This document shows, one piece after another, positions 1 to 64,000 of a DNA stretch of 64,000 bases. Source of the stretch: Sphaerisporangium sp. TRM90804 (GTDB lineage: Bacteria > Actinomycetota > Actinomycetes > Streptosporangiales > Streptosporangiaceae); NCBI RefSeq assembly GCF_029846175.1, contig NZ_JARWAC010000010.1:248001-312000 (forward strand). Reading direction: 5' to 3'. Under the pieces are notes generated by a model. That model was given only the letters and a program-made list of their open reading frames with translations, had not been told where the DNA came from and did not search any database. Both the position numbers and the translations under genes were made by a program. Position 1 is the first letter of the stretch, and every line of letters starts with the position of its first letter.

Positions 1-608
1 GACCCCGTCCAGCCGGGCAGGCCGGGAAGCTGGCCGAGGCGCACCCTGACCGGCCCGTCCTGGGAGGGGACCCGCGGGACGCGCTCCATGGCCTCGCCGG
101 GGTCGAGGTCGCCCCCCGGCTCGGCGGTCACCGGCATGCCGAGCGAGCGCGCCCCCCAGAAGGCCAGGCCCTGCGCCAGCTCGGCCGCGGCGGTCGCGTT
201 GTGCTCGTCGGCCAGCAGGGTGCGGACGGCGTGGCTGACCCTGATGACGGCGTGGGTGACGCCCGCCAGGATGCCGGGGAGCAGCCGGGGCCACCAGACC
301 GCCAGCACCTCGCGCCACGGCCGCTCGGCGACCTGGCGGGTGAAGTACTCGGCCCAGTCGCCCACGCGGTCGCCGTCGCCGAGCGCCTCGCGCCAGTTGG
401 TCTCGTCGATCGGCCGACGGGCGGACGGCAGGTCGTCCAGGCGGCGGGCGTAGGCGTCGACCCAGCGGTGCACGTCGTCCTCGTGGCCGCGCCTGACCAG
501 CACCTCGACGGCCATCGGCCCGTGGTTGGTGAGCTTGCTCTCCCCCCATTCAGGGCCGGTGCCCTGGAAGCGCTCGTAGGCCTCGTTCAGGATTCCGCTG
601 CTCATCAT
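1..608 (-). CDS. Questin oxidase-like family protein, N-terminal part (runs off the left edge)
   Basis: The gene reads leftward and leaves the window, so only about 202 N-terminal residues are visible. The translation starts MMSSGILNEAYERFQGTG and contains the phrase NHGPMAVEVL followed by a helical, Trp-rich stretch. This resembles the DUF4243/questin oxidase-like family, whose fungal members perform Baeyer-Villiger-type cleavage of anthraquinones and whose bacterial members are mostly uncharacterised. Two adjacent ATGs (608 and 605) follow a GGGGAG ribosome-binding site; I chose the first. It diverges from the ATP-grasp gene across about 530 bp. Family assignment is by remembered motif only, and the substrate is unknown. 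Confidence 0.6.
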   Translation of the reverse strand, partial: MMSSGILNEAYERFQGTGPEWGESKLTNHGPMAVEVLVRRGHEDDVHRWVDAYARRLDDLPSARRPIDETNWREALGDGDRVGDWAEYFTRQVAERPWREVLAVWWPRLLPGILAGVTHAVIRVSHAVRTLLADEHNATAAAELAQGLAFWGARSLGMPVTAEPGGDLDPGEAMERVPRVPSQDGPVRVRLGQLPGLPGWTG

Positions 609-1139
609 CGTCTCCCCAGGGATGGTGCGGGGCCGCCACCGGGAGTGCGCCGCTCGGCCCCGGTTCGCTGGAAAGCCTAACCCCGGCCGCATTGGCGCGG
701 CCCCACTCACACGCATGTTCCCGAGGCCCGCCGCGGCCACCACCGCACAATCGAAGAAGACACCCGCGACCGGAGCGTATTGACTGGGCGTAGGGCAGAG
801 GAGATGGTTTGATGCTCGACAGCGTGACCGATGGCATCGAATTTCGCGAGGCCCGTTCGGTGGCGCCATTCGTCGAGGCCGGCCACGCCATTGGCGCGTT
901 CATTTCCGTGTGGCGGGGGCCCGCGAACCACGGACCTCGTATCGCGGCGTGCGCGCCCGCCTTTCCGTTTCCGGTTCTGGTCCCGGTCGCGTCCGGGGAA
1001 TTCTCCTGCCGGAGCACCGGTGCGTTACGCCGGCCGTCGCACACGACCGGCGGGATCGGCGTGGGACGATCACCGGCACATTCCCTCTCCCTGAGCACCA
1101 TCCACCACCGGCTGACACCTGTTCAGGGAATCGGACATC
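609..1139. other. Long divergent intergenic region
   Basis: This gap separates the questin-oxidase-like gene (leftward) from the ATP-grasp gene (rightward) and must contain promoters for both. A TTGACT hexamer lies at 780-785, but no convincing -10 follows at normal spacing. An open frame from about 812 to 1147 has an upstream AGGAG but no recognisable family and overlaps the ATP-grasp start, so I do not call it. I see no strong hairpin or repeat here. Confidence 0.4.
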
Positions 1140-2498
1140 ATGACTGATACGAATTCGTCCCGCCCGCGCGCCATCCTGTTCATGGGCGACATGGTGATCG
1201 TCGCGAGGCAGCTCCGGCTGATCACCGAGGCGCACCGCCGGGGGTACGCCCCGCTGCTGGTCGTCACGCCCGACACCGACCCCGGCGAGCTCGCGGCCTG
1301 CCGCGCCGACGCCGCGCACCCCCTGTCGCTGCTGGCGGACGTCGTCAACGTCGCCGAGCCCAAGGTCGACCTGGTGGTGCCCGCCATCCAGCCGCTCCTG
1401 CGGCGCTACGACGTGCGCGGCGTGCTGTGCATCGGCGACTTCTTCGTGGAGCCCGTGGGCATGGTCGCCGCCTGCCTCAACCTGCCGGGCGCGGGGGCGG
1501 GCGCCAGCCGCACCAGCCGCAACAAGCTGCTGCAGCGCACGACCGTGCCGCACCTGTCGCCGGACTTCCGCGTGGTCACCCCCGAGGAGCGCCCGGGCTT
1601 CTCCACCGACGGCATCTCGTTCCCCGTCGTCGTCAAGCCGGTCGGGCGCTTCTCCAGCCTCGGCGTGCGCCAGGTGAAGACCCCCGAGGAGCTTCCCGCG
1701 ATCCTCGCGACCTACCCCGAGGACGAGACCGTCCTCGTCGAGAGCCGGGTGGTCGGGCCGGAGTTCTCCGTCGAGGCCCTCACCCAGAACGGCGAGGTCA
1801 TCTGGGCGGGCGTCACCGGCAAGGCGACCAACGAGTCCACCGGCATCTTCTTCACCGAGATGGGCCACTCCTCGCCCGCGCTGCTGCCGGAGGAGAGCGT
1901 CAAGGCCCTGCTCGACGCCAACGCCGAGGTGCTGCGCCGCATCGGCTTCGGCGACGGCATCACCCACGCGGAGTTCCGGCTCTCGGAGGGCCGCGCGGTG
2001 CTGATGGAGGTGGCCACGCGCCTGCCCGGCGACGGCATCACCTTCCTGTGGCACCTCGCCACCGGGCAGCCGCTGGAGCCCGTCATGATCGACCTCGCCC
2101 TCGGCGAGCCGACCTCCTACCCGGCCCCGCGCCGCCGGGCGTACCAGGTCTACCTGGAGCACCCGTACGGCAGCCTGCGCGACGTGACGAGCACGGGCGC
2201 CCCGGCGTCCTGGGTGTCGGTCGACAACAACTGGCCGGTCTTCGAGCCGGTCGCCGCCGACGCGCCCCCGCGCGACCACGCCGTCCTGGTCACCCAGCGG
2301 CCCGGAACGGTGCTCGGCCCGCAGACCGACTCCGAGGCGCGTTCGGTCTCCGTCATCTTCGACACCCCCCTGGACGCGCCGGTGGAGGGCCTCGCCGAGC
2401 GGTTCACCGCCGCGGTGACGATCAGCGTGGCGGAGGAGACCGCCGCCGACGAGGCCGAGGCCGGCCGGGTGCTCGCCGACGCCGGGAGCCGTTCGTGA
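1140..2498 (+). CDS. ATP-grasp domain carboxylate-amine/thiol ligase
   Basis: This 452-residue protein has the layout of stand-alone ATP-grasp ligases: an N-terminal Rossmann-like pre-domain (about 1-130), then the ATP-binding fold with FPVVVKPVGRFSSLGV (lysine for ATP), ETVLVESRVVGPEFSVEAL, and the metal-binding end VLMEVATRLPGDGI. Such enzymes activate a carboxylate as acyl phosphate and couple it to an amine, often in dipeptide or natural-product pathways. The stop overlaps the next gene's GTG by 4 bp, so it is translationally coupled to the FemAB-like protein. A two-step condensation by the pair is an inference; substrates cannot be read from sequence. Confidence 0.85.
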   Translation: MTDTNSSRPRAILFMGDMVIVARQLRLITEAHRRGYAPLLVVTPDTDPGELAACRADAAHPLSLLADVVNVAEPKVDLVVPAIQPLLRRYDVRGVLCIGDFFVEPVGMVAACLNLPGAGAGASRTSRNKLLQRTTVPHLSPDFRVVTPEERPGFSTDGISFPVVVKPVGRFSSLGVRQVKTPEELPAILATYPEDETVLVESRVVGPEFSVEALTQNGEVIWAGVTGKATNESTGIFFTEMGHSSPALLPEESVKALLDANAEVLRRIGFGDGITHAEFRLSEGRAVLMEVATRLPGDGITFLWHLATGQPLEPVMIDLALGEPTSYPAPRRRAYQVYLEHPYGSLRDVTSTGAPASWVSVDNNWPVFEPVAADAPPRDHAVLVTQRPGTVLGPQTDSEARSVSVIFDTPLDAPVEGLAERFTAAVTISVAEETAADEAEAGRVLADAGSRS

Positions 2499-3700
2499 GC
2501 GACTCCTCGGTCGCGGCCTTCGCGGGAGTGACGGGCGGCATGGACCCCGCCCGCTGGGACGCGCTCGCCCGGGACCAGTTCTACTCCTCGGTCGACTGGC
2601 TGCGCTTCTGCGCGGGCGACCGGGGCATCACCACCGGCGGCCTGCACCTGGACGTGCCGGGCGGAACGGTCGGCGTCCCGGTGACCGCCGTGCGCTCGAT
2701 CGGCAACCCCTTCTACCAGTGGGAGCGCATCCTGGGCGAGGGCGGGCTGCCGTCGCCGGGACAGAGCGGGCTGCTCGTCGGCGCGCACCGGGGATACCAG
2801 ACGAACGTCCTCGCCTCGCCCGGCATCTCGCGTGAGCAGGCCGCCAAGGAGCTGCTGGCCGGTGTGGAGGACCTCGCCGGCGAGCTGGCCCGCGCGGGCG
2901 ACGAGGGCCTCATGCCCGCCGGCGCCTCCGGCGGCCGGGACGCCGTCCCCGCCGTGGCGATGTTCCTGTCCACGCCGGACGTCGTCGCGCTGCGCGCCGC
3001 CGGGGTGCAGGCCATGCCGGTGGCGCTCCAGCCGGACGCCTGGATCCCGCTGCCCGAGGAGGGCGGCTGGGACGAGTGGATGCGCGCGCTGCCCTCCAAG
3101 CGGCGGCGCGACATCGTCCGCAGGGACCGCAGGAACTTCCTGGAGGTCGGCTACGAGGTCGTCCACACCACGCTCGGCGAGTGCTACCGGCAGGCCGCCC
3201 GCCTGCTGGCGTGCACCGAGCGCCGGTACGGCCACGACGCCGACGTCGACGACCTCGCGGAGTCCATCCGCATCCAGTCGGAGGCGCTGGGCGACAACGC
3301 CCGCGTGCTGCTGCTGGGCCGCCCGGGGGAGGAGCCGGTCGGGTACTGCCTCTACTACATGTGGGGCGAGACCCTGTACCTGCGCGCGGCGGGGTTCGAC
3401 TACGACCGGCTCGCCGGGGCCGCGGAGTACTTCAACCTCGTGTACTACATCCCGGTGATCATCGCCGCCGAGAACGGCATGCGCTGGCTGCACGCCGGCA
3501 TCGAGGCCGCCGAGGCCAAGGTGCTGCGCGGCGCCGAGCTGCGCCCGCTGTGGATGCTGGACCTGTCGCGCGACAGCGTGCTCGCCGGTCGCGACGACGA
3601 CGTGCGCGCGTACAACACGAGCGTCGTGGCGGGCTGGGGCGAGTCGTCCCCGGCGGTCGCCAAGGCGCTGGTGCGCGACCTGTGGGATCCGTTCTGCTGA
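2495..3700 (+). CDS. FemAB/GNAT-fold acyl- or aminoacyl-transferase-like protein
   Basis: A 401-residue protein that starts at a GTG inside the upstream stop codon (GTGA overlap). The C-terminal half carries the features of the FemAB-like/BioF2-like GNAT group: WMRALPSKRRRDIVRRDRR, a central CTERRYG segment, VGYCLYYMWGETLYLRAAGFDYD, and the ending LHAGIEAAEAKVLRGAELRPLWML. Members transfer an acyl or aminoacyl group from a thioester or aminoacyl-tRNA to an amine. Pairing with an ATP-grasp ligase suggests both act on the same small molecule or peptide. No transmembrane segment is evident. The gene ends just before a strong terminator, so the pair forms a two-gene unit. Confidence 0.7.
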   Translation: MSDSSVAAFAGVTGGMDPARWDALARDQFYSSVDWLRFCAGDRGITTGGLHLDVPGGTVGVPVTAVRSIGNPFYQWERILGEGGLPSPGQSGLLVGAHRGYQTNVLASPGISREQAAKELLAGVEDLAGELARAGDEGLMPAGASGGRDAVPAVAMFLSTPDVVALRAAGVQAMPVALQPDAWIPLPEEGGWDEWMRALPSKRRRDIVRRDRRNFLEVGYEVVHTTLGECYRQAARLLACTERRYGHDADVDDLAESIRIQSEALGDNARVLLLGRPGEEPVGYCLYYMWGETLYLRAAGFDYDRLAGAAEYFNLVYYIPVIIAAENGMRWLHAGIEAAEAKVLRGAELRPLWMLDLSRDSVLAGRDDDVRAYNTSVVAGWGESSPAVAKALVRDLWDPFC

Positions 3701-3740
3701 TCCCCTCGCGTCGCTGACGACGCGGGGAACCGCGTTTGTC

Positions 3741-3779
3741 GAGGAAGTCCCATGGCCCGGGCGGCCGTGGGACTTCTTC
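3741..3779 (+). terminator. Rho-independent-type hairpin after the ATP-grasp/FemAB pair
   Basis: The arms 3741-3757 and 3763-3779 pair over 17 bp with two G-U wobbles around a 5-nt loop (CGGGC). It lies 40 bp after the FemAB-like stop. No long T-run follows, as is usual in actinomycetes. Confidence 0.8.
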
Positions 3780-3798
3780 GCGTCCGGGGGGCGTGCCG

Positions 3799-3835
3799 GG
3801 CGGCGCACACGCGCCGCCGCGGGGTTCCCGTTTTT
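3799..3835 (+). terminator. Second hairpin followed by a T-run
   Basis: GGCGGCGC at 3799-3806 pairs perfectly with GCGCCGCC at 3811-3818 across an ACAC loop, and TTTTT follows at 3831-3835. It is probably a backup terminator or part of the leader of the MFS gene. Confidence 0.5.
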
Positions 3836-3914
3836 CGGCGCATGGCAGGAAGCTGCAGCGGCGGGGCAGCTTGCTGCATTCGATTCTTCTGTTCCGCGGA
3901 TCGTGGAAAGCGCA

Positions 3915-3938
3915 GAGTTGTTCCTACCAGAACAACTC
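3915..3938 (+). promoter_or_regulatory. Perfect inverted repeat upstream of the MFS exporter (candidate operator)
   Basis: GAGTTGTTC (3915-3923) and GAACAACTC (3930-3938) are exact reverse complements with a 6-bp spacer. The site lies about 55 bp before the MFS start, where a drug-responsive repressor would bind. No cognate regulator gene adjoins it. Confidence 0.55.
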
Positions 3939-3992
3939 CGGCCGACAACCCCATCGGGGGCCGGCCGCCACGATTCGAAAGGAACTATTTCA

Positions 3993-5339
3993 ATGACGGT
4001 TTCCACCCTGGAAGCGCCGGAACGCCACGCCGATTCCGCGGCCCTGCCACGTGAGAATAGGGCGTCCAAGCTTCTGATAAATCAGGACTTCACGAAATTT
4101 TTGCTCTCCCAGATCGTCGCGCAGTTCGCCTCGAAAAGCCTCGCCGTCGTGCTGCCGCTCATGGCGGTCATCACCTTCGCCGCCACCCCGACGCAGGTCG
4201 GCCTGCTGAGCGCCGCGCAGTTCTTCCCCGTCTTCGTCGTCACCCTCTTCGCCGGCGCGTGGCTGGACAGCCGCCCGCGCAGGCCCGCGCTCATCGCCGC
4301 CTACATCGGCAACGCGATACTCGCCGCCAGCCTGCCGCTGGCCACCTCGCTCGGCCTCGTGCACATATACGTGCTGTTCTTCGTCGCTTTCGGCATGGGA
4401 TCGCTGATCGCCTTCTCCGACGTCGCCTACCAGGCCTACATACCGAATCTCGTGCGCAACGACCAGCTCGTCCAGGCGAACAGCCGGCTGGAGATCGCGT
4501 TCTCGCTGGCCATGGTGAGCGCCCCCGGCCTGGGCGGACTGCTGATCGGCGCGTTCGGCGGGTCCACCGCCATGGTCGCGGCCGTCGTCGCGTACGTGCT
4601 CGCCGCGCTCGGCGTGCTGACGATCCGGGCCCGCGAGAAGCACGTACGGCTCCCGGCACGCGGCGGCGAGGGCACGTTCAAGCGCATCGCCGAGGGCATG
4701 AAGTTCACCGCCAAGATGCCCCTGCTGCGGGTGCTGACCCTCCAGGGCGCCTGGTTCAACCTCTTCGAGCAGGCGGTGCTCACCCTCTACCTGCTGTACG
4801 GCATCCGCGTGCTCGGCTTCTCGCCCCAGCTCGTCGGTCTGACGATGTCCCTCGGCGCGATCGGCGTGCTGAGCGGCTCGGCCGTGGCCCGGCTCATCGG
4901 CGACAAGCTCGGCACGACCCGCGTGCTCATCCTCGGCATGGGCGTGGCGTCGCTCGCCCCGGTCATCATCCCCTTCGCCGCCGGCTCGCAGGCCGTGCTG
5001 ATCGTCCTCACCACGCTGTCCTTCACCATCTACGGCGTCGGCATGACGGTGTTCAACATCTACGGCATCTCGCTGCGCCAGCGCGCCACCCCCGACGGCA
5101 TGCTCGCCCGGGTCTCGGCGACCTACCGGTTCCTCGCCTTCGGCGCGATCGGCGTCGGCGGCATCGTCGGCGGCCTGGCGGGCGACTGGCTCGGCCTGCG
5201 CCCCGCCATGTTCTTCTGCATCATCGCGCTGGCCGCCGGCTGGCTCGTCTTCGCCAGGTTCCTGCCCAGCGCGCTCAGCCGGTTCGAGGAGTCCGAGCGC
5301 GCCGCCGAGGCCGCCCGGAACGAGCCGCAGCCCGTCTGA
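3993..5339 (+). CDS. MFS transporter, EntS/MFS_3-type exporter
   Basis: This 448-residue protein contains about 12 hydrophobic segments. The sequence DFTKFLLSQIVAQFASKSLAVVLPL opens the first helix, and the loop AGAWLDSRPRRPALI is the MFS motif-A region. It resembles exporters of the MFS_3/EntS group, which move siderophores or drugs out by proton antiport. The ATG at 3993 follows AAAGGA at good distance; an upstream in-frame ATG at 3903 would put 30 non-hydrophobic residues across the inverted repeat and is less likely. Its position beside the ligase pair suggests self-resistance or product export (inference). A 23-bp terminator follows. Confidence 0.85.
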   Translation: MTVSTLEAPERHADSAALPRENRASKLLINQDFTKFLLSQIVAQFASKSLAVVLPLMAVITFAATPTQVGLLSAAQFFPVFVVTLFAGAWLDSRPRRPALIAAYIGNAILAASLPLATSLGLVHIYVLFFVAFGMGSLIAFSDVAYQAYIPNLVRNDQLVQANSRLEIAFSLAMVSAPGLGGLLIGAFGGSTAMVAAVVAYVLAALGVLTIRAREKHVRLPARGGEGTFKRIAEGMKFTAKMPLLRVLTLQGAWFNLFEQAVLTLYLLYGIRVLGFSPQLVGLTMSLGAIGVLSGSAVARLIGDKLGTTRVLILGMGVASLAPVIIPFAAGSQAVLIVLTTLSFTIYGVGMTVFNIYGISLRQRATPDGMLARVSATYRFLAFGAIGVGGIVGGLAGDWLGLRPAMFFCIIALAAGWLVFARFLPSALSRFEESERAAEAARNEPQPV

Positions 5340-5456
5340 CCCCCGCCGACGACCCTCAGGAGGGTGATGACCCCCGGAAAAGGAAGAGACCCACCAGGAA
5401 GAACCCCGACATCCCGGGGATCCGGCGAAGGAGGACGGAAACCGGGAACCGAGCAG

Positions 5457-5507
5457 GGAAACGCCGCGGGGGCGGAAGGGAGATCCTTCCGCCCCCGCGG
5501 CGTTTCC
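5457..5507. terminator. Strong bidirectional terminator between convergent genes
   Basis: A perfect 23-bp stem (5457-5479 with 5485-5507) with a 5-nt loop separates the MFS gene (+) from the DsbA-like gene (-). The stem is GC-rich with T/A residues at its outer ends, so it can stop transcription from both sides. Confidence 0.9.
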
Positions 5508-5581
5508 TCGTGTGTCCGGACGGGCTGCGGTCCTGGTGAATCCGGCGGGGCTCCGGTTCCATGAGTTCCGTCCGGCGCCGT

Positions 5582-6172
5582 TCAGCTCAGCGGGGCGCGC
5601 TCGCGCTTCAGCTCGCTGAACACCGGCACCGTGGAGAGCAGGCGCATGGCGTCGATGAGCCGGTCGGCCTCGTCGGCCGCCGGAACGCTCGCGACCACCG
5701 GGCCGAAGAAGCCGGGTCCGTCGTCGATCGCGGTCACCGGGCTGCCGCTCTCGGTGCCGACCCGCGACTGCCCGAGGTGGTGGCTCTCGCTGAGCACCGT
5801 GTCGTAGGCGTCGTCGTCCGCGGCCCGCAGCAGGTCGGCCGGCAGCCCGGCGTCGCCGAGCGCGCCGGCGAGCGTGTCGGTCGTGAGGTCGTCGTCCAGG
5901 ACGTGCACGCGGTGCCCGATCGCGGAGTACAGGCGGTCGACGGCCGGCTGGCCGAACCGCTGCTCGGCGGCGGCGAGCACACGCAGCGCCGCGGTCGACT
6001 TCTGGTGCGCCTTGTGCAGCCGCTCGGGGATGTCCTTGCCCTCGTTGAGGATGGCGAGGCTCATGAACCGCCAGGTCACCGACTCGCCGCGGCGGGTGGC
6101 GACGTCACGCACCCATCGCGAGGTGCGCCAGGTGAAGGGGCAGATGGGGTCGAACCAGAGGGTGATGCTCAC
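5582..6172 (-). CDS. Mycothiol-dependent nitroreductase-like DsbA family protein (CPFT variant)
   Basis: A 196-residue thioredoxin-fold protein similar to M. tuberculosis Rv2466c, a mycothiol-dependent reductase, recognised by LWFDPICPFTWRTSRW, FMSLAILNEGKD and GFFGPVVASVPAADEA. The Rv2466c family active site is CPWC; here the second cysteine is threonine (CPFT), implying monothiol chemistry or a changed role. I chose the GTG at 6172 (VSITLWFDP) because the family begins just before this strand; the longer frame to 6271 adds low-quality sequence. It is transcribed away from the PKS. A paralogue with CPYT lies at 58609-59229. Confidence 0.85.
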   Translation of the reverse strand: MSITLWFDPICPFTWRTSRWVRDVATRRGESVTWRFMSLAILNEGKDIPERLHKAHQKSTAALRVLAAAEQRFGQPAVDRLYSAIGHRVHVLDDDLTTDTLAGALGDAGLPADLLRAADDDAYDTVLSESHHLGQSRVGTESGSPVTAIDDGPGFFGPVVASVPAADEADRLIDAMRLLSTVPVFSELKRERAPLS

Positions 6173-6431
6173 GGCTTCACATCCTGTCGTCGGCGTTCCG
6201 TCGATGTCGGCGACCACAGCCGCGGCCCGGCTCAGGCGCAGGCTGGCCCGGCGAGGTACCCCGGGCCTCATCGTCCCACCCGTGCGCCCCCCTGTCTTAT
6301 TCCAGAATGCCGCCCACCTGCGAACTCACGCCGCCCGGCCGGTGGGGACGGGACGGCACGTCCGGCCGGCGGCGGCGCGGCGTCCGTGTGAAGCTCTGTT
6401 ACGGGAGTGTGTCCCGCAATCCAGAAACATA

Positions 6432-6442
6432 CTGGAGTCCAG
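6432..6442. promoter_or_regulatory. Candidate operator 1 (CTGGAGTCCAG palindrome)
   Basis: An 11-bp palindrome around a central G. Read on the minus strand it contains GACTCCAGTA, matching the GACT-N2-AGT pattern found before the PKS, tetR and kinase genes. TetR binding is inferred from repetition and location only. Confidence 0.5.
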
Positions 6443-6575
6443 AATGATCGGAAGCCTGGAAGGTTAGCTTTCCGTGAGCGGCGGCGCCCCTGCCTTTCGA
6501 CATAATCCCAGCTCGCAGCGGAATTCTTCCCGAAATCGGTGCGCCGGCGCCAGCGGGTGAATGCTTGCCACACTT

Positions 6576-6586
6576 CTGGACTCCAG
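6576..6586 (+). promoter_or_regulatory. Candidate operator 2 (CTGGACTCCAG palindrome) before the PKS
   Basis: This is the exact reverse complement of the element at 6432-6442. It continues as GACTCCAGTTTAC, which is very similar to GACTGGAGTTCAC at 10336-10348. It lies about 50 bp before the PKS start codon, a typical repressor position. Confidence 0.55.
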
Positions 6587-6634
6587 TTTACTTTTGACGT
6601 AAGGAATAGGGGTTGAGCCGACGGGAGGGTATCC

Positions 6635-9628
6635 ATGGAAAGGCTCAACGAAAGATCCCGGAAGTCGCCGGCGATCGCGATCACCGGCATCGCGTGCAGG
6701 TATCCGGGGGCCGACGGCCCCGAACAGTTCTGGCGGCTGCTGATGGAGCGCACGGACGCCGTCGGCGAGGTCCCCGGCGAGCGTCTTCCCGGCACGGGCG
6801 CCGCGACCGCCCGGCACGGCGGGCTTCTCGGCCCGATCGACGGATTCGACGCCGCGTTCTTCGACATGGCGCCCCGGGAGGCGCGGCTGACCGACCCCCA
6901 GCTCAGGCTCTTCCTGGAGGTCGCCTGGGAGGCCGTCGAGGACGCCGGCCTGAGCCCCTCGCGGCTCGCGGGCAGCCGCACGGGCGTGTTCGTCGGGCAG
7001 GCGACCTCGAACTACTGGGAGTTGCTCTGCCGGCACGCCGATCCTGACATCTACGGACTGGTCGGCAGCGAGTTCCGCGCCTCGCTGCCCGGCCGCGTGT
7101 CCTTCCACCTCGACCTGCGCGGCCCGAGCGTCTCGGTGGACACCGCCTGCTCCGCCTCGCTGACCGCCGTCCACCTGGCCTGCCAGAGCATCCGGCTCGG
7201 AGAGTCGACCACGGCCCTGGTCGGCGGGGTCAACCTGGCGCTCCTGCCGCACGAGGGAGCGGCGTTCTCCGAGGCGGGCATGCTCGCGCCGGACGGGCGC
7301 TGCAAGTTCGGGGACGCCGGTGCCGACGGCTTCGTGCGCTCCGACGGGGTCGGCGTCGTCGTCCTGAGGCCGCTGCAGGCCGCCCTCGCCGACGGCGACC
7401 CGGTGTACGCGGTCATCCGCGGCAGCGCGGTGAACAACGACGGGCGCAGCAACGGGCTGCTGATGACGCCGAGCGTCGCCGGCCAGGAGCACATGCTCCG
7501 CGAGGCGCTGCGGGCGGCCGAGGTCGATGGGGCCGAGGTCGACTACGTCGAGGCGCACGGCACGGGCACGAAGGTGGGCGACCACGTGGAGCTCACCGCC
7601 CTCGGCAACGTCCTCGGCGAGAGGCGGCCCCCCGGCCGTCCCTGCCTGGTGGGGTCGGTGAAGTCGAACATCGGGCACACCGAGGCCGCCGCCGGCATCG
7701 CCGGGCTGATCAAGGCGGCGCTCTGCGTCCAGCACCGGCTCGTGCCGCCGACGCTGCACGTGCGCGAGCCCAACCCGACCGTCGCGTCCGCCCGTTCGGC
7801 CCTGCGGCTTCCCACCGAACCACGGCCGCTCACCGACCGCGGCCCGGTCGTGGCCGGGGTCAGCTCGTTCGGGATCTCGGGGACGAACGTCCACGTCGTG
7901 CTCGAGGAGTACGCGGGCCCGCGGGAGACCGCGTCTCACCAGGGTCTTCCCGCCGGCGGGGAGCACCTGCTCACGCTCTCGGCGCGGTCGGCGGAGGCGC
8001 TGCGCGAAGCCGCGGCGGCGGCGGCCGGGTTCCTGTCGCCGGGCGGCGCCGGCCGGCAGTCCGACCTCTCCGACATCTGCCACACGGCGGCGCTTCGCCG
8101 CAAGCACCACGAGAACCGGCTGGTCGCCCTCGGCTCCACCCACGACGACCTGGCCGTCGCGCTGCGCGAGTTCGGCCGGGCCGGGGCCTGCGCCGACGTC
8201 GTCGGCGACGACGAGGAGCGGGGCGTCCCGGCCCGCGTCGCCTTCGTCTTCCCCGGGCAGGGGTCGCAGTGGCCGGGCATGACCCGCGACCTGCTGTCGT
8301 CCTCCGAGGTCTACCGCGAGGCGCTGCGGCGCTGCTCGGAGGCGGTCGAGGCCGAGACCGGCTGGTCGGTGCTGCGGAGGCTGGAGACGGGAGCTCCGCT
8401 GACCGACCGCGTCGACGAGATCCAGCCGGCTCTGTGGGCGGTGCAGGTGGCGCTCGCGGCGCTGTGGCGGTCGCTCGGCGTCGAGCCCGACCTGATGATC
8501 GGGCACAGCATGGGCGAGGTGGCGGCGGCCTGCGTGGCGGGCGCCCTGGAGCCGGCGGACGCCGCCGCGGTGATCTGCCGTCGCAGCGGGCTGGCCCAGC
8601 GCATCGGCGGCAGGGGCGCCATGGTGTCCGTGGGGCTCGGGGAGGCGGCGGCCGAGTCGGCGCTGGACGGCTACGAGGATCGGGTCGCCGTGGGCGCGGT
8701 CAATGGTCCGAGCTCGACCGTCCTGTCCGGCGACCCGGCGGCGCTGCGCGAGATCGGGCGCGAGTTCGACCGGCGCGGCGTCTTCCACCGCGCGGTCCCG
8801 GTCGTCTTCGCCTCGCACAGCCCGCAGGTGGACGAGCTCAAGGACGATCTCCGCCTGGCCCTGCGCGAGGTGCGGCCCGCCGCCGCGCGGGTCCCGATCT
8901 GGTCGACGGTGCTGGACGAGCTCACCGACGGCGCCGGCTTCGACGCCGGCTACTGGGTCAGGAACCTGCGCGACCGCGTGCGGTTCGCGTCCGCGGTCAC
9001 CCGGGTGGCCGACGCCGCGCCCACGGTGTTCGTGGAGGTCAGCCCGCACGCCGTCCTCACGGGTGCGATGCGCGAGTGCCTGAGCGACCGGGGCCTGCGC
9101 GGCACGGTGACGGCTTCCATGCGGCGGGGGGAGGCCGCCTGGCCGTCGTTGCGCCGGGCGCTGGCTTCGGTCCACGTCGCCGGCGGACGGGTCGACTGGC
9201 GGCGGCACTACCCGAGCGGTCGGTCGGTGCGGTTGCCGTCGTATCCCTGGCAGCGCGAGCGTTACTGGTTCACCGAGTCCGCCGCCCCGCCCGCGGCCTC
9301 CCCCGCCGGGCCCGCCGGGCCCGCCGGCACGCGGGAACGGCGCGAGCTCGTCGCCCGGGCCGGGCTCGTCGCCGAAGCCGGGCTCACCGGCGAGGTCGGG
9401 CTGCGGGTCGTCCAGCAGATCGCCCAGGAGCTCCGTCTGCCGGTCGGCAGGCTGAACCTGCGCAGGCCGCTGGGCGCGATGGGGCTCGACTCGCTGATGG
9501 CCGCCAAGCTCTGCGGCCGCCTGCGCGACGACCCCGGCGTCGTGGTCTCGCCGAGTCTTCTGCTGGGCGGCCTGCCGCTCGGCGATATCCTCGACCGGGT
9601 CTCTTCCGGCGCAGCCCCCGAAGTGTAG
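6635..9628 (+). CDS. Single-module type I polyketide synthase (KS-AT-ACP)
   Basis: A 997-residue multidomain enzyme. The ketosynthase (about 12-425) has the full catalytic triad: Cys172 in VDTACSAS, His308 in EAHGTGTKVGD and His348 in KSNIGHTEAAAG. The acyltransferase (about 535-830) has FPGQGSQW, the active Ser625 in GHSMGE and the specificity-loop motif FASH at 725-728, which is neither the malonyl HAFH nor the methylmalonyl YASH signature. The carrier domain (about 915-990) has the phosphopantetheine Ser953 in GLDSLMAAKL. There is no ketoreductase, dehydratase or thioesterase, so it should deliver one beta-keto extension, or act repeatedly, with release by another protein. An ATG at 6635 follows GGGAGG. 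The TetR gene follows after 43 bp. Confidence 0.95.
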   Translation: MERLNERSRKSPAIAITGIACRYPGADGPEQFWRLLMERTDAVGEVPGERLPGTGAATARHGGLLGPIDGFDAAFFDMAPREARLTDPQLRLFLEVAWEAVEDAGLSPSRLAGSRTGVFVGQATSNYWELLCRHADPDIYGLVGSEFRASLPGRVSFHLDLRGPSVSVDTACSASLTAVHLACQSIRLGESTTALVGGVNLALLPHEGAAFSEAGMLAPDGRCKFGDAGADGFVRSDGVGVVVLRPLQAALADGDPVYAVIRGSAVNNDGRSNGLLMTPSVAGQEHMLREALRAAEVDGAEVDYVEAHGTGTKVGDHVELTALGNVLGERRPPGRPCLVGSVKSNIGHTEAAAGIAGLIKAALCVQHRLVPPTLHVREPNPTVASARSALRLPTEPRPLTDRGPVVAGVSSFGISGTNVHVVLEEYAGPRETASHQGLPAGGEHLLTLSARSAEALREAAAAAAGFLSPGGAGRQSDLSDICHTAALRRKHHENRLVALGSTHDDLAVALREFGRAGACADVVGDDEERGVPARVAFVFPGQGSQWPGMTRDLLSSSEVYREALRRCSEAVEAETGWSVLRRLETGAPLTDRVDEIQPALWAVQVALAALWRSLGVEPDLMIGHSMGEVAAACVAGALEPADAAAVICRRSGLAQRIGGRGAMVSVGLGEAAAESALDGYEDRVAVGAVNGPSSTVLSGDPAALREIGREFDRRGVFHRAVPVVFASHSPQVDELKDDLRLALREVRPAAARVPIWSTVLDELTDGAGFDAGYWVRNLRDRVRFASAVTRVADAAPTVFVEVSPHAVLTGAMRECLSDRGLRGTVTASMRRGEAAWPSLRRALASVHVAGGRVDWRRHYPSGRSVRLPSYPWQRERYWFTESAAPPAASPAGPAGPAGTRERRELVARAGLVAEAGLTGEVGLRVVQQIAQELRLPVGRLNLRRPLGAMGLDSLMAAKLCGRLRDDPGVVVSPSLLLGGLPLGDILDRVSSGAAPEV

Positions 9629-9639
9629 ACTCAAGTCTA
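9626..9639 (+). promoter_or_regulatory. Candidate operator 3 (TAGACTCAAGTCTA palindrome) before tetR
   Basis: A 14-bp dyad with a 2-bp centre, TAGACT-CA-AGTCTA, begins in the PKS stop codon and ends 33 bp before the TetR start. It is the most symmetrical copy of the GACT-N2-AGTC motif and probably autoregulates the TetR gene (inference). Confidence 0.6.
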
Positions 9640-9671
9640 AGCTCACACCTGCGACGGGGGAAGTGTTAACC

Positions 9672-10307
9672 GTGGCACCTCTGAACCAGACCGCCGGGCG
9701 GCGGGAGCGCAACCGCGAGATCATGCGCCGCCGCGTCTACGAGGCGGCGATCTCCCTGTTCGCCGAGAAGGGTTACGCCGCGACGTCCTTCGACGACATC
9801 GCGGCGCTGGCCGATGTCGCCCGCGCCACGGTCTTCAACCACTTCAAGCGCAAGGAGGAGTTCCTCAAGGCCTGGGGCGACGAACGTCGCCGGCGGCTGG
9901 ACACCATCCTCATCCAGGAGAGCGCCCGCGCGACCGACGTGCGAGACCAGCTCGTGCGCTGCATGCGCGTCCTCGGCGAGATCACCACCCAGGAGCGGCC
10001 CCTCATGCGGGAGCTTTTGCTGGCGTGGGTGCAGACCGGCGCTCCCGTACGGGAGGAGCCCCACAGCGCCTACATCTTCGCCGAGATCCTCACCGTGGGT
10101 AAGGCGCACGGCGAGGTGCGGCCGGAGGTGCACCCGCTGACGGCCGGTTACCTGCTGCGCGACATCTACCTGGGCACCCTGTACCGCTGGGTCGGCACGA
10201 GCGAGCAGCCGCCCTTCTCCCTGCAGGACGCCCTCGCCGACGCGCTGCGCATGGCCTTCGTCGGCATGCTCGCGGAGTCGCCGCCCATGGCGAACGTTGG
10301 ACGCTAG
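9672..10307 (+). CDS. TetR/AcrR family transcriptional regulator
   Basis: This protein of about 211 residues has the TetR DNA-binding domain at the N terminus: RRRVYEAAISLFAEKGYAAT, then SFDDIAALADVARATVFNHF and KRKEEFLKAW. The rest is a helical ligand-binding domain. I chose the GTG at 9672 because the purine-rich ACGGGGGA is 11 bp away; a GTG at 9663 would be too close to it and would add a rare TTA codon as codon 2. It sits between the PKS and a two-component system. Related palindromes precede the PKS, this gene and the kinase, so I infer it represses these units until an intermediate accumulates. Confidence 0.9.
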   Translation: MAPLNQTAGRRERNREIMRRRVYEAAISLFAEKGYAATSFDDIAALADVARATVFNHFKRKEEFLKAWGDERRRRLDTILIQESARATDVRDQLVRCMRVLGEITTQERPLMRELLLAWVQTGAPVREEPHSAYIFAEILTVGKAHGEVRPEVHPLTAGYLLRDIYLGTLYRWVGTSEQPPFSLQDALADALRMAFVGMLAESPPMANVGR

Positions 10308-10333
10308 TCTGGACATGGTCCTCAGTACGAACT

Positions 10334-10347
10334 TAGACTGGAGTTCA
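10334..10347 (+). promoter_or_regulatory. Candidate operator 4 (TAGACTGGAGTTCA) before the kinase gene
   Basis: This site is an imperfect copy of the motif at 9626-9639, with the same TAGACT half and a changed right half. A further CAGTCTGAG lies at 10352-10360. It is 26 bp before the kinase ATG. Confidence 0.5.
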
Positions 10348-10372
10348 CGAACAGTCTGAGACCGGGGGCGCC

Positions 10373-11041
10373 ATGAGCCTCAGTGAGCTGATCGAACGGT
10401 CGGCGGGAGAGCCGTCGGACGACGTCCGCCAGGTCAGGCACGAAGAGCGCTGCCGCCTGTCGAGCGACCTGCACGACACCCTCGGCCCGGCGCTGGCCGG
10501 CATCAGGCTGAGGCTCGACACCGCCGCGGCGCTGCTGGCCCACGAACCGGAGGCCCGCAGGCTGGTCGCGGACGCCGCCGAGGAGACGGTCCGCGCCGTG
10601 GCCGAGATGCGCCGGCTCATCGACGATCTCGGGCCCGTCGACCTGCACGCCGGCCTGCCCGGGGCGCTGCGCCGCCTGGCGGCCCGCCTCGGCGACGGCG
10701 GCCGGCTCACGATCACGCTCGACGTGCCCGAGGGCCCGCCGCCGCTGCCCCCCGTGGTGGAGTCGGCCGTCTACCGCATCGCCGCCGAGTGCCTGACCAA
10801 CACCGTCAGGCACGCCGCGGCGAGCCGGGTGACCCTGCGGCTGGCGCACGAGGGCGACGTGGTCGTCCTGCGGGTGACCGACGACGGCGTGGGCCTGCCC
10901 GGCGTGCGGCGCCAGGGACGCGGCCTGCCGTCCATGACCAGGCGCGCCCGGGAGGCCGGCGGCCGCCTGGAGGTGCTGTCCCGCCGTGACGGACGGCAGG
11001 GAACCGAGGTGCGTGCCGTGCTTCCCGGGAGGGTGAGATGA
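10373..11041 (+). CDS. Soluble NarL-type (HPK7) sensor histidine kinase
   Basis: A short kinase of 222 residues with no membrane segment or recognisable sensor. The dimerisation/phosphoacceptor part has His34 in SSDLHDTLGPALAGIRL. The HATPase_c part contains ECLTNTVRHAAASRV (N box), TDDGVGLP (G1) and GRGLPSMTRRAREAGG. Such truncated kinases must sense a cytoplasmic signal or rely on partner proteins. The stop overlaps the regulator's ATG by 4 bp, so the two are coupled. The position directly before the 11-gene sugar operon suggests that the pair controls it (inference). Confidence 0.9.
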   Translation: MSLSELIERSAGEPSDDVRQVRHEERCRLSSDLHDTLGPALAGIRLRLDTAAALLAHEPEARRLVADAAEETVRAVAEMRRLIDDLGPVDLHAGLPGALRRLAARLGDGGRLTITLDVPEGPPPLPPVVESAVYRIAAECLTNTVRHAAASRVTLRLAHEGDVVVLRVTDDGVGLPGVRRQGRGLPSMTRRAREAGGRLEVLSRRDGRQGTEVRAVLPGRVR

Positions 11042-11697
11042 CCATCCACGTGTTTCTCGTCGACGACCACCCGACGTTCCGGGACGGGCTGCGCGTGGCG
11101 CTGGAGTCGGCTCCCGGGATGAGGGTCGTCGGCGAGAGCTCAAGCGGTGAGGAGGCGGTCCGGGCGCTCGCCGAGTCGCGTCCGGGCGCCGACGTCGTGC
11201 TCATGGACATCAGGCTGCCCGGTTGCTCGGGAATCGAGGCCACCCGCCTGATCACCCGCGGCGCCGGGGCGCCTCGCGTGCTCGTGATCTCCACGGCCGA
11301 GGACGACGACGTCGTGGTCGGGGCGCTGCGCGCGGGCGCGAGCGGCTTCATCGACAAGGCGACCTCCCGGGAGGACCTGCTGTGCGGCGTCAGCCTGGTG
11401 GCGAAGGGCTGCGCGGTGCTCAGCCCGAACGTCGCGGTGAGGCTGAGCACCTATTTCTCGGCCATACGCGAGGTGCCCGACCGCATGGCGTTCCCCGGCC
11501 TCACCGAGCGGGAGCGGGAGATCCTCGACCTGCTCGCCCGCGGCTGGAACAACCAGAGCATCTCCCGGCAGCTCCTGCTGGCGGAGAAGACCATCCGGAA
11601 TCACATCACGCACATCTTCATGAAACTGGACGTCACCGACAGGACCACGGCGGCGATGCGCGCGAGAAACGCGGGACTGGGCCTGGATCCGGCATAG
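11038..11697 (+). CDS. NarL/LuxR-family response regulator
   Basis: A 219-residue regulator with a receiver domain (FLVDDHPTFRDGL at the start, phosphoacceptor Asp57 in VVLMDIRLPG) and a C-terminal LuxR helix-turn-helix ([43 protein letters not shown]). It is phosphorylated by the coupled kinase just upstream and binds DNA as a dimer. The 120-bp gap to the sugar operon holds a TTGACA-GA-TGTCAA palindrome that is a plausible target. Confidence 0.93.
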   Translation: MTIHVFLVDDHPTFRDGLRVALESAPGMRVVGESSSGEEAVRALAESRPGADVVLMDIRLPGCSGIEATRLITRGAGAPRVLVISTAEDDDVVVGALRAGASGFIDKATSREDLLCGVSLVAKGCAVLSPNVAVRLSTYFSAIREVPDRMAFPGLTEREREILDLLARGWNNQSISRQLLLAEKTIRNHITHIFMKLDVTDRTTAAMRARNAGLGLDPA

Positions 11698-11774
11698 ATT
11701 CCGCGCCGATATCCGGTGGCAGGGACACGATCGGGACCGCACTCCCATGAATCCGGGACAACCGGCCGCCTAAA

Positions 11775-11788
11775 TTGACAGATGTCAA
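11775..11788 (+). promoter_or_regulatory. Palindrome TTGACA-GA-TGTCAA at the head of the sugar operon
   Basis: A perfect 6-2-6 dyad, 30 bp before the transaldolase start. Its left half is the consensus -35 hexamer TTGACA, although no good -10 lies 16-18 bp downstream. It may be a regulator site overlapping or replacing a -35 element. Which regulator binds is unknown. Confidence 0.55.
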
Positions 11789-11817
11789 CGCGCAGGCGAC
11801 CTGAATCGGATGGGGAA

Positions 11818-12453
11818 ATGACCGTATACGTGGACTCCGCCGACCGGAAGGAAATTCGCGCGGCGGCACAACTCGGTTTCGTGACCGGCGTCACCACGAA
11901 TCCGTCCCTGATGCGAACCGTGACCGACGATCCGCTCCAGCACGCGAAACAGCTTCTCGCCGACGAGGCCCCCGCCGAGTTCTACTACCAGCCCACCGGG
12001 GCCTACGCCGGCCTGCGGGAGGAGGCGGAGTCGGCCTGGTCCCTCGCCCCCGACCGCGTCATCGTGAAGGTGCCGGCCACCACCGCAGGAGCGGCCCTGG
12101 CCAAGAGCCTCACCTCGCGCGGCGTCCCGGTCGCGCTGACCGCGGCCCAGACCCCGAACGCGATGATCGTCGCGGAGGCCGTCGGGTGCGTCGCGGTCAT
12201 CCCCTACGTCGACCGCGCCTGGCGCGACCCCCGGGTCGACAGCGAGCTCGTGGCCGGCCTCGCACGGGTGAGGCGCGGCACCACCCGCATCGTCGCGGCC
12301 TCGGTGAAGAACGCCGGCCAGTTCACGAAGGCGTTCACCGACGGGGCCGACGCGGTCACCGCGCCGCTCGACGTCCTCGCGCAGGTGCTGAACCACCCGG
12401 CGGCTCTGGAAGCCGAACGGGATTTCGCCGAGCGGTACGCGGGAGGGGCGTGA
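11818..12453 (+). CDS. Transaldolase/fructose-6-phosphate aldolase-like protein
   Basis: This 211-residue protein is the length of small (FSA/TalC-type) transaldolases. GFVTGVTTNPSLM at 20-32 is the family's N-terminal signature, and Lys84 in VIVKVPAT is the Schiff-base lysine; ASVKNAGQ near residue 160 forms another barrel strand. The enzyme should move a three-carbon dihydroxyacetone unit or cleave/join a ketose phosphate. The ATG at 11818 follows GGGGAA; an upstream in-frame ATG at 11782 lies inside the palindrome and lacks a ribosome site. It opens the 15.3-kb operon, only 1 bp from the HAD gene, suggesting its product is dephosphorylated next. Confidence 0.88.
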   Translation: MTVYVDSADRKEIRAAAQLGFVTGVTTNPSLMRTVTDDPLQHAKQLLADEAPAEFYYQPTGAYAGLREEAESAWSLAPDRVIVKVPATTAGAALAKSLTSRGVPVALTAAQTPNAMIVAEAVGCVAVIPYVDRAWRDPRVDSELVAGLARVRRGTTRIVAASVKNAGQFTKAFTDGADAVTAPLDVLAQVLNHPAALEAERDFAERYAGGA

Positions 12454-12454
12454 G

Positions 12455-13162
12455 ATGTACGAGGCCGTATTGTTCGACATGGACGGCGTGATCGTCGACA
12501 CCGAGCATTCCGTCACCGAATTCTGGCGGCAGCTCGCCGCGTCGGAAGGATTCTCGCTGAGCACCGCCGACCTCGAAAGGCACGTGTACGGAAATCGCGC
12601 CGACCACACGCTCCGCGAGCTGTTCCCGCGCATATCCCCCGACCGTTACGGTGAGATCTACGGGCGGCTGAGAAGGAACCAGGAAAGCCTGTTGTACGCC
12701 GCCGTTCCCGGGGTCCACACCCTGCTGGAGGGGCTCGGTCAGGCGGTGGTCCCGGTCGCCCTGGTGACCGGCGCGCAGGACTGGAAGGCGGCCGCGGTCC
12801 TCGGCCAGCTGGGGCTGACCGAGACCTTCGACACGCAGATCTGCGCGGACGACACGGCGCTGGGGAAGCCGCACCCCGCCTGCTACCTGCTGGCCGCCGA
12901 ACGCCTGTGCGTCGACATCGAGCGGTGCCTGGTCTTCGAGGACGCGGTGAGCGGCGTGACCTCCGCGGTGGCCGCCGGCGCGGCCTGCGTGGGCCTCGCC
13001 CCGCCGCACCGTGCCCGCCAGGTGCTGGACGCCGGGGCCCTGACGGTCGTGCGCGACTTCACGGAGGTCGTCTTCGATCCGCGCGAGCGCACCATGAGCG
13101 CCGGCCGCGAGGAGCTTCTCTTCGCGCCGGTTCCGGGCGGCGACCGCCTCCCGGCCTACTGA
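12455..13162 (+). CDS. HAD-superfamily sugar phosphatase/phosphoglucomutase-like hydrolase
   Basis: A 235-residue HAD-IA protein with the catalytic motif FDMDGVIVDTE (nucleophile Asp8, acid/base Asp10), the second motif LVTGAQ and the C-terminal LGKPHPACYLLA and VFEDAVSGVTSA motifs. This subgroup includes beta-phosphoglucomutases and small-sugar-phosphate phosphatases. It starts 1 bp after the transaldolase stop. Together with the neighbouring aldolases it probably acts on a sugar phosphate intermediate. Phosphatase versus mutase cannot be decided by eye. Confidence 0.88.
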   Translation: MYEAVLFDMDGVIVDTEHSVTEFWRQLAASEGFSLSTADLERHVYGNRADHTLRELFPRISPDRYGEIYGRLRRNQESLLYAAVPGVHTLLEGLGQAVVPVALVTGAQDWKAAAVLGQLGLTETFDTQICADDTALGKPHPACYLLAAERLCVDIERCLVFEDAVSGVTSAVAAGAACVGLAPPHRARQVLDAGALTVVRDFTEVVFDPRERTMSAGREELLFAPVPGGDRLPAY

Positions 13163-13190
13163 TCGGCAACGAGTCGAAAGGTCCACCGAC

Positions 13191-15059
13191 ATGGACCAGT
13201 TCTTCGTACCACCGATCGACCGATGGGAGCCCGGGAAGGCGGGCGGCCCCTCGGGCAGGGACGAGGTTCTCTACCGGTCCCACCTCGTCGGATCCGATCC
13301 GGCGCTCACCAAGGAGGGCGGGGGCAACTTCTCCGCCAAGGGCGTCACCGTCGACCACCTCGGGCGGCCCGCCAGGGTGCTGTGGATGAGCTCGTGGGGC
13401 TGCGACGGCGCGACCACCACACCCGACGACTTCCCCGTCCTGCGCCTGGACGACCTGCTGCCGCTGCGTGACTCCGGGCCGATGAGCGAGATAGACATGA
13501 TCGGCCATCTGGTCGGCTCCGGCCTGCACGGCGAGCAGCGCCGGCCGGGCATCGAGACCCTCACCCACGCCTTCATCCCGGCCGCGCACGTCGACCACTG
13601 CCACCCCGACGCGGTGATCGCGATGACCTCGTTCCCGCGAGGACGCGAGGTGGCCGACGCCGAGTTCGGCGACGAGGCGATCTGGTTCGACTACCGCCAG
13701 TTCGACGTCGGCGTCGCCAGGGAGCTGGCGGCCCGCATCGCCGCGAACCCGCGCTGCCGGTTCGTGCTGCTGGCCAACCACGGCCTGTTCACCTGGGCCG
13801 ACACCAGCAGGGAGTGCTACGAGAACTCGCTGGAGGCCGTCGAGCGCGCCACGCGGGCGGTGAACAAGGCGGTCGTCCGCGCGGCCGACCTGGGCGGCCC
13901 GGCCGTCACCCCGCCGCAGGCGGAGACCGCGCACGACCTGCTCGCCGAGATCCTGCCCGCGACCCGCGCCGCCCTGTCGGCCGGGACGCAGGGGCTCGTC
14001 CTCCACCTGGACCGCGGCGCCGAGGCCCTGTGGTTCGCCTCCTCGGTCCGCGGCCCCCGGTGGAGCCAGGACGGGCCGAGCTGCCCCGACCACGTGGTCA
14101 CGGTCGGGTACCGCCCGCTCGTGCTCGACGGCGTGCCCACCGGCGCCGCCGACGTGCTCTCCGCCATCGAGGGCTACCGCGCCTGGTACGACGACTACTA
14201 CGAGCGGCACGTGCCCGAGTCCGCCCGCGCGCTGGGAAGGCGGAGCAACGCGCCGCACGCGATCGTCCTGCCCGGCCTCGGGGTCGTGTCCTGCGGGACC
14301 GACGCCGCCAAGGCCAGGCTGTGCGCCGACCACATCGCCCAGACCATGACCGTGATCCGCGCCGCCGACGCCGCGGGCGGGTACCGGTCGCTCACCGAGG
14401 CCCAGGGAGCCCTCGACGAGTACTGGCCGCTGATGCGGCTGAAGCCCCAGCTGCGGCCGCCCGACGGCCCGCTGGCGGGCAAGGTCTTCCTGCTCGCCGG
14501 CCGCGACGACACGCGTACCGGCGAGGTGGCCGATCTGCTCGCCGCCGCGGGGGCGCACGTGGCCCTCAGCCCGGAGCGCGCGGGCGACCGGGCCGGACTC
14601 GCCGCCGAGGCGGCGGACATCTCCGGGCGGTACGGCGAACGGCGCGCGGTCGCGCTTTCGTCCGCCGCCTCGGACGCGCCCGGCGCCGTGCGCGACGCGG
14701 TGCTCGCCTACGGCGGGTTCGACGCCGTGGTCGACATGACCCGCTCCGGCGGCCTCGCCCTCGCCGCGCTGCCCGTCTTCGCGCGCCAGGGCACCCCAGG
14801 CTCGGTACTCCTCGCCAACGACGGCTGGCTCGCCGGCCGCCTGGGGCTGGAGGTCGCCGCGCTGGAGACCCGGGGGTCCGGCGCGTCCGTGCAGGCCGTC
14901 GCCGCGTCGAGCCCGGGCGCGGTGGCCAGGGTCGCGGCCTTCCACGCCTGCCTGACCGGCTCCGACGGCGTCTACAAGGGCACCGTGCTGCGCCCGAGAC
15001 GGGCCCGGGCAACCGGCAACGACCATCCCGACATGAAGGTGATCCTCAATGAACGTTGA
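13191..15059 (+). CDS. Class II aldolase fused to a degenerate short-chain dehydrogenase domain
   Basis: A 622-residue protein with the layout of bifunctional rhamnulose-1-phosphate aldolase/alcohol dehydrogenases. The N-terminal class II aldolase has metal ligands His133, His136 or His138 in HVDHCHPD and His197 in LANHGLF. The C-terminal part (about 435-600) is a Rossmann-like SDR remnant beginning LAGKVFLLAGRDDTRTG, but it lacks the TGxxxGIG nucleotide motif and I find no YxxxK catalytic pair. Dehydrogenase activity is therefore doubtful. Full-length relatives are longer. The stop overlaps the next gene's start by 11 bp. It probably cleaves or forms a ketose phosphate. Confidence 0.82.
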   Translation: MDQFFVPPIDRWEPGKAGGPSGRDEVLYRSHLVGSDPALTKEGGGNFSAKGVTVDHLGRPARVLWMSSWGCDGATTTPDDFPVLRLDDLLPLRDSGPMSEIDMIGHLVGSGLHGEQRRPGIETLTHAFIPAAHVDHCHPDAVIAMTSFPRGREVADAEFGDEAIWFDYRQFDVGVARELAARIAANPRCRFVLLANHGLFTWADTSRECYENSLEAVERATRAVNKAVVRAADLGGPAVTPPQAETAHDLLAEILPATRAALSAGTQGLVLHLDRGAEALWFASSVRGPRWSQDGPSCPDHVVTVGYRPLVLDGVPTGAADVLSAIEGYRAWYDDYYERHVPESARALGRRSNAPHAIVLPGLGVVSCGTDAAKARLCADHIAQTMTVIRAADAAGGYRSLTEAQGALDEYWPLMRLKPQLRPPDGPLAGKVFLLAGRDDTRTGEVADLLAAAGAHVALSPERAGDRAGLAAEAADISGRYGERRAVALSSAASDAPGAVRDAVLAYGGFDAVVDMTRSGGLALAALPVFARQGTPGSVLLANDGWLAGRLGLEVAALETRGSGASVQAVAASSPGAVARVAAFHACLTGSDGVYKGTVLRPRRARATGNDHPDMKVILNER

Positions 15060-18000
15060 GAAACTCGCCAGCCTGGACAGATTCGTACCGAAGGGCCAGC
15101 ACCTGCTGGCCTCCTGCTTCGACGCGCACCACACGATCGGCGGCGGACTGTTCGCCATCAACGGCTCGGTCGAGGAGATCGACCGGGTGTCCAGCACCGG
15201 CCTGACCACGGCCGACGGGATGCTCTTCCGATGTCTGTGGAGTGCCGAGGGCAGCCCCGCCGAGCTCGTCGCCTACGACGCGACCGGGGTCCGCCGCTAC
15301 CACCGGCTCGACGACGTCTCCACGCCGCACGACATCCTCGTCGTGGACGGCCGGGTGCTGGTGGTGGCGACCACGCAGAACGAGGTGCAGTGCGTGGCGC
15401 CCGACGGCGAGATCGTGTGGCGGTGGCGCGCCCCCGGCGAGGTGGACAGCTGGCACCTGAACAGCCTGGCCCTCGCCGGCGACCAGGTCGTGGTGTGCGG
15501 GTTCGGGCCGTTCCTGCGCCGCAGAGGCTGGGACGAGAGCGGCAAGCCGACCACCGGCCGCGTGGTGAGCCTGGAGACCGGCGAACCGGTGCTCCAAGGC
15601 CTGCGCGCCCCGCACAACCCCTGGTACGGCGACGGCCACTGGCTGGTGTGCGACTCCGCGGCGGGCGACCTGGTGGAGATCTCCGACGACACGCGTCAGG
15701 AGACCAGGCGGCTCGGCATGCCCGGATGGCCGCGCGGCCTGGCCGTGACCGACGACCACCTGTTCATCGGGGTCAGCCCGCACCGGCACATGGCCACCTC
15801 CGTCGAGACCGCCGGGGTGGCCGTGGTCGACCGCGCGGAATGGCGCGTGGTCGGGCTGGTGGAGCTGCCCGCGCGCGAGGTGTACGCGTTGGCCCTCGCC
15901 CCCTCCCCGCTGGCCGACGGCGCCCGGCAGGGGTTCGACGCCAACCACACCCGGGCGCACGAGCAGGGCCAGCGGCAGATGTTCGACCGCCTGGGCCACC
16001 GGCCGAACCGGCTGTGGGCGCTCGGCGACCCGCTGGCCAGGGAGGACTGCCGGGCCCGTGTCACCGTGGCCGAGCCGGTGGCGGGGGAGGTCGAGGCCGA
16101 GAGCCTGCTGACGGTGGAGTGCCTGGTGCGCAACACCGGGGCCGGCCTGCTCACCCCCGCCCCGCCGTACCCGGTGCGGGTGCTGCACCGGTGGTACGAC
16201 CTGGACGGCCGGGAGGTCGTCACCCAGCCGATCAAGGCGGCCCTGCCGCGGTCGCTGCCGCCGGAGGCGGTCGCCCGGGTGCCCGTGCGGGCGCGTGTCC
16301 CCGCCGAGGCCGGTGACTACCGATTACGCGTCACGCTGCTCCAGGACGGCGGCGTGCCGTTCGACGAGCTGGACGAGTCGTGCGCCGCCGACATCGCGGT
16401 CACGGTGGTGACCGCCGGGGCGTCCCACGAGGCGCTGCGGGAGTTCGGCCTCTACCCCTCGGAGGTCGGTGCCGCCCGCACAGCCGGCGGCACCGTGCAC
16501 GACATGGTGCGCGCCATGCTGAACCGGCCGGCCGGCGGGGTGAACGGGTTGGTCGTCGGCCTGATCGAGGACGCCGGCAGGCAGGCGTTCGTCACCGCGC
16601 TCGCCGCCGCGCTGCGCTGCTCGGCGTCCTCGCTGGAGCACGTCGTGAACGAGGTCGTGCCCGACGCGGGGGACGTGCTGCTCACCGGCGCCGAAGCCGT
16701 CGCGCTGGCCCTGCGGCGCGCCGGCGTCACGGTCGCCTTCACCTACGCGGGCACCTCGGAGCTGGCCCTGTGCGACGCGATGGCCCGGCTCGGGCTGCTG
16801 GTGAACGGGCGCGGGGACCGCGAGTCGCTCTTCCAGGCCGGCGGCGCGAGCCGCCTGCGGCCCGGCAACGGGGCGGCCATCCTGCACGGGGCGCGCGGGC
16901 TCACCAACGCGCTCGGCGCGCTGGCCGACCTGCGCCGCAACGAGCTGGGGACGGTCGCGCTCGTCGGGCTGCCGTCCACGGGATCGCAGCCGTTCCTGCC
17001 GCCGCACGCCGAGCCGGACCTGATCCCGGTCTCCGGCGCCTTCGCCAAGGCCTGGCACGAGCTGGGCGCGGTGCCGGAGGAGCCGGCCGAGCGGCGGGCC
17101 GCCGTGGAGGCCCTGGTCACCGCCGTCCAGGAGGCGACGAGGGAGGCGGCGCTGCCGCCGTACGGCCCGGTGCTGGTCGCCGTGCCGCAGGACGTGGCCG
17201 AGGCCGCGTGGGTGCCGCTGGACGCGCTGCCGAAGGCCGGCGGCGCACCGGCCGGGCTCGACCGTGACGGCGACGCGCTGGCCGCGGCGGCGTCGTTCCT
17301 GGGGCAGGCGCGCAGGCCCGTGATCCTCATCGACGACTACGCGCTGCCGCACGAGGGCGCCCGCGAGGCGCTCGCCGCGTTCTCCGCCAGGGCCGGCGCC
17401 CCGGTGCTCCAGGTGAAGTACCGGCGCGGCCCCATGCTGTTCGAGCGGCTCGACAGGAGCGACGTCCCCGCGTTCCTCGGCTGGTACGACCCGGCGAACC
17501 CCGAGCACCGCGCGGTGCTGGAGGCCGCCGACCTCCTGGTCACCGTGGAGGACCGGAACATGTACCCGCGCGTGGTCGGCCCGCTGCCCGGCTGCCCGAA
17601 GATCGCGCTGACGTCCAACCCGGGCGCGACGGAGAAGAACGGCTACCTGACCACCGGGGACGTCCTGGTGGGCGGCGACGTGGTGGCGGCCCTGCGCGAG
17701 CTGACGGACGCGGCACGCCCCCGCCCCGGCTCCTCGGTCCCCTGGTACGCCGGCGTCGCGTCCGGTGAGAAGACCCCGGGACCGCGGGTGCCCGAGGAGG
17801 CCGCCGCGCTGCGCAACGGCATCGCCCGCCGCGTCGGCGAGGTGGCGGGCCGGCTGAACCGGCGGGTCGTACTGGTCGACGACAGCCAGATGTTCGGCGG
17901 CATGCTCGCCGAGGAGTACGACGAGTTCCCGCCCGGGCTGCGGGTGGCCGGCGGCCACGGCGGCTTCGTCGGCAGCGGCATCACCCTGGCCACCGGCCTG

Positions 18001-18480
18001 GCCCTCGGCGAGCCCTCGGTGAAGGTGCTCTGCTCCCTGGGCGACCAGGGCTTCACCAACAGCATGCAGGGCCTGGTCGCGGCCGTGCAGGAGTCGGCGC
18101 CCGTCACCTTCCTGGTCTGCAACAACGGCGGCAGCGTGTCGCTGCGCAAGCAGTCGGGCCCGTCCGGCTGGCTGGACGGCGGCCACCACCGCTACCTCGA
18201 CAACGCCGCGGGCATGGACTACGTCCAGATCGCCGAGGCGCTGGGCGTGCGCAGCCGGCGGGTCGACCTGAGCGGCTGGCTCGACCGCGACCACGCCGCG
18301 ATGCGGCTGGAGATGTTCGCCCGCACCCTGGACGCCATGGTGGACGGCTCCGGGCCCACGCTGATCGAGCTCGTGCTGCCCGCCGACCCCGAGTTCTGGA
18401 CCGGGGTCTGGATCAACCAGGGCTTCGAGAAGCCGTTCGAGGCGCGCGAGCCGGCGAAGGCGGGTGGGCACGATGCGTGA
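15049..18480 (+). CDS. Beta-propeller / Ig-like / thiamine-diphosphate enzyme fusion
   Basis: A 1143-residue fusion. Residues 1-320 form a propeller-like domain of the DUF4915/TIGR03032 kind (STPHDILVVDGRVLV, HLNSLALAGDQVVVCGFG, APHNPWYGDGHWLVCDS). Residues 345-445 look like an Ig-like carbohydrate-associated sandwich. From about 542 a complete TPP enzyme of the acetolactate synthase/decarboxylase type follows: Pyr domain with Glu595 in RESLFQAGG, central domain, and PP domain with the TPP motif GDQGF (998) to NN (1025). It should carry out decarboxylation or carboligation of a 2-keto acid or ketol transfer. A rare TTA leucine codon at 16324-16326 may make translation bldA-dependent. I know of no characterised enzyme with this order. 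Confidence 0.85.
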   Translation: MNVEKLASLDRFVPKGQHLLASCFDAHHTIGGGLFAINGSVEEIDRVSSTGLTTADGMLFRCLWSAEGSPAELVAYDATGVRRYHRLDDVSTPHDILVVDGRVLVVATTQNEVQCVAPDGEIVWRWRAPGEVDSWHLNSLALAGDQVVVCGFGPFLRRRGWDESGKPTTGRVVSLETGEPVLQGLRAPHNPWYGDGHWLVCDSAAGDLVEISDDTRQETRRLGMPGWPRGLAVTDDHLFIGVSPHRHMATSVETAGVAVVDRAEWRVVGLVELPAREVYALALAPSPLADGARQGFDANHTRAHEQGQRQMFDRLGHRPNRLWALGDPLAREDCRARVTVAEPVAGEVEAESLLTVECLVRNTGAGLLTPAPPYPVRVLHRWYDLDGREVVTQPIKAALPRSLPPEAVARVPVRARVPAEAGDYRLRVTLLQDGGVPFDELDESCAADIAVTVVTAGASHEALREFGLYPSEVGAARTAGGTVHDMVRAMLNRPAGGVNGLVVGLIEDAGRQAFVTALAAALRCSASSLEHVVNEVVPDAGDVLLTGAEAVALALRRAGVTVAFTYAGTSELALCDAMARLGLLVNGRGDRESLFQAGGASRLRPGNGAAILHGARGLTNALGALADLRRNELGTVALVGLPSTGSQPFLPPHAEPDLIPVSGAFAKAWHELGAVPEEPAERRAAVEALVTAVQEATREAALPPYGPVLVAVPQDVAEAAWVPLDALPKAGGAPAGLDRDGDALAAAASFLGQARRPVILIDDYALPHEGAREALAAFSARAGAPVLQVKYRRGPMLFERLDRSDVPAFLGWYDPANPEHRAVLEAADLLVTVEDRNMYPRVVGPLPGCPKIALTSNPGATEKNGYLTTGDVLVGGDVVAALRELTDAARPRPGSSVPWYAGVASGEKTPGPRVPEEAAALRNGIARRVGEVAGRLNRRVVLVDDSQMFGGMLAEEYDEFPPGLRVAGGHGGFVGSGITLATGLALGEPSVKVLCSLGDQGFTNSMQGLVAAVQESAPVTFLVCNNGGSVSLRKQSGPSGWLDGGHHRYLDNAAGMDYVQIAEALGVRSRRVDLSGWLDRDHAAMRLEMFARTLDAMVDGSGPTLIELVLPADPEFWTGVWINQGFEKPFEAREPAKAGGHDA

Positions 18481-19882
18481 GGTGCCGTTCCGCCAGGTGC
18501 CCCTGGCCCCCTACGAGCAGGTGCTCGGCGAGCGGCGGACCGCGCGGCTGAGGGTCGAGCTCGGCCGCACCGGCCGGCTGCTCGGCGACGGCGCCGTCTG
18601 GAACGTCAACTCGACCGCGGCGGGCGGCGGCGTCGCTGAGCTGCTGCACACGCTCGGGCCGCTGGCCCGCGCCGCCGGCCTGAACACGCGGTGGCTGGTG
18701 GTCGACGGAGACCCGGAGTTCTACACCGTCGCCAAGCGCCTGGTGTCCATGCTGTACGGCATCGCCGGCGACGGCGGCGCCCTGGGCGCCGAGGAACGGC
18801 GGCACTACCGGCGCGCGATGGACTCCAACGCCGAGGCGCTCGCCGAGTACGTCCGCCCGGGCGACGTCGTCATCGTGCACGAGGCGCAGCCGGCCGGGCT
18901 CATCGAGGCCGCCCGGGCCCTGGGGGCGAGCGTGGTGTGGCGCAGCCACATCGGAAGCGACACCCCCAACCGGTTCACCCGGGAGGGCGGCGCGTTCGTG
19001 AGCCCGTACGTCGCGCAGGCGGACGCCACGGTGTTCTCCACCCCGGCGCACGTGACCGGGTGGGCGCCGCGGCCGCAGATCATCGCGCCGTCGATCGACC
19101 CCTGCGGGCCGAAGAACATGGCGCTCAGCGCCGGGCAGGTCGCCGCCGTCCTGGGTGCCACCGGCATCCTGGCCGGCGGCCACCGGCCGCTGACGGTGCC
19201 CGTCCCGATCGGCCCCGACGTCGAGGTGCGACGGCCCGCCCAGGTGCTCAGGGACGGCCCCCCGCCGCCCGCCGACGTGCCGATGGTGGTCCAGGTGTCC
19301 CGCTGGGACCGGCTCAAGGACATGGGCGGCGTCATGCGCGCGTTCGTCGACTCGGGCGTGGACGGCTACCTCACCCTCGCCGGCGCCGACCTTTCGGGCG
19401 TGACCGACGACCCCGAGGCCGCGGAGGTGTACGAGCGATGCCGCCGGGCCTGGGAGGACCTCCCGCCCGAGCACCGCCGCCGCTGCCAGCTGGTGTGCCT
19501 GCCCATGGCCGACCTGCGCGAGAACGCCGTCGTCGTCAACGCGCTGCAGCGGCACGCGTCCGTCGTCGTGCAGAAGAGCCTGGCCGAGGGGTTCGGGCTC
19601 ACCGCCACCGAGGCGATGTGGAAGGCGCGCCCCCTGCTCGCCGCCGCGGCCGGCGGCCTGCGCGACCAGGTGCGCGACGGTGAGACCGGCCTCCTGCTGG
19701 GGGACCCGGCGGACCTCGCGGCCGCCGCCACCGGCATCCGGATGCTGTCCACCGACCGCGCCCTGGCCGGACGGCTGGGCGCGGCGGCCCGGCGTCGGGT
19801 TCACGACCAGTACCTGCCCGACCGGCAGCTGCTCGACTGGGCGCGGCTCATCGAGAGCCTCGCGGGGGTGAGGGCGGCATGA
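18473..19882 (+). CDS. GT4 glycosyltransferase, trehalose synthase (TreT)-like
   Basis: A protein of about 469 residues. The N-terminal signature [20 protein letters not shown], then [29 protein letters not shown] and [10 protein letters not shown], is that of TreT, which joins NDP-glucose and glucose to trehalose reversibly. The C-terminal GT-B half has [12 protein letters not shown] and the GT4 end motif [29 protein letters not shown]. The ATG at 18473 overlaps the previous stop by 8 bp; a GTG at 18464 is also possible. In this operon the acceptor may be an unusual sugar made by the aldolase/TPP enzymes rather than glucose (inference). Confidence 0.85.
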
Positions 19883-20856
19883 CCCGCACACTGGGACGAG
19901 ACGGGCCGCGGGTCTTCGACGTCGGCCTGGGCTGCATGGGGATGTCGCAGTTCTACGGCGCCTGGGACGACGCCGAGTCGATCCGGACGATCCACCGCGC
20001 CCTCGACCTCGGGGTCCACCTCCTGGACACCGCCGACATGTACGGGCCGTACACCAACGAGGAGCTGATCGGCCGGGCGGTCAGGGGCCGTCGCGACCAG
20101 GTGCTGATCGCGACCAAGTTCGGCAACGTCAAGGGGCCGGACGGGCGGGTCATCGGCGTCGACGGCAGCCCTACGTACGTGCGGAGGTCCTGCGAGGGGT
20201 CGCTGCGCCGGCTGGGCGTCGAGACCATCGACGTCTACTGCCAGCACCGCGTGGACCGCTCGGTGCCCGTCGAGGAGACCTGGACGGCCATGGCCGAGCT
20301 GGTGCGGCAGGGCAAGGTGCGGTACCTGGCGATCTCCGAGGCCGCGCCCGACACCGTGAGGCGCGCCCACGCCGTCCACCCCGTGTGCGCCGTGCAGACC
20401 GAATACTCGCTGGTCAGCCGGGATCCCGAGGAGAAGCTGCTGCCGTTGCTGCGCTCCCTCGGCATCGGGTTCATCGCCTACGCCCCGCTCGGCCGGGGGC
20501 TGCTGACCGGCCGGATCGCCGCACCCGGCGACCTGGGCGGGGACGACTTCCGCCGCACGCTGCCCCGATTCCAGCCGGTCAACCTGCGGCGCAACGCCGA
20601 GCTGGCGGAACGGGTGGCCGGGCTCGCCGCGTCGTTCGGGGCCACCCCCACGCAGCTCGCGCTGGCCTGGGTGCTGGCGCAGGGCGACGACGTCGTGCCG
20701 ATCCCCGGCACCAAGAGCCTGGCCCGGCTGGAGGAGAACCTCGCGGCCCGCCGCCTGGAGCTGACGCCGTCGGACCTGGCGGCACTGGAGGAGCTGGCGC
20801 CGCCGGGATGCGCCGCCGGAGACCGCTACCCCGACATGTCCGGGGTCGACGTATAG
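19879..20856 (+). CDS. Aldo/keto reductase
   Basis: A 325-residue (alpha/beta)8 NADPH-dependent oxidoreductase. The AKR signature is clear: [12 protein letters not shown], then [21 protein letters not shown] (catalytic Asp and Tyr), IATKFG (Lys) and YCQHRVD (His), and the cofactor-binding end [16 protein letters not shown]. It reduces a sugar aldehyde or ketone to the alcohol, or the reverse. It overlaps the glycosyltransferase stop by 4 bp (ATGA). With the downstream alditol oxidase it could set the oxidation state of a sugar or polyol. Confidence 0.9.
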
Positions 20857-20867
20857 GTGAGGCGGAC

Positions 20868-22445
20868 ATGAAACATGACGAGTGGTGGCGAGAGGCCGTC
20901 CTCTACCAGATCTACCCGCGAAGCTTCGCCGACTCCGACGGCGACGGCGTCGGCGACCTGCCCGGAGTCATCGACCGGCTCGGCTACCTCGCCGAGCTGG
21001 GCGTCGACGCCGTCTGGCTGTCGCCGTTCTACCCCTCCCCGCTGGCCGACTTCGGGTACGACGTCAGCGACTTCCAGGCGGTGGACCCGTCGTACGGAAC
21101 GCTGGAGGACTTCGACGAGCTGCTGCGCCGGGCGCACGAGCACGGCATACGCGTGGTGGTCGACCTGATCATGAACCACACCTCGGTCGAGCACCCCTGG
21201 TTCGCCGAGTCCCGGTCCAGCCGCACCAGCCCGAAGCGCGACTGGTACATCTGGGCCGACTCCCGCCCCGACGGCGGCCCGCCCAACAACTGGCTCAGCG
21301 CCTTCGAGAAGTGCGGCCCGGCCTGGACGTTCGACGAGCCGACCGGCCAGTGCTACCTGCACAGCTTCACCCCGGGCCAACCCGATCTGAACTGGCGCAA
21401 CCCCGAGGTCCGCGCCGCGATGCGGGAGGTGTGGCGCTTCTGGCTCGACCGCGGCGTCGACGGCTTCCGCGTGGACGTGGCGCACCGCCTGATGAAGGAC
21501 GCCGAGCTGCGCGACAACATCGCCGAGCTGGCGCACGCCAGGCGGCACGTGTCGCACCCCCTGGGGCGCCAGCGCCACCTCGACCTGCCCGAGACGTTCG
21601 ACGTCCTGCGCGACCTGCGGCGCACCCTCGACTCCTACGAGGGCACGTTCGCCCTCGGCGAGGTGCCGATCAGCGACGACAGGCGCCTGGCCGAGTACTT
21701 CGGCGGCGACGGCATGCACACGGCCTTCCACATCGCGTTCTGGGAGCAGCCGTGGCGCGCGGCGGCGTTCCGCGAGACCGTCGACCGGCTGGCCGCGTAC
21801 GCGCGCCCGGGCGCGCTGCCCACGTACGCGCTGGCCACGCACGACATCTCCCGCACCGTCACCCGGTACGGCGGCGGCGGGCGCCCGAGGGTGGCCGCGG
21901 CGATGATGACGACCCTGCGCGGCATCCCCTGCGTCTACTACGGCGAGGAGATCGGCATGGCCGACGCCCCGCCCCCGCTCGACGGGCTGCTCGACGTCGA
22001 CGGCAGGGACGGCACCCGCGTCCCCATGCAGTGGGACGAGACCGGGGCCGGCTTCTCACGCGCGGCGCCCTGGCTGCCGTTCGCGAGCGACCAGCACGAC
22101 GTCAACGTCGTCAAGCAGCTGGACGACCCCGACTCACTGCTCAGCCTGTACCGGCGCCTGATCGCCTTCCGGCGCGACTCACCGGCTTTGCGCCGGGGGG
22201 AGTACCGGTCGCTGGACTGCGGCGGCGACGTCTTCGCCTACCTGCGGTCGGTCCCCGGCGAACGCCTGCTCGTCGCGCTGAACTTCGCGCCGCACCGCAC
22301 CGAGGTCGCGCTGCCCGAGCTGCCGCCGCACGGCCGGCTGGAGCTGTCCACCGGCACGGGGGAGGCGGGCTCCCCGGTGGACCCGCGCTCGCTGTCCCTC
22401 GCGCCCGACGAGGGCGTGATCGTGCGGATCGGGGGCACGCCATGA
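20868..22445 (+). CDS. GH13 alpha-glucosidase (oligo-1,6-glucosidase-like)
   Basis: A 525-residue alpha-amylase-superfamily enzyme without a signal peptide, hence cytoplasmic. It begins WWREAVLYQIYPRSFADSDGDGVGDL, typical of GH13 alpha-glucosidases. The catalytic residues are Asp203 (GFRVDVAHRL), Glu265 (FALGEVPIS) and Asp326 (ATHDISR; the usual NHD is THD here). It hydrolyses or transglycosylates an alpha-glucoside, possibly the product of the upstream TreT-like enzyme. The ATG at 20868 follows AGGTGAGG; the next ATG overlaps its stop. Confidence 0.9.
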   Translation: MKHDEWWREAVLYQIYPRSFADSDGDGVGDLPGVIDRLGYLAELGVDAVWLSPFYPSPLADFGYDVSDFQAVDPSYGTLEDFDELLRRAHEHGIRVVVDLIMNHTSVEHPWFAESRSSRTSPKRDWYIWADSRPDGGPPNNWLSAFEKCGPAWTFDEPTGQCYLHSFTPGQPDLNWRNPEVRAAMREVWRFWLDRGVDGFRVDVAHRLMKDAELRDNIAELAHARRHVSHPLGRQRHLDLPETFDVLRDLRRTLDSYEGTFALGEVPISDDRRLAEYFGGDGMHTAFHIAFWEQPWRAAAFRETVDRLAAYARPGALPTYALATHDISRTVTRYGGGGRPRVAAAMMTTLRGIPCVYYGEEIGMADAPPPLDGLLDVDGRDGTRVPMQWDETGAGFSRAAPWLPFASDQHDVNVVKQLDDPDSLLSLYRRLIAFRRDSPALRRGEYRSLDCGGDVFAYLRSVPGERLLVALNFAPHRTEVALPELPPHGRLELSTGTGEAGSPVDPRSLSLAPDEGVIVRIGGTP

Positions 22446-23698
22446 CGGCGCCGCGGAACTGGGCGGGCAACATCGCCTTCGGGTGCGCGCGCATGGAGAC
22501 GCCGTCGTCCGTCGCCGAGCTCCAGCGCCTGGTGGCGCGCGAGAGGCGGGTCCGCGCGATCGGCACCCGGCACTCGTTCAACGACCTCGCCGACACGCCC
22601 GGGGTGCTGGTGTCCCTGGCCGGTCTGCCGCCGGAGACCGAGGTGGACTCGGCCGCGCGCACCGTCCGCGTCGCGGCGGGCATGCGGTACGCCGAGCTGG
22701 CCCCCCGCCTCGACCGGGAGGGGTACGCCCTGCCCAACCTGGGCTCGCTTCCGCACATCTCGGTCGCCGGCGCCTGCGCCACGGCCACCCACGGGTCGGG
22801 CGTGCGCAACGGGTGTCTGGCCACGGCGGTGTCCGGGCTGGAGATGGTCACCGCGGACGGTGACCTCGTCACCGTGGACCGCCGCACCGGGCACTTCGAC
22901 GGGATGGTCGTCGGGCTCGGCGCGCTCGGCGTCGTCACCGCCCTGACCCTCGACCTGGTGCCGGCCTTCGAGACGCGGCAGCGTGTCTACGAGGGGCTGC
23001 CGCTGGAGGCGCTGGACGAGCACTTCGCCGAGCTGACCGCCGCCGCCTACAGCGTGTGCCTGTTCACCGACTGGCGGGCGCCGCGGTTCACCCAGGTGTG
23101 GATCAACGAGCGCACCGACGAGGCGGAGACCACGGTGGTGAAGGAGCCCTGGTTCACCGCCGAGCCGGCGACGGTCGAGCTGCACCCGGTGTCCGGCTTC
23201 TCCGCGGCCTCCTGCACCCCGCAGCTCGGCCTCCCCGGCCGCTGGTTCGAACGGCTGCCGCACTTCCGGCCCGACTTCGAGCCCAGCAGCGCCGGGGACG
23301 AGCTGCACTCCGAATACATGGTGCCCGCCGGGGAAGCGGTGAACGCGCTGCGCTCGCTCGACCGGATCCGCGCGCTGATCCAGCCGGTGCTGCAGATCTG
23401 CGAGGTGCGCACCGTCGCCGCCGACGAGCTCTGGATGAGCCCCTTCTACCGGGAGGACTCGGTGAGCATCCACTTCACCTGGATCGCGGACACCGAGGCC
23501 GTGCTCCCGGTCGTCCGGCTGGTGGAGGAGCGGCTGGAGCCGTCCCGGGCCACGCCGCACTGGGCCAAGGTGTTCACCACCCCTCCGGAAACCCTGCGGT
23601 CGCGTTACCCGCGCTCGCCGGACTTCGCCCGGCTCGTACGCGAGTACGACCCCGCCGGCACGTTCGGCAACGCGTTCGTGGACCGCTATCTGAGTTAG
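22442..23698 (+). CDS. Alditol oxidase (FAD, VAO family)
   Basis: A 418-residue flavoprotein, the same length as Streptomyces coelicolor AldO, which oxidises xylitol and sorbitol at C1 using oxygen. The PP-loop segment RAIGTRHSFNDLADTPG includes His44, matching the histidine that covalently binds FAD in AldO. HISVAGACATATHGSGVRNG and the C-terminal THWAKVF-like phrase PHWAKVFTTPPE are family hallmarks. It makes an aldose plus hydrogen peroxide from a polyol. The ATG overlaps the GH13 stop by 4 bp. Its local polyol may come from the aldo/keto reductase (inference). Confidence 0.9.
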   Translation: MTAPRNWAGNIAFGCARMETPSSVAELQRLVARERRVRAIGTRHSFNDLADTPGVLVSLAGLPPETEVDSAARTVRVAAGMRYAELAPRLDREGYALPNLGSLPHISVAGACATATHGSGVRNGCLATAVSGLEMVTADGDLVTVDRRTGHFDGMVVGLGALGVVTALTLDLVPAFETRQRVYEGLPLEALDEHFAELTAAAYSVCLFTDWRAPRFTQVWINERTDEAETTVVKEPWFTAEPATVELHPVSGFSAASCTPQLGLPGRWFERLPHFRPDFEPSSAGDELHSEYMVPAGEAVNALRSLDRIRALIQPVLQICEVRTVAADELWMSPFYREDSVSIHFTWIADTEAVLPVVRLVEERLEPSRATPHWAKVFTTPPETLRSRYPRSPDFARLVREYDPAGTFGNAFVDRYLS

Positions 23699-23707
23699 GA
23701 GAGACCC

Positions 23708-24919
23708 GTGTCGGTGATCAAGAACATGGGGGTCCCGGACAGCGGGCTGTCCGCCGCCGCGCTGGTCCGGCTGCGCGTCGCGGTCACGCTGTTCTTCGCG
23801 CTCGGCGGCTTCCTGTTCGCCGGGTGGGCCGTCCGCATCCCGGCCCTGAAACAGCAGGTCGACGCGTCGCCCGGGTCGCTGGGGCTGGCGCTGCTGTGCC
23901 TGACCGGCTCGGCCGTGCTCACCATGGCCGTGACCGGGCGGCTCTGTGAACGGTTCGGCAGCCGCCAGGTGACGATCGTCGCGGCCGTCCTGCTCTCGGT
24001 CGCCGTCGTGCCCCCGACACTCACCGACTCCGCTCTCGCGCTCGGCCTGACGCTGATCGCCTTCGGCGTCGCGTTCGGCGGCATCGACGTCGCGGTCAAC
24101 AGCCTCGCCGTCGACCTGATCGCCGTGCTGCGGCGCCCGGTCATGCCGAGCTTCCACGCCGCCAACAGCTTCGGCAGCCTCGCCGGCGCCGCCCTCGGCG
24201 GGCTGCTCGCGGCGCAGCTCTCACCCGCCCAGCACATGCTCCTGATGGTGCCCGCCGGCCTGGCCGCCAGCGCGGTCGGCGCGCGGATGCTGCTGGCGTA
24301 CCCGCTGCCGGGCGCGGGGGCGGCGACGGAGCGGGCCCCCGGGTCGGCGCCCCGGCGCGGCCTGTGGGGCACCGTGCTGTTCTTCGGGCTCATCGGCCTG
24401 TGCGCCGCCTACTGCCAGGGCGCGCTCGACAACTGGGTCCCGCTGCACATCAAGGAGGACCTGGGCAGCGGCGAGACCCTGGCCGCCACCGGGTACGCGC
24501 TCGTCCAGCTCACCATGGGCCTGATGCGGCTGTCCGGCATCGCCCTGGTGGAACGGCTGGGCGCCACGCGCGTGACGGTCTTCGGCGGCGTGATCGCCTG
24601 CGCGGGCGGGCTGACGGCCGCGCTGGCGCCGTCCGTACCGCTGGTGTTCGCCGGCCTGGTCGCCACCGGGGTCGGCCTGGCCAACATCTTCCCCATCGCG
24701 ATGGCGCAGGCCGGGGCCGCCGGCGGGCCGGGCGGGATCGCCCTGGCGGCGACCCTCGGCTACTGCGGCATCCTGGCCGCGCCCCCGTCCATCGGCCTGC
24801 TGGCCGACGTCGTCGGTCTGCCGTCCGCGCTGACCCTGATCCCGCTGTCGGCGGCCGTGGCCGCCGCGATCGCCTACGCGATCAGGCCGCGAGCGGAGCG
24901 ACTTCCCCTGCGTACGTGA
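23708..24919 (+). CDS. MFS transporter
   Basis: A 403-residue permease with about 12 hydrophobic segments. Its N terminus (LRVAVTLFFALGGFLFAGWAVRIPALKQQV) and VTGRLCERFGSRQVT (motif A) resemble sugar/inner-membrane MFS proteins of the YbjJ/FucP-like kind. I chose the GTG at 23708 because AGGAGAG lies 4-10 bp upstream. Being inside the sugar operon, it probably imports the substrate or exports the product; direction cannot be told. Confidence 0.85.
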   Translation: MSVIKNMGVPDSGLSAAALVRLRVAVTLFFALGGFLFAGWAVRIPALKQQVDASPGSLGLALLCLTGSAVLTMAVTGRLCERFGSRQVTIVAAVLLSVAVVPPTLTDSALALGLTLIAFGVAFGGIDVAVNSLAVDLIAVLRRPVMPSFHAANSFGSLAGAALGGLLAAQLSPAQHMLLMVPAGLAASAVGARMLLAYPLPGAGAATERAPGSAPRRGLWGTVLFFGLIGLCAAYCQGALDNWVPLHIKEDLGSGETLAATGYALVQLTMGLMRLSGIALVERLGATRVTVFGGVIACAGGLTAALAPSVPLVFAGLVATGVGLANIFPIAMAQAGAAGGPGGIALAATLGYCGILAAPPSIGLLADVVGLPSALTLIPLSAAVAAAIAYAIRPRAERLPLRT

Positions 24920-24930
24920 CCGGAGCCCTC

Positions 24931-25842
24931 ATGCCGACATCCACATCGCTCTCCCAGATCGAGATCCTTCAGGCCGAGTCCATCCAGATCATCCGTGAGA
25001 TCGCGGCCGAGTTCGAGCGGCCGGTCCTGCTGTTCTCCGGCGGCAAGGACAGCGTGGTCCTGCTGCGGCTGGCGGAGAAGGCGTTCCAACCGGCCCCGCC
25101 GCCGTTCCCGGTGATGCACGTGGACACCGGGCACAACTTCCCCGAAGTGATCGACTTTCGCGACCGCCGCATGGCGGCGAGCGGCCTTGAGCTGATCGTC
25201 GCCTCGGTGCAGGAGTCGATCGACACGGGCCGGGTGGCGCAGGACACCGGCCGGTGGGCGTCCCGCAACCGGCTGCAGACCACCACGCTGCTGGACGCCA
25301 TCGACGCGCACCGGTTCGACGCGGCCTTCGGCGGCGCGCGGCGCGATGAGGAGAAGGCCCGCGCCAAGGAGCGCGTGGTGTCCTTCCGCGACGACTTCGG
25401 CCAGTGGGATCCGAAGAACCAGCGGCCGGAGCTGTGGAACCTGTACAACACCCGGATCCACGAGGGCGAGCACGTGCGGGTGTTCCCCCTGTCGAACTGG
25501 ACGGAGGTCGACATCTGGCAGTACGTCCTGCGGGAGGGGCTGGAGCTGCCCTCCATCTACTTCGCGCACCGCCGCAGGGTGTTCGAGCGGGCGGGGATGC
25601 TGCTGGACGACAACCCGCACACCCGCCGCGAGGACCACGAGCCGGCCTTCGAGACGACGGTCCGCTACCGCACCGTCGGAGACGCCTCGTGCACCGGCGC
25701 CGTCGAGTCCGCCGCCGCCACTCTGGACGAGGTCATCGAGGAGATCAAGGCCACCCGGGTCACCGAACGCGGCCAGACCCGGGCCGACGACCGCACCAGC
25801 GAGGCCGCGATGGAGGACCGTAAGAAAGAGGGGTACTTCTAG
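24931..25842 (+). CDS. cysD: Sulfate adenylyltransferase subunit 2 (CysD)
   Basis: A 303-residue PAPS-reductase-fold protein with the pyrophosphate loop SGGKDS at 36-41, HVDTGHNFPEVI, FGGARRDEEKARAKER and the ending RTSEAAMEDRKKEGYF, all diagnostic for CysD. With CysN it makes adenosine 5'-phosphosulfate from ATP and sulfate, driven by GTP hydrolysis. It starts 11 bp after the MFS stop, inside the sugar operon, not next to cysH, cysC or sulfite reductase as in primary sulfate assimilation. That makes a dedicated role in sulfur addition to the operon's product likely. Confidence 0.95.
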   Translation: MPTSTSLSQIEILQAESIQIIREIAAEFERPVLLFSGGKDSVVLLRLAEKAFQPAPPPFPVMHVDTGHNFPEVIDFRDRRMAASGLELIVASVQESIDTGRVAQDTGRWASRNRLQTTTLLDAIDAHRFDAAFGGARRDEEKARAKERVVSFRDDFGQWDPKNQRPELWNLYNTRIHEGEHVRVFPLSNWTEVDIWQYVLREGLELPSIYFAHRRRVFERAGMLLDDNPHTRREDHEPAFETTVRYRTVGDASCTGAVESAAATLDEVIEEIKATRVTERGQTRADDRTSEAAMEDRKKEGYF

Positions 25843-25844
25843 CC

Positions 25845-27104
25845 ATGACCTCCCCGGACATCCTGCGTCTCGCGACCGCCGGCTCGGTCGACGACGGCAA
25901 GTCCACGCTGATCGGCCGCCTGCTGTACGACTCCAAATCGATCTTCGAGGACCAGCTCGAAGCCATCGAGCGGGCCAGCGCCGACCGAGGAGAACAGCAG
26001 ACCAACCTGGCGCTGCTCACCGACGGGCTGCGCGCCGAGCGCGAACAGGGCATCACCATCGACGTGGCCTACCGCTACTTCGCCACGCCCCGCCGCGCGT
26101 TCATCATCGCCGACACCCCGGGCCACATCCAGTACACCCGCAACATGGTGACCGGCGCCTCCACCGCCGCCCTGGCCGTCATCCTCGTCGACGCGCGCAA
26201 GGGCGTCGTCGAGCAGTCGCGCCGCCACGCCTTCCTCGCCACCCTGCTCCGCGTGCCCCACCTGGTCGTAGCGGTCAACAAGATGGATTTGGTGGGCTAC
26301 GACCGGGCCGCCTACGAACGCGTCCGCGACGAGTTCACCGCCTTCGCCGCCAAGCTCGACATCACCGCCCCGACGTTCATCCCCATCTCCGCCCTGCACG
26401 GCGACAACGTGGTGGAACGCACCCCCACCATGCCCTGGTACGAGGGCCCGTCCCTCCTCCACCACCTGGAACACGTCCCCCTGACCTCCGACCACAACCT
26501 CACCGACCCCCGCCTCCCCGTACAGCACGTGATCCGCCCCGACCGGTCGCACGACTACCTCGGCTACGCGGGCCAGGTCGCGGGCGGCACGCTCAGGCCC
26601 GGCGACGAGGTGATCCACCTCCCGTCCGGTCGAACCACCACGATCACCCACATCGACGGCCCGGACGGCCCGGTGCGCGAGGCGTTCCCCCCGATGTCCG
26701 TCGTCCTCCGCCTCGCCGCCGACCTCGACGTCTCCCGAGGCGACATGATCGCCCACCCCGCCGACCGCCCCGGCACCACGCGGGACCTCACCGCCACGAT
26801 CTGCTGGATGACCGCCGACCGCCCCCTGTCCCCGGGCACGAAGCTGCTGATCAAACACACCACCCGCACCGCCACGGCCGTCGTCGAGCACCTGCGCCAC
26901 CGCGTGGACGTCACCACCCTGCACCGCGACGAACACCCGGAGACCCTGCACCTCAACGAGATCGGCGGCGTCACCCTCCGAACAAGCCGCCCCCTGTTCG
27001 TGGACCCCTACACCCGCAACCGCATGACCGGCGGCTTCATCCTCGTAGACGAGACCACCAACGCCACGGTCGCCGCCGGCATGATCACCGATCCCACCCC
27101 CTGA
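25845..27104 (+). CDS. cysN: Sulfate adenylyltransferase subunit 1 (CysN), GTPase
   Basis: A 419-residue EF-Tu-like GTPase: P-loop in GSVDDGKSTLIGRLLYDSK, DTPGHIQYTRNM (G3), NKMD (G4), then two beta-barrel domains. It activates CysD by GTP hydrolysis. It ends without a fused APS kinase (CysC) domain, and no cysC or sulfotransferase gene is in the window. The second half uses unusually many CCC/CAC-type codons, giving a C-rich coding strand. It is the last gene of the operon, 2 bp after cysD. Only a weak hairpin (GGCCG/CGGCC) follows. Confidence 0.95.
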   Translation: MTSPDILRLATAGSVDDGKSTLIGRLLYDSKSIFEDQLEAIERASADRGEQQTNLALLTDGLRAEREQGITIDVAYRYFATPRRAFIIADTPGHIQYTRNMVTGASTAALAVILVDARKGVVEQSRRHAFLATLLRVPHLVVAVNKMDLVGYDRAAYERVRDEFTAFAAKLDITAPTFIPISALHGDNVVERTPTMPWYEGPSLLHHLEHVPLTSDHNLTDPRLPVQHVIRPDRSHDYLGYAGQVAGGTLRPGDEVIHLPSGRTTTITHIDGPDGPVREAFPPMSVVLRLAADLDVSRGDMIAHPADRPGTTRDLTATICWMTADRPLSPGTKLLIKHTTRTATAVVEHLRHRVDVTTLHRDEHPETLHLNEIGGVTLRTSRPLFVDPYTRNRMTGGFILVDETTNATVAAGMITDPTP

Positions 27105-27182
27105 GACCCGCGTGATCGGCCGTCCGGGCGCGGCCTATGCTGCCAGCACATCGGTGGCGCCCACGGCCGAGAGGGGATCAGG

Positions 27183-27638
27183 GTGCGGATCGTCGTGGAC
27201 GACCTCTCGGGGTCGCGGATCGTCGCGTTCCTGGAGGAGCATCTGCAGGAGATGCGAGCCATCACGCCTCCCGAGAGTGTGCACGCCCTTGACCTCGACG
27301 GCCTGCGCAGGCCGGAGGTCACGTTCTGGTCGGTCATGGACGGGGGCGTCCTGGTGGGGTGCGGGGCCGTCAAGAGGCTGGACGCGGCCCACGGCGAGGT
27401 GAAGTCCATGCGCACCGCGCCGGCACGCAAGCGCAGCGGCGTCGCGTCCATGCTGCTGAAGCACATGATCAACGAGGCGACGACGATGGGTTGCACCCGC
27501 CTGAGCCTGGAGACCGGCTCGACCGACTTCTTCCTGCCCGCCAGAACCCTCTACGAGCGCCACGGCTTCGCCTACTGCGAACCCTTCGCCGACTACCGTC
27601 ACGACCCGCACAGCGTCTACATGACACGAACCCTCTGA
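27183..27638 (+). CDS. GNAT family N-acetyltransferase
   Basis: A 151-residue acetyltransferase of the ElaA/YhhY-like single-domain type. The acetyl-CoA-binding motif A is VKSMRTAPARKRSGVASMLLKHMINEATTMG, followed by LETGSTDFFLPARTLYERHGF. I chose the GTG at 27183, which follows GAGAGGGGA. It is monocistronic and outside the sugar operon (79-bp gap). The substrate is unknown. Confidence 0.88.
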   Translation: MRIVVDDLSGSRIVAFLEEHLQEMRAITPPESVHALDLDGLRRPEVTFWSVMDGGVLVGCGAVKRLDAAHGEVKSMRTAPARKRSGVASMLLKHMINEATTMGCTRLSLETGSTDFFLPARTLYERHGFAYCEPFADYRHDPHSVYMTRTL

Positions 27639-27819
27639 CCGGCTGCCGCGCTCAGCTCGCTCTTTGCCGCTGCCGCCCCCAAATGGTGCCTTCGGCGCAG
27701 CCTTCCAAGGGCGACCCTCACCCGGCCCACCACCGCCGTCGCGCGGGCTATCGTCCTCGGTCGCAGAAAAGACACTCGTCATCGAGCTCACGCACTGGGG
27801 CAGGGGACCGGCTGGATGG

Positions 27820-28215
27820 CTACAGAGCGATGATGCCGGCGTGTGTCGGCTGAAACCCGCAGGCCCCGAGGTAGAAGTCCTTCATGTCATCGTCGAAGTC
27901 GACGTGGAGCCATTCACAGTCGGCCGCGCGGGCCTCTCTGACGGCGACGGCGATGAGTTCGGTCCCGACACCGTGCCGCCGGGCTCTCCTCGTCACGAGG
28001 GTGTCGAGGATGAAGGCGTGGACGGCGCCGTCCCACGCCACGTTGACGAAGCCGACGAGTTCGCCGTTCTCCGTGGCGCAGACCCACCCGAGACTGTGCC
28101 GGTTGACCCGAGCCCACCAGTCGTCCTCCATGGGCGCATGGCCGAAGCCCTCCGCGTGTAGTGCGTTGATCACCGTATTGTCGAAGCGGCCTCGCCACTC
28201 GTACGCGACTGTCAC
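27820..28215 (-). CDS. GNAT family N-acetyltransferase
   Basis: A protein of about 131 residues with GNAT features: LGWVCATENGELVGFVNVAWDG, then FILDTLVTRRARRHGVGTELIAVAVREARAADC (acetyl-CoA site) and DDMKDFYLGACGF. I chose the GTG at 28215 (VTVAYEWRGRF), but no clear ribosome site is visible and a longer frame (ATG at 28245) is possible. The roughly 180-bp gap to the previous gene contains nothing I can identify. The substrate is unknown. Confidence 0.82.
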   Translation of the reverse strand: MTVAYEWRGRFDNTVINALHAEGFGHAPMEDDWWARVNRHSLGWVCATENGELVGFVNVAWDGAVHAFILDTLVTRRARRHGVGTELIAVAVREARAADCEWLHVDFDDDMKDFYLGACGFQPTHAGIIAL

Positions 28216-28296
28216 GGAGCGACCGTAGGAAGAGCCACACACCATCGGCAACGTGTTTACGTCGGCGCAGGACGTCGGTTGGCAGGTGCGGCGGGG

Positions 28297-29268
28297 TCAG
28301 CCGTAGTACTTGGTGGCGCCGTCGTGGAGGGGGACGGGGTCGGTCTTCACGGCGTTCTCTCGGGTGATGTTCTTGGCGGCGGGGTGGACCTTCTCCAGGT
28401 CGGGCTTGTGGTCGAAGAGGAGTCTGGTGAGGCTCTCGGCCAGGGCGGGGGGCATCTTCTCGTTGACGACCAGCAGGTTGGGGACGGCGATGGTGGGGAC
28501 GTCGGTCTTGGTGGTGTAGACGTCCTTGGTGATCTCGCCCGCGGCGTACACCTGGCCGTGCTCGGCCTGCATCGCCGCCAGGACGCCGTCCAGCGGGACG
28601 AGCGTGACGTCGTCCTTCAGGCTGGTGATCAGATCGGTGATGCCGGGGGTGGGCAGGCCTCCCGACCAGATCAGGGCGTCGAGGTTGCCGTCCTTGATGC
28701 CCTGCACGCTCTCGGGCAGGCCCAGGGACTGGCGGGTGACGTCCTTCTCGGGGTCGAGGCCCGCGGCCTTCAGCATGCGCAGGGCGATGACCTCGGTGCC
28801 GGAGTTGGGCGATCCGGTGGAGACCCGCTTGCCCTTGAGGTCGGCGATCGACTTCACGCCTGAGCCGGTGGTGGCGACCACCTGGGTGTAGTTGTCGTAC
28901 AGGCGGGCGATGGCGCGGATCGGCTGGGCCGAGGTGAACGCGCCCTTGCCGGTGACGGCGTCGGCCGCGGAGTCGGCGAGCGTGAAGGCGATGTCGGAGT
29001 CACCCCGGACCACCCGCTGGATGTTCTCCACCGAGGCGCCGGTCGCCTCGGCCGTCGCCTGGTAGCCGGGGATGTTCTTGCCGATCTGGTCGGCCAGGCC
29101 GCCGCCGAGGACGTAGTACACGCCGGTGGTGTTGCCGGTGGCGATCGACAGGCGTTGGCCCGCGGTCGTCTCCCCGACCCTGGCGCGGTCGGCGGACCGG
29201 TCGCCGCCGCAGCCGCCGAGCGCCAGCGCGCCGATGACCAGCAGGGCGGTCACGCGTCCGATCTTCAT
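28297..29268 (-). CDS. TAXI family TRAP transporter solute-binding lipoprotein
   Basis: A 323-residue extracytoplasmic binding protein with a lipoprotein signal peptide (lipobox ALGGC, Cys20). The TAXI family is recognised by LSIATGNTTGVYYVLGGGLA, GASVENIQRVVRGDSDIAFTLADSA and DLKGKRVSTGSPNSGTEVIA. It captures a small organic acid, often a glutamate-like or aromatic compound, and hands it to the permease. Its ATG overlaps the permease stop (ATGA, 29265-29268), so it is the second gene of a two-gene operon. The ligand cannot be predicted. Confidence 0.93.
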   Translation of the reverse strand: MKIGRVTALLVIGALALGGCGGDRSADRARVGETTAGQRLSIATGNTTGVYYVLGGGLADQIGKNIPGYQATAEATGASVENIQRVVRGDSDIAFTLADSAADAVTGKGAFTSAQPIRAIARLYDNYTQVVATTGSGVKSIADLKGKRVSTGSPNSGTEVIALRMLKAAGLDPEKDVTRQSLGLPESVQGIKDGNLDALIWSGGLPTPGITDLITSLKDDVTLVPLDGVLAAMQAEHGQVYAAGEITKDVYTTKTDVPTIAVPNLLVVNEKMPPALAESLTRLLFDHKPDLEKVHPAAKNITRENAVKTDPVPLHDGATKYYG

Positions 29269-31199
29269 GATCTTGCCTCCCGTTTGCGGATGACCAGATG
29301 CAGTGCGACGGCCAGGAGCAGGGCGCCCACGCCGGCGAGCACCGGGACGGGCGACAGGAACAGCAGCAGGACGGCCGCCGCCCCGCACAGTGCCCGCTCG
29401 ACGGGACCGGCGGGGCCGGCCAGCCACCCGCCGGTGGCGGCGGCCAGGGCCGCCACCGCGATCGCCGACACCGCGACGGCCGTGAGGATCTCGCCCGCCG
29501 TCCCCTGGGCCAGCAGCGCCGACCCCGCCGGGGTCAGCACGAAGGCGAAGGGCACCAGGAAGGCCGGCAGCGTGTACTTCCAGGTGGCCATCATGGTGCG
29601 GTAGGCGTTGCCGCCGGTGATGGCCGAGGCCGCGAAGGCCGACAGCGCCGTGGGTGGGCTGACCTCCGACAGCACGGCGTAGTAGAAGACGAACATGTAG
29701 GTCTCGACCGGGGTGACCCCGAGGTCGATGAGCGCGGGCCCGATGATGATCGCCGCGATGACGAACGACGCGGTCACCGGGACGGCGAGGCCGAGCACGA
29801 GCACCGCCGCCGCGCACAGCACCGCGGTGACGGCGAGGATGCCGCCGGAGACGCCGACGATCAGCGAGCTGGCCTTCAGGCCCAGCCCGGTCAGGGTGAC
29901 GACGGCGACGATCAGACCGGCGGCGGCGCACGTGGCCGCGACCGGCAACACCCCCGTCGTGCCCGCCGCCAGCGCGTGGGCCGCCCGGCGCGGGGTGAGC
30001 CGGTGGTCGCGGTCGAGGAAGGAGAGCGCGAAGGCCAGCAGCGTGGCGTACACCACCGCCCGGAACGGCGACTGGCCGAGCGCCATCAGGATGACGATCA
30101 CGAAGAGCGAGCTGAAGTGGTACCCGAACCGCCGCAGCAGCGGCCAGAACCTGGGCGCGTCCACCTCGACCTCGCGCGTGCCGTACTTGCGGGCGTCGAT
30201 CTCGATGGCGAGGAAGATGCCGAGGTAGTACAGCACCGTCGGGATGGCGGCGTAGACCAGCACGGTGAGGTAGCTCACCCGCAGGTACTCGGCGATGATG
30301 AACGCCGCCGCGCCCAGCGTGGGCGGCGACAGGATCGCGCCGATGCCCGCCGCGGCGAGCACGCCGCCGCCCTGCTCGGGCGGGTAGCCCGCCCTGCGCA
30401 GGATCGGCCAGGCGACGCTGCCCACGCTGACCGTCGTGGCGACGCCCGAGCCGCTCACCGTGCCGAGCAGGAACCCGGCGAGCGTGACCGTGCGGCCGGG
30501 CGCCGAGCGCGAGCGGCGGAAGGCCGCCATGGAGATGTCCACGAAGAACCTGCCCGCCCCGGAGTGGTCGAGGACCGCGCCGTAGACGGTGAACAGGATG
30601 ATGTAGGTGGCCGCCACGTCGAGCGGCACACCGTAGACGCCGTCGGTGCCCATCACGGACGAGGCGATGATGCGCTCGGCGTCGTAGCCGCGGTGCCCGA
30701 GGACCCAGTCGAAGGGCAGGTAGCCGCCGTAGTAGGCGTAGGCGAGGAAGGCCAGGCAGACGGCGGGCAGGATCCAGCCGACGGTGCGCCGGCAGGCCTC
30801 CAGCACCAGCAGTACGATCGCCGCGCCCGCCACGACGTCGAGGGTCGCCGGGTCGAACGCCCGCCGGATGAAGTCGTCGAAGACGGTCAGCGGGTACAGG
30901 CACACCGCCAGCGACAGCCCCGCCAGCGCCCAGTCGACGGCCCCGGGGCGGTCGCCGCCGCGGCGGCCGGGTTTGTAGCAGACGAACGTGAGCGGCAGCA
31001 CCACCGCGAGAAAGATCATCCGGTACGGCAGCACGGGGCCGGGGCGGAACGCCGAGTAGAGAACGTAGACCGAGAGCCCGAGCGCGACCACGGTGACGGC
31101 CGCGGCCACCGGGCCGGACAGCCGCCGGGCCGGCCGCTCGGCGTCGAAGCGCGCGATCAGCTCTTCAGGCGCCTTGGTCTCGGTCAAACGCGTCTCCAC
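29265..31199 (-). CDS. TRAP transporter permease, fused small and large subunits
   Basis: A 644-residue integral membrane protein with about 16-18 hydrophobic segments, as expected for fused 4TM/12TM TAXI permeases. FLLGTVSGSGVATTVSVGSVAWPILRRAGY and AAAGIGAILSPPTLGAAAFIIAEY are typical large-subunit motifs, repeated in the second half by SEVSPPTALSAFAASAITGGNAYRT. It uses the sodium or proton gradient to import the solute delivered by the coupled binding protein. The GTG at 31199 is preceded by no strong ribosome site, so the start is moderately certain. Confidence 0.92.
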   Translation of the reverse strand: METRLTETKAPEELIARFDAERPARRLSGPVAAAVTVVALGLSVYVLYSAFRPGPVLPYRMIFLAVVLPLTFVCYKPGRRGGDRPGAVDWALAGLSLAVCLYPLTVFDDFIRRAFDPATLDVVAGAAIVLLVLEACRRTVGWILPAVCLAFLAYAYYGGYLPFDWVLGHRGYDAERIIASSVMGTDGVYGVPLDVAATYIILFTVYGAVLDHSGAGRFFVDISMAAFRRSRSAPGRTVTLAGFLLGTVSGSGVATTVSVGSVAWPILRRAGYPPEQGGGVLAAAGIGAILSPPTLGAAAFIIAEYLRVSYLTVLVYAAIPTVLYYLGIFLAIEIDARKYGTREVEVDAPRFWPLLRRFGYHFSSLFVIVILMALGQSPFRAVVYATLLAFALSFLDRDHRLTPRRAAHALAAGTTGVLPVAATCAAAGLIVAVVTLTGLGLKASSLIVGVSGGILAVTAVLCAAAVLVLGLAVPVTASFVIAAIIIGPALIDLGVTPVETYMFVFYYAVLSEVSPPTALSAFAASAITGGNAYRTMMATWKYTLPAFLVPFAFVLTPAGSALLAQGTAGEILTAVAVSAIAVAALAAATGGWLAGPAGPVERALCGAAAVLLLFLSPVPVLAGVGALLLAVALHLVIRKREARS

Positions 31200-31371
31200 G
31201 GGTGAGTCGCCGCCCCTGACCGATCGTTACCCAGACGGGTGACGGTGTCCCGTCAGAAAGAGATCACATTCTCGTCGCGATTCCCGTGCGGCGTCCTCAC
31301 CTGCGGTTCGTGCCCGCCCTCGGTGGCGGCCCACGGCGAGGAGGCGCGGCTCGCGGCCGAGGAGGCGCGGC

Positions 31372-31752
31372 TCACGGCCAGGTGTCGGCCTCGGCGGCGA
31401 AGAGCTCGGGGTCGCTCTCCACGGGCAGGACGCAGACCAGGTGGCCGCCGGGGGCGCGCAGCACGTGGCACTCCCGCCACTGTGAGACCTCCGTGGCGCC
31501 GAGGCCGATCAGGCGCGCGGTCTCGGCCTCGACGTCGTCGGTCTCGATGTCCAGGTGGTAGCGGGGGGCGTCGTCGACCGCCTGGACGGCGGCGACCAGG
31601 CCGGGCAGGGCCCCGTGCAGCGAGATGTACTGCGGCTCCCCGGGGTCGGGCCTGGCGGTGGCGCCGAGGGCGGCGGACCAGAAGGCCGCGGCCTCGGCGG
31701 CCTCGGCTTCGGGGGTGTCGATCAGAATGGCGTACAGCCGGCTTCGGTGCAT
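31372..31752 (-). CDS. VOC (glyoxalase/bleomycin resistance) family protein
   Basis: A 126-residue VOC-fold protein: AILIDTPEAEAAEAAAFWSAALGATARP opens the first beta-alpha-beta-beta-beta unit, and YHLDIETDDVEAETARLIGLGATEVSQW opens the second, ending in a typical APGGHLVCVLPV strand. Metal-binding and function cannot be assigned. The ATG at 31752 is chosen because the family starts just before the first strand; the longer frame to 31818 adds 22 poorly typed residues. It stands alone, transcribed toward the TRAP operon. Confidence 0.82.
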   Translation of the reverse strand: MHRSRLYAILIDTPEAEAAEAAAFWSAALGATARPDPGEPQYISLHGALPGLVAAVQAVDDAPRYHLDIETDDVEAETARLIGLGATEVSQWRECHVLRAPGGHLVCVLPVESDPELFAAEADTWP

Positions 31753-31906
31753 GCGCGGCACATTATCCGGGCCGTAGGCGTTCGCGGGCTCGTGATCAGG
31801 GGCGAGCGGGGCACCCACGTAGGCGGGTGACGGCCCGGCGACGTCCGCTGAGGGCCGGCCTCAAAAATTACGGGGCACGCATCTTTTCCTGTCCCGCACT
31901 TTTCGG

Positions 31907-31912
31907 TACGCT
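31907..31912 (+). promoter_or_regulatory. -10 element of a probable leaderless promoter for the TetR gene
   Basis: TACGCT (TANNNT consensus) ends exactly 6 bp before the ATG at 31919, and there is no Shine-Dalgarno sequence. Transcription should start at or next to the A of the ATG. Confidence 0.55.
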
Positions 31913-31918
31913 GGCCGT

Positions 31919-32548
31919 ATGGCAGGTGTGGGGGACGGGCGCCCGGGGCTGCGCGAGCGCAAGAAGCAGGAGACGCGCATCGCCCTGAGCTGGGCGGCGA
32001 TCCGGCTCGCCGTGGAGCGGGGGTTCGACGACGTCCGGGTGGAGGACATCGCCGCCGAGGTCGGCGTCTCGCCCCGCACGTTCAACAACTACTTCTCCAG
32101 CAAGGCGGAGGCGATCACCGCCCGGCACCTCGACCGGGCGCGGCAGATCGCGGCCGAGCTGCGCGCCCGTCCGGCGTCCGAGCCGCTGTGGGAGGCGATC
32201 ACCAACGCCGTGGTGGCCCGCTTCGCGCTGGGGCAGAGCACGGACGAGTCCGGCACGGGCACGCGTGAGTGGATCACCGGCCTGCGCCTGATGCTGAGCG
32301 AACCCGCGCTGCAGGGCGAGTTCCTCAAGGTGAACGCGGCCGTCCAGGCCGAGTTCGCCAGGGCGGTCGCCGAGCGCACCGGCACCGACCCCACCGCCGA
32401 CCTGTATCCCGGCCTGGTCGCCGGCGCCGTCGGGAGCGCCCTCGACGTCGCCATGGAGCACTGGCTGCGCGCCGAGCCGCCCGTCCCGTTCGAGCCCCTG
32501 CTGCGTGACGCCCTGCGCCAGCTCGCCGCGGGCCTGCCCACTCCCTGA
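31919..32548 (+). CDS. TetR/AcrR family transcriptional regulator
   Basis: A 209-residue repressor. The DNA-binding domain is LRERKKQETRIALSWAAIRLAVERGFDDVRVEDIAAEVGVSPRTFNNYFSSKAEAI; the NNYF variant of the recognition helix end is common in mycofactocin-region-like and MftR-type TetRs. The C-terminal part is a helical ligand domain. It lies 185 bp upstream of an FAD monooxygenase in the same direction, with a duplicated element between them, so it probably controls that enzyme in response to an aromatic drug or metabolite (inference). It seems to be translated from a leaderless transcript. Confidence 0.9.
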   Translation: MAGVGDGRPGLRERKKQETRIALSWAAIRLAVERGFDDVRVEDIAAEVGVSPRTFNNYFSSKAEAITARHLDRARQIAAELRARPASEPLWEAITNAVVARFALGQSTDESGTGTREWITGLRLMLSEPALQGEFLKVNAAVQAEFARAVAERTGTDPTADLYPGLVAGAVGSALDVAMEHWLRAEPPVPFEPLLRDALRQLAAGLPTP

Positions 32549-32614
32549 CCCCCGGTTCACCGGCCTCCCCACTCCCTGATCGCCCGGCCCGCCGGCTTCC
32601 CTCCCCCTTCCCAT

Positions 32615-32707
32615 CCCATCTCCGTCCCTGAGCGCCTCCGCGCCGCAGGGTGATCCGTATTCCCCATCTCCGTCCCTGAGCGCCCCCCGCGCCGCAGGGT
32701 GATCCGT
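32615..32707 (+). repeat. Tandem duplication of a 44-45-bp element in the monooxygenase leader
   Basis: The units 32615-32658 and 32663-32707 are identical except for one substitution and one inserted C. Each contains CATCTCCGTCCCTGAGCG and ends GCAGGGTGATCCGT. The second copy ends 26 bp before the monooxygenase ATG. Each unit has an imperfect CCTGAGCGC/GCGCCGCAGG dyad that could be a repressor site. Confidence 0.85.
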
Positions 32708-32733
32708 CATGCCGTTTTCTCAGGAGGAATCCC

Positions 32734-34293
32734 ATGTCTGTCACGTCGACCGATGTCGTCATCGCCGGAGGCGGCCCCAACGGGCTGATGCTGGCCTGCG
32801 AGCTGAGCCTGGCCGGGGTGCGGCCGGTGGTGCTGGAGCGCCTGCCCGGGCGCACCGGGGAGAACCGGGCCAACGGGCTGGTCGGCCAGGTGGTCCGGAT
32901 GCTCGACCGCCGCGGCCTGCACGAGCGCCTGACCGGCGGCGCCGAGCCGCCGCGGCCCGCGCCGTCGTTCGTGTTCGGCGCGCTGCCGCTCGACCTCGGG
33001 CAGGTGGACGACAACCCGCTCTACCTGCTGCCGATCCCGCAACACCGTGTCGAGGAAGTCCTGGAGGAGCGCGCCCGCGAGCTCGGCGTCGACCTCCGCC
33101 GCGGCCACACGCTCACCGGCCTCGCCCAGGACGAGGACGCCGTCACCGTCGACGTCGAGGGACCCGCCGGCCCCTACCGTCTGCGGGCCGGCTATCTCGT
33201 CGGGGCGGACGGCGGGCACAGCCTGACGCGCAAGCTCCGCGGCATCGGCTTCCCCGGCGTGACGAGGGACGACATGGTCTCCCGCACGGCGCACGTCACC
33301 GTGCCGGCCGAGCTGGCCGACCCCGTCACCGGCGGGCTGAACGTCCCCGGTTACGGGCACATCCCGCCGTTCATGCACCACCGCACCGAGAACGGGTTGT
33401 TCGTCTACGCCCCCTTCCCCTCCCGCCCGCCGCTGGTGAGCACCGCGGAGTGGGGCGCCGCGGGCGACCTGCCGCCGCTCACCGTGGAGGAGGTGCGCGA
33501 GAGCGCACGCCGGGTGCTGGGGGTCGATGTGCCGCTCGGCCCGCCCGAGGGGGAGGGGCCGCACCTGCTGCGCCGGCTGACCGGCGGCAACACGCGGCTC
33601 GCGGAACGCTTCCGTGATGGGCGCGTGCTGCTCGCCGGGGACGCCGCCCACGTGCACAGCGCGATCGGCGGCCCCGGGCTCAACCTGGGGCTGCAGGACG
33701 CGGTGAACCTGGGCTGGAAGCTCGCCGCCGTGGTCCAGGCCCGGGTTCCGGCGACGCTGCTGGACAGCTACGAGGCCGAGCGGCGCCCGGCGGCCGAGCG
33801 GGTGGTCATGCACACCCAGGCGCAGTCCGCGCTGATCGCCCCCGGACGCGAGGTCACCGCGCTGCGCGAGCTGTTCTCCGAGCTGCTGGGGGACCGGCGG
33901 AACGCCCGGCACGTCGCCGAGATGATCGCCGGCGCCGACGTCCGCTACCCCATGGACGTCGCCGCCGCGCACCCGCTGGTCGGCCGGTGGGCCCCCGACC
34001 TGTCGCTGGACACCGACGCCGGCCCCGCGCGGCTCGCCGACCTGACCAGGGACGCCCGGCCGCTGCTGCTCGACCTGACGATGGACGCGTCGGCGGCCAA
34101 GGAGGCGTCCGGATGGGACGACCGCGTTCGCGCCGTCACCGCGCGAGCGGGCGATCCCGGCGCGCCGGCGACCGCGCTGCTCCTGCGGCCGGACTGCTAC
34201 GTCGCGTGGGCGTCGGCCTCGCCCCGCCCGGACGAGGCGGAGCTGGCCGAGCTTCGCGCCGCCCTGGCCCGGTGGTTCGGGGCCGCGTCCTGA
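32734..34293 (+). CDS. FAD-dependent aromatic hydroxylase (PheA/TfdB/rifampicin-monooxygenase type)
   Basis: A 519-residue class A flavoprotein monooxygenase. The FAD motif DVVIAGGGPNGLMLACEL is at residues 7-24, the DG motif is YLVGADGGHSLTRKL and the GD motif is GRVLLAGDAAHVHSAIGGPGLNLGLQDAVNLGWKLA. A C-terminal thioredoxin-like domain (about 410-519) is typical of the phenol-hydroxylase/Rox group. It hydroxylates an aromatic ring using NAD(P)H and oxygen, for catabolism, tailoring or drug inactivation. AGGAGG precedes the ATG. Its neighbour is a TetR regulator, a frequent arrangement for drug-modifying monooxygenases. Confidence 0.93.
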   Translation: MSVTSTDVVIAGGGPNGLMLACELSLAGVRPVVLERLPGRTGENRANGLVGQVVRMLDRRGLHERLTGGAEPPRPAPSFVFGALPLDLGQVDDNPLYLLPIPQHRVEEVLEERARELGVDLRRGHTLTGLAQDEDAVTVDVEGPAGPYRLRAGYLVGADGGHSLTRKLRGIGFPGVTRDDMVSRTAHVTVPAELADPVTGGLNVPGYGHIPPFMHHRTENGLFVYAPFPSRPPLVSTAEWGAAGDLPPLTVEEVRESARRVLGVDVPLGPPEGEGPHLLRRLTGGNTRLAERFRDGRVLLAGDAAHVHSAIGGPGLNLGLQDAVNLGWKLAAVVQARVPATLLDSYEAERRPAAERVVMHTQAQSALIAPGREVTALRELFSELLGDRRNARHVAEMIAGADVRYPMDVAAAHPLVGRWAPDLSLDTDAGPARLADLTRDARPLLLDLTMDASAAKEASGWDDRVRAVTARAGDPGAPATALLLRPDCYVAWASASPRPDEAELAELRAALARWFGAAS

Positions 34294-34308
34294 AGCGCTC
34301 GTCCTGAA

Positions 34309-34339
34309 GCGCTCGCCGGGCGCGGGGCCCGGCGAGCGC
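34309..34339 (+). terminator. Hairpin terminator after the monooxygenase gene
   Basis: A perfect 13-bp stem (34309-34321 with 34327-34339) with a 5-nt loop lies 16 bp after the stop codon. No T-run follows. The remaining stretch up to 34611 holds the promoter and operator of the GH87 gene and a leader of about 145 bp. Confidence 0.8.
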
Positions 34340-34411
34340 GCCGTTCACGGCCGACCTGACCTTCTGTCACAGCCGGGGGTCGCGCAGGGGAGAAAGCCGG
34401 TTACTCACCCG

Positions 34412-34440
34412 TTGACGGGTCCGTAGCACGTATGTAACAT
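34412..34440 (+). promoter_or_regulatory. Sigma-70-type promoter for the GH87 gene
   Basis: A -35 TTGACG (34412-34417) and a -10 TAACAT (34435-34440) are separated by 17 bp. The transcript would carry a 5' leader of about 165 nt before the ATG at 34612. Confidence 0.7.
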
Positions 34441-34453
34441 TTGGCAAGCGCTC

Positions 34454-34468
34454 TGCAAGAATCTTGCA
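34454..34468 (+). promoter_or_regulatory. TGCAAGA-A-TCTTGCA operator at the GH87 transcription start
   Basis: A perfect 7-1-7 palindrome lies 14 bp after the -10, over the start of transcription. The half-site CTTGCA resembles operators of LacI-type sugar regulators of actinomycetes such as MalR. A nearby GCAAGCGCT (34444-34452) may be a partial second site. It probably gives glucan-inducible repression. Confidence 0.6.
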
Positions 34469-34611
34469 AAGCAATGTCATTTTCTCGCTGTTCCTCGCAA
34501 CTCTTCAGGGATGCACTGCGTCCGTGCACCTGCCCCCCATCCGTGTGCGGTGAAGGCGCACGCCTTCACGGCCCGACCCTGTCGTGCCTGACGAGAGATA
34601 GAAGAACACGA

Positions 34612-37600
34612 ATGAGAAAACCGCACGGACCGTTACGGCTGGTGGCGACCATGCTCGCCGCCGGCCTGTTCGTCGTGGGGATGGTCGCCCCGGCCTCCGC
34701 CGCCGGACCCAACCTGTCGCCGGGCAAGGCCACCCAGGCCAGCAGCTCCAACGCCGAGCACGTGGTGTCACGGCTCAACGACGGCGACCCGAACACCTAC
34801 TGGGAGAGCGCCAACAACGCCTTCCCGCAGTGGGCGCGGATCGACCTCGGCGCCGCCACGAGCGTCAACCAGATCGTCCTGAAGGTTCCCCCGGCCTCCG
34901 CCTGGCAGACCCGCACCCAGACGCTCTCGGTGCAGGGCGGAGCGGACGGCTCCAACTACAGCACCGTCGTCGCGTCGGCGAACCACACGTTCAACCCGGC
35001 GAGCGGCAACACGGTCACCATCAACTTCGGCGCCGCCACCCACCGCTACTGGCGGGTGAACATCACCGCCAACACCGGCTGGCCCGCCGCGCAGATCTCC
35101 GAGTTCGAGGTGTACGGCGCGAGCTCGGGCGGCGACGTCACGGCCCCCTCGGCGCCCGCCAACCTCGCCTACACGCAGCCGGCCTCCGGCCAGATCAGGC
35201 TGACCTGGAACGCCTCGACCGACAACACGGGCGTTACCGGGTACGACGTCTACGCCAACAACCAGCTGCGGGCGAGCGTCGGCAACGTCACCACCTACAC
35301 CGACACCCAGCCGGCCTCGGCGACCGTCACGTACTTCGTGCGTGCCAAGGACGCGGCGGGCAACCTGTCGTCCAACAGCAACTCGGTGACCCGCACCGGC
35401 ACCGGCGAGCCCGGCACGAACCTCGCCACCGGCAAGGAGATCACCGCCTCCGGCCACGTGCACTCGTTCGTCGCAGCCAACGCGAACGACGGCAACCTGG
35501 CCACCTACTGGGAGGCCAACTCCGGCGCGTTCCCGAACACGCTGACCGTCAAGCTCGGCGCCAACTCCAGCGTCAGCTCGGTCGTGGTGAAGCTCAACCC
35601 CGACTCCGCGTGGGGCACCCGCACGCAGAACATCCAGGTCCTGGGCCGTGAGCAGAGCGCCACGACCTTCCAGAGCCTGGCGGCGGCGGCCAACCACACC
35701 TTCAACCCGGCGAGCGGCAACACGGTCACGATCCCGGTCTCCGGGAGCGTCGCCGACGTCCAGCTCAGGTTCACCAGCAACACCGGCGCGCCCGGCGGCC
35801 AGGTGGCCGAGTTCCAGGTCTTCGGCGTCCCCGCGCCGAACCCCGACCTAACGGTGACCAACCTGTCGTGGACCCCGGCCTCGCCCACCGAGACCAGCGC
35901 GATCACGCTGTCGGCCACGGTCAGGAACTCCGGCACCGCCGCCTCCGCCGCGGACAGCGTCAACCTCAACGTCGGGGGCTCGGTGGCCGGCACCGTCGCG
36001 ATCCCGGCCCTGGCCGTCAACGCCACCGCCACGGTGACCCACAACATCGGCACCCGCGGCGCGGGCAGCTACGTGGTCAGCGCCACGGTGGACGCCGACA
36101 ACACGGTCTTCGAGCAGAACGAAGGCAACAACACCCTCACCGCGTCCTCACAGCTGGTGGTCGGGCAGGCTCCCGGCCCCGACCTGCAGGTCGTCGGCGT
36201 CACCTCCAACCCGCCGAACCCGGCCGTCGGCGCGGCGGTCTCGTTCACCGTCGCGGTGAACAACCGCGGCATCAGCGCCTCGGGCACGACCTCGGTGACC
36301 CGCGTGACGGTGGGCGGCACCACGCTCAACGGCACCACCGCCTCGATCGCCGCGGGCGCCACGGTCAACGTGGCGGTCAGCGGCACCTGGACCGCCACCA
36401 GCGGCGGGGCGACCATCACCGCCACCGCCGACGCCACCAACACCGTCGCCGAGACCAACGAGACCAACAACACCTTCTCGCGCGCCATCGTGGTCGGGCG
36501 CGGGGCGGCGGTCCCGTACGTCGAGCACGAGGCCGAGGCCGCCAGGTACCAGGGCACCCTGCTCACGACCGACCCGCTGCGCACGTTCGGGCACACCAAC
36601 TTCGCCACCGAGTCCTCCGGGCGGCAGTCGGTGCGGCTGAACAGCACGGGCCAGTTCGTCGAGTTCACCTCGACCGCCCCCTCGAACTCGATCGTCGTGC
36701 GCAACTCCATCCCGGACGCGCCCGGCGGCGGCGGCATCGAGGCCACCATCAGCCTCTACATCAACGACACCTTCTCCAGGAAGCTGACCCTGTCGTCACG
36801 CCACAGCTGGCTGTACGGCAACACCGACGGCCCCGAGGCGCTGTCGAACACCCCGCAGGCCGACGCCCGGCGCATGTTCGACGAGTCGCACGCGCTGCTC
36901 GCGTCGAGCTACCCGGCGGGCACGCGGTTCAAGCTGCAGCGGGACGCGACCGACACGGCCTCGTTCTACATCATCGACCTGATCGACCTCGAGCAGGTAG
37001 CGCCCCCGGCGAGCCAGCCCGCCGGATGCACCTCGATCACCACCTACGGCGCGGTGCCCAACGACGGCAACGACGACACGGCGGCGATCCAGCGCGCGGT
37101 GACCGACGACCAGAACGGCGTCATCAGCTGCGTGTGGATCCCGGCGGGGCAGTGGCGCCAGGAGAAGAAGATCCTCACCGACGACCCGCTGAACCGGGGT
37201 CAGTACAACCAGGTCGGGATCAGCGACGTCACCATCCGCGGCGCGGGCATGTGGCACTCCCAGCTCTACACGCTGACCGAGCCGCACCTGGCCACGGGGA
37301 GCATCAACCACCCGCACGAGGGCAACTTCGGCTTCGACATCGACGACAACGTGCAGATCTCGGACATCGCGATCTTCGGATCCGGCCGGATCCGCGGCGG
37401 AGAGGGCGGCGCCGAAGGCGGAGTCGGCCTGAACGGCCGGTTCGGCAAGGACACCAAGATCAGCAACGTCTGGATCGAGCACGCCAACGTGGGCGTCTGG
37501 GTCGGCCGCGACTACGACAACATCCAGGCCCTGTGGGGCCCGGGTGACGGCCTGGAGTTCACCGGCATGCGGATCCGCAACACCTACGCGGACGGCATCA

Positions 37601-38247
37601 ACTTCACCAACGGCACGCGTAACTCGCGGGTGTTCAACTCCTCGTTCCGCTACACCGGCGACGACTCCCTGGCGGTCTGGGCCAACCGGTACGTCAAGGA
37701 CCCGTCGGTGGACATCGCGCACAGCAACGCCTTCGTCAACAACACCATCCAGCTCCCGTGGCGCGCGAACGGCATCGCGATCTACGGCGGCTACGGCAAC
37801 AGGGCCGAGAACAACCTCGTCTACGACACCATGAACTACCCCGGCATCATGCTGGCGACCGACCACGACCCGCTGCCGTTCTCGGGTCAGACCCTGCTGG
37901 CGAACAACGGGCTCTACCGCACGGGCGGCGCCTTCTGGAACGAGGACCAGGAGTTCGGAGCCATCACGCTGTTCGCGGCGACGGTGGACATCCCCGGCGT
38001 GACGATCCGGGACACCGACATCGTCGACTCGACCTACGACGGAATCCAGTTCAAGAACGGCGGCGGCTCCACCCCGGGGGTCGCGATCACCAACGTGCGC
38101 ATCGACAGATCGAACAACGGTGCGGGCATCCTGGCCATGAGCGGCGCTCGCGGCAGCGCGACGCTGACCAACGTGACCATCACCAACTCGGCCGACGGAG
38201 ACATCGTGCGTCAGCCGGGAACGTCCTTCGTGATCAACGGAGGATAG
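34612..38247 (+). CDS. Secreted multidomain alpha-1,3-glucanase/mycodextranase (GH87-like)
   Basis: A 1211-residue exported enzyme. After a signal peptide (1-31, ending APASAAG) come an F5/8-type discoidin domain (about 31-163), a fibronectin III domain (170-255), a second discoidin domain (265-410), two CARDB-like repeats (415-520 and 525-630), a CBM6/35-like module (about 635-800) and a right-handed beta-helix (about 810-1211). The helix begins TSITTYGAVPNDGNDDTAAIQRAV and contains GDDSLAVW (Asp1017, Asp1018), resembling the catalytic aspartates of GH87 enzymes that hydrolyse fungal alpha-1,3-glucan. The start is the ATG at 34612 before the signal peptide; the frame extends upstream without it. 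Other beta-helix families remain possible. Confidence 0.82.
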   Translation: MRKPHGPLRLVATMLAAGLFVVGMVAPASAAGPNLSPGKATQASSSNAEHVVSRLNDGDPNTYWESANNAFPQWARIDLGAATSVNQIVLKVPPASAWQTRTQTLSVQGGADGSNYSTVVASANHTFNPASGNTVTINFGAATHRYWRVNITANTGWPAAQISEFEVYGASSGGDVTAPSAPANLAYTQPASGQIRLTWNASTDNTGVTGYDVYANNQLRASVGNVTTYTDTQPASATVTYFVRAKDAAGNLSSNSNSVTRTGTGEPGTNLATGKEITASGHVHSFVAANANDGNLATYWEANSGAFPNTLTVKLGANSSVSSVVVKLNPDSAWGTRTQNIQVLGREQSATTFQSLAAAANHTFNPASGNTVTIPVSGSVADVQLRFTSNTGAPGGQVAEFQVFGVPAPNPDLTVTNLSWTPASPTETSAITLSATVRNSGTAASAADSVNLNVGGSVAGTVAIPALAVNATATVTHNIGTRGAGSYVVSATVDADNTVFEQNEGNNTLTASSQLVVGQAPGPDLQVVGVTSNPPNPAVGAAVSFTVAVNNRGISASGTTSVTRVTVGGTTLNGTTASIAAGATVNVAVSGTWTATSGGATITATADATNTVAETNETNNTFSRAIVVGRGAAVPYVEHEAEAARYQGTLLTTDPLRTFGHTNFATESSGRQSVRLNSTGQFVEFTSTAPSNSIVVRNSIPDAPGGGGIEATISLYINDTFSRKLTLSSRHSWLYGNTDGPEALSNTPQADARRMFDESHALLASSYPAGTRFKLQRDATDTASFYIIDLIDLEQVAPPASQPAGCTSITTYGAVPNDGNDDTAAIQRAVTDDQNGVISCVWIPAGQWRQEKKILTDDPLNRGQYNQVGISDVTIRGAGMWHSQLYTLTEPHLATGSINHPHEGNFGFDIDDNVQISDIAIFGSGRIRGGEGGAEGGVGLNGRFGKDTKISNVWIEHANVGVWVGRDYDNIQALWGPGDGLEFTGMRIRNTYADGINFTNGTRNSRVFNSSFRYTGDDSLAVWANRYVKDPSVDIAHSNAFVNNTIQLPWRANGIAIYGGYGNRAENNLVYDTMNYPGIMLATDHDPLPFSGQTLLANNGLYRTGGAFWNEDQEFGAITLFAATVDIPGVTIRDTDIVDSTYDGIQFKNGGGSTPGVAITNVRIDRSNNGAGILAMSGARGSATLTNVTITNSADGDIVRQPGTSFVINGG

Positions 38248-38301
38248 TGCCCGGGGTGAGCGCTCCGGCGTGATCCCCTGATCGAGGACGTGAGAAACGA
38301 C

Positions 38302-38356
38302 GACCAGCCCTGTGGCGCGCTCCCCGTGAGAACGGGGAGCACGCCCATGGCTGGTC
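38302..38356 (+). terminator. Nested hairpin terminator after the GH87 gene
   Basis: An inner perfect stem (38319-38327 with 38332-38340, loop GAGA) lies within an outer stem GACCAGCC/GGCTGGTC (38302-38309 with 38349-38356). It starts about 55 bp after the stop codon. Confidence 0.75.
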
Positions 38357-38359
38357 CTC

Positions 38360-38437
38360 CGCGTTCCTGAAGTCGTGCGGTTCTGGCGCGTTCCCGACGT
38401 CGTGCGGCCTCGCGCGTTCCGGACGTCGTGCGGCCCC
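38360..38437. repeat. Three tandem copies of a 26-27-bp unit
   Basis: Three head-to-tail copies begin CGCGTTCC and contain GACGTCGTGCGG (first copy GAAGTCGTGCGG). They directly follow the GH87 terminator. No gene covers them convincingly. The function is unknown. Confidence 0.75.
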
Positions 38438-38632
38438 CGTGCCGGGTGGGGCCCCGGTCTCACCTCCACCTCGTCCGGTTCCAGGGGTTCGCGGTCCCCG
38501 CGCCGCCGGTGATCGTCCGCGGCGCGCGGCGCGTGGTGCGTGGCGGCCGGTTCGCGGGCCCCGGGCGGGCTTCGCGCTTGGGCGTGACGGGCTTTGTACC
38601 GCCTTGACCTGCGGTTTCTTACCCTTCCTAGC

Positions 38633-38812
38633 GTGGCGAAGTGGGTGGGGCCGGGGCGGCTCGAAGTGCGGCAGGTCATGCTGGACGGGCGGCGCGTGTT
38701 CAAGGTGACGCGACGGGGCTACCTCGTGGAGTACTGCCACAGCATCCACCGCCTGGCCGAGCTGGTGGACCTCGCCGACCTCGTGGAGGTCATCGAACTG
38801 CCGGAGCGGTGA
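38633..38812 (+). CDS. Small hypothetical protein
   Basis: A 59-residue basic protein, VAKWVGPGRLEVRQVMLDG then RRVFKVTRRGYLVEYCHSIHRLAELVDLADLVEVIELPER. The pattern of a short beta-hairpin followed by a helix looks like small conserved actinobacterial proteins of unknown function. The GTG at 38633 lies just after TTCCTAGCGT, and a TTGACC hexamer lies at 38604-38609, so a near-leaderless transcript is possible. An in-frame ATG at 38594 would give 72 residues but begins upstream of the -35-like element. I cannot assign a function. Confidence 0.5.
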   Translation: MAKWVGPGRLEVRQVMLDGRRVFKVTRRGYLVEYCHSIHRLAELVDLADLVEVIELPER

Positions 38813-38912
38813 CCGAGATCTCCGGTCCGGTTCGACCGGAGGCCAGGCTCTGCCTGTCGCCCCGGCGTGGCCGGCCTCGCGTCCGGTCTCACGCGCGGCC
38901 CCCCCGGCCGAA

Positions 38913-39036
38913 GTCCCGGCGGCCGAGGTGGCCGCCGGTCGGTTCCCCCGCGAACCCAGGGTCTCGGCCGGGAGGTCCCGGCGGCCGGGGTGTCCGCCGG
39001 TCAGTTCTCGCGCAGTCCCAGGGTCTCGGCCGCGAC
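38913..39036. repeat. Diverged 62-bp tandem duplication at the 3' end of the oxidoreductase gene
   Basis: Units 38913-38974 and 38975-39036 align base for base: both begin GTCCCGGCGGCCG and contain CCAGGGTCTCGGCCG, with scattered substitutions between. The second unit includes the last codons and stop of the minus-strand luciferase-like gene; the first is its downstream echo. It probably arose by slippage or unequal recombination. Confidence 0.75.
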
Positions 39037-39870
39037 CGCCAGGGCGGCCAGGTGCTCGTCCGCGCCGGTCAGGCCCGCTTTCATGGTGTCGACGGCCAGG
39101 TGGGTGGCGCCGGCCTCGCGCCACCGACGGGCCTGGCCGGCCAGCGCCTCGGCGTCGCCGGTCCAGGCGACGCGGCCCTCCATGCCGAGATGGGCGGGGT
39201 CGCGTCCCGCCTCCACGGCGGCCCGCTCGACCATCGCCTTGGCCTCCTCCAGCTTCGGGCCCGGGGGGACGTCGGGGAACCAGCCGTCGGCCAGCCGCCC
39301 GGCGCGGCGGTACGCCGGGGGTGACCAGGCGCCGAACCAGACGGGGATCGGCCGCTGCACGGGCAGGGGCGCCAGCCCGGCTCCGGTCACCCGGTCGTAG
39401 GTGCCCTCGAAGGTGAGCGACGGCTCGGTCCACAGCCGGCGCAGCAGCTCCACCTGCTCCTCGATGCGTCTGCCTCGGGTGCTGAAGTCCTGGCCGAGGG
39501 CTTCGTACTCGACCGCGTTCCACCCAAGCCCCACGCCCAGCCGGAAGTGGCCGCCGGTGAGCAGGTCGACCTCGGCCGCCTGTTTGGCCACCAGCGCCGT
39601 CTGCCGCTGGGGCAGGATGACGATGGCCGAGACCATCTCCAGCGTGGTGATCCCGGCCAGGTAGCCGAACAGCACCATCGGCTCGTGGAACGCCGAGCGC
39701 ACGTCGTAGAGGCCCTGCCAGTTCTCGTGCACCGCAGGATCCGCGCCGAGCACGTGTTCGTAGGCCATCACGTGCCGGAAACCGAGCTCCTGCACCCCCT
39801 GCCCGTAGGCGCGCACCGCGCCCGCGTCCGGGCCGATCTCGGTCTGCGGAAACAGGGCCCCGACCTGCAT
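39001..39870 (-). CDS. LLM-class F420-dependent oxidoreductase
   Basis: A 289-residue luciferase-like TIM-barrel protein. MQVGALFPQTEIGPDAGAVRAYGQGVQELGF is the N-terminal signature, with LEMVSAIVILPQRQTALVAKQAAEVDLLTGGHFRLGVGLGWNAVEYEALG in the centre, typical of the F420-dependent TIGR03619-like subgroup. These enzymes reduce or oxidise small organic molecules with coenzyme F420. GGAG lies before the ATG at 39870. It is transcribed alone. Substrate unknown. Its 3' end is part of a 62-bp tandem duplication. Confidence 0.9.
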   Translation of the reverse strand: MQVGALFPQTEIGPDAGAVRAYGQGVQELGFRHVMAYEHVLGADPAVHENWQGLYDVRSAFHEPMVLFGYLAGITTLEMVSAIVILPQRQTALVAKQAAEVDLLTGGHFRLGVGLGWNAVEYEALGQDFSTRGRRIEEQVELLRRLWTEPSLTFEGTYDRVTGAGLAPLPVQRPIPVWFGAWSPPAYRRAGRLADGWFPDVPPGPKLEEAKAMVERAAVEAGRDPAHLGMEGRVAWTGDAEALAGQARRWREAGATHLAVDTMKAGLTGADEHLAALAVAAETLGLREN

Positions 39871-39931
39871 CTCAGTCTCCTGTCGAGCGGAAGATCATTT
39901 TGTCGGGAGTCATTCCGCGTACCGGAGCCGC

Positions 39932-40984
39932 TCAATCCTGCCGGGAGGCGAGGGTCGTACGGGCGGGCAGGGTTCTGGCGCCCAGGACGGCCAGGGAGAC
40001 GCCGCACAGCAGGAGGGCGACGAGCTGGCCGACGTTCACGGCCGTCATGACCTGCGACATGGGGTCGGCGGCCCGGAGGTTCAGCCGGAGCAGGCGGCCA
40101 AGGGCCACCGGGACGACGAGGACGGCCAGCGCCAGCGGCAGGACGGGGGCCGGCCCGTCGCCGGGGCGCGGGCGGGTGACGGCCCAGGCGGTGGCGAGCA
40201 GGAGCGCGAGGCAGGCCAGGCCGGTCTCGTCGAACCAGGGCCAGATCCACGACCAGGCGGGCGTCTGCGGCGACCGGGTGGCGAGCAGGCCGAGGATCAC
40301 GTGGACCAGGGCGCCCGCGCCGGCCGGGAGGGCGGCGACCCACAGGGGGTGGCGCGTGCGGGGCGCGTCGCGGTGGAAGCCGGCCGCCAGCGCCAGCGCC
40401 GGAAGCGCCGCCAGCACGCCGCGCTGCAGCGTGATCAGTAGCGCCTCCTCGGGGACGGCGCGCACCAGTTCGAGCGCGAAGCCGAAGTGTGCCACCAGGG
40501 CGAACGACACCAGGATCTTGGCGGCGCGCGGGCGGCCTCGCACCAGGGCGACGAACGCCGCGAGCCACGGCAGGCCGGCGAAGCCCAACGCGATGTCCCA
40601 CAGCCGTTCCGGCGAGCCGGCCGGGGCCAGGCGGGTCTGGTAGTCGGGGAACGGCGCGCCGAAGAGGCCGTAGGTCTCCACGAAGCCCGCGAACCAGACG
40701 CATCCCATCATCGCGTGGTAGAAGAGCCCGAGCACGGCCACCAGGCGCACGGCCCGGCCCCAGGCGGACGGCCTCGGCGCCGCGCCGGCCCCGCCCAGGC
40801 GCACGCGCACCGACAGCGCGGCCACGCTGGCGACCTCCGACCAGCGCGGCCGGGGGCTCTGCGCGTCGGAGGGGTCGCCCGCGCCCTCCAGGAAGGCGCT
40901 GACCATCTCCTCCTCCCGCTCGGCGCGGTAGGGGGCGGGCAGCAGGCGCAGGACGTACCGGTAGCGGTCCTCCAGGAGACTCAC
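39932..40984 (-). CDS. Multispan membrane protein of unknown function, coupled to a PadR regulator
   Basis: A 350-residue protein with a soluble N-terminal part (LLEDRYRYVLRLLPAPYRAEREEEMVSAFLEGAG, about 1-60) and about eight hydrophobic helices. The N-terminal motif is common in actinobacterial membrane proteins that follow PadR genes. It begins with a GTG at 40984 that overlaps the PadR stop by 4 bp, so the two are co-translated. Many PadR partners handle drugs or membrane stress, but nothing in this sequence shows transport. Confidence 0.75.
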   Translation of the reverse strand: MSLLEDRYRYVLRLLPAPYRAEREEEMVSAFLEGAGDPSDAQSPRPRWSEVASVAALSVRVRLGGAGAAPRPSAWGRAVRLVAVLGLFYHAMMGCVWFAGFVETYGLFGAPFPDYQTRLAPAGSPERLWDIALGFAGLPWLAAFVALVRGRPRAAKILVSFALVAHFGFALELVRAVPEEALLITLQRGVLAALPALALAAGFHRDAPRTRHPLWVAALPAGAGALVHVILGLLATRSPQTPAWSWIWPWFDETGLACLALLLATAWAVTRPRPGDGPAPVLPLALAVLVVPVALGRLLRLNLRAADPMSQVMTAVNVGQLVALLLCGVSLAVLGARTLPARTTLASRQD

Positions 40985-41316
40985 GCCAGACCTCCCGCGT
41001 GCCGGGCGCGCAGCCGCTCGCGCGCGTGTTCCGCGTTCTCGGCCAGCCGGGCGGCTTCGGCGTCCAGGGCGAGGGCTCCGGCCTCGGTGAGCCGGTAGTA
41101 ACGGCGCAGCCGCCCCTGCCACACCTCTTCGCGGTCGAGCGACACCAGCTCCTCGGCGGCCAGGCGGTCGAGCACGCCGTAGAGGGTGCCGATCTTGAGT
41201 GCCACGCGCCCGCCCGACAGCTTCTCGACCTCCTGCACGATGCCGTAGCCGTGCCGGGACTGGTCGACCAGGGCCGTGAGGACGAGGAACGCGGGTTCCG
41301 TCATGGTTCGGCTCAC
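40981..41316 (-). CDS. PadR family transcriptional regulator
   Basis: A 107-111-residue winged-helix repressor: AFLVLTALVDQSRHGYGIVQEVEKLSGGRVALKIGTLYGVLDRLAAEELV is the PadR DNA-binding domain, followed by the dimerisation helix. Starts at 41316 (GTG, MSRTMTEP) and 41304 (ATG) are possible. I prefer 41316 because TATCTT, a -10 element, ends exactly 6 bp before it, as in other leaderless genes here. A 21-bp inverted repeat overlaps this -10, consistent with autorepression. It is translationally coupled to the membrane-protein gene. Confidence 0.9.
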   Translation of the reverse strand: MSRTMTEPAFLVLTALVDQSRHGYGIVQEVEKLSGGRVALKIGTLYGVLDRLAAEELVSLDREEVWQGRLRRYYRLTEAGALALDAEAARLAENAEHARERLRARHAGGLA

Positions 41317-41325
41317 GCAGCCAAG

Positions 41326-41346
41326 ATATACTGTTAGACAGGATAT
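41326..41346 (-). promoter_or_regulatory. PadR-type operator overlapping the padR promoter
   Basis: ATATACTGT (41326-41334) and ACAGGATAT (41338-41346) form a 9-3-9 inverted repeat with one mismatch, in an AT-rich island between GC-rich genes. It covers part of the -10 element and the spacer of the minus-strand promoter. Confidence 0.7.
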
Positions 41347-41391
41347 TGGCCATACCTGTCCGCCTTCGCGGCGCGGAGGCGGCCCCACGCG

Positions 41392-41429
41392 CGAGCCCCG
41401 GCGGCCGTGGGGACGGCGGCCGGGGCTCG
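41392..41429 (-). terminator. Hairpin terminator after the maleylpyruvate isomerase-like gene
   Basis: CGAGCCCCGGC (41392-41402) pairs perfectly with GCCGGGGCTCG (41419-41429). It lies 30 bp beyond the minus-strand stop at 41459. Confidence 0.7.
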
Positions 41430-41458
41430 TGTCGTGTGCGGGCGCGGGCGCCCGGGGG

Positions 41459-42247
41459 TCAGAAGCCGGGGAAGGTGCGGCGCAGGTCGTCCAGGGTGAG
41501 GGAGTCTCCGGTGAGCTCGACCCCGGCCGGGGTGTGCGCGGGGGCGTGCCGGCCGGAGACCAGGCGCAGCCACCATTCCGCGGGAGCGGTGAGCACGGCG
41601 TCCGGGGAGGCGGGGTCGTCGGCGACGGCGACCGCCTCGCCGATCCGGAGCCCGAGCGACCGCTCGGGGGAGGTGACGCGCACGGCGACGGTCGCCTCGC
41701 GCTCACCGGGCTTGCCGGCGAAGCCGACGAGACCGGCCACCCGGTCGACCAGCAGCTCGACGGCCTCGGGGGTGAGCGTCGCCGACGGGTCGAAGGCGAC
41801 CTCGACGTCCCACCTGTGGAGGGCGAACTCGCTGAGCCGCATGGCGCCCAGGCCCGCGACGTCCAACGGCTCGCTGGGGAACCAGAGTGCGATCCGGAGC
41901 TCGTTCCGCACCTGGGGCTCCAGGTTTTCGAAGCGGCTCACGAGTGCCTCGTTCGCCACGGCGAAACCCTCGGCCCGGTCGGTGCGCGACATGGCGTCCC
42001 ACCGCGCCCAGATGCCCTTGATGGCCTCGAAAGAGGGCGGACCGGAGTCGTCCAGCGCCCCGTTCAGCGCGGCGAGGTTGATCTCCGCGCCGCTGCCCAG
42101 GTGGCTCAGCACCTGGGAGACGTCCCATTCCGAGGCGCCCGAGACCCGTGCCAGGTCGTCGGCGGTCAACTTGCGCACCAGCGCTCCGAGCCCGTCGAGC
42201 TCCGAGCGGAGCACCTTGATCGTTTGATCCGTTCGTTCGGTCATCAT
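41459..42247 (-). CDS. Maleylpyruvate isomerase N-terminal/DinB-like family protein
   Basis: A 262-residue protein of the mycothiol-dependent maleylpyruvate isomerase superfamily (TIGR03083/TIGR03086-like). The N-terminal four-helix DinB-like part has LTADDLARVSGASEWDVSQVLSHLGSGAEI with the conserved His, LFALHRWDVEVA-type metal-site phrase (FALHRWDVEV), and a C-terminal SCP2-like sterol-carrier fold (about 165-262, ending DSLTLDDLRRTFPGF). Members may use mycothiol in thiol transfer; most are uncharacterised. GGAG lies before two adjacent ATGs (42247 and 42244). It stands alone. Confidence 0.82.
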   Translation of the reverse strand: MMTERTDQTIKVLRSELDGLGALVRKLTADDLARVSGASEWDVSQVLSHLGSGAEINLAALNGALDDSGPPSFEAIKGIWARWDAMSRTDRAEGFAVANEALVSRFENLEPQVRNELRIALWFPSEPLDVAGLGAMRLSEFALHRWDVEVAFDPSATLTPEAVELLVDRVAGLVGFAGKPGEREATVAVRVTSPERSLGLRIGEAVAVADDPASPDAVLTAPAEWWLRLVSGRHAPAHTPAGVELTGDSLTLDDLRRTFPGF

Positions 42248-42472
42248 GCTCTCCTGTCCGCAGAGGACGCCGACAGTACTCCTCGCCGGAAAACGGGCCT
42301 CAACCAGCCCAAGGGCCGGCACGGGTGGTAGTTCGGGTGTTTTGTCGGTTTCCGGGAAAGTGCACGGGCCGTATCGGTCATGTGTTTTCGCTATTTGCAT
42401 TGACGACCCCGGTGTTGCCTACCATCCATAAGATCCAGCGGCGAGATGTGACACGCACGGAGGAAACCGGCA

Positions 42473-43834
42473 ATGCGCCTGAGGAGAACCAGATCCGCGA
42501 TCCTCGCGGTACTCGCGGCGGTGGCGGTCGCGGGAGCGGCCGGCACGGCCGCGAGCGCGAACGCCGACGCGCCGTCGCAGTTCAGCGTGGTGAACGGCGC
42601 GATCCTCCCGGCGACCGGCACCCCGGTTCCGGAGTCGGGAACGCAGGCCTCGCTGTGGGGCAACGCCAGCTACGCCACCACGACGATCAGCGGCTCCGGC
42701 CGGGTGCTGATCGGCGCGATCGCCGAGACCTGCGAGGCGCGGCCGACGATCCGCGTGACGGTGGACGGCGAGGTGGCCGGCGCCAGCACGATCGTCAGCC
42801 CCACCAGCTACGGCACCTACCCGGTGGGCCCGGCGCTCGACGAGGGCCGGCACACCGTGAAGATCGAGTTCATCAACGACCTGCAGACCTCGGCGTGCGA
42901 CCGCAACGTGCACCTCGCCTACGCGCGGATGGAGTCGCCGTCCACCTCCGACGACGACACGACCTTCAGCTTCGCCGTCATGCCCGACACCCAGCAGGAG
43001 GTGCTGAACGCGCGCGACACCCGCTTCCGCCACCGCTCCGAGTGGCTGGCCGCCAACAGGTCGGAGCTGGACCTGCGGTTCGTCACGCACTCCGGCGACG
43101 TCGTCAACTGGGACACCCCCGACCACTCCCAGTACGCGATCGCCCAGGACGCGATGCGGCCGCTCGAAGAGGCGAAGGTGCCGTACTCGCTGGCGATCGG
43201 CAACCACGACACCCAGGCGACGGGCGTCGGCGGCTCGGCGCGCGACCCCTCCCGCACCCGTGAGCTGGTGCGGGACACGACCGTCTTCAACCGGTACTTC
43301 ACCCGGGAGCGGTACGGCGCCGTGGAGGGGTGGTTCGAGGACGGCAAGGTGGACAACTCGTTCTCGACGTACGAGGCCGGCGGCACGCGGTGGCTGGTGA
43401 TGACCCTCGAACTGTGGCCGCGGGTCGAGGCCGTCGACTGGGCCAAGGAGGTCGTCGCCTCCCACCCCGACCACAACGTCGTCGTCGTCACGCACGACTA
43501 CATCGACGGGAACGGCAACATCGAGCGGAGCGCCGGGTACGGGGCCACCAGCCCGCAGTACCTGTTCGACAACCTGATCAAGCAGTACGCCAACGTCAAG
43601 TTCGTCTTCTCCGGACACGTCGGCATCGCGGGCAACCGGGTGGACACCGGCGTGCACGGGAACAAGATCTACACGTTCCTGCAGACGTTCCACTCCAGCA
43701 CCACCAACCCGGTGCGCCTGGTGGAGATCGACACCGCGGCCGACGCGCTGCGCACCTGGATCTACGCGCCGTACACCAACGAGTCCTACACCCAGTACGA
43801 CCGCTCGATCGGCGACCTCGGCCTGGTGCGCTGA
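42473..43834 (+). CDS. Secreted metallophosphoesterase with an N-terminal carbohydrate-binding-like domain
   Basis: A 453-residue exported protein. The signal peptide (1-31, ending ASANA) is followed by a beta-sandwich (about 35-155) like CBM60-type/xylan-binding modules. From about 165 comes a calcineurin-like phosphoesterase with PDTQQ, SGDVVNW (Asp209), GNHD (243-246), THDY and SGHVG, the five metal-binding blocks. It probably cleaves a phosphoester at the cell surface or in the medium. AGGA precedes the ATG. A perfect terminator follows. Phosphate-regulation boxes are not evident. Confidence 0.87.
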   Translation: MRLRRTRSAILAVLAAVAVAGAAGTAASANADAPSQFSVVNGAILPATGTPVPESGTQASLWGNASYATTTISGSGRVLIGAIAETCEARPTIRVTVDGEVAGASTIVSPTSYGTYPVGPALDEGRHTVKIEFINDLQTSACDRNVHLAYARMESPSTSDDDTTFSFAVMPDTQQEVLNARDTRFRHRSEWLAANRSELDLRFVTHSGDVVNWDTPDHSQYAIAQDAMRPLEEAKVPYSLAIGNHDTQATGVGGSARDPSRTRELVRDTTVFNRYFTRERYGAVEGWFEDGKVDNSFSTYEAGGTRWLVMTLELWPRVEAVDWAKEVVASHPDHNVVVVTHDYIDGNGNIERSAGYGATSPQYLFDNLIKQYANVKFVFSGHVGIAGNRVDTGVHGNKIYTFLQTFHSSTTNPVRLVEIDTAADALRTWIYAPYTNESYTQYDRSIGDLGLVR

Positions 43835-43853
43835 CGGTCACCCGCCGCCCCGC

Positions 43854-43880
43854 AGGCCCCCGCCGTCGCGGCGGGGGCCT
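43854..43880. terminator. Bidirectional terminator between convergent secreted hydrolase genes
   Basis: A perfect 12-bp stem (43854-43865 with 43869-43880) and a TCG loop lie between the phosphoesterase (+) and the EEP-family gene (-). Confidence 0.85.
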
Positions 43881-43897
43881 TCGCGCCGCGACGGGCG

Positions 43898-44665
43898 TCA
43901 CGGCCGGGTCAGCACGACCAGGAGGCCGGGATGGTCGGTGTACCTCATGCCGATCACCTCGGTGCGGGTGAAGCCCAGGTTGGCCGCGAAGACGTGCTGG
44001 ACGGAGCCGTCCCCCTTGCGGAAGAAGGGCGCCACGTTGCAGTCCTGCACGTTGTGGCCGAACAGCGGGGCGTACCTGAGGTTGAGGTCGCCGGCCAGGA
44101 AGGTCGCCTTGCCGGACGCCGCGCGGTCGCGCAGCAGGGCGATGGCCGCCTTGCACTGCGACATGGCGACGCCGCCGGTGGTCGACAGGTGCGTGGCGCA
44201 CCCGGTCAGGTCGGCGAAGTCCACGCACACGTAGACCCGCTTCTCGCTCCCGCCGTCCTGGGCGGTGTACTGACCCGAGAAGACGTTCCCCGCCGCCGCC
44301 GACCGGAAGATCAGGCCGTTGCCGTACTCGTCGCCGTTGGTGCAGCGCACGGGCGTGCCGTCGGGGCGCCGGGCCGGCGCGAAGGCGGAGAAACCGTCGC
44401 CCATGGCGGCGGCCAGCGCGGGCACGTCGTTCCGGCAGATCTCGTTGAGCGAGACGACCTGGGGCTGTCGCGCGGCGATGACGTCACGCGCCTCCCGCAT
44501 GGTGGCGTCCCCGTTGTAACACGAGGTGTTGACGCCGCTGTGGCACAGGTTGAGCTGCAGGACGCGGTACTCCTGCGCGGCGCTCGCGGGGGAGGCGGCC
44601 GCCGCCGGGCCGGCGGCGGCCAGCAGGACGGTGAGCAGGAGACGGAGGGGCGGCAAGAGACGCAT
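43898..44665 (-). CDS. Secreted endonuclease/exonuclease/phosphatase (EEP) family protein
   Basis: A 255-residue exported protein with a signal peptide (1-30, ending ASPASAAQ). EEP motifs are present: VLQLNLCHSG (Asn), VSLNEICRND (metal-binding Glu), FLAGDLNLR (Asp-x-Asn) and YTDHPG (catalytic His). The family includes DNase I-like nucleases and sphingomyelinases; the six or more cysteines suggest an extracellular disulfide-bonded enzyme. It faces the secreted phosphoesterase convergently, so both may release phosphate from extracellular polymers or lipids (inference). Confidence 0.87.
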   Translation of the reverse strand: MRLLPPLRLLLTVLLAAAGPAAAASPASAAQEYRVLQLNLCHSGVNTSCYNGDATMREARDVIAARQPQVVSLNEICRNDVPALAAAMGDGFSAFAPARRPDGTPVRCTNGDEYGNGLIFRSAAAGNVFSGQYTAQDGGSEKRVYVCVDFADLTGCATHLSTTGGVAMSQCKAAIALLRDRAASGKATFLAGDLNLRYAPLFGHNVQDCNVAPFFRKGDGSVQHVFAANLGFTRTEVIGMRYTDHPGLLVVLTRP

Positions 44666-44748
44666 GGGCTCTCCTAACGGTGGTCCGGCGCCGGTCTGCG
44701 GTCTCGTCCCTCCCTTCTCACCACGGCACCGGCCCGTTGGCAAGAAGA

Positions 44749-44787
44749 CGCGGACGCGGGCCTCCCCTCAAAAGGCCCGCGTCCGCG
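44749..44787 (-). terminator. Terminator after the GH30 gene
   Basis: A perfect 15-bp stem (44749-44763 with 44773-44787), followed on the minus strand by a T-rich stretch (CTTCTT), lies just beyond the GH30 stop at 44809. Confidence 0.9.
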
Positions 44788-44808
44788 GTAGCGGAAGATC
44801 TGGTCAGG

Positions 44809-46698
44809 TCACGACATCGTCCACTTCTGGTTGGCGGCGCCGGTGCAGTCCCACAGCTGCAGGCGGGTGCCGTCGGCGCTGTTGTTGCCGGTCACGTCGA
44901 CGCACCTGTTCGTGGCCGGGTTGACCAGGTCCCTGGTGGTCGCGTTGTAGCTCCACTGCTGGTTGGCGCCGCCGAAGCACGTCCACAACTGGAGCTGGCT
45001 GCCGTTGGCCGTGCCGTTGTTCACGACGTCCAGGCACTTGCCGAGGACGCGCAGGGTGCCGTCGCCGGGGCGGGTCCACTGCTGGGCGGCGGTGCCGTTG
45101 CAGGCGTAGAGCTGGACGGCGGTGCCGTCGGCGCTGCCGGCGCCCGCGACGTCCACGCACTTGCCGGCCAGGCCGGTGATGGCGCCAGGGTCGCCGCCGC
45201 CGGGGTTGCCGCTGCCCGGGGTGCCGCTCCAGGTGAAGGTCGCGGTGGTGCGGGCCGGGAGGGAGTAGACGAACGACTGGTTGCCCCAGTTGACCCGGAC
45301 GGACTGGGCCGAGGTGCCGCGGTTGTGGGCGATCAGGGCCTTGGAGCCGTCGGGGTTGCGCCAGGCGACGTTCTGGATGGTGCCGTTGGCCGTGGAGTCG
45401 ATGCGGTACGCGCCGGGCTTCACGAACTTCGTGAGGTGGCCGGTCGTGTAGTACTCGATGGTGTTGTCCACCTGGCCGGCGCGGGCGCCGCCCTCCTGCA
45501 CGGTGACCAGGCCCGTGCAGACGTCACAGCCGCCGTTGTGCGGGCCCATGTACTGGTTGAGGGCGAGGCTCCACTTGACGACGCTGCCGCTCCAGTTGCG
45601 CGTGTAGTTGACGATGTCGGAGAGGTCCTCGTTGTGCTGGTTGCTGATCCAGGTGCCGCCCGAGTGCTCGGTGCTGAACTGGCGCACCGACGGGTACTGG
45701 TTGTGCACCTGCGTGCCGATCGCCGGGTCGCCGCCGTAGCCGTGCCACGCGATGCCGCCGAACAGCGGGTCGTTGCGCACGCCCGCGTCGTTCAGCACGC
45801 CCGCGCCCATGCCGGCGTAGTCGCCGTAGTTCCAGTCGTGCACGAGCACCTTGGTGGTGATGCCGGCGGCCCGGAACGCCGGGTAGACGTGGTTCTTGGT
45901 GAACTCGGCCAGCCCGGAGGAGTTCCAGCTCATGCCGGGGTAGTTCATGGCGGTCGGGTTGCCCGCCTGGCAGCAGTTGGGCTCGTTCTGCACCGAGATG
46001 TAGTTCACCGGGACGCCGGCGGCCTGGTAGCTCTGGATGTACTTCACCAGGTACTGGGCGTACATGGGGTAGTACTCGAACTTGAGCCACCCCATCTGGT
46101 CCATGCGGCCGTTGTCCTTCATCCAGCCGGGGGCGCTCCACGGCACGCCCTTCACGCGCAGCGCCGGGTTGAGCGACTTCGCCTGCTGGGTGAGCAGGCG
46201 CACGTTGGTGTCGTACCCGTTGGCGCCGAAGTCGTTGAGGTCGCAGCAGGTGTCGTCCAGCGAGACGTGGCCGGGCCGGGAGAGGTCGGAGGCGCCGATC
46301 GGGTTGCGCACGAACGACAGGCCGATGCCGTCGGTGGGGTGGAAGAGCCTGCGCATCACGGCGTCGCGGGTGGCGGCGCTGACCGCGCCGCCGCGCAGCA
46401 GGTGCGCCGTGGTGTCGGTGATCGACGCCCCGCCGCCTTCGAACTGCTGGTAGGTGGTGCCCTCGTTGACGGTGATGGTGTGGTTCGCGCTGCCGCCGGC
46501 GGTGCCGAAGGCGATCGGGGACTGCTGCTGGAGCCCCCGCGTGACGTTGCGGCCGCCCGCGTCGGAGGTGGTGGTGAGCCAGATGTTCACCGGCTCGTCG
46601 GCGGCGAGGGCGGGCGGGGCGACGACGGGCCCCGACATCCATAGGGCGGCGACGAAGGCCAGGGCGAGGGTGAGGGCCCGGCGAGGGGGTCGAGACAC
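44809..46698 (-). CDS. Secreted GH30 glucanase with C-terminal ricin-type lectin (CBM13)
   Basis: A 629-residue exported enzyme: signal peptide (1-33), GH30 (beta/alpha)8 barrel plus side beta-domain (about 35-480), Gly/Pro linker and a CBM13 beta-trefoil (about 500-629) with three QxW-type repeats (AQQWT, NQQWS, NQKWT). The catalytic acid is in YISVQNEPNCC and the nucleophile in QFSTEHSGG. The sequence FEGGGASITDTTAHLL is a GH30 opening. Beta-1,6-glucanase is the most likely activity, but beta-1,6-galactanase is possible. The GTG at 46698 follows AAGGA. A LacI regulator gene lies upstream. Confidence 0.87.
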   Translation of the reverse strand: MSRPPRRALTLALAFVAALWMSGPVVAPPALAADEPVNIWLTTTSDAGGRNVTRGLQQQSPIAFGTAGGSANHTITVNEGTTYQQFEGGGASITDTTAHLLRGGAVSAATRDAVMRRLFHPTDGIGLSFVRNPIGASDLSRPGHVSLDDTCCDLNDFGANGYDTNVRLLTQQAKSLNPALRVKGVPWSAPGWMKDNGRMDQMGWLKFEYYPMYAQYLVKYIQSYQAAGVPVNYISVQNEPNCCQAGNPTAMNYPGMSWNSSGLAEFTKNHVYPAFRAAGITTKVLVHDWNYGDYAGMGAGVLNDAGVRNDPLFGGIAWHGYGGDPAIGTQVHNQYPSVRQFSTEHSGGTWISNQHNEDLSDIVNYTRNWSGSVVKWSLALNQYMGPHNGGCDVCTGLVTVQEGGARAGQVDNTIEYYTTGHLTKFVKPGAYRIDSTANGTIQNVAWRNPDGSKALIAHNRGTSAQSVRVNWGNQSFVYSLPARTTATFTWSGTPGSGNPGGGDPGAITGLAGKCVDVAGAGSADGTAVQLYACNGTAAQQWTRPGDGTLRVLGKCLDVVNNGTANGSQLQLWTCFGGANQQWSYNATTRDLVNPATNRCVDVTGNNSADGTRLQLWDCTGAANQKWTMS

Positions 46699-46809
46699 GG
46701 CGGAGTCCTTTCGGGGGGGCGCGATTGGGCCCGCGACGCCCCGGGCTCCTCGAACACCGGCGACACGAGCCGCCCGGGGAAGCGTTGCTGTAACCGATGT
46801 AACAGGTAA

Positions 46810-46825
46810 GAAACTTATCGGTTTC
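46810..46825 (-). promoter_or_regulatory. GAAAC-N6-GTTTC operator upstream of the GH30 gene
   Basis: A perfect 5-6-5 dyad in an AT-richer stretch about 110 bp before the GH30 start. GAAAC also recurs in direct orientation at about 46913-46926, next to the LacI gene's 3' end. Actinomycete LacI-type glycanase regulators often bind GAAA/TTTC-type dyads, so the adjacent LacI protein is the likely binder. Confidence 0.5.
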
Positions 46826-46932
46826 AGGACAGGACAACACGGGTGGAAATCCATTGTCAAGACCTGAAAATGACGGCAGTCGTCCGGGTCGTGCCCGGTT
46901 GCGCCGCTGGCTGAAACAAATGAAACAAACGC

Positions 46933-47955
46933 TCAGTGCGGGGCGGGCCCCGTGGAGCCGCGGACGATCAGCTCGGTGCCCAGGGAGACGTGCAGCGCCT
47001 CCAGGCGGTGCCGGCTGAGCAGCCGCATGAGCAGCGTGACGCCCATGCGGCCCATCTCCTGCAGCGGCTGGCGAACCGTGGTCAGCATCGGCAGGGTCGC
47101 CCGGCTGAGGTCGATGTCGTCGAAGCCCGCCACCGACAGGTCGCCGGGCACGCTCAGGCCGCGCTCCGCCGCCGCCCACAGCGCGCCGACCGCCATCTTG
47201 TCGTTGAACGCCACCAGGGCGGTCGGCCGCTCGGGCAGGTCGAGCAGCTCGCACGCCGCGCGGTAGCCGTGCTCGGTGTTGGGCTCCGGCGCGCTGCGCA
47301 GCAGCTCGGCCGACGGCAGCACGCCGGCGTCGGCCAGCGACGCGGTGTACCCGGCCAGCCGGGCCTCGCTCGGCAGCCACTCCGGCGGGCCGCCCATGAT
47401 GCCGACCCGGCGGTGCCCCAGCTCGACGACGTGCGCCATCAGCTTGCGCGCGCCCGCGAAGTGCGCCGCCGACACCGCCACGATGTCCTTGGGCGGCGAG
47501 GTGCTGGGGTCGATCACCACGAACGGGAACTGCCGGTCGCGCAGCCGCACCAGCTCGCCGGCCGGCTCGGGCGGCAGGATCAGGATCGCCCCCGCGATTC
47601 CGGGCCGGTCGGGAAGGCCGGCGAGCACGGGCGTGTGCTGGGCCGACTCGCCGGTGCCGAGGATCATCTGCCCGCCGTGCAGCTCGATGGTCTCGCCGAC
47701 CGAGGAGACGATGAGCCCGAAATAGTCGGTCAGCAGGTAGGGGCAGCGCACGTAGACGGCGCCGCGCGCCAGCCCCTCCCCGGTGCGCGGGCGTGGGGCC
47801 TGGTCGCCGAGGCGGCCGACGGCCCGCAGGACCAGCTCCCGGGTGTGCGGCGCGACGTTGGCCTGCCCGTTCAGGACCCGCGAGACGGTGGCGATCGACA
47901 GCCCCGTCTCCGCCGCGACGTCGCGCACGGTCGCGCGCGTCCCGGGCCTCGCCAT
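46933..47955 (-). CDS. LacI family transcriptional regulator
   Basis: A 340-residue repressor: N-terminal helix-turn-helix TVRDVAAETGLSIATVSRVLNGQANVAPHTRELV and a periplasmic-binding-protein-like sensor (about 65-335) with VAFNDKMAVGALWAAAERGLSVPGDLSVAGFDDIDLSRATLPMLTTVRQP. It lies directly upstream of the GH30 gene in the same direction and should repress it until an oligosaccharide inducer is released. GGGGG precedes the ATG at 47955. Confidence 0.92.
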   Translation of the reverse strand: MARPGTRATVRDVAAETGLSIATVSRVLNGQANVAPHTRELVLRAVGRLGDQAPRPRTGEGLARGAVYVRCPYLLTDYFGLIVSSVGETIELHGGQMILGTGESAQHTPVLAGLPDRPGIAGAILILPPEPAGELVRLRDRQFPFVVIDPSTSPPKDIVAVSAAHFAGARKLMAHVVELGHRRVGIMGGPPEWLPSEARLAGYTASLADAGVLPSAELLRSAPEPNTEHGYRAACELLDLPERPTALVAFNDKMAVGALWAAAERGLSVPGDLSVAGFDDIDLSRATLPMLTTVRQPLQEMGRMGVTLLMRLLSRHRLEALHVSLGTELIVRGSTGPAPH

Positions 47956-47994
47956 CTGTGCCCCCTGGTCGCCGTGTCCCTGGCGTCAGCATAA

Positions 47995-48501
47995 CTACCG
48001 GCGCGGCGGCCGTTCGCGGAGCCAGCGGAGCAGGCCGGTGAAGGCCAGGGCGGCGGTGGCCGCGCCGCCCGCGACGCGCACCCAGTGGCCCGTCTCGAAC
48101 TCCGCCGCGACGGCGCGGAGGTAGGCGGCGGGGTGGGTGCCGACCGGGTCCACGAACATGACGGTGTTGCGCGGCCAGAAGAAGGCGGCGGAGAACAGGA
48201 ACTCCGCGCAGATGAACACGACGGTGGCCCCGGCGGCCCACCAGCGCACCGCCGGCGTCCGCCAGGTGAGCAGCGTGGCCAGCGCGGAGCAGACGATGAT
48301 GCTCAGCCCGAGCGGCGGGAAGAAGTCGGACGGCCCGCCGGCGACGATGAACTCGCGGGCCTGGGCCAGCGAGGCGGGCGGGTCGCGGAAGATGTTCGGG
48401 TAGAGCATGACGGTCTCGGCCAGCACACCGCCCAGCGAGATCATCGAGGTCCAGACGAGCACGACCAGTGTCGCCGTCGTGATGCGGGACTCGCGGATCA
48501 T
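47995..48501 (-). CDS. DUF1772-like four-helix membrane protein
   Basis: A 168-residue membrane protein with four hydrophobic helices (about 8-30, 65-82, 88-110 and 142-160). The phrase LAETVMLYPNIFRDPPASLAQAREF between helices 1 and 2 is like DUF1772-family proteins. The function is unknown. It ends 40 bp before the LacI gene and is divergent from a kinase gene. Confidence 0.7.
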   Translation of the reverse strand: MIRESRITTATLVVLVWTSMISLGGVLAETVMLYPNIFRDPPASLAQAREFIVAGGPSDFFPPLGLSIIVCSALATLLTWRTPAVRWWAAGATVVFICAEFLFSAAFFWPRNTVMFVDPVGTHPAAYLRAVAAEFETGHWVRVAGGAATAALAFTGLLRWLRERPPRR

Positions 48502-48665
48502 GTGGGTGCTCCGTCGGGGATCGAAGGTGGCGGCCGGGGACGACGTTAGGCGCGGGCCGGGGGCCGGTCTTCCGGTCGTGGTCGTGAGCCGGGGTCGCCT
48601 CGGGACGTATCGCCGCTCTCGTGAAGTACGTCGTCAGGCGACGGTGCCGGGCCGGACGCCGTTCG

Positions 48666-48671
48666 TAGACT
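48666..48671 (+). promoter_or_regulatory. -10 element of a probable leaderless promoter for the second kinase gene
   Basis: TAGACT ends exactly 6 bp before the ATG at 48678, and no Shine-Dalgarno sequence is present. Confidence 0.5.
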
Positions 48672-48677
48672 GCCGGG

Positions 48678-49982
48678 ATGCGAAGCGTGCGCGCCGGAGT
48701 GGTCGACGCCGGCATCGGAGCGGCCGTCACCACGGTGACCGCCGTGGCGGTCGCGGCCGACATCGGGGGCGGGGCGCCGCCCCCGCCGGGGGCCTACCTG
48801 TTCGCGCTGTGCTTCGGCGCCCTGATGGCGGTCCGCCGGCGGTTTCCCGTGCTCGTGCTGCTGGCCACGGCCCTGGGGCTGATGGCGTACTACGCCGCGC
48901 GGTTCCCCCCGATCGGCCTGGCGATCCCGCTGTCCGGAGCCCTGTACTCCGCCGCGGAGGCCGGCCGGGTGCGCTGGGCGGCCGGGGTGGCCGGAATGAT
49001 GATCACGGTGTCCAGCGTCTTCCGGTTCCGCGACGGGGACGACCCCTCGTTCCTGTTCGGGCTGGAGCTGACGTCGGCCGTGGCGCTGATGGTGGCCATG
49101 ATCGCGCTCGGGGACGGCCTCCGCGCCCGCCGGCTGCTGCGCGCCGAGATGCGCCGCCGCGAGGAGCGGGCCGCCGCCGAGCGGGAGCAGGAGGCGGCGC
49201 GCAGGACCGAGGAGGAGCGGATGCGCATCGCGCGTGAGCTGCACGACGTGCTGGCCCACACCGTCACGGTGATCTCGGTGCAGGCCTCGGTCGCCGCCGA
49301 GGCCCTCCCCGCCGACCCGCCCGCGGCCGGGGCCGCGCTGGAGGTGATCCGGCAGGCCGGCGCCGACGCGATGAAGGAGCTGCGGGCGACCCTCGGGCTG
49401 CTGCGCCACGGCGAGGCGGGGCGGCCGTCGCTCGCGCCGGTCGGCGGGCTGAGCGATCTGGAGCGCCTGGCCCGCACGATGGGCGGCAGCGGGCTGCCGG
49501 TCACGGTCACCGTCCTGGGCGAGCCGGTGGCGCTGCCGCACGTCGTCGACTCGACGGCCTACCGCGTCGTGCAGGAGGCGCTGACCAACACGCTGCGCCA
49601 CGCCGGCGCCACCACGGCCGAGGTCGTTCTCACGTACGGCGCCGATCTGCGGATCACCGTGAACGACGACGGCCGGGGCGGCGCCGTCGACCGGGACGAC
49701 GGGCCCGGCGGCGGCGTGAACGGCACAGGCGACGCCGCCCCGGAAGCCGGGTACGGCCTTCGGGGCATGGCCGAGCGGGTGGCGCTGCTCGGGGGCGGCG
49801 TATGGGCCGGGAACGGCTCGTCCGGCGGCTTCCGGGTGGACGTCGTGCTGCCGCTCGCGGTGCAGAGGAGCGCGATGCACGGCGACGCCCCGATGACGGC
49901 GCCGGTCGGCGCGGTCACCGGCCGCTCCGGAACGGCACGGCCGAACGGCGCCCTCACCGGCGAGGGCGGGGCGGCCCGATGA
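48678..49982 (+). CDS. Membrane-bound NarL-type sensor histidine kinase
   Basis: A 434-residue kinase with about four to five N-terminal hydrophobic helices (10-145), a coiled-coil-like charged linker (150-183), the HisKA_3 region with His189 in RIARELHDVLAHTVTVISVQ, and HATPase_c with VQEALTNTLRHAGATTAE and YGLRGMAERVALLGG. A disordered tail of about 40 residues (MHGDAPMTAPVGAVTGRSGTA) follows the catalytic domain. Its stop overlaps the regulator's ATG by 4 bp. The signal is unknown. Confidence 0.92.
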   Translation: MRSVRAGVVDAGIGAAVTTVTAVAVAADIGGGAPPPPGAYLFALCFGALMAVRRRFPVLVLLATALGLMAYYAARFPPIGLAIPLSGALYSAAEAGRVRWAAGVAGMMITVSSVFRFRDGDDPSFLFGLELTSAVALMVAMIALGDGLRARRLLRAEMRRREERAAAEREQEAARRTEEERMRIARELHDVLAHTVTVISVQASVAAEALPADPPAAGAALEVIRQAGADAMKELRATLGLLRHGEAGRPSLAPVGGLSDLERLARTMGGSGLPVTVTVLGEPVALPHVVDSTAYRVVQEALTNTLRHAGATTAEVVLTYGADLRITVNDDGRGGAVDRDDGPGGGVNGTGDAAPEAGYGLRGMAERVALLGGGVWAGNGSSGGFRVDVVLPLAVQRSAMHGDAPMTAPVGAVTGRSGTARPNGALTGEGGAAR

Positions 49983-50962
49983 GCGCCGGACGCTCGGCGC
50001 GGCACGGAGGCGATCGCGGGGGCGAAGGCGATCCTGCGGGCGGCGGCGCCGTGAGCGGCGTCAAGGCGGTGGACGGCGGTGACCGGGTGGGCGCGGGTGA
50101 GGCGGTGGGCCAAGGCGATTCGCCGGGCGGCGGCGCTGTGAGCGGCGTCGATGAACTGGGCGGCGGCGATCGTGTGGGCGGGGCTGAGCCGGTGGGCGGC
50201 GGCGATCGGGTGGGAGCGGGCGAGGCGGTGGGGGAAGGCGGCCGCTTGGACGCGGGCCAGGCGGCGGAGGGCGGCGAGGCGGTCCCGACCGCTCCGGAGA
50301 CGGTGGTCAGGGTGGTGCTCGTGGACGACCAGCACCTCGTCCGCGCGGGGATGCGGGCGCTGCTGGAGCGCGCGCCCGACATCACCGTCGCCGGGGAGGC
50401 GGCCGACGGGGAGACCGGGGTGGCGCTGGTCCGGGCCGAGCGGCCCGACGTCGTGCTGATGGACGTGCGGATGCCGGGCGTCGACGGCATCGAGGCCACC
50501 AGGCGGATCGTCGCCGACGAGCGGCTGCGCCAGGTGCGGGTGGTCATGCTGACGACGTTCGACACCGACGAGTACCTGTTCGACGCGATCCGCGCGGGCG
50601 CCACCGGGTTCCTGCTGAAGGACGCGCGGCCCGGCGAGCTGCGCGACGCCGTGCGCACCGTCGCGTCGGGCGACGCGCTGCTGTCGCCGGCGGTGACCCG
50701 GCGGGTCCTGAACGCCGTCGCGGCGGCGTCGGGACGGCTCGACCCCGGCCGCGTCGCGGGGCTGACCGAGCGCGAACGCGAGGTGCTCGCCCAGATCGCG
50801 GCGGGCCGGTCGAACAAGGAGATCGGATCCGCGTTGTTCATCAGCCCGGCCACGGCCCGCACCTACGTCAGCCGGCTGCTCACCAAGCTCGACGCCCGCG
50901 ACCGCGCCCAGCTCGTGGTCATCGCCTACGAGAGCGGCCTGGTCCGTCCCGGCGCCACCTGA
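49979..50962 (+). CDS. NarL/LuxR response regulator with a Gly-rich repetitive N-terminal extension
   Basis: A 327-residue regulator if translated from the coupled ATG at 49979. Residues 111-230 are the receiver (VVLVDDQHLVRAGMRALLE, phosphoacceptor Asp162 in [10 protein letters not shown]) and the C-terminal part is the LuxR helix-turn-helix ([43 protein letters not shown]). The first 105 residues are a low-complexity extension with repeats such as GGGDRVGAGEAV. Typical homologues begin directly at the receiver, so a GTG at about 50303 could be the real start, but the ATGA overlap favours the long form. Confidence 0.87.
   Translation: MSAGRSARHGGDRGGEGDPAGGGAVSGVKAVDGGDRVGAGEAVGQGDSPGGGAVSGVDELGGGDRVGGAEPVGGGDRVGAGEAVGEGGRLDAGQAAEGGEAVPTAPETVVRVVLVDDQHLVRAGMRALLERAPDITVAGEAADGETGVALVRAERPDVVLMDVRMPGVDGIEATRRIVADERLRQVRVVMLTTFDTDEYLFDAIRAGATGFLLKDARPGELRDAVRTVASGDALLSPAVTRRVLNAVAAASGRLDPGRVAGLTEREREVLAQIAAGRSNKEIGSALFISPATARTYVSRLLTKLDARDRAQLVVIAYESGLVRPGAT
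50037..50240 (+). repeat. Imperfect Gly/Ala/Val-coding tandem repeats inside the response-regulator gene
   Basis: Imperfect copies coding for GGGAVSGV and GGDRVGAGEAVG alternate through about 200 bp in one reading frame. The motif GGCGGCGATCGGGTGGG and close variants recur three times. Confidence 0.7.
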
Positions 50963-51080
50963 TCCCGTGATCCGTCGAGCCGTGCTCGGTCGGTGACGGG
51001 AAGCACGACCGCCGGCCGCGGGTCCGACGAGAGCCGGCCGCACATCCGCCTCGCGACGCGCGGAGCCTGAAGCGGGCCGG

Positions 51081-52223
51081 TCATTCGCGCACCGCCTGGA
51101 CGAGCGCGGCCAACAGCGCGGCGCGGGCGGGCATCTCGGCCACGACCACGTGCTCGCCGTCGGCGTGGGCGCCGCCGCCGACGGCGCCAAGCCCGTCGAG
51201 CGTGGGGCAGCCGGCGCCGGCGGTGAAGTTGCCGTCGGACGCGCCGCCGACGGCCGCCTCTGACAGGGGGGCCAGGCCCAGGCCGGCGGCGACCCGCTGG
51301 GCGAGGGCGAACAGGGCGACCGACGAGGCGTGCTCCATGGGAGGCCGGTTCGGGCCGCCCAGAACCTCAAGCCGCGCCCCCGCCAGCCGGGGGGACAGCG
51401 CCCGGATCAGCTCGTCCACCCGCCGCTGGGCGGTGAGGGTGGGCACCCGGACGTCCACGGCCAGGCGCGCCAGCGCGGGCACCGTGTTCACCGTGGTCCC
51501 GGCGGACAGCACCGTCGGCGTGACGGTGGTCGGCCCCAGCCCCGAGGGCGAGGTGGTGGGCGGTGCCTGGCCGGTGTCCGGCCGCTCGGTCTCGACCTGG
51601 GCGGCGATCGCGGTGACGGCGAGCACCTGGTGGGCCAGTTCGACGCCGGCGTTAACGCCCTTGGCCGGGTCCAGGCCGGCGTGCGCGGCGCGGCCGTGCA
51701 CCACGAGCTCGTAGGACGAGATGCCCTTGCGCGCGGTCTTGAGCGCGCCGCCGTCGGCGCTCGCCTCCAGCACGAACGTGGCCGCGAGGTCGCGTGCCGT
51801 CGTCTCGACCAGCGCGCGCGAGGTCCGCGACCCCAGCTCCTCGTCCCCGGTGACCAGAACGCACACGCCGTCGAGCGACGGCAGGGCCGCCAGCGCGTGG
51901 AACATCTGGACCAGCCCGGCCTTCATGTCGAACACGCCCGGCCCCCGGGCGACGCCGCCGTCGAGCGACCACGGACGGGCCCGCAGGGTTCCGGTCGGCC
52001 ACACCGTGTCGTGGTGGCCCAGCAGCAGCACGCGGGGGGTGCCGAAGCTCCAGCGCAGATGGGTGACGCCGTCGATCACGATCGTCTCGGGGACGGCGCC
52101 GAGCCGTCTGGCGCCCTGGCCGGCCACCACCGCGGCGCTGCGGGCCACCGCCGGGTGGTCGGCGGAGAACGACTCGCAGACGACGAGCTCCTCCAGGTCC
52201 TCGAGCATGGCGTCGAGCTTCAC
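51081..52223 (-). CDS. M20 family metallopeptidase (glutamate carboxypeptidase-like)
   Basis: A 380-residue zinc peptidase: LLLGHHDTVWPTGTL (zinc His and Asp), GVFDMKAGLVQMFHAL (bridging Asp), VLVTGDEELGS (catalytic Glu and zinc Glu) and a dimerisation domain in the middle. It resembles carboxypeptidase G2/glutamate carboxypeptidases that remove C-terminal glutamate or similar groups from peptides or folates. No signal peptide is seen. The GTG at 52223 follows GGAGGGG. Monocistronic. Confidence 0.9.
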   Translation of the reverse strand: MKLDAMLEDLEELVVCESFSADHPAVARSAAVVAGQGARRLGAVPETIVIDGVTHLRWSFGTPRVLLLGHHDTVWPTGTLRARPWSLDGGVARGPGVFDMKAGLVQMFHALAALPSLDGVCVLVTGDEELGSRTSRALVETTARDLAATFVLEASADGGALKTARKGISSYELVVHGRAAHAGLDPAKGVNAGVELAHQVLAVTAIAAQVETERPDTGQAPPTTSPSGLGPTTVTPTVLSAGTTVNTVPALARLAVDVRVPTLTAQRRVDELIRALSPRLAGARLEVLGGPNRPPMEHASSVALFALAQRVAAGLGLAPLSEAAVGGASDGNFTAGAGCPTLDGLGAVGGGAHADGEHVVVAEMPARAALLAALVQAVRE

Positions 52224-52401
52224 CGGGGCACCCCTCCGATCGGTGGTTCACCGCGACCGTATGACAGGCGGGGGCCGCGGTGTTCGTCCGGTCCGCCGAA
52301 GCGTGGCCGCTCCGTTCGTCCAGTCATCCGAGCCGACCGCCTGCCCGGCGGTCGCCGGGCGGTCGAGACGTGCCGGGAGGACGGAGGCGTGCCGGGGCGG
52401 C

Positions 52402-52463
52402 GGAGGCGGGACGGGACGGTGGAGGCGGGACGGGACGGTGGAGGCGGGACGGGACGGTGGAGG
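52402..52463. repeat. Three exact copies of a 19-bp tandem repeat
   Basis: GGAGGCGGGACGGGACGGT occurs three times in a row (52402-52420, 52421-52439, 52440-52458), followed by a partial GGAGG. It lies in the leader region between divergent genes, about 45 bp before the gene at 52507. Degenerate copies precede it. Confidence 0.9.
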
Positions 52464-52494
52464 TCGCTGACGGGGGATGTCAGTGGTACGCCCC

Positions 52495-52500
52495 TAGTGT
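52495..52500 (+). promoter_or_regulatory. -10 element of a probable leaderless promoter
   Basis: TAGTGT ends 6 bp before the ATG at 52507; no ribosome-binding site is present and no clear -35 is visible upstream. Confidence 0.5.
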
Positions 52501-52506
52501 GCGGGC

Positions 52507-52962
52507 ATGAACGATTTCGACTTCTACACCGGTACCTGGGACGTCGTGAACCGCCGGCTTCGCGAGCGGCTCACCGGGTGCACGGAATGGGATGAGTTTC
52601 CCGGCGTCTCGGTCGCCAGGAGCATCTTCGGCGGCGCGGGCAACATGGACGAGATCGACTTCCCCACGCGCGGCTTCGCGGGCCTGACGCTGCGGCTGTA
52701 CGACCCGGAGCGCGAGGAGTGGTCGCTGTACTGGTCGAGCAGCCGCTCGACGGTCATCGAGCCCGCGGTGGTCGGCCGGTTCCACGGCGGCGTCGGGCTC
52801 TTCTACTGCGACGACACCCACGAGGGCACGCCGGTCAGGGTGCGCTTCGTGTGGTCCGGGATCACCGCCACGACCGCCCGGTGGGAGCAGGCGTTCTCCG
52901 TGGACGGCGAGAAGACCTGGGAGACCAACTGGATCATGGAGTCCACCCGCAGGGCCGACTGA
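52507..52962 (+). CDS. Conserved hypothetical protein (DUF1579-like beta-barrel)
   Basis: A 151-residue soluble protein beginning MNDFDFYTGTWDVVNRRL, with repeating beta-strands (GLTLRLYDPEREEWSLYWSSS, VRVRFVWSGITATTARWEQAFSVDGEKTWETNWIMEST). This matches small lipocalin-like/DUF1579-type proteins of unknown function, often encoded near regulators. It seems to be expressed from a leaderless transcript. No catalytic motif is evident. Confidence 0.8.
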   Translation: MNDFDFYTGTWDVVNRRLRERLTGCTEWDEFPGVSVARSIFGGAGNMDEIDFPTRGFAGLTLRLYDPEREEWSLYWSSSRSTVIEPAVVGRFHGGVGLFYCDDTHEGTPVRVRFVWSGITATTARWEQAFSVDGEKTWETNWIMESTRRAD

Positions 52963-52982
52963 ACAGGGAGCGCCGGCCCAGG

Positions 52983-53024
52983 CGCCGAGCCGGCAGCGGG
53001 CCGACGCCGGGCCGCGGCTCGGCG
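52983..53024. terminator. Hairpin between convergent genes
   Basis: CGCCGAGCC (52983-52991) pairs with GGCTCGGCG (53016-53024) around a GC-rich loop with internal pairing. It lies between the DUF1579-like gene (+) and the MetE-like gene (-). Confidence 0.5.
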
Positions 53025-53082
53025 GGCACACGATCCGTCTCGGGTCGCGTGCCGCCGGCCGGGCCCGCCGCCGGGGTGGGGG

Positions 53083-54147
53083 TCAGACGCCCAGGGACTC
53101 GGCGGCCAGGGCGGTGCCCCGGACGCGCGAGGTGATCTTGGCGAAGGCGGTGTCGCGGGAGGTGGAGGTGTCGTCGGCGAACGGGGAGAAGCCGCAGTCG
53201 TCACAGGTGCCGAGACGCTCGGCGGGGATGTGGCGGGCGGCCTCCAGCACGCGGTCGCGCACCTGCTCGGGCGTCTCCACCCGCGGGTCGATCGGGTCGG
53301 TGACGCCGATGAACACCCGCGCGTCCGCGGGCAGGTGGGTGCCGATGACGTCGAGCACCCGGCCGGGCTCGGGCTCGCTGGCGAGTTGGATGTAGAAGTT
53401 GCCCGCGCGCAGGCCGAAGAGCTTGGGCAGCAGCGCCGCGTAGTCGACGTCCAGGCTGTGCGTGGAGTCCTGGTCGCCGCCGGGGCAGGTGTGCACGCCG
53501 ATGCGGGCGCGCTCCCGCTCGCTGAACCGCTCCAGCACCTGGTTGTTGAGGGCGATGAAGTCGTCCAGCAGCCCGCCGCTGGGGTCGAGCTTGAGCGACA
53601 GCCGCCCCTCGGTGAAGTCGAGCTGGACGACGTGCGCGCCGGCGTCCAGGCAGCCGCGGATGTCGGCCTCGGCCTCGGCGACCAGGTCGTCCAGGAACGC
53701 CTTGCGCGGGTAGTCGTCGATGCCGTCCGCCGGGTACAGCAGCGACAGCGCCGAGGGGGCGATGACGGCCTGCTTGACGGGGGCCCCGGTGTGCTCGCGG
53801 GCGGCGCGCAGGTAGGTCTCGGCGTGCACCTGGTAGCGGAACGGGCCGCTCGTGAGGCGCGGGAGCTGCCGGGTGTGCCCGTCGGCGAACGGGATGACCG
53901 CGCCGTCGGGCGCGAGGCCCGCCAGCCCGGCGATCGGATAGGTGGCGAAGCTCGGTTTCGACTGCTCCCCGTCGACGAGGACCGGGGAGCCGGTCGCCTC
54001 CAGCCGGGTGATCGTGTCGGCGACCGCCTCGGCCTGCGCCGCGGCCAACTCGTCGGCGCCGGCCTTGCCCGCCGCGTGGTCGGCGAGCAGAGCGAGCAGA
54101 GCGGGGGGTCGGGGGATGCTTCCGATAGGTTCGGTGGGGATGCCCAT
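53083..54147 (-). CDS. MetE C-terminal-like (cobalamin-independent methionine synthase family) protein
   Basis: A 354-residue single-domain protein of the UROD/MetE fold. EPIGSIPRPPALLALLADHAAG is the N terminus of short MetE-like proteins. Zinc ligands are visible as His and Cys in IGVHTCPGGDQDST and Cys in GTCDDCGFSPF. Full MetE is about 750 residues; such short forms correspond to the catalytic half and include core methionine synthases that use other methyl donors. It may perform methyl transfer to a thiol. It is expressed from a consensus-like leaderless promoter just upstream. Confidence 0.85.
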   Translation of the reverse strand: MGIPTEPIGSIPRPPALLALLADHAAGKAGADELAAAQAEAVADTITRLEATGSPVLVDGEQSKPSFATYPIAGLAGLAPDGAVIPFADGHTRQLPRLTSGPFRYQVHAETYLRAAREHTGAPVKQAVIAPSALSLLYPADGIDDYPRKAFLDDLVAEAEADIRGCLDAGAHVVQLDFTEGRLSLKLDPSGGLLDDFIALNNQVLERFSERERARIGVHTCPGGDQDSTHSLDVDYAALLPKLFGLRAGNFYIQLASEPEPGRVLDVIGTHLPADARVFIGVTDPIDPRVETPEQVRDRVLEAARHIPAERLGTCDDCGFSPFADDTSTSRDTAFAKITSRVRGTALAAESLGV

Positions 54148-54153
54148 GCCGAA

Positions 54154-54182
54154 AGCCTAGATAACGATCCGTGTGCGATCAA
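54154..54182 (-). promoter_or_regulatory. Leaderless promoter of the MetE-like gene
   Basis: On the minus strand, -35 TTGATC (54177-54182) and -10 TAGGCT (54154-54159) are 17 bp apart, and the ATG (54147) begins 6 bp after the -10, so the transcript should start at the start codon. Confidence 0.7.
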
Positions 54183-54230
54183 TCATCCGATCGTGGCCAT
54201 CCCCTGGTGTGCGGCGGGTACCGTCGGCGC

Positions 54231-56132
54231 TCAGCGGGCCTTCTGGAAGGCGCGGCCGGTCAGCGTGGGACGTCCGTCGGCCCGGAACAGGCCGCTGTTC
54301 GGCTCGGTGCCGGAGGACGGCAGGCCGAACCACGCGTAACGGCGCACGTACGGCAGGGACGCCAGCATCCGCGACGACGCGGTGACGAAGGCGGCCTGCT
54401 GGGCGTCGGAGGCGTACCGGGTGCCGTCCGAGAAGTCGATCAGGGCGTACTCGGTGAGCCAGATCGGCTTGCGGTAGCGCTTGTGCACGGCCTCGATGTA
54501 GGACCTGAGCTGGTTCACCGCCGGCCCGGTGCGGAAGTCGGCGCCGTACCAGTGCAGGGCGACGAAGTCGACGCGGTAGCCGCGCTCCTTCGCGCCCGCC
54601 ATGAAGCGGTCGAGCCAGCCGCCGGGGGTGTCCGCGCCGAACGCGACGCCGGGGCTGCCGAGCACGCGCCCGGCCGACATGAGCTTCGGCCACAGCGAGA
54701 GCGCCTTCTCCACCGTCATGTTGGCCTGCTCGGGCATGTCCGGCTCGTTGAAGCCGAGCAGGTAGGGCCCCGCGCTCCTGGCCTGGGCGAGGTTGCGGGA
54801 GGTGACGCTGTCGGCCCCCCAGATCATCGGGACGAACTCCACCGACCGGGGCGCGGTGATGCCCTCGCGGTGCGCGGCCCAGGTGTAGTACCAGCTCGCG
54901 CCCGACTTGGCGAGCGCCGTGCTCGCGCCGGGCGCCCGCCACGCGCTCACGCCCTTCTTCGCCGAGGTCACCACCGGTGCCGCGGCCGAGCGGGTGGGGC
55001 GCGGGGTGCGTGACGGCCTGAGCGTGGAGGGCGAGGGGGAGGGGGAGGCGCTCGGCGGGGACGGCGACGGCGCGGCCGAGGCGGCCAGCGGCCCGGCGGT
55101 GCGCTCGGGCGCCGGGGCGGGAGGCGTGGCGAAGGGGCCGGTCACCAGGACGGCGACCACGATGGCCGCCACCCCCGCGCCGGCGAGCGACCCGGCGACC
55201 GGGTGTCTGGACACGGCGGTGAGCAGCCCGCGCGGCTGGGGCGGCAGGGCGTGGGCTCCCCGGTGCGCCCCGCCACCGAAGGGCAGGGACGACACGACCT
55301 GCCGCACCCCCTCGGCGGCGGCCGAGCCCACCGACGGCAGGTCGGGCAGGGCGAAGCCGGCGGGCACCGGCAGCAGCGGCAGCCCGCCGAGCAGGCGGTC
55401 GATGGGCAGCATGCCGGCGGTGCGGCGGCCGCAGACGGCGCAGCCGCGGACGTGCCGGGCGAAGCGCTTGCGCCACAGCGGGCTGGGCGCGCCGTCCCAG
55501 TTCCACGTGAGCGTGCGCAGCTCGGAGCAGCCGGAGTCGGCGCGGAGCGCCCGTACGACGGTGCGGGCGGTCTGCACCTGCTCCTTCATGCGCTGGACGC
55601 GCACGGCGGCGTGCCGGCCCGACAGGCCGAGGGCGCTGGTGAGGTCGGCGCGGTCGAGCCCGCCGGTCTCCTCCAGCCACCACAGCGCCAGCAGCGAGCG
55701 GTCGTCGTCGTCCAGCCAGCGGGTGGCCTCGGCGACCTCGCGGCGCTGGTCGGTCAGGCCGAGGCGCAGGATGGTGACTCCGGCGAAGTCGGAGGCGGGG
55801 TCGGGCATCTCGGCGGCGACGTCCAGGTCGGCCCTGCGGTGCTGCGTGCTGCGGCGGTCCTGCTCGTGGTCGCGCACCTGGCGGACGGCGATGGCCACGA
55901 GCCACGAGCGGTAGGACTTCGGGTCCCGCAGGCCGGGCAGGGCGCGCACGACGCGGAGCAGCGTCTCCTGGACCACGTCGTCCACGTCGGTGTGGCCGTT
56001 CAGGGCGCGGCCGATGATGTTGTAGACGAGCGGGAGGGAGTCGGCCACCAGGGCGTCCAGCGCCCGCCGGTCGCCGTCGCGCGCGGCGGTGACCATCGCC
56101 GCGTCGGGGCCCTCCCTGCCGGTTCCGGACAT
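54231..56132 (-). CDS. ECF sigma factor / zinc anti-sigma / transmembrane / GH128-like glycosidase fusion
   Basis: A 633-residue one-chain signalling protein. Residues 12-95 are sigma region 2 (DDVVQETLLRVVRALPGLRD), 128-190 region 4 (LGLSGRHAAVRVQRMKEQ), 227-234 an anti-sigma zinc motif H-x3-C-x2-C (HVRGCAVC), 312-333 a membrane helix, 336-388 a Pro/Ser linker, and 392-633 a Glyco_hydro_cc (GH128-like) domain with Glu463 in FNEPD and Glu561 in LTEYAL as expected catalytic residues. The glycosidase part should face outside, where it could bind beta-1,3-glucan and signal inward to release the sigma domain. The start at 56132 (MSGTG) follows GGAGAGGAGCGGAG. The 633 codons form one uninterrupted frame. 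Confidence 0.9.
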   Translation of the reverse strand: MSGTGREGPDAAMVTAARDGDRRALDALVADSLPLVYNIIGRALNGHTDVDDVVQETLLRVVRALPGLRDPKSYRSWLVAIAVRQVRDHEQDRRSTQHRRADLDVAAEMPDPASDFAGVTILRLGLTDQRREVAEATRWLDDDDRSLLALWWLEETGGLDRADLTSALGLSGRHAAVRVQRMKEQVQTARTVVRALRADSGCSELRTLTWNWDGAPSPLWRKRFARHVRGCAVCGRRTAGMLPIDRLLGGLPLLPVPAGFALPDLPSVGSAAAEGVRQVVSSLPFGGGAHRGAHALPPQPRGLLTAVSRHPVAGSLAGAGVAAIVVAVLVTGPFATPPAPAPERTAGPLAASAAPSPSPPSASPSPSPSTLRPSRTPRPTRSAAAPVVTSAKKGVSAWRAPGASTALAKSGASWYYTWAAHREGITAPRSVEFVPMIWGADSVTSRNLAQARSAGPYLLGFNEPDMPEQANMTVEKALSLWPKLMSAGRVLGSPGVAFGADTPGGWLDRFMAGAKERGYRVDFVALHWYGADFRTGPAVNQLRSYIEAVHKRYRKPIWLTEYALIDFSDGTRYASDAQQAAFVTASSRMLASLPYVRRYAWFGLPSSGTEPNSGLFRADGRPTLTGRAFQKAR

Positions 56133-56315
56133 CACGCTCCGCTCCTCTCCGCCGCCCTGCACCGCCGTCCATATGGGTCGTTCGGGGACGATTCTCTCGA
56201 AATCGGCGGTCTGATGAGCCCTTCTCTGAGAGGAGACCGGCGGCGCCGGCCTCGGACAACGGAAATCCGCGGCCCGGTTTCCGAGGTTTTCGTTGTCCGG
56301 ATCCGGCCCGCGGGT

Positions 56316-56329
56316 CTCCTGTTCAGGAG
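56316..56329 (+). promoter_or_regulatory. CTCCTG-TT-CAGGAG palindrome in the divergent promoter region
   Basis: A perfect 6-2-6 dyad 62 bp before the DUF1996 gene and about 185 bp from the sigma fusion start. It may be an operator shared by both. The rest of 56133-56391 shows no other clear element. Confidence 0.4.
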
Positions 56330-56391
56330 CGCACGCGTCCGGCCGGACGTGACGAATCCCGGCTCCTCCGCACTAAGGAACTTCATCGATC

Positions 56392-57855
56392 ATGAGTCAG
56401 ACTGTTCCGCGCGCCGTCGTGCCAGGTCACAGCGCTGCCCGCCGCGTGGTGCTGGCGGGCGCCCTCGCAGCCGTTCTGGGAGCCTCCCTGGTGAACGGCG
56501 CCGTCCCCGCCGGCGCCGCCGAGGCGCCGCTGTCGCAGGGCCGCCCGGTGACCGCCTCGTCGTCCGAGCGCGCGGACCTCGCGCCCTCGGCCGCGGTCGA
56601 CGGCAAGGAGAGCACCCGCTGGTCGAGCAGGTTCGCCGACCCCCAGTGGATCCAGGTCGACCTCGGCGTCACCAGCACCATCAGCAAGGTCGTGCTGAAC
56701 TGGGAGAACGCGTACGCGTCCGCCTTCACGATCCGCGTCTCCGACGGCGGCGGCCAGTGGAAGACGGTCCGCACCGCGCAGGGCGAGGAGGGCCTCCAGG
56801 AGCTCGACGTCTCAACCACCGGCCGGTACGTGCGCCTGCACGCCACCGAGCGAGCCACGCGGTGGGGCGTCTCGCTGTGGGAGTTCGAGGTGTACGGCAA
56901 GCGGAACGGCCGGCCCGCGCCCAGCGCGTCGCCGACCAAGCCGGCGCCCAGCGCGTCCCCGACCAAGCCCCAGCCCAGCGCGAGCCCGACCAAGCCGCAG
57001 CCGAGCGCGTCGCCGACCAAGCCGCAGCCCAGCGGCACCACCGACCCCGATCCCGAGCCCAGCGGCACCCCGAGCAAGGGCCCGGTTCCGCCCGGCGCGG
57101 TGCGGGTGGCGGAGTTCGTCGCCGAGTGCCCGTTCACGCACCGCCTGCCCGACGACCCGATCGTGTTCCCGGGCCTGCCGGGCGCGTCGCACATGCACAG
57201 CTTCTTCGGCAACACCACGACCGACGCCGCCTCCACCGCGGCGAGCCTGCTGAAGGGCGACAGCACGTGCAGCCCGAGGGTGGACCTGTCGTCGTACTGG
57301 GTGCCGACCCTGTACGACGGTGACAAGCCGGTCGAGCCGACCGGCACCACCTTCTACTACCTGGGCGAGGGCGTCCGGGACGACGTGGTGGCGAAGACGC
57401 GGGCGTTCCCGCTGGGGCTGCGGTACATCGCCGGCAACGCCAAGGCCACCGGGGCCGACAACACCAGCCGCGCGCGCTGGTCGTGCCTGCACGCCGGGCA
57501 CGTGGGCGCGTCCAAGAACTTCGTCGAGTGCCCGTCCGGCACGAAGCTGGAGACCTACCTGGACTTCCCGCAGTGCTGGAACGGCGAGGACCTGGACTCC
57601 GCCGACCACAAGAGCCACATGTCGTACCCCGTGGGCAACGCCTGCCCGTCCACGCACCCGGTGGCCGTGCCCAAGCTGCGCATGGTGCTGCGCTACCCGG
57701 TGAGCGGCGACCCCTCCCGGTTCCGCCTGTCGTCCGGGCCCGGGTACACGATGCACGGCGACTTCTTCAACGCCTGGCCTGTCGCCGAGCTGGAGCGGCG
57801 GGTGCGCGACTGCATCCGGCCGGTCGTCAAGTGCGGCCCGGACGGCAAGCCGTGA
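56392..57855 (+). CDS. Secreted discoidin-domain/DUF1996 protein
   Basis: A 487-residue exported protein: a long signal peptide with basic start (1-43), an F5/8-type discoidin carbohydrate-binding domain (about 45-166), a linker with five PSASPTKP-like repeats (about 167-232) and a DUF1996 domain (about 235-470). DUF1996 has conserved His/Cys-rich phrases: GASHMHSFFGN, WSCLHAGHVGASKN, FPQCWNG, DHKSHMSYP. The domain is common in secreted proteins of fungi and actinomycetes; its reaction is not known to me. It is divergent from the sigma/GH128 fusion and may be its target gene. Confidence 0.87.
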   Translation: MSQTVPRAVVPGHSAARRVVLAGALAAVLGASLVNGAVPAGAAEAPLSQGRPVTASSSERADLAPSAAVDGKESTRWSSRFADPQWIQVDLGVTSTISKVVLNWENAYASAFTIRVSDGGGQWKTVRTAQGEEGLQELDVSTTGRYVRLHATERATRWGVSLWEFEVYGKRNGRPAPSASPTKPAPSASPTKPQPSASPTKPQPSASPTKPQPSGTTDPDPEPSGTPSKGPVPPGAVRVAEFVAECPFTHRLPDDPIVFPGLPGASHMHSFFGNTTTDAASTAASLLKGDSTCSPRVDLSSYWVPTLYDGDKPVEPTGTTFYYLGEGVRDDVVAKTRAFPLGLRYIAGNAKATGADNTSRARWSCLHAGHVGASKNFVECPSGTKLETYLDFPQCWNGEDLDSADHKSHMSYPVGNACPSTHPVAVPKLRMVLRYPVSGDPSRFRLSSGPGYTMHGDFFNAWPVAELERRVRDCIRPVVKCGPDGKP

Positions 57856-57898
57856 CGCCACGCGCCTGAGCCGCGCGGCCGCCCCGGAGCGGCGTCAC
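57852..57898. terminator. Hairpin across both stop codons of convergent genes
   Basis: GTGACGCC (57852-57859) pairs with GGCGTCAC (57891-57898), enclosing smaller GC stems. The outer arms overlap the stop codons of the DUF1996 gene and of the minus-strand helix-turn-helix gene. Confidence 0.55.
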
Positions 57899-58401
57899 CC
57901 GATGGTCCACTGGATCTCCATGACGTCGTTGCGCCGCTCCGGGGTGAGCCGGTAGACCTCGCAGAGGGCGTCGACCTCCTTGGCCGTCGGCGTCACGCGG
58001 CCGGCCTCGATCGTGGCCATCCTGGTCGTCGCCAGGCCCGCCCGCCGCGCGGCGTCGGTGCGGGTGACGCCCGCGGCCAGCCGCGCCTGCCGCAGCGCCC
58101 GGGTGAGCGCGGCCCGCGTGGCGGGCAGCGCCTCGCCGGCGGGCGGCTCGACGAGCGGCTCCGCCTCGGGCGGCGGATCGGTCGCCGGGACGGTCGTGGC
58201 CGCCGGGGCGGCGGGGGTGCTCTCGTCGCCGCTGGGGAGCAGGATGGCGAGGGCGACCAGCACCACCGCCAGCACCGCCGCGATCCCGGTCGCCGTGACC
58301 AGGGTGCGGGTGGGCAGGTTTCGCACGTGCTCCCTGACCGCCACCAGCCTGCCACTGCCGAGTCTGCGCACGTGACCTCGGACCCTCACTCTCCTCGCCA
58401 T
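57895..58401 (-). CDS. Membrane-anchored XRE-type helix-turn-helix protein with unusual domain order
   Basis: A 168-residue protein. A very basic N terminus (1-33) precedes a single membrane helix (about 35-57, LVTATGIAAVLAVVLVALAILL), an acidic Pro/Ala linker (58-92) and a C-terminal XRE helix-turn-helix (about 95-160: ALRQARLAAGVTRTDAARRAGLATTRMATIEAGRVTPTAKEVDAL). Membrane XRE proteins such as RodZ have the HTH before the helix; here it is after it, and the positive-inside rule would place it outside. Function is unknown. The ATG at 58401 is the only good start. Confidence 0.78.
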   Translation of the reverse strand: MARRVRVRGHVRRLGSGRLVAVREHVRNLPTRTLVTATGIAAVLAVVLVALAILLPSGDESTPAAPAATTVPATDPPPEAEPLVEPPAGEALPATRAALTRALRQARLAAGVTRTDAARRAGLATTRMATIEAGRVTPTAKEVDALCEVYRLTPERRNDVMEIQWTIG

Positions 58402-58608
58402 CCCCCTGACCGTACGAACCGCCGGAGGGCCGCCCCAGAGCGGGACCGGCCACCTTTTCCTGTCCCGGGAGTGACGAAGTAAAACCGTTTCACCGTGCCA
58501 GAACAGGCGCCCGCGTCGCGGTTTCCGGCCGTTCTCCGCCCTTTTTCGCCGTTCTGCGGCGTTACGCTAGGAAGATCGCGACCGCGGAACCGCTGAGGGG
58601 TGTGCCCG

Positions 58609-59229
58609 GTGGAGAGCACGGCCGACTTCTGGTTCGACCCGATGTGCCCGTACACCTGGATCACGTCCCGGTGGATGCTCGAAGTGGAGAAGGTCCGGCC
58701 GGTGCGGGTGCGCTGGCACGTGATGAGCCTGTCGGTGCTCAACGAGGGCCGTGACGACGATCCCGAGGGCGACCCGGAGGGGTACCTGTGGGGGCCCGTG
58801 CGCGTCTGCGTCGCGGTGGAGCGCGAGTACGGCCCCGAAGGGCTGTTCCGGCTCTACACCGCCATCGGCCGCCGGGTGCACGATCGTGTCCCGGAGGACT
58901 GGGACGTGCTGCCCGGCTCGCTGGCCGACGCCGGCCTGCCGCCGGAGATGGCCGGGCTCGCCTGGTCGGCCGAGTACGACGACGCGGTGCGCGCCTCCCA
59001 CGAGGCGGGGATCGGCCTCGTGGGCACGCACGTCGGCACCCCGATCATCGCCGCCGACGACCCGGACGGCCGCCGGGTCGCGTTCTTCGGCCCCGTCATC
59101 TCGCGCGTCCCGCGCGGCGAGCGGGCGGGCCGGCTGTGGGACGGGACGCTGCTGGTGGCGGGAGTGCCGGGCTTCCACGAGCTCAAGGGCGTCCCGCCGG
59201 AGGAGCCCACCACCGAGGACGTGGCCTGA
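58609..59229 (+). CDS. Mycothiol-dependent nitroreductase-like DsbA family protein (CPYT variant)
   Basis: A 206-residue Rv2466c-like protein: DFWFDPMCPYTWITSRWMLEVEKVR, VMSLSVLNEGRDD, LYTAIGRRVHD and VGTPIIAADD, all near-identical to the family. As in the paralogue at 5582-6172 the second active-site cysteine is threonine (CPYT instead of CPWC). GAGGGG lies 8 bp before the GTG at 58609; a GTG at 58600 is also in frame but overlaps that site. It probably reduces a mycothiol mixed disulfide or an electrophile with mycothiol. A TACGCT (58563-58568) is a likely -10. Confidence 0.88.
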   Translation: MESTADFWFDPMCPYTWITSRWMLEVEKVRPVRVRWHVMSLSVLNEGRDDDPEGDPEGYLWGPVRVCVAVEREYGPEGLFRLYTAIGRRVHDRVPEDWDVLPGSLADAGLPPEMAGLAWSAEYDDAVRASHEAGIGLVGTHVGTPIIAADDPDGRRVAFFGPVISRVPRGERAGRLWDGTLLVAGVPGFHELKGVPPEEPTTEDVA

Positions 59230-59320
59230 GGCGGGACGGGCCGCTCGCGCGACTCAGACCGGGTCGAAGCCGGGGAGCGGGGCCGCCGTCCCGTCCCTGA
59301 CCCGCGGGGCCGGGCGCACG

Positions 59321-59388
59321 CGCTGACCGGTGGCGCGCCGGGGCCCCCGCTTGCGCGCCAAGGGCGCGCCCCGGCGCGCCGGTCAGCG
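59321..59388. terminator. Large bidirectional hairpin between convergent genes
   Basis: A 21-bp stem with one 3-nt bulge (arms 59321-59344 and 59368-59388) overlaps the stop of the minus-strand membrane-protein gene and lies about 90 bp after the DsbA-like stop. Confidence 0.8.
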
Positions 59389-59943
59389 GCGGCGGACGCG
59401 GCGGACGCGGCCCCAGGGCTTGAGCACCGAGACGGCGACGAGCGAGGCGTACGTCACCGTGGACACGATCGGCGCCGCCGTGAGGGAGTTGACCAGCTCG
59501 GGGCCGGGGCCGCCGGTGGCCAGCGCGTCGACGGCGCCGGAGATCGCGGGGCGGAGCGAGAAGACCGTCAAACCGGCGGTGACGGTGGTGAGCACGAGCT
59601 TCACGAGGATCCAGTAGTGGTGCGTCAGCCCCCACGGGCGGGCCGCGGCCAGCACGACACCGCTGACCAGCGCCGTCAGCGCGATCGGCACCAGGATCGT
59701 CTCGGCGAGGATCGACATGGCGCGGTAGGCCACGGCCACCGTGCCGGCGTCGTCCGTCAGCCGGGCGGTGAGCGAGAACGTCAGCAGGCCGAGCGAGACC
59801 CCCAGCCAGGCCACCGACACCGCCACGTGCAGCACCACCAGGGCGCGGCGGGCGCGCCGGGGCAGGGTGAACCACCCGGGGCGGCTCCGGGCACGCCCGG
59901 GCGTGGCCGGCCGTGCCGTGCCTGGTCTCTGTACCGTCACCAT
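59383..59943 (-). CDS. DUF2269-like membrane protein
   Basis: A 186-residue integral membrane protein with four hydrophobic helices (about 33-55, 80-100, 110-130 and 155-175). The first is preceded by a basic N-terminal tail. The pattern LHVAVSVAWLGVSLGLLTFSL, and WGLTHHYWILVKLVLTTVTAG in helix 3, resembles DUF2269/CopD-like four-helix membrane proteins. Function unknown. The ATG at 59943 is divergent from the kinase gene. Confidence 0.78.
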   Translation of the reverse strand: MVTVQRPGTARPATPGRARSRPGWFTLPRRARRALVVLHVAVSVAWLGVSLGLLTFSLTARLTDDAGTVAVAYRAMSILAETILVPIALTALVSGVVLAAARPWGLTHHYWILVKLVLTTVTAGLTVFSLRPAISGAVDALATGGPGPELVNSLTAAPIVSTVTYASLVAVSVLKPWGRVRRVRRR

Positions 59944-60168
59944 CGGGCCCTTCCTTCCGTCGCTCGTGGCGGCGACCTGTCTGGGTTCATCCTGGTCGCG
60001 CGGCCCGGCGGGGTCGTCGGGCCGTGGGCGGCGGCCGGCGTACCGGCGCGCCGGTACCCCCGTGCGCGTCTCGCCGTACGCGAGGGCCGGGGCGTACGCT
60101 CCGCGCCGTACGCCGTGATCCGGGCCGCGGGGGAGGCGATCAAGGCGTCCGGGGGGCACCATCGAAGG

Positions 60169-61428
60169 GTGCGTCCACCCTCGCCACCTGTGCCCTCTCC
60201 GCATCCGCCGCGACCGGCGCCCTCCTCGCCGGGGCCCGCGCCCGGCCCGTCCGGCCCGCCTGCGTCCCCGCGCCCGGCCGGGCCCCCCGGGGGGGCGGTG
60301 CGGCCGTGGGCGCGCGCGGTGCTCGCCGACGCGGGGCTGGCGCTGGCGCTGGCCGTGCTGGGCGTGGTGGTCACCCCGCGCATCGGGTACTGGCAGCAGG
60401 GGACGTCCGCGATCGGCGCGCCGGGGTTCGCGCTGATCGTGGCGGCGGCCCTGCCGCTGGCGGCGCGCCGGGCGCGGCCGCTGGTGACGCTGGCGCTCAC
60501 GACGGCGGCCACCTCCGCCTACCTGGTGCTGAGCTACCCGTACGGGCCGATCCTCCTGGCGCTGATGATCGCGGTGTACACGGCGGCCTCCCGGCTGCCG
60601 GCCCGCGAGGCGACCGCCGCGTGCGCGGTGGCGCTGGGGGTGCTGCTGGCGCACATCGTCGTGCGGATGGCGGGCCCGGCCGGCGCGGAGGCGCTGGTGG
60701 GCGTGGTCCCCGGTTCGGCCTGGGTGATCGTCCCGTACGCGCTCGGCAGGACGGTCCTGCTGTCGCGCGAGACGGCGGCACGCACCCGCGCCGAGGAGGT
60801 GGAGCGCCACACCTACCAGGAGCGGCTGCGGGTCGCGCAGGAGGTGCACGACGTTGTCGGCCACGGGCTCGCGGCGATCCACATGCAGGCGGAGATCGCG
60901 CTGCACCTGCTGGCCAGGCGCCCCGGCCAGGCCGAGACCGCGCTCGTGGCGATCAGCCGCACCAGCAAGGAGGCCCTGGACGAGTTGCGGGCCACCCTGG
61001 CGGTGGTCCGTCAGGGCGCCGACGCCGGCGGGCGAGGGCCCGTCCCCGGCCTCGCGCGCCTGGACGACCTGGCCGCCCGCATGGCCGCCGCGGGTGTGCG
61101 GGTCGCCGTCACCACGCAGGGCGCTCCGCGCGAGCTGCCCCCGGCCGTGGACCTGGCGGCGTACCGCGTGGTGCAGGAGTCGCTCACGAACGTGATGCGC
61201 CACGCCGGCACCGACGCCGCCTCCGTGCGGCTGGCCTACGGGGCCTCCGAGCTGACGGTGGAGGTCACCGACGCGGGCCGGGGCGGCGCCGGCTCCGGAA
61301 GCGGGTCGGGCATATCGGGCATGCGGGAACGGGTCACCGCCCTGGGCGGCCGGTTCGAGGCCGGTCCGCGCCCGGGCGCCGGCTTCCGCGTCCACGCCCG
61401 CCTCCCGATGGCCGAGGTGCCGCGATGA
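60169..61428 (+). CDS. Membrane-bound NarL-type sensor histidine kinase
   Basis: A kinase of about 419 residues: a Pro-rich N terminus, about five hydrophobic helices, a charged linker, the HisKA_3 phosphoacceptor in [20 protein letters not shown], and HATPase_c with [24 protein letters not shown] and [14 protein letters not shown]. The start is uncertain: GTGs at 60169, 60190 and 60298 are in frame and none has a clear ribosome site. It overlaps the regulator ATG by 4 bp. It is a paralogue of the kinase at 48678. The signal is unknown. Confidence 0.87.
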
Positions 61429-62090
61429 TCCGGGTACTGCTCGCCGACGACCAGGAGCTGGTGCGCATCGGGCTGCGGGCGCTGCTGGACAGCGAGGACG
61501 ACCTGGAGACCGTCGGCGAGGCGGCCGACGGCCTGCGCGCGGTGGAGCTGGCCCGGCGGCTGCGCCCGGACGTGATCCTGATGGACGTCCGGATGCCGGG
61601 CGTCGACGGCATCGAGGCGACCCGGCGCATCGTCGCCGACCCCTCGCTCGGCGGCCCGGAAGCCACCCGGATCATCGTGCTCACCACCTTCGAGATCGAC
61701 GAGTACGTCTTCGAGGCGCTGAGCGTCGGCGCGAGCGGCTTCCTCATCAAGGACACCAAACCCGCCGAACTGCTGCGCGCCGTGCGCGTGGTCGCGGGCG
61801 GCGACGCGCTGCTGTCCCCCTCGGTGACCAGGCGGGTGGTCCGCGCGTTCGCCGGCCGCCCGAGCCGGACGCCGCGGCCGCACCCCCGCCTGGAGGCGCT
61901 CACCGAACGCGAGCGCGAGATCGTGGCCCTGGTGGCGGAGGGCCTGGCCAACGACGAGATCGCCGCCCGGCTGGTGATCAGCCCGGCCACGGCGCGCACG
62001 CACGTCAGCCGGGCCATCAGCAAGCTGGGGGCGCGCGACCGGGCGCAGCTCGTGGTCTTCGCCTACCAGTCGGGGCTGGTCGCCTGGTGA
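61425..62090 (+). CDS. NarL/LuxR-family response regulator
   Basis: A 221-residue regulator: receiver with [17 protein letters not shown] and Asp54 in ILMDVRMPG, and a C-terminal LuxR helix-turn-helix ([43 protein letters not shown]). It is the partner of the kinase whose stop overlaps its ATG. Its receiver is close to that of the regulator at 49979 ([20 protein letters not shown] in both), but it has no N-terminal extension. Confidence 0.93.
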
Positions 62091-62223
62091 CCGCCGGGCG
62101 TGCCACCCGCGTTCTGCGGGCATGACGGTTTAGGGGAGTTCGTCCCCATTTGGCGAGGAGTGGCAGCGTGCGGCCGTGCCGCCCTTCCGGGACGTCGAGG
62201 CTCCGGCCTCCGGGGGTGATCGT

Positions 62224-62811
62224 ATGAGTATGCGAGCAGGTCCAGGCATCATGCCGGCCCATGTGCCGGACGGCGTCACCGAGCTGGGCGACGGCATCGC
62301 CCGCGGCGGCGGCCCGGTCGGCGTGGACGTCTACTTCGACTACCAGTGCCCGTTCTGCAAGCAGTTCGAGCTGACGACGGGCCCGACCCTGGACGGGCTG
62401 GTCGAGGACCGGATGATCACCCTGGTGCACCATCCCGTGGCCTTCCTGGACGCCGCGTCCACCGACCGCTACTCCTCGCGGGCGTCGTCGGCCTCGGGAT
62501 GCGCCGCCGACCAGGGCAGGTTCGCCGAGTACACCTACGCCCTGTTCGCCGCCCAGCCCCCCGAGGGCGGCCCGGGCCTGCCCGACGACGAGCTGGCGCG
62601 GCTGGGCGAGTCGGTGGGCGTGACAGAACCGGCCTTCGGCATCTGCGTGCGCCGGCACACCTACCTGGACTGGGCGGCCTACGTGACGGCCGTCGCCATC
62701 CGCCAGGGCGTGAACGCCACCCCGACCGTCTACGTGGAGGGCGTCTCCGTTCCGGCGAACACCCAGATGATCGTCGCCGCCGTCGCGTCCCTGAGCCCCG
62801 GCCCGCGCTAG
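62224..62811 (+). CDS. DsbA-family thioredoxin-fold protein (CPFC)
   Basis: A protein of about 195 residues with thioredoxin-fold motif VDVYFDYQCPFCKQFELTTGPTLDGLV (CPFC redox site) and the cis-Pro region VNATPTVYVEG. The helical insertion between them contains GCAADQGRFAEYTYALF. It lacks a signal peptide and resembles actinobacterial cytoplasmic or membrane-associated DsbA-like oxidoreductases. I chose the ATG at 62224 because GGGGGTGA lies just upstream; the longer frame from 62176 lacks this. Confidence 0.85.
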   Translation: MSMRAGPGIMPAHVPDGVTELGDGIARGGGPVGVDVYFDYQCPFCKQFELTTGPTLDGLVEDRMITLVHHPVAFLDAASTDRYSSRASSASGCAADQGRFAEYTYALFAAQPPEGGPGLPDDELARLGESVGVTEPAFGICVRRHTYLDWAAYVTAVAIRQGVNATPTVYVEGVSVPANTQMIVAAVASLSPGPR

Positions 62812-63040
62812 CCGGAGAGCGGTCGGCCGGCGGCTGCCGGCCCTGGCCCTCGCCGGCCTGCGCCCGGGCGGGGGGCGGTCCCCGCTGCCCGGCGCCGCGC
62901 CGACGTGGGAGTTCTACAGCGGCGGCTGGTACAAGCGGGACGTGGAGGGCAGGGGGCGGTAACCGGCGTCGCTGGCCTGATGGGACGCGCGGGGCATAGC
63001 CTTCCTGGCAACAAGTAAGTCAGTAAAGGGGTGCATACCC

Positions 63041-63412
63041 ATGTCCGCGTCGCAGCACGGCCAGAATGTGGAAATCATCGACGAACAGCTCGAAGACTGC
63101 ACCGTGCTGCATGTCGGCGGCGAGCTGGACTTCCGCGGTACGCCCGTCTTGTACGCGCATGTCGAGCGGGTGTGGGGTGACGGCGCGGCTCTCAGGCTCG
63201 TGATCGATCTGGCAGGCATCCGGTTCTGCGACTCCGCAGGCCTGGGGGCGCTCGTCCACATCTTCAACAAGGCCAAGAACGCCGGGGGGCGGCTCGTCCT
63301 GGTCGCGATCCCCGACCATCTGCGGCGGCGCATGCGCATCAGCGGCCTGGAGAGCCACTTCGAGTTCCACGACACCATCGAAGAGGCCGTCGTCGCCGTC
63401 CGGGCCGCCTGA
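63041..63412 (+). CDS. STAS-domain anti-anti-sigma factor
   Basis: A 123-residue SpoIIAA/RsbV-like protein: CTVLHVGGELDFRGTPVLYAHVERV opens the STAS fold and LAGIRFCDSAGLGALVHIFNKAK carries the phosphorylatable Ser in DSAGLG. It competes with a sigma factor for an RsbW-type kinase, which is not encoded in the window, so it should control a stress sigma factor from elsewhere. AAAGGGGTG precedes the ATG at 63041. Confidence 0.9.
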   Translation: MSASQHGQNVEIIDEQLEDCTVLHVGGELDFRGTPVLYAHVERVWGDGAALRLVIDLAGIRFCDSAGLGALVHIFNKAKNAGGRLVLVAIPDHLRRRMRISGLESHFEFHDTIEEAVVAVRAA

Positions 63413-63460
63413 CCCGTACCGGGCCGGTCGGCCCGCCCGCCCCGCCGGCCCGAGCGGCCG

Positions 63461-63970
63461 TCAGCCCGGGATGGAGACGCCCACGCCGCCCGGGGTCCCG
63501 GCGCCGTACCGCCGCTTCTCGCGGGCGATGTCCAGCGGCTCGATGCGGGCGCGTCCCGCCAGCGTCTCCTCGGTGAGCAGGCTCGCGGGCACCAGCCAGG
63601 ACACCTCGAACTCGATGCCGTCGGGGTCCTTGGCGTACAGGGCCTTGGTGGTGGAGTGGTCGGAGGAACCGGCCAGGGCGCCGAGCGCGGCCAGCTTCCC
63701 GGCCGCCTGCTCCAGGTCGTCCAGCGTCTCCACCTCCCACGCCAGGTGGTACAGGCCGACGGTGGCGCGCCCCGCCTGGGACGGCCCGGCGCCGGTCCCG
63801 ATCTGGAACAGCCCGAGGTCGTGGTCGTTGGACGACGCCGGCGCCTGCAGGAAGGCGGCGCCGGGCATGGACATGACGACGCGGAAGCCGAGGGCCTCGC
63901 GGTAGAACGCGACGCTACGCTCGACGTCGCGGACGTACAGCACGGCGTGGTTGAGGCGGCGGACGGGCAT
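63461..63970 (-). CDS. VOC family protein (catechol dioxygenase-like)
   Basis: A 169-residue glyoxalase-fold protein: MPVRRLNHAVLYVRDVERSVAFYREALGF (metal-ligand His in the first strand), GLYHLAWEVETLDDLEQAA (second His) and AKDPDGIEFEVSW with the Glu ligand. Together these match extradiol dioxygenase-like VOC proteins with a 2-His-1-Glu site. GGAGG lies before the ATG at 63970. The palindrome just upstream may be its operator. Confidence 0.87.
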   Translation of the reverse strand: MPVRRLNHAVLYVRDVERSVAFYREALGFRVVMSMPGAAFLQAPASSNDHDLGLFQIGTGAGPSQAGRATVGLYHLAWEVETLDDLEQAAGKLAALGALAGSSDHSTTKALYAKDPDGIEFEVSWLVPASLLTEETLAGRARIEPLDIAREKRRYGAGTPGGVGVSIPG

Positions 63971-63984
63971 GGGGTCCTCCAAAG

Positions 63985-63998
63985 GTTGAATGCTCAAC
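63985..63998 (-). promoter_or_regulatory. GTTGA-ATGC-TCAAC palindrome before the VOC gene
   Basis: A perfect 5-4-5 dyad at the window edge, 15-28 bp upstream of the VOC start. TTGAN4TCAA-type dyads are typical of MarR-family repressors, but no such gene is visible in the window. Confidence 0.5.
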
Positions 63999-64000
63999 TA

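Follow-up and report, generated by a model that had tools for sequence, protein, structure and literature searches.

The mycobacterial sulfolipid-1 system combines CysDNC, Stf0, and Pks2 on trehalose, and the lincosamide octose pathway includes the transaldolase LmbR. In rhizobia, nodPQ and nodH provide sulfate activation for the sulfation of Nod factor and surface glycans, according to one source (PMC6192434), and another discusses the Xanthomonas genes raxP, raxQ, and raxST in terms of tyrosine/peptide sulfation (PMC4216712).

The window (the whole 64,000-nucleotide stretch analyzed, from Sphaerisporangium sp. TRM90804) contains an eleven-gene operon that resembles each of these systems in part. 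As in the rhizobial case, extra ATP sulfurylase genes would be tied to a sulfated carbohydrate product, but the operon has no recognized sulfotransferase in the searches made, and the window copy has no APS kinase. We know of no counterpart in the nodPQ/nodH system to the transaldolase (TAL), TPP, aldolase, and alditol oxidase (AldO) chemistry. The rax genes are comparable in that ATP sulfurylase and APS kinase would supply one specific sulfation, but the gene set differs and the sulfation discussed for rax is that of tyrosine/peptide. With the sulfolipid-1 system the operon shares sulfate activation and a glycosyltransferase family of the trehalose type, and the Nonomuraea-type loci also adjoin a type I PKS; this PKS, however, is KS-AT-ACP only, scores 684 bits against the Pks2 model (cut-off, 2400), and was not found in three of the seven loci. 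We know of nothing in that system that corresponds to the aldolases or the TPP enzyme. The lincosamide octose pathway, in which an unusual sugar is made, likewise has a transaldolase in its biosynthetic cluster, but no nucleotide-sugar genes occur among the eleven described here, which include sulfate activation and the TPP fusion as extras. Because this rare conserved bacterial cluster, apparently for the assembly of an unusual sugar-like molecule, brings its own sulfate-activation genes, it probably makes a sulfated sugar compound, so far undescribed.

Gene order, neighborhood, and recurrence

The operon and its upstream neighbors are as follows.

6635..9628, + strand: type I PKS (KS-AT-ACP; Pfam)
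9663..10307, + strand: TetR regulator (PF00440; matches in L017, L027, and L029)
10373..11041, + strand: histidine kinase (PF07730/PF02518; 65% in N. cavernae; none in L027 or L029)
11038..11697, + strand: NarL-type response regulator (PF00072/PF00196; matches in L017, L027, and L029)
11818..12453, + strand: FSA/TalC-type transaldolase, TAL (PF00923; nearest solved structure 4xz9, also 1l6w)
12455..13162, + strand: HAD phosphatase (PF00702/PF13419)
13191..15059, + strand: class II aldolase/SDR fusion, RhaEW-like (PF00596)
15049..18480, + strand: fusion of a DUF4915 six-bladed propeller and Ig-like domain with an acetolactate-synthase-type TPP enzyme (PF16261, TPP domains)
18464..19882, + strand: TreT-like GT4 glycosyltransferase (PF21269/PF00534; 6zj4, 2x6q)
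19879..20856, + strand: aldo/keto reductase, AKR (PF00248)
20868..22445, + strand: GH13 alpha-glucosidase/alpha-glucosyltransferase-like protein (PF00128; 3wy1, 6aav)
22442..23698, + strand: alditol oxidase-like flavoenzyme, AldO (PF01565/PF04030; 8ot8, 2vfr)
23708..24919, + strand: MFS transporter (PF07690)
24916..25842, + strand: CysD, sulfate adenylyltransferase small subunit (TIGR02039, above cut-off)
25845..27104, + strand: CysN, large subunit of sulfate adenylyltransferase, lacking an APS kinase domain (TIGR02034, above cut-off)

The eleven-gene run reported in the preliminary description is confirmed, with all genes on the + strand from 11818 to 27104 and ten junctions of -17 to +28 bp, and profile searches of all eleven genes returned the enzyme families it had named. 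The junctions are TAL/HAD, +1; HAD/aldolase, +28; aldolase/TPP, -11; TPP/GT4, -17; GT4/AKR, -4; AKR/GH13, +11 (with the GH13 start codon being the ATG at 20868); GH13/AldO, -4; AldO/MFS, +9; MFS/CysD, -4; and CysD/CysN, +2 bp. Five of these overlap, suggesting translational coupling. Immediately preceding the operon, in the same orientation and ending 120 bp short of TAL, are the genes for the TetR regulator, the histidine kinase, and the response regulator, which N. cavernae has retained; the transcription unit may be longer than eleven genes and include these regulators. The PKS shares 67-72% identity with its counterparts in front of the N. cavernae, N. zeae, and N. thailandensis operons and was found only in the window and these three loci, with phmmer finding none in L018-L020. 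Its KS-AT homology in N. cavernae was missed by BLAST with composition statistics but recovered without them and by MAFFT and phmmer.

A gene-order search anchored on the TPP fusion, as the preliminary description had proposed, recovered an eight-gene core (TAL, HAD, aldolase/SDR, DUF4915/TPP, GT4, AKR, GH13, and AldO) in the window and in 6 of 19 named loci: the three Nonomuraea species, "Nocardia" NRRL S-836, Micromonospora tulbaghiae, and an Egibacteraceae MAG. This recurrence in six other genomes puts the gene set beyond chance. The N. zeae and N. thailandensis operons deviate in that the fusion has a degenerate TPP half, and TAL lies apart, adjoining a separate TPP gene.

Several enzymes belong to their superfamilies but fall short of narrower functional models. 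TAL matches TAL_FSA (PF00923) but lies below the cut-off of the fructose-6-phosphate aldolase equivalog fsa_talC_mipB (87.8 versus 246 bits). Similarly, GT4 matches the TreT N-domain PF21269 but lies below the cut-off of the Thermococcales trehalose synthase equivalog TreT (174 versus 775 bits). With regard to sulfoglycolysis, TAL also matches BmSF-TAL, of the sulfofructose transaldolase type, at 5e-9, compared with 2.5e-17 for other TAL/FSA chains, a stronger match. The SDR part of the aldolase fusion matches the NCBIfam models PRK08324 and RhaD_aldol-ADH, both below cut-off, and AldO appears alditol oxidase-like from its closeness to the solved structures 8ot8 and 2vfr. Most of the single enzymes would fit catabolism too.

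Sulfate activation within the operons

CysD and CysN of the window score above their models' cut-offs (TIGR02039, 438 versus 397 bits; TIGR02034, 543 versus 336 bits), and a profile search with PF01583 had no match in CysN. Assimilatory neighbors (CysH and sulfite reductase) were not found beside the operon pair, where the only PF01507 match is CysD itself.

The preliminary description held that its reading would fall if homologous operons lacked CysDN and acted in ordinary polyol catabolism, but sulfate-activation genes occur in all seven full operons, no more than two genes after AldO, which gives good support to CysD-CysN belonging with the sugar genes. CysDN comes after MFS in the window and N. 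cavernae and directly after AldO in N. zeae and N. thailandensis. NRRL S-836 has the CysC-CysD-CysN type after AldO, M. tulbaghiae has CysD alone (with CysN missing from the unit and two full CysDN pairs elsewhere in its genome), and Egibacteraceae has an ATP sulfurylase (Sat)-APS kinase fusion that is not homologous to CysDN (912 bits; cut-off, 669). The seven operons thus comprise four of the CysD-CysN type and one each of the other three. That differing, partly nonhomologous types occupy one place argues for a supply of APS or PAPS and against hitchhiking. None of the remaining 13 TPP loci has CysD, CysN, CysC, or Sat in the examined stretch by tblastn and phmmer; the negative Cys, PKS, and sulfotransferase screens were repeated by phmmer on six-frame translations with the same outcome. 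These sequences show directly that the operon exists, that it is conserved, and that sulfate activation recurs within it.

In the CysD and CysN trees, the four Nonomuraea-type operon copies cluster (support of 0.99 for CysD, weaker for CysN), and those of NRRL S-836 and M. tulbaghiae fall on other branches. Of 80 family genomes searched for CysN, 71 gave a single match, whereas the window genome gave three; the totals in N. cavernae, N. zeae, and N. thailandensis are two copies each. A sulfate-activation copy that is additional to another one and linked to the operon across lineages, as here, is one feature of a dedicated sulfation locus of the nodPQ/nodH kind; of two others, an APS kinase and a sulfotransferase within the unit, neither was found in the window operon by the searches made.

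Candidate product and competing explanations

From the enzyme families we infer an unusual-sugar product, and we consider it fairly likely that these genes form an accessory operon for the biosynthesis of an O-sulfated, alpha-glucosylated sugar or polyol metabolite. In the inferred scheme of steps, substrates, product, and sulfotransferase, the TPP enzyme and both aldolases would form or rearrange the carbon-carbon bonds in the skeleton of a small sugar or polyol, the HAD enzyme would remove phosphate, and AKR and alditol oxidase would set the oxidation state of the skeleton. The TreT-like GT4 would add glucose, which GH13 could trim or transfer, and the MFS protein would transport substrate or product. 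CysD-CysN would form APS, and an APS kinase from another part of the genome would convert it to PAPS for O-sulfation, the DUF4915 propeller being a likely bridge between carbon chemistry and sulfation, either as a sulfotransferase partner or as an acceptor-binding module. The predicted product class, a sulfated glycoside, can be searched for in known strains, for example Nonomuraea cavernae or Micromonospora tulbaghiae.

APS kinase is missing from the window unit but present in the NRRL S-836 and Egibacteraceae units. The sole strong APS kinase of the window genome is on contig C14, about 20 kb from a CysDN pair whose nearest sulfotransferase match is about 6 kb off and whose surroundings, judged by eye, resemble a polysaccharide locus, making C14 a possible PAPS source. 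Near the operon, Sulfotransfer_3 (PF13469) had no match in the seven genomes, the closest in N. cavernae being about 50 kb away, and two sulfotransferase queries found none in L018-L035, L012, L013, or L039-L043. The Egibacteraceae genome has a second, 99.65% identical Sat-APS kinase; it lies on contig C26, where three Sulfotransfer_3 matches occur at distances of 4-9 kb.

The preliminary description had allowed for a sulfated or a sulfonated sugar. The former is favored, and the latter less so, because two operons include an APS kinase and, in NRRL S-836, CysN is followed at a distance of 8.6 kb by a CysQ-like (PAP phosphatase) gene (TIGR01331 is its best match, at 86 bits; cut-off, 229). A reductive use, in which APS or PAPS from CysDN passes via a CysH encoded elsewhere to sulfite and then into a C-S bond of a sulfonated or thiol sugar, is therefore unlikely, although PAPS can also be reduced. 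The window genome does encode CysH on contig C10 (PF01507; PRK02090, 253 bits; cut-off, 154), with another of its CysDN pairs about 8 kb away, and the TPP superfamily includes sulfoacetaldehyde acetyltransferase, to which the match is weak (37 versus 620 bits); however, no reductase was recognized among the operon genes.

AldO, AKR, GH13, class II aldolase, MFS, and HAD proteins, all present here, are families frequent in sugar catabolism. An operon for polyol or alpha-glucoside import and breakdown, with CysDN merely a locally convenient sulfur supply, seems quite unlikely nonetheless: neither a sugar kinase nor an ABC importer was found among the eleven genes, a TreT-like glycosyltransferase and an acetolactate-synthase-type TPP enzyme are present, and the varied, partly nonhomologous sulfate activation in all seven operons would go unexplained. 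It is very unlikely that CysDN is an assimilatory or spare copy brought to the operon end by chance and common descent, for although the four Nonomuraea-type copies group together and a total of two CysN in three Nonomuraea means that assimilation could also rely on the operon copy, other types occupy the same place in NRRL S-836, M. tulbaghiae, and Egibacteraceae and the CysN count of the window genome exceeds the family norm.

The DUF4915 propeller

In the fusion protein, the propeller and Ig-like domain (the latter called by eye) span residues 1-460 and the TPP enzyme residues about 545-1110 (PF02776/PF00205/PF02775, with PF00205 at 26.1 bits, below the cut-off of 30.4). PF16261 (DUF4915) matches at 71.6 bits (gathering cut-off, 35), but TIGR03032 does not reach its cut-off (56.2 versus 251.5 bits), and the window propeller appears to be a divergent branch relative to that family. 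An AF2 model (mean pLDDT of 82) has a propeller fold. A fold search with the propeller-Ig model returned nonspecific matches to propellers, six-bladed and otherwise (Kelch, LDL-receptor type, and designed), so that function is unreadable from it; arylsulfotransferase was absent among the matches listed, an absence that excludes nothing. A PDB profile search with DUF4915 gave nothing clear (best E value, 0.0065), and the open-license literature searched held no mention of DUF4915 or TIGR03032 by name.

Outside the operon, DUF4915 lies in one frame with, or no more than 1.1 kb from, Sulfotransfer_3 in 8 of the 12 actinomycetotal genomes examined, a comparison that left out G402 (DUF4915 above cut-off) and whose listed matches exclude both of those in G652 and three of five in G687. 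There are three further fused-type loci (L106-L108), and in G525 a GT-propeller-Ig protein is followed directly by CysD-CysN-CysC, with no Sulfotransfer_3 match at an E value of 1e-5. Among the matches listed for 32 alphaproteobacterial genomes (down to an E value of about 7e-10), there was no DUF4915-Sulfotransfer_3 link; of 10 plasmid DUF4915 loci, whose gene tables are incomplete, 7 had no annotated sulfotransferase up to 8 kb away; and Cys genes were absent from the examined stretches of the propeller relatives L081 and L101-L105. The propeller is a possible part of the sulfation step, which gives DUF4915/TIGR03032 a functional lead.

It is improbable that the propeller-Ig domain is itself a new PAPS-using sulfotransferase with a propeller fold, here fused to a TPP enzyme. 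Compatible with this reading, G525 pairs the domain with CysD-CysN-CysC without Sulfotransfer_3 at that threshold, and an alignment of 18 members, of which seven are operon copies, shows no variation at H136, N138, P188-H189, R229, and E277. If so, one protein would join carbon-carbon bond formation to product sulfation. H94 and R246 are nearly invariant across the same 18 members.

Organization of the operon

The window (G000:C3:248001-312000, contig C3 of the organism's own genome; assembly size, 8.3 Mb) has a G+C content of 69 to 78% in 2-kb steps.

Features of the window
6635-9628, + strand, type I PKS (KS-AT-ACP), upstream of the regulatory genes on the next line
Upstream of the operon, + strand (that of the operon), TetR, histidine kinase and response regulator genes
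11818-27104, + strand, eleven-gene operon, all genes on the same strand

The ten junctions, in gene order, measure +1, +28, -11, -17, -4, +11, -4, +9, -4 and +2 bp, and GH13 starts at the ATG at 20868, downstream of the AKR stop. Pfam and NCBIfam bore out, at the family level, the names that the preliminary description had given to all eleven genes. The KS-AT-ACP PKS, 67 to 72% identical to its counterpart upstream of the operon in the three Nonomuraea loci, may contribute an acyl chain to the product or may be a separate neighbor. With composition statistics, BLASTP and tblastn missed a KS-AT alignment spanning about 1,000 residues at 67% identity, recovered once the statistics were off, which calls for caution over BLAST-based negatives in high-G+C genomes.

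Conservation of the core genes and settings of the TPP family

The TPP fusion was matched in 4 of 297 genomes of the order, as the full fusion in two (the own genome and G142, Nonomuraea cavernae) and as the TPP half alone in two. Scanning the TPP-domain alignment against named genomes returned 19 loci. Conserved gene order had been proposed as a check, with the fusion as anchor, and the core set indeed recurs in six other genomes: all eight genes (TAL, HAD, aldolase/SDR, DUF4915/TPP, GT4, AKR, GH13 and AldO) were detected by tblastn with the window proteins at 6 of the 19 loci, with identities mostly of 55 to 82%.

Full operons in other genomes
L017, Nonomuraea cavernae (same place as G142)
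L018, 'Nocardia' NRRL S-836
L019, Egibacteraceae MAG
L020, Micromonospora tulbaghiae
L027/L042, N. zeae
L029/L043, N. thailandensis

The remaining 13 loci, some of which end at contig ends, hold a TPP relative (about 39 to 56% identical) and gave no match to the propeller. One (L022) also has TAL, HAD, MFS and a TreT-like GT, another (L031) has TAL, and seven have a GT2/GT7C-type gene. Stand-alone TPP relatives, often with this GT gene, constitute a second home of the family. RapZ-like and CofD/YvcK-like genes come next at L031, as does a CofD/YvcK-like gene at L021, resembling the region with the rapZ-yvcK-whiA gene order.

Stand-alone and degenerate TPP genes
L021 8369-11534 and L031 12473-15448, stand-alone TPP relatives with a GT2/GT7C-type gene (also at L023-L026 and L034)
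L027 16163-18826 and L029 16323-19145, propeller fusion with a degenerate TPP half; a stand-alone TPP gene is present in the same clusters

The fusions of N. zeae and N. thailandensis have a TPP half that has lost its central part and in which the motifs for cofactor binding appear eroded by eye. Upstream in the same cluster are a stand-alone TPP gene, the adjoining TAL and, between TAL and the rest, a GT2/GT7C-type gene. This pairing of a degenerate TPP half with a stand-alone enzyme suggests that propeller and TPP activity act in concert, although they need not reside on one chain. N. thailandensis additionally has a class III aminotransferase, a GMC oxidoreductase and an MFS gene (L029 5591-9649) between the response regulator and TPP genes.

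Sulfate activation within and outside the operon

Each of the seven full operons has a sulfate-activation gene after AldO, either immediately or with MFS in between. It is of the CysD-CysN type in the window, N. cavernae, N. zeae and N. thailandensis, CysC-CysD-CysN in NRRL S-836 (apsK, 186 bits against a cutoff of 139), a lone CysD followed by DUF4432 in M. tulbaghiae, and, in Egibacteraceae, a Sat-APS kinase fusion (PF01747+PF01583; PRK05537, 912 bits against 669) not homologous to CysDN. No CysD, CysN, CysC or Sat was seen in the stretches examined at the 13 TPP-only loci. Downstream of CysN in NRRL S-836 are an MFS gene (65% identical to that of the window) and, 8.6 kb from CysN, a CysQ-like gene assigned by best match only (TIGR01331, 86 bits against 229). 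The Egibacteraceae MAG carries two ATP sulfurylase-APS kinase fusions on different contigs, one in the sugar operon (L019 17189-18901) and one 4 to 9 kb from sulfotransferase matches (L046 18017-19729); at 99.65% identity, the pair looks like a recent copy.

In trees of 10 CysD and 9 CysN sequences, a small sample with CysN support weak in places, the four Nonomuraea-type operon copies cluster beside copies located nearer sulfotransferases, and those of NRRL S-836 and M. tulbaghiae fall on other branches. In-place replacement would mimic independent recruitment, the function being kept or regained either way. One CysN match occurs in 71 of 80 genomes of the family and three in the own genome (E, 1e-60); among the other operon genomes there are five in NRRL S-836, two in each of the three Nonomuraea, two in M. 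tulbaghiae (both outside the operon) and none in Egibacteraceae. Of the other own-genome copies, the one on contig C10 has CysH about 8 kb away; the one on C14 adjoins a CysQ-like gene and has its nearest sulfotransferase match at about 6 kb. The genome's only strong APS kinase is also on C14, about 20 kb from this copy, and the window operon must therefore borrow an APS kinase if PAPS is the goal. By eye, the surroundings of the C14 CysDN (L036-L037) resemble a polysaccharide locus.

Proposed product

We favor, with some reserve, a biosynthetic operon making an O-sulfated, alpha-glucosylated sugar or polyol. The nearest solved relatives are transaldolase/FSA for TAL, acetolactate synthase-type enzymes for the TPP half, TreT-type enzymes for GT4, alditol oxidase for AldO, and alpha-glucosidase 3wy1 and alpha-glucosyltransferase 6aav for GH13. 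The skeleton and the sequence of steps are inferred. The searches made found no sulfotransferase in the operon. This enzyme would be encoded elsewhere, come from a family outside those searched or be the propeller itself, the last being improbable.

Sulfate-activation genes supply a specific sulfation in nodPQ/nodH (PMC6192434) and raxPQ/raxST (PMC4216712), and the operon would work alike, its activation genes serving one sulfation. Unlike those systems, no sulfotransferase was found in the operon and no APS kinase in the window unit, and we therefore do not count it as a member of either type. Within the open-licence literature, the terms used turned up no paper on DUF4915, TIGR03032 or this gene set. 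On plasmids, TIGR03032 genes adjoin genes for surface-type proteins of very large size (autotransporters, cadherin-like, Ig-like and choice-of-anchor Q) in 6 of 10 records (L071, L073, L074, L075, L077 and L079).
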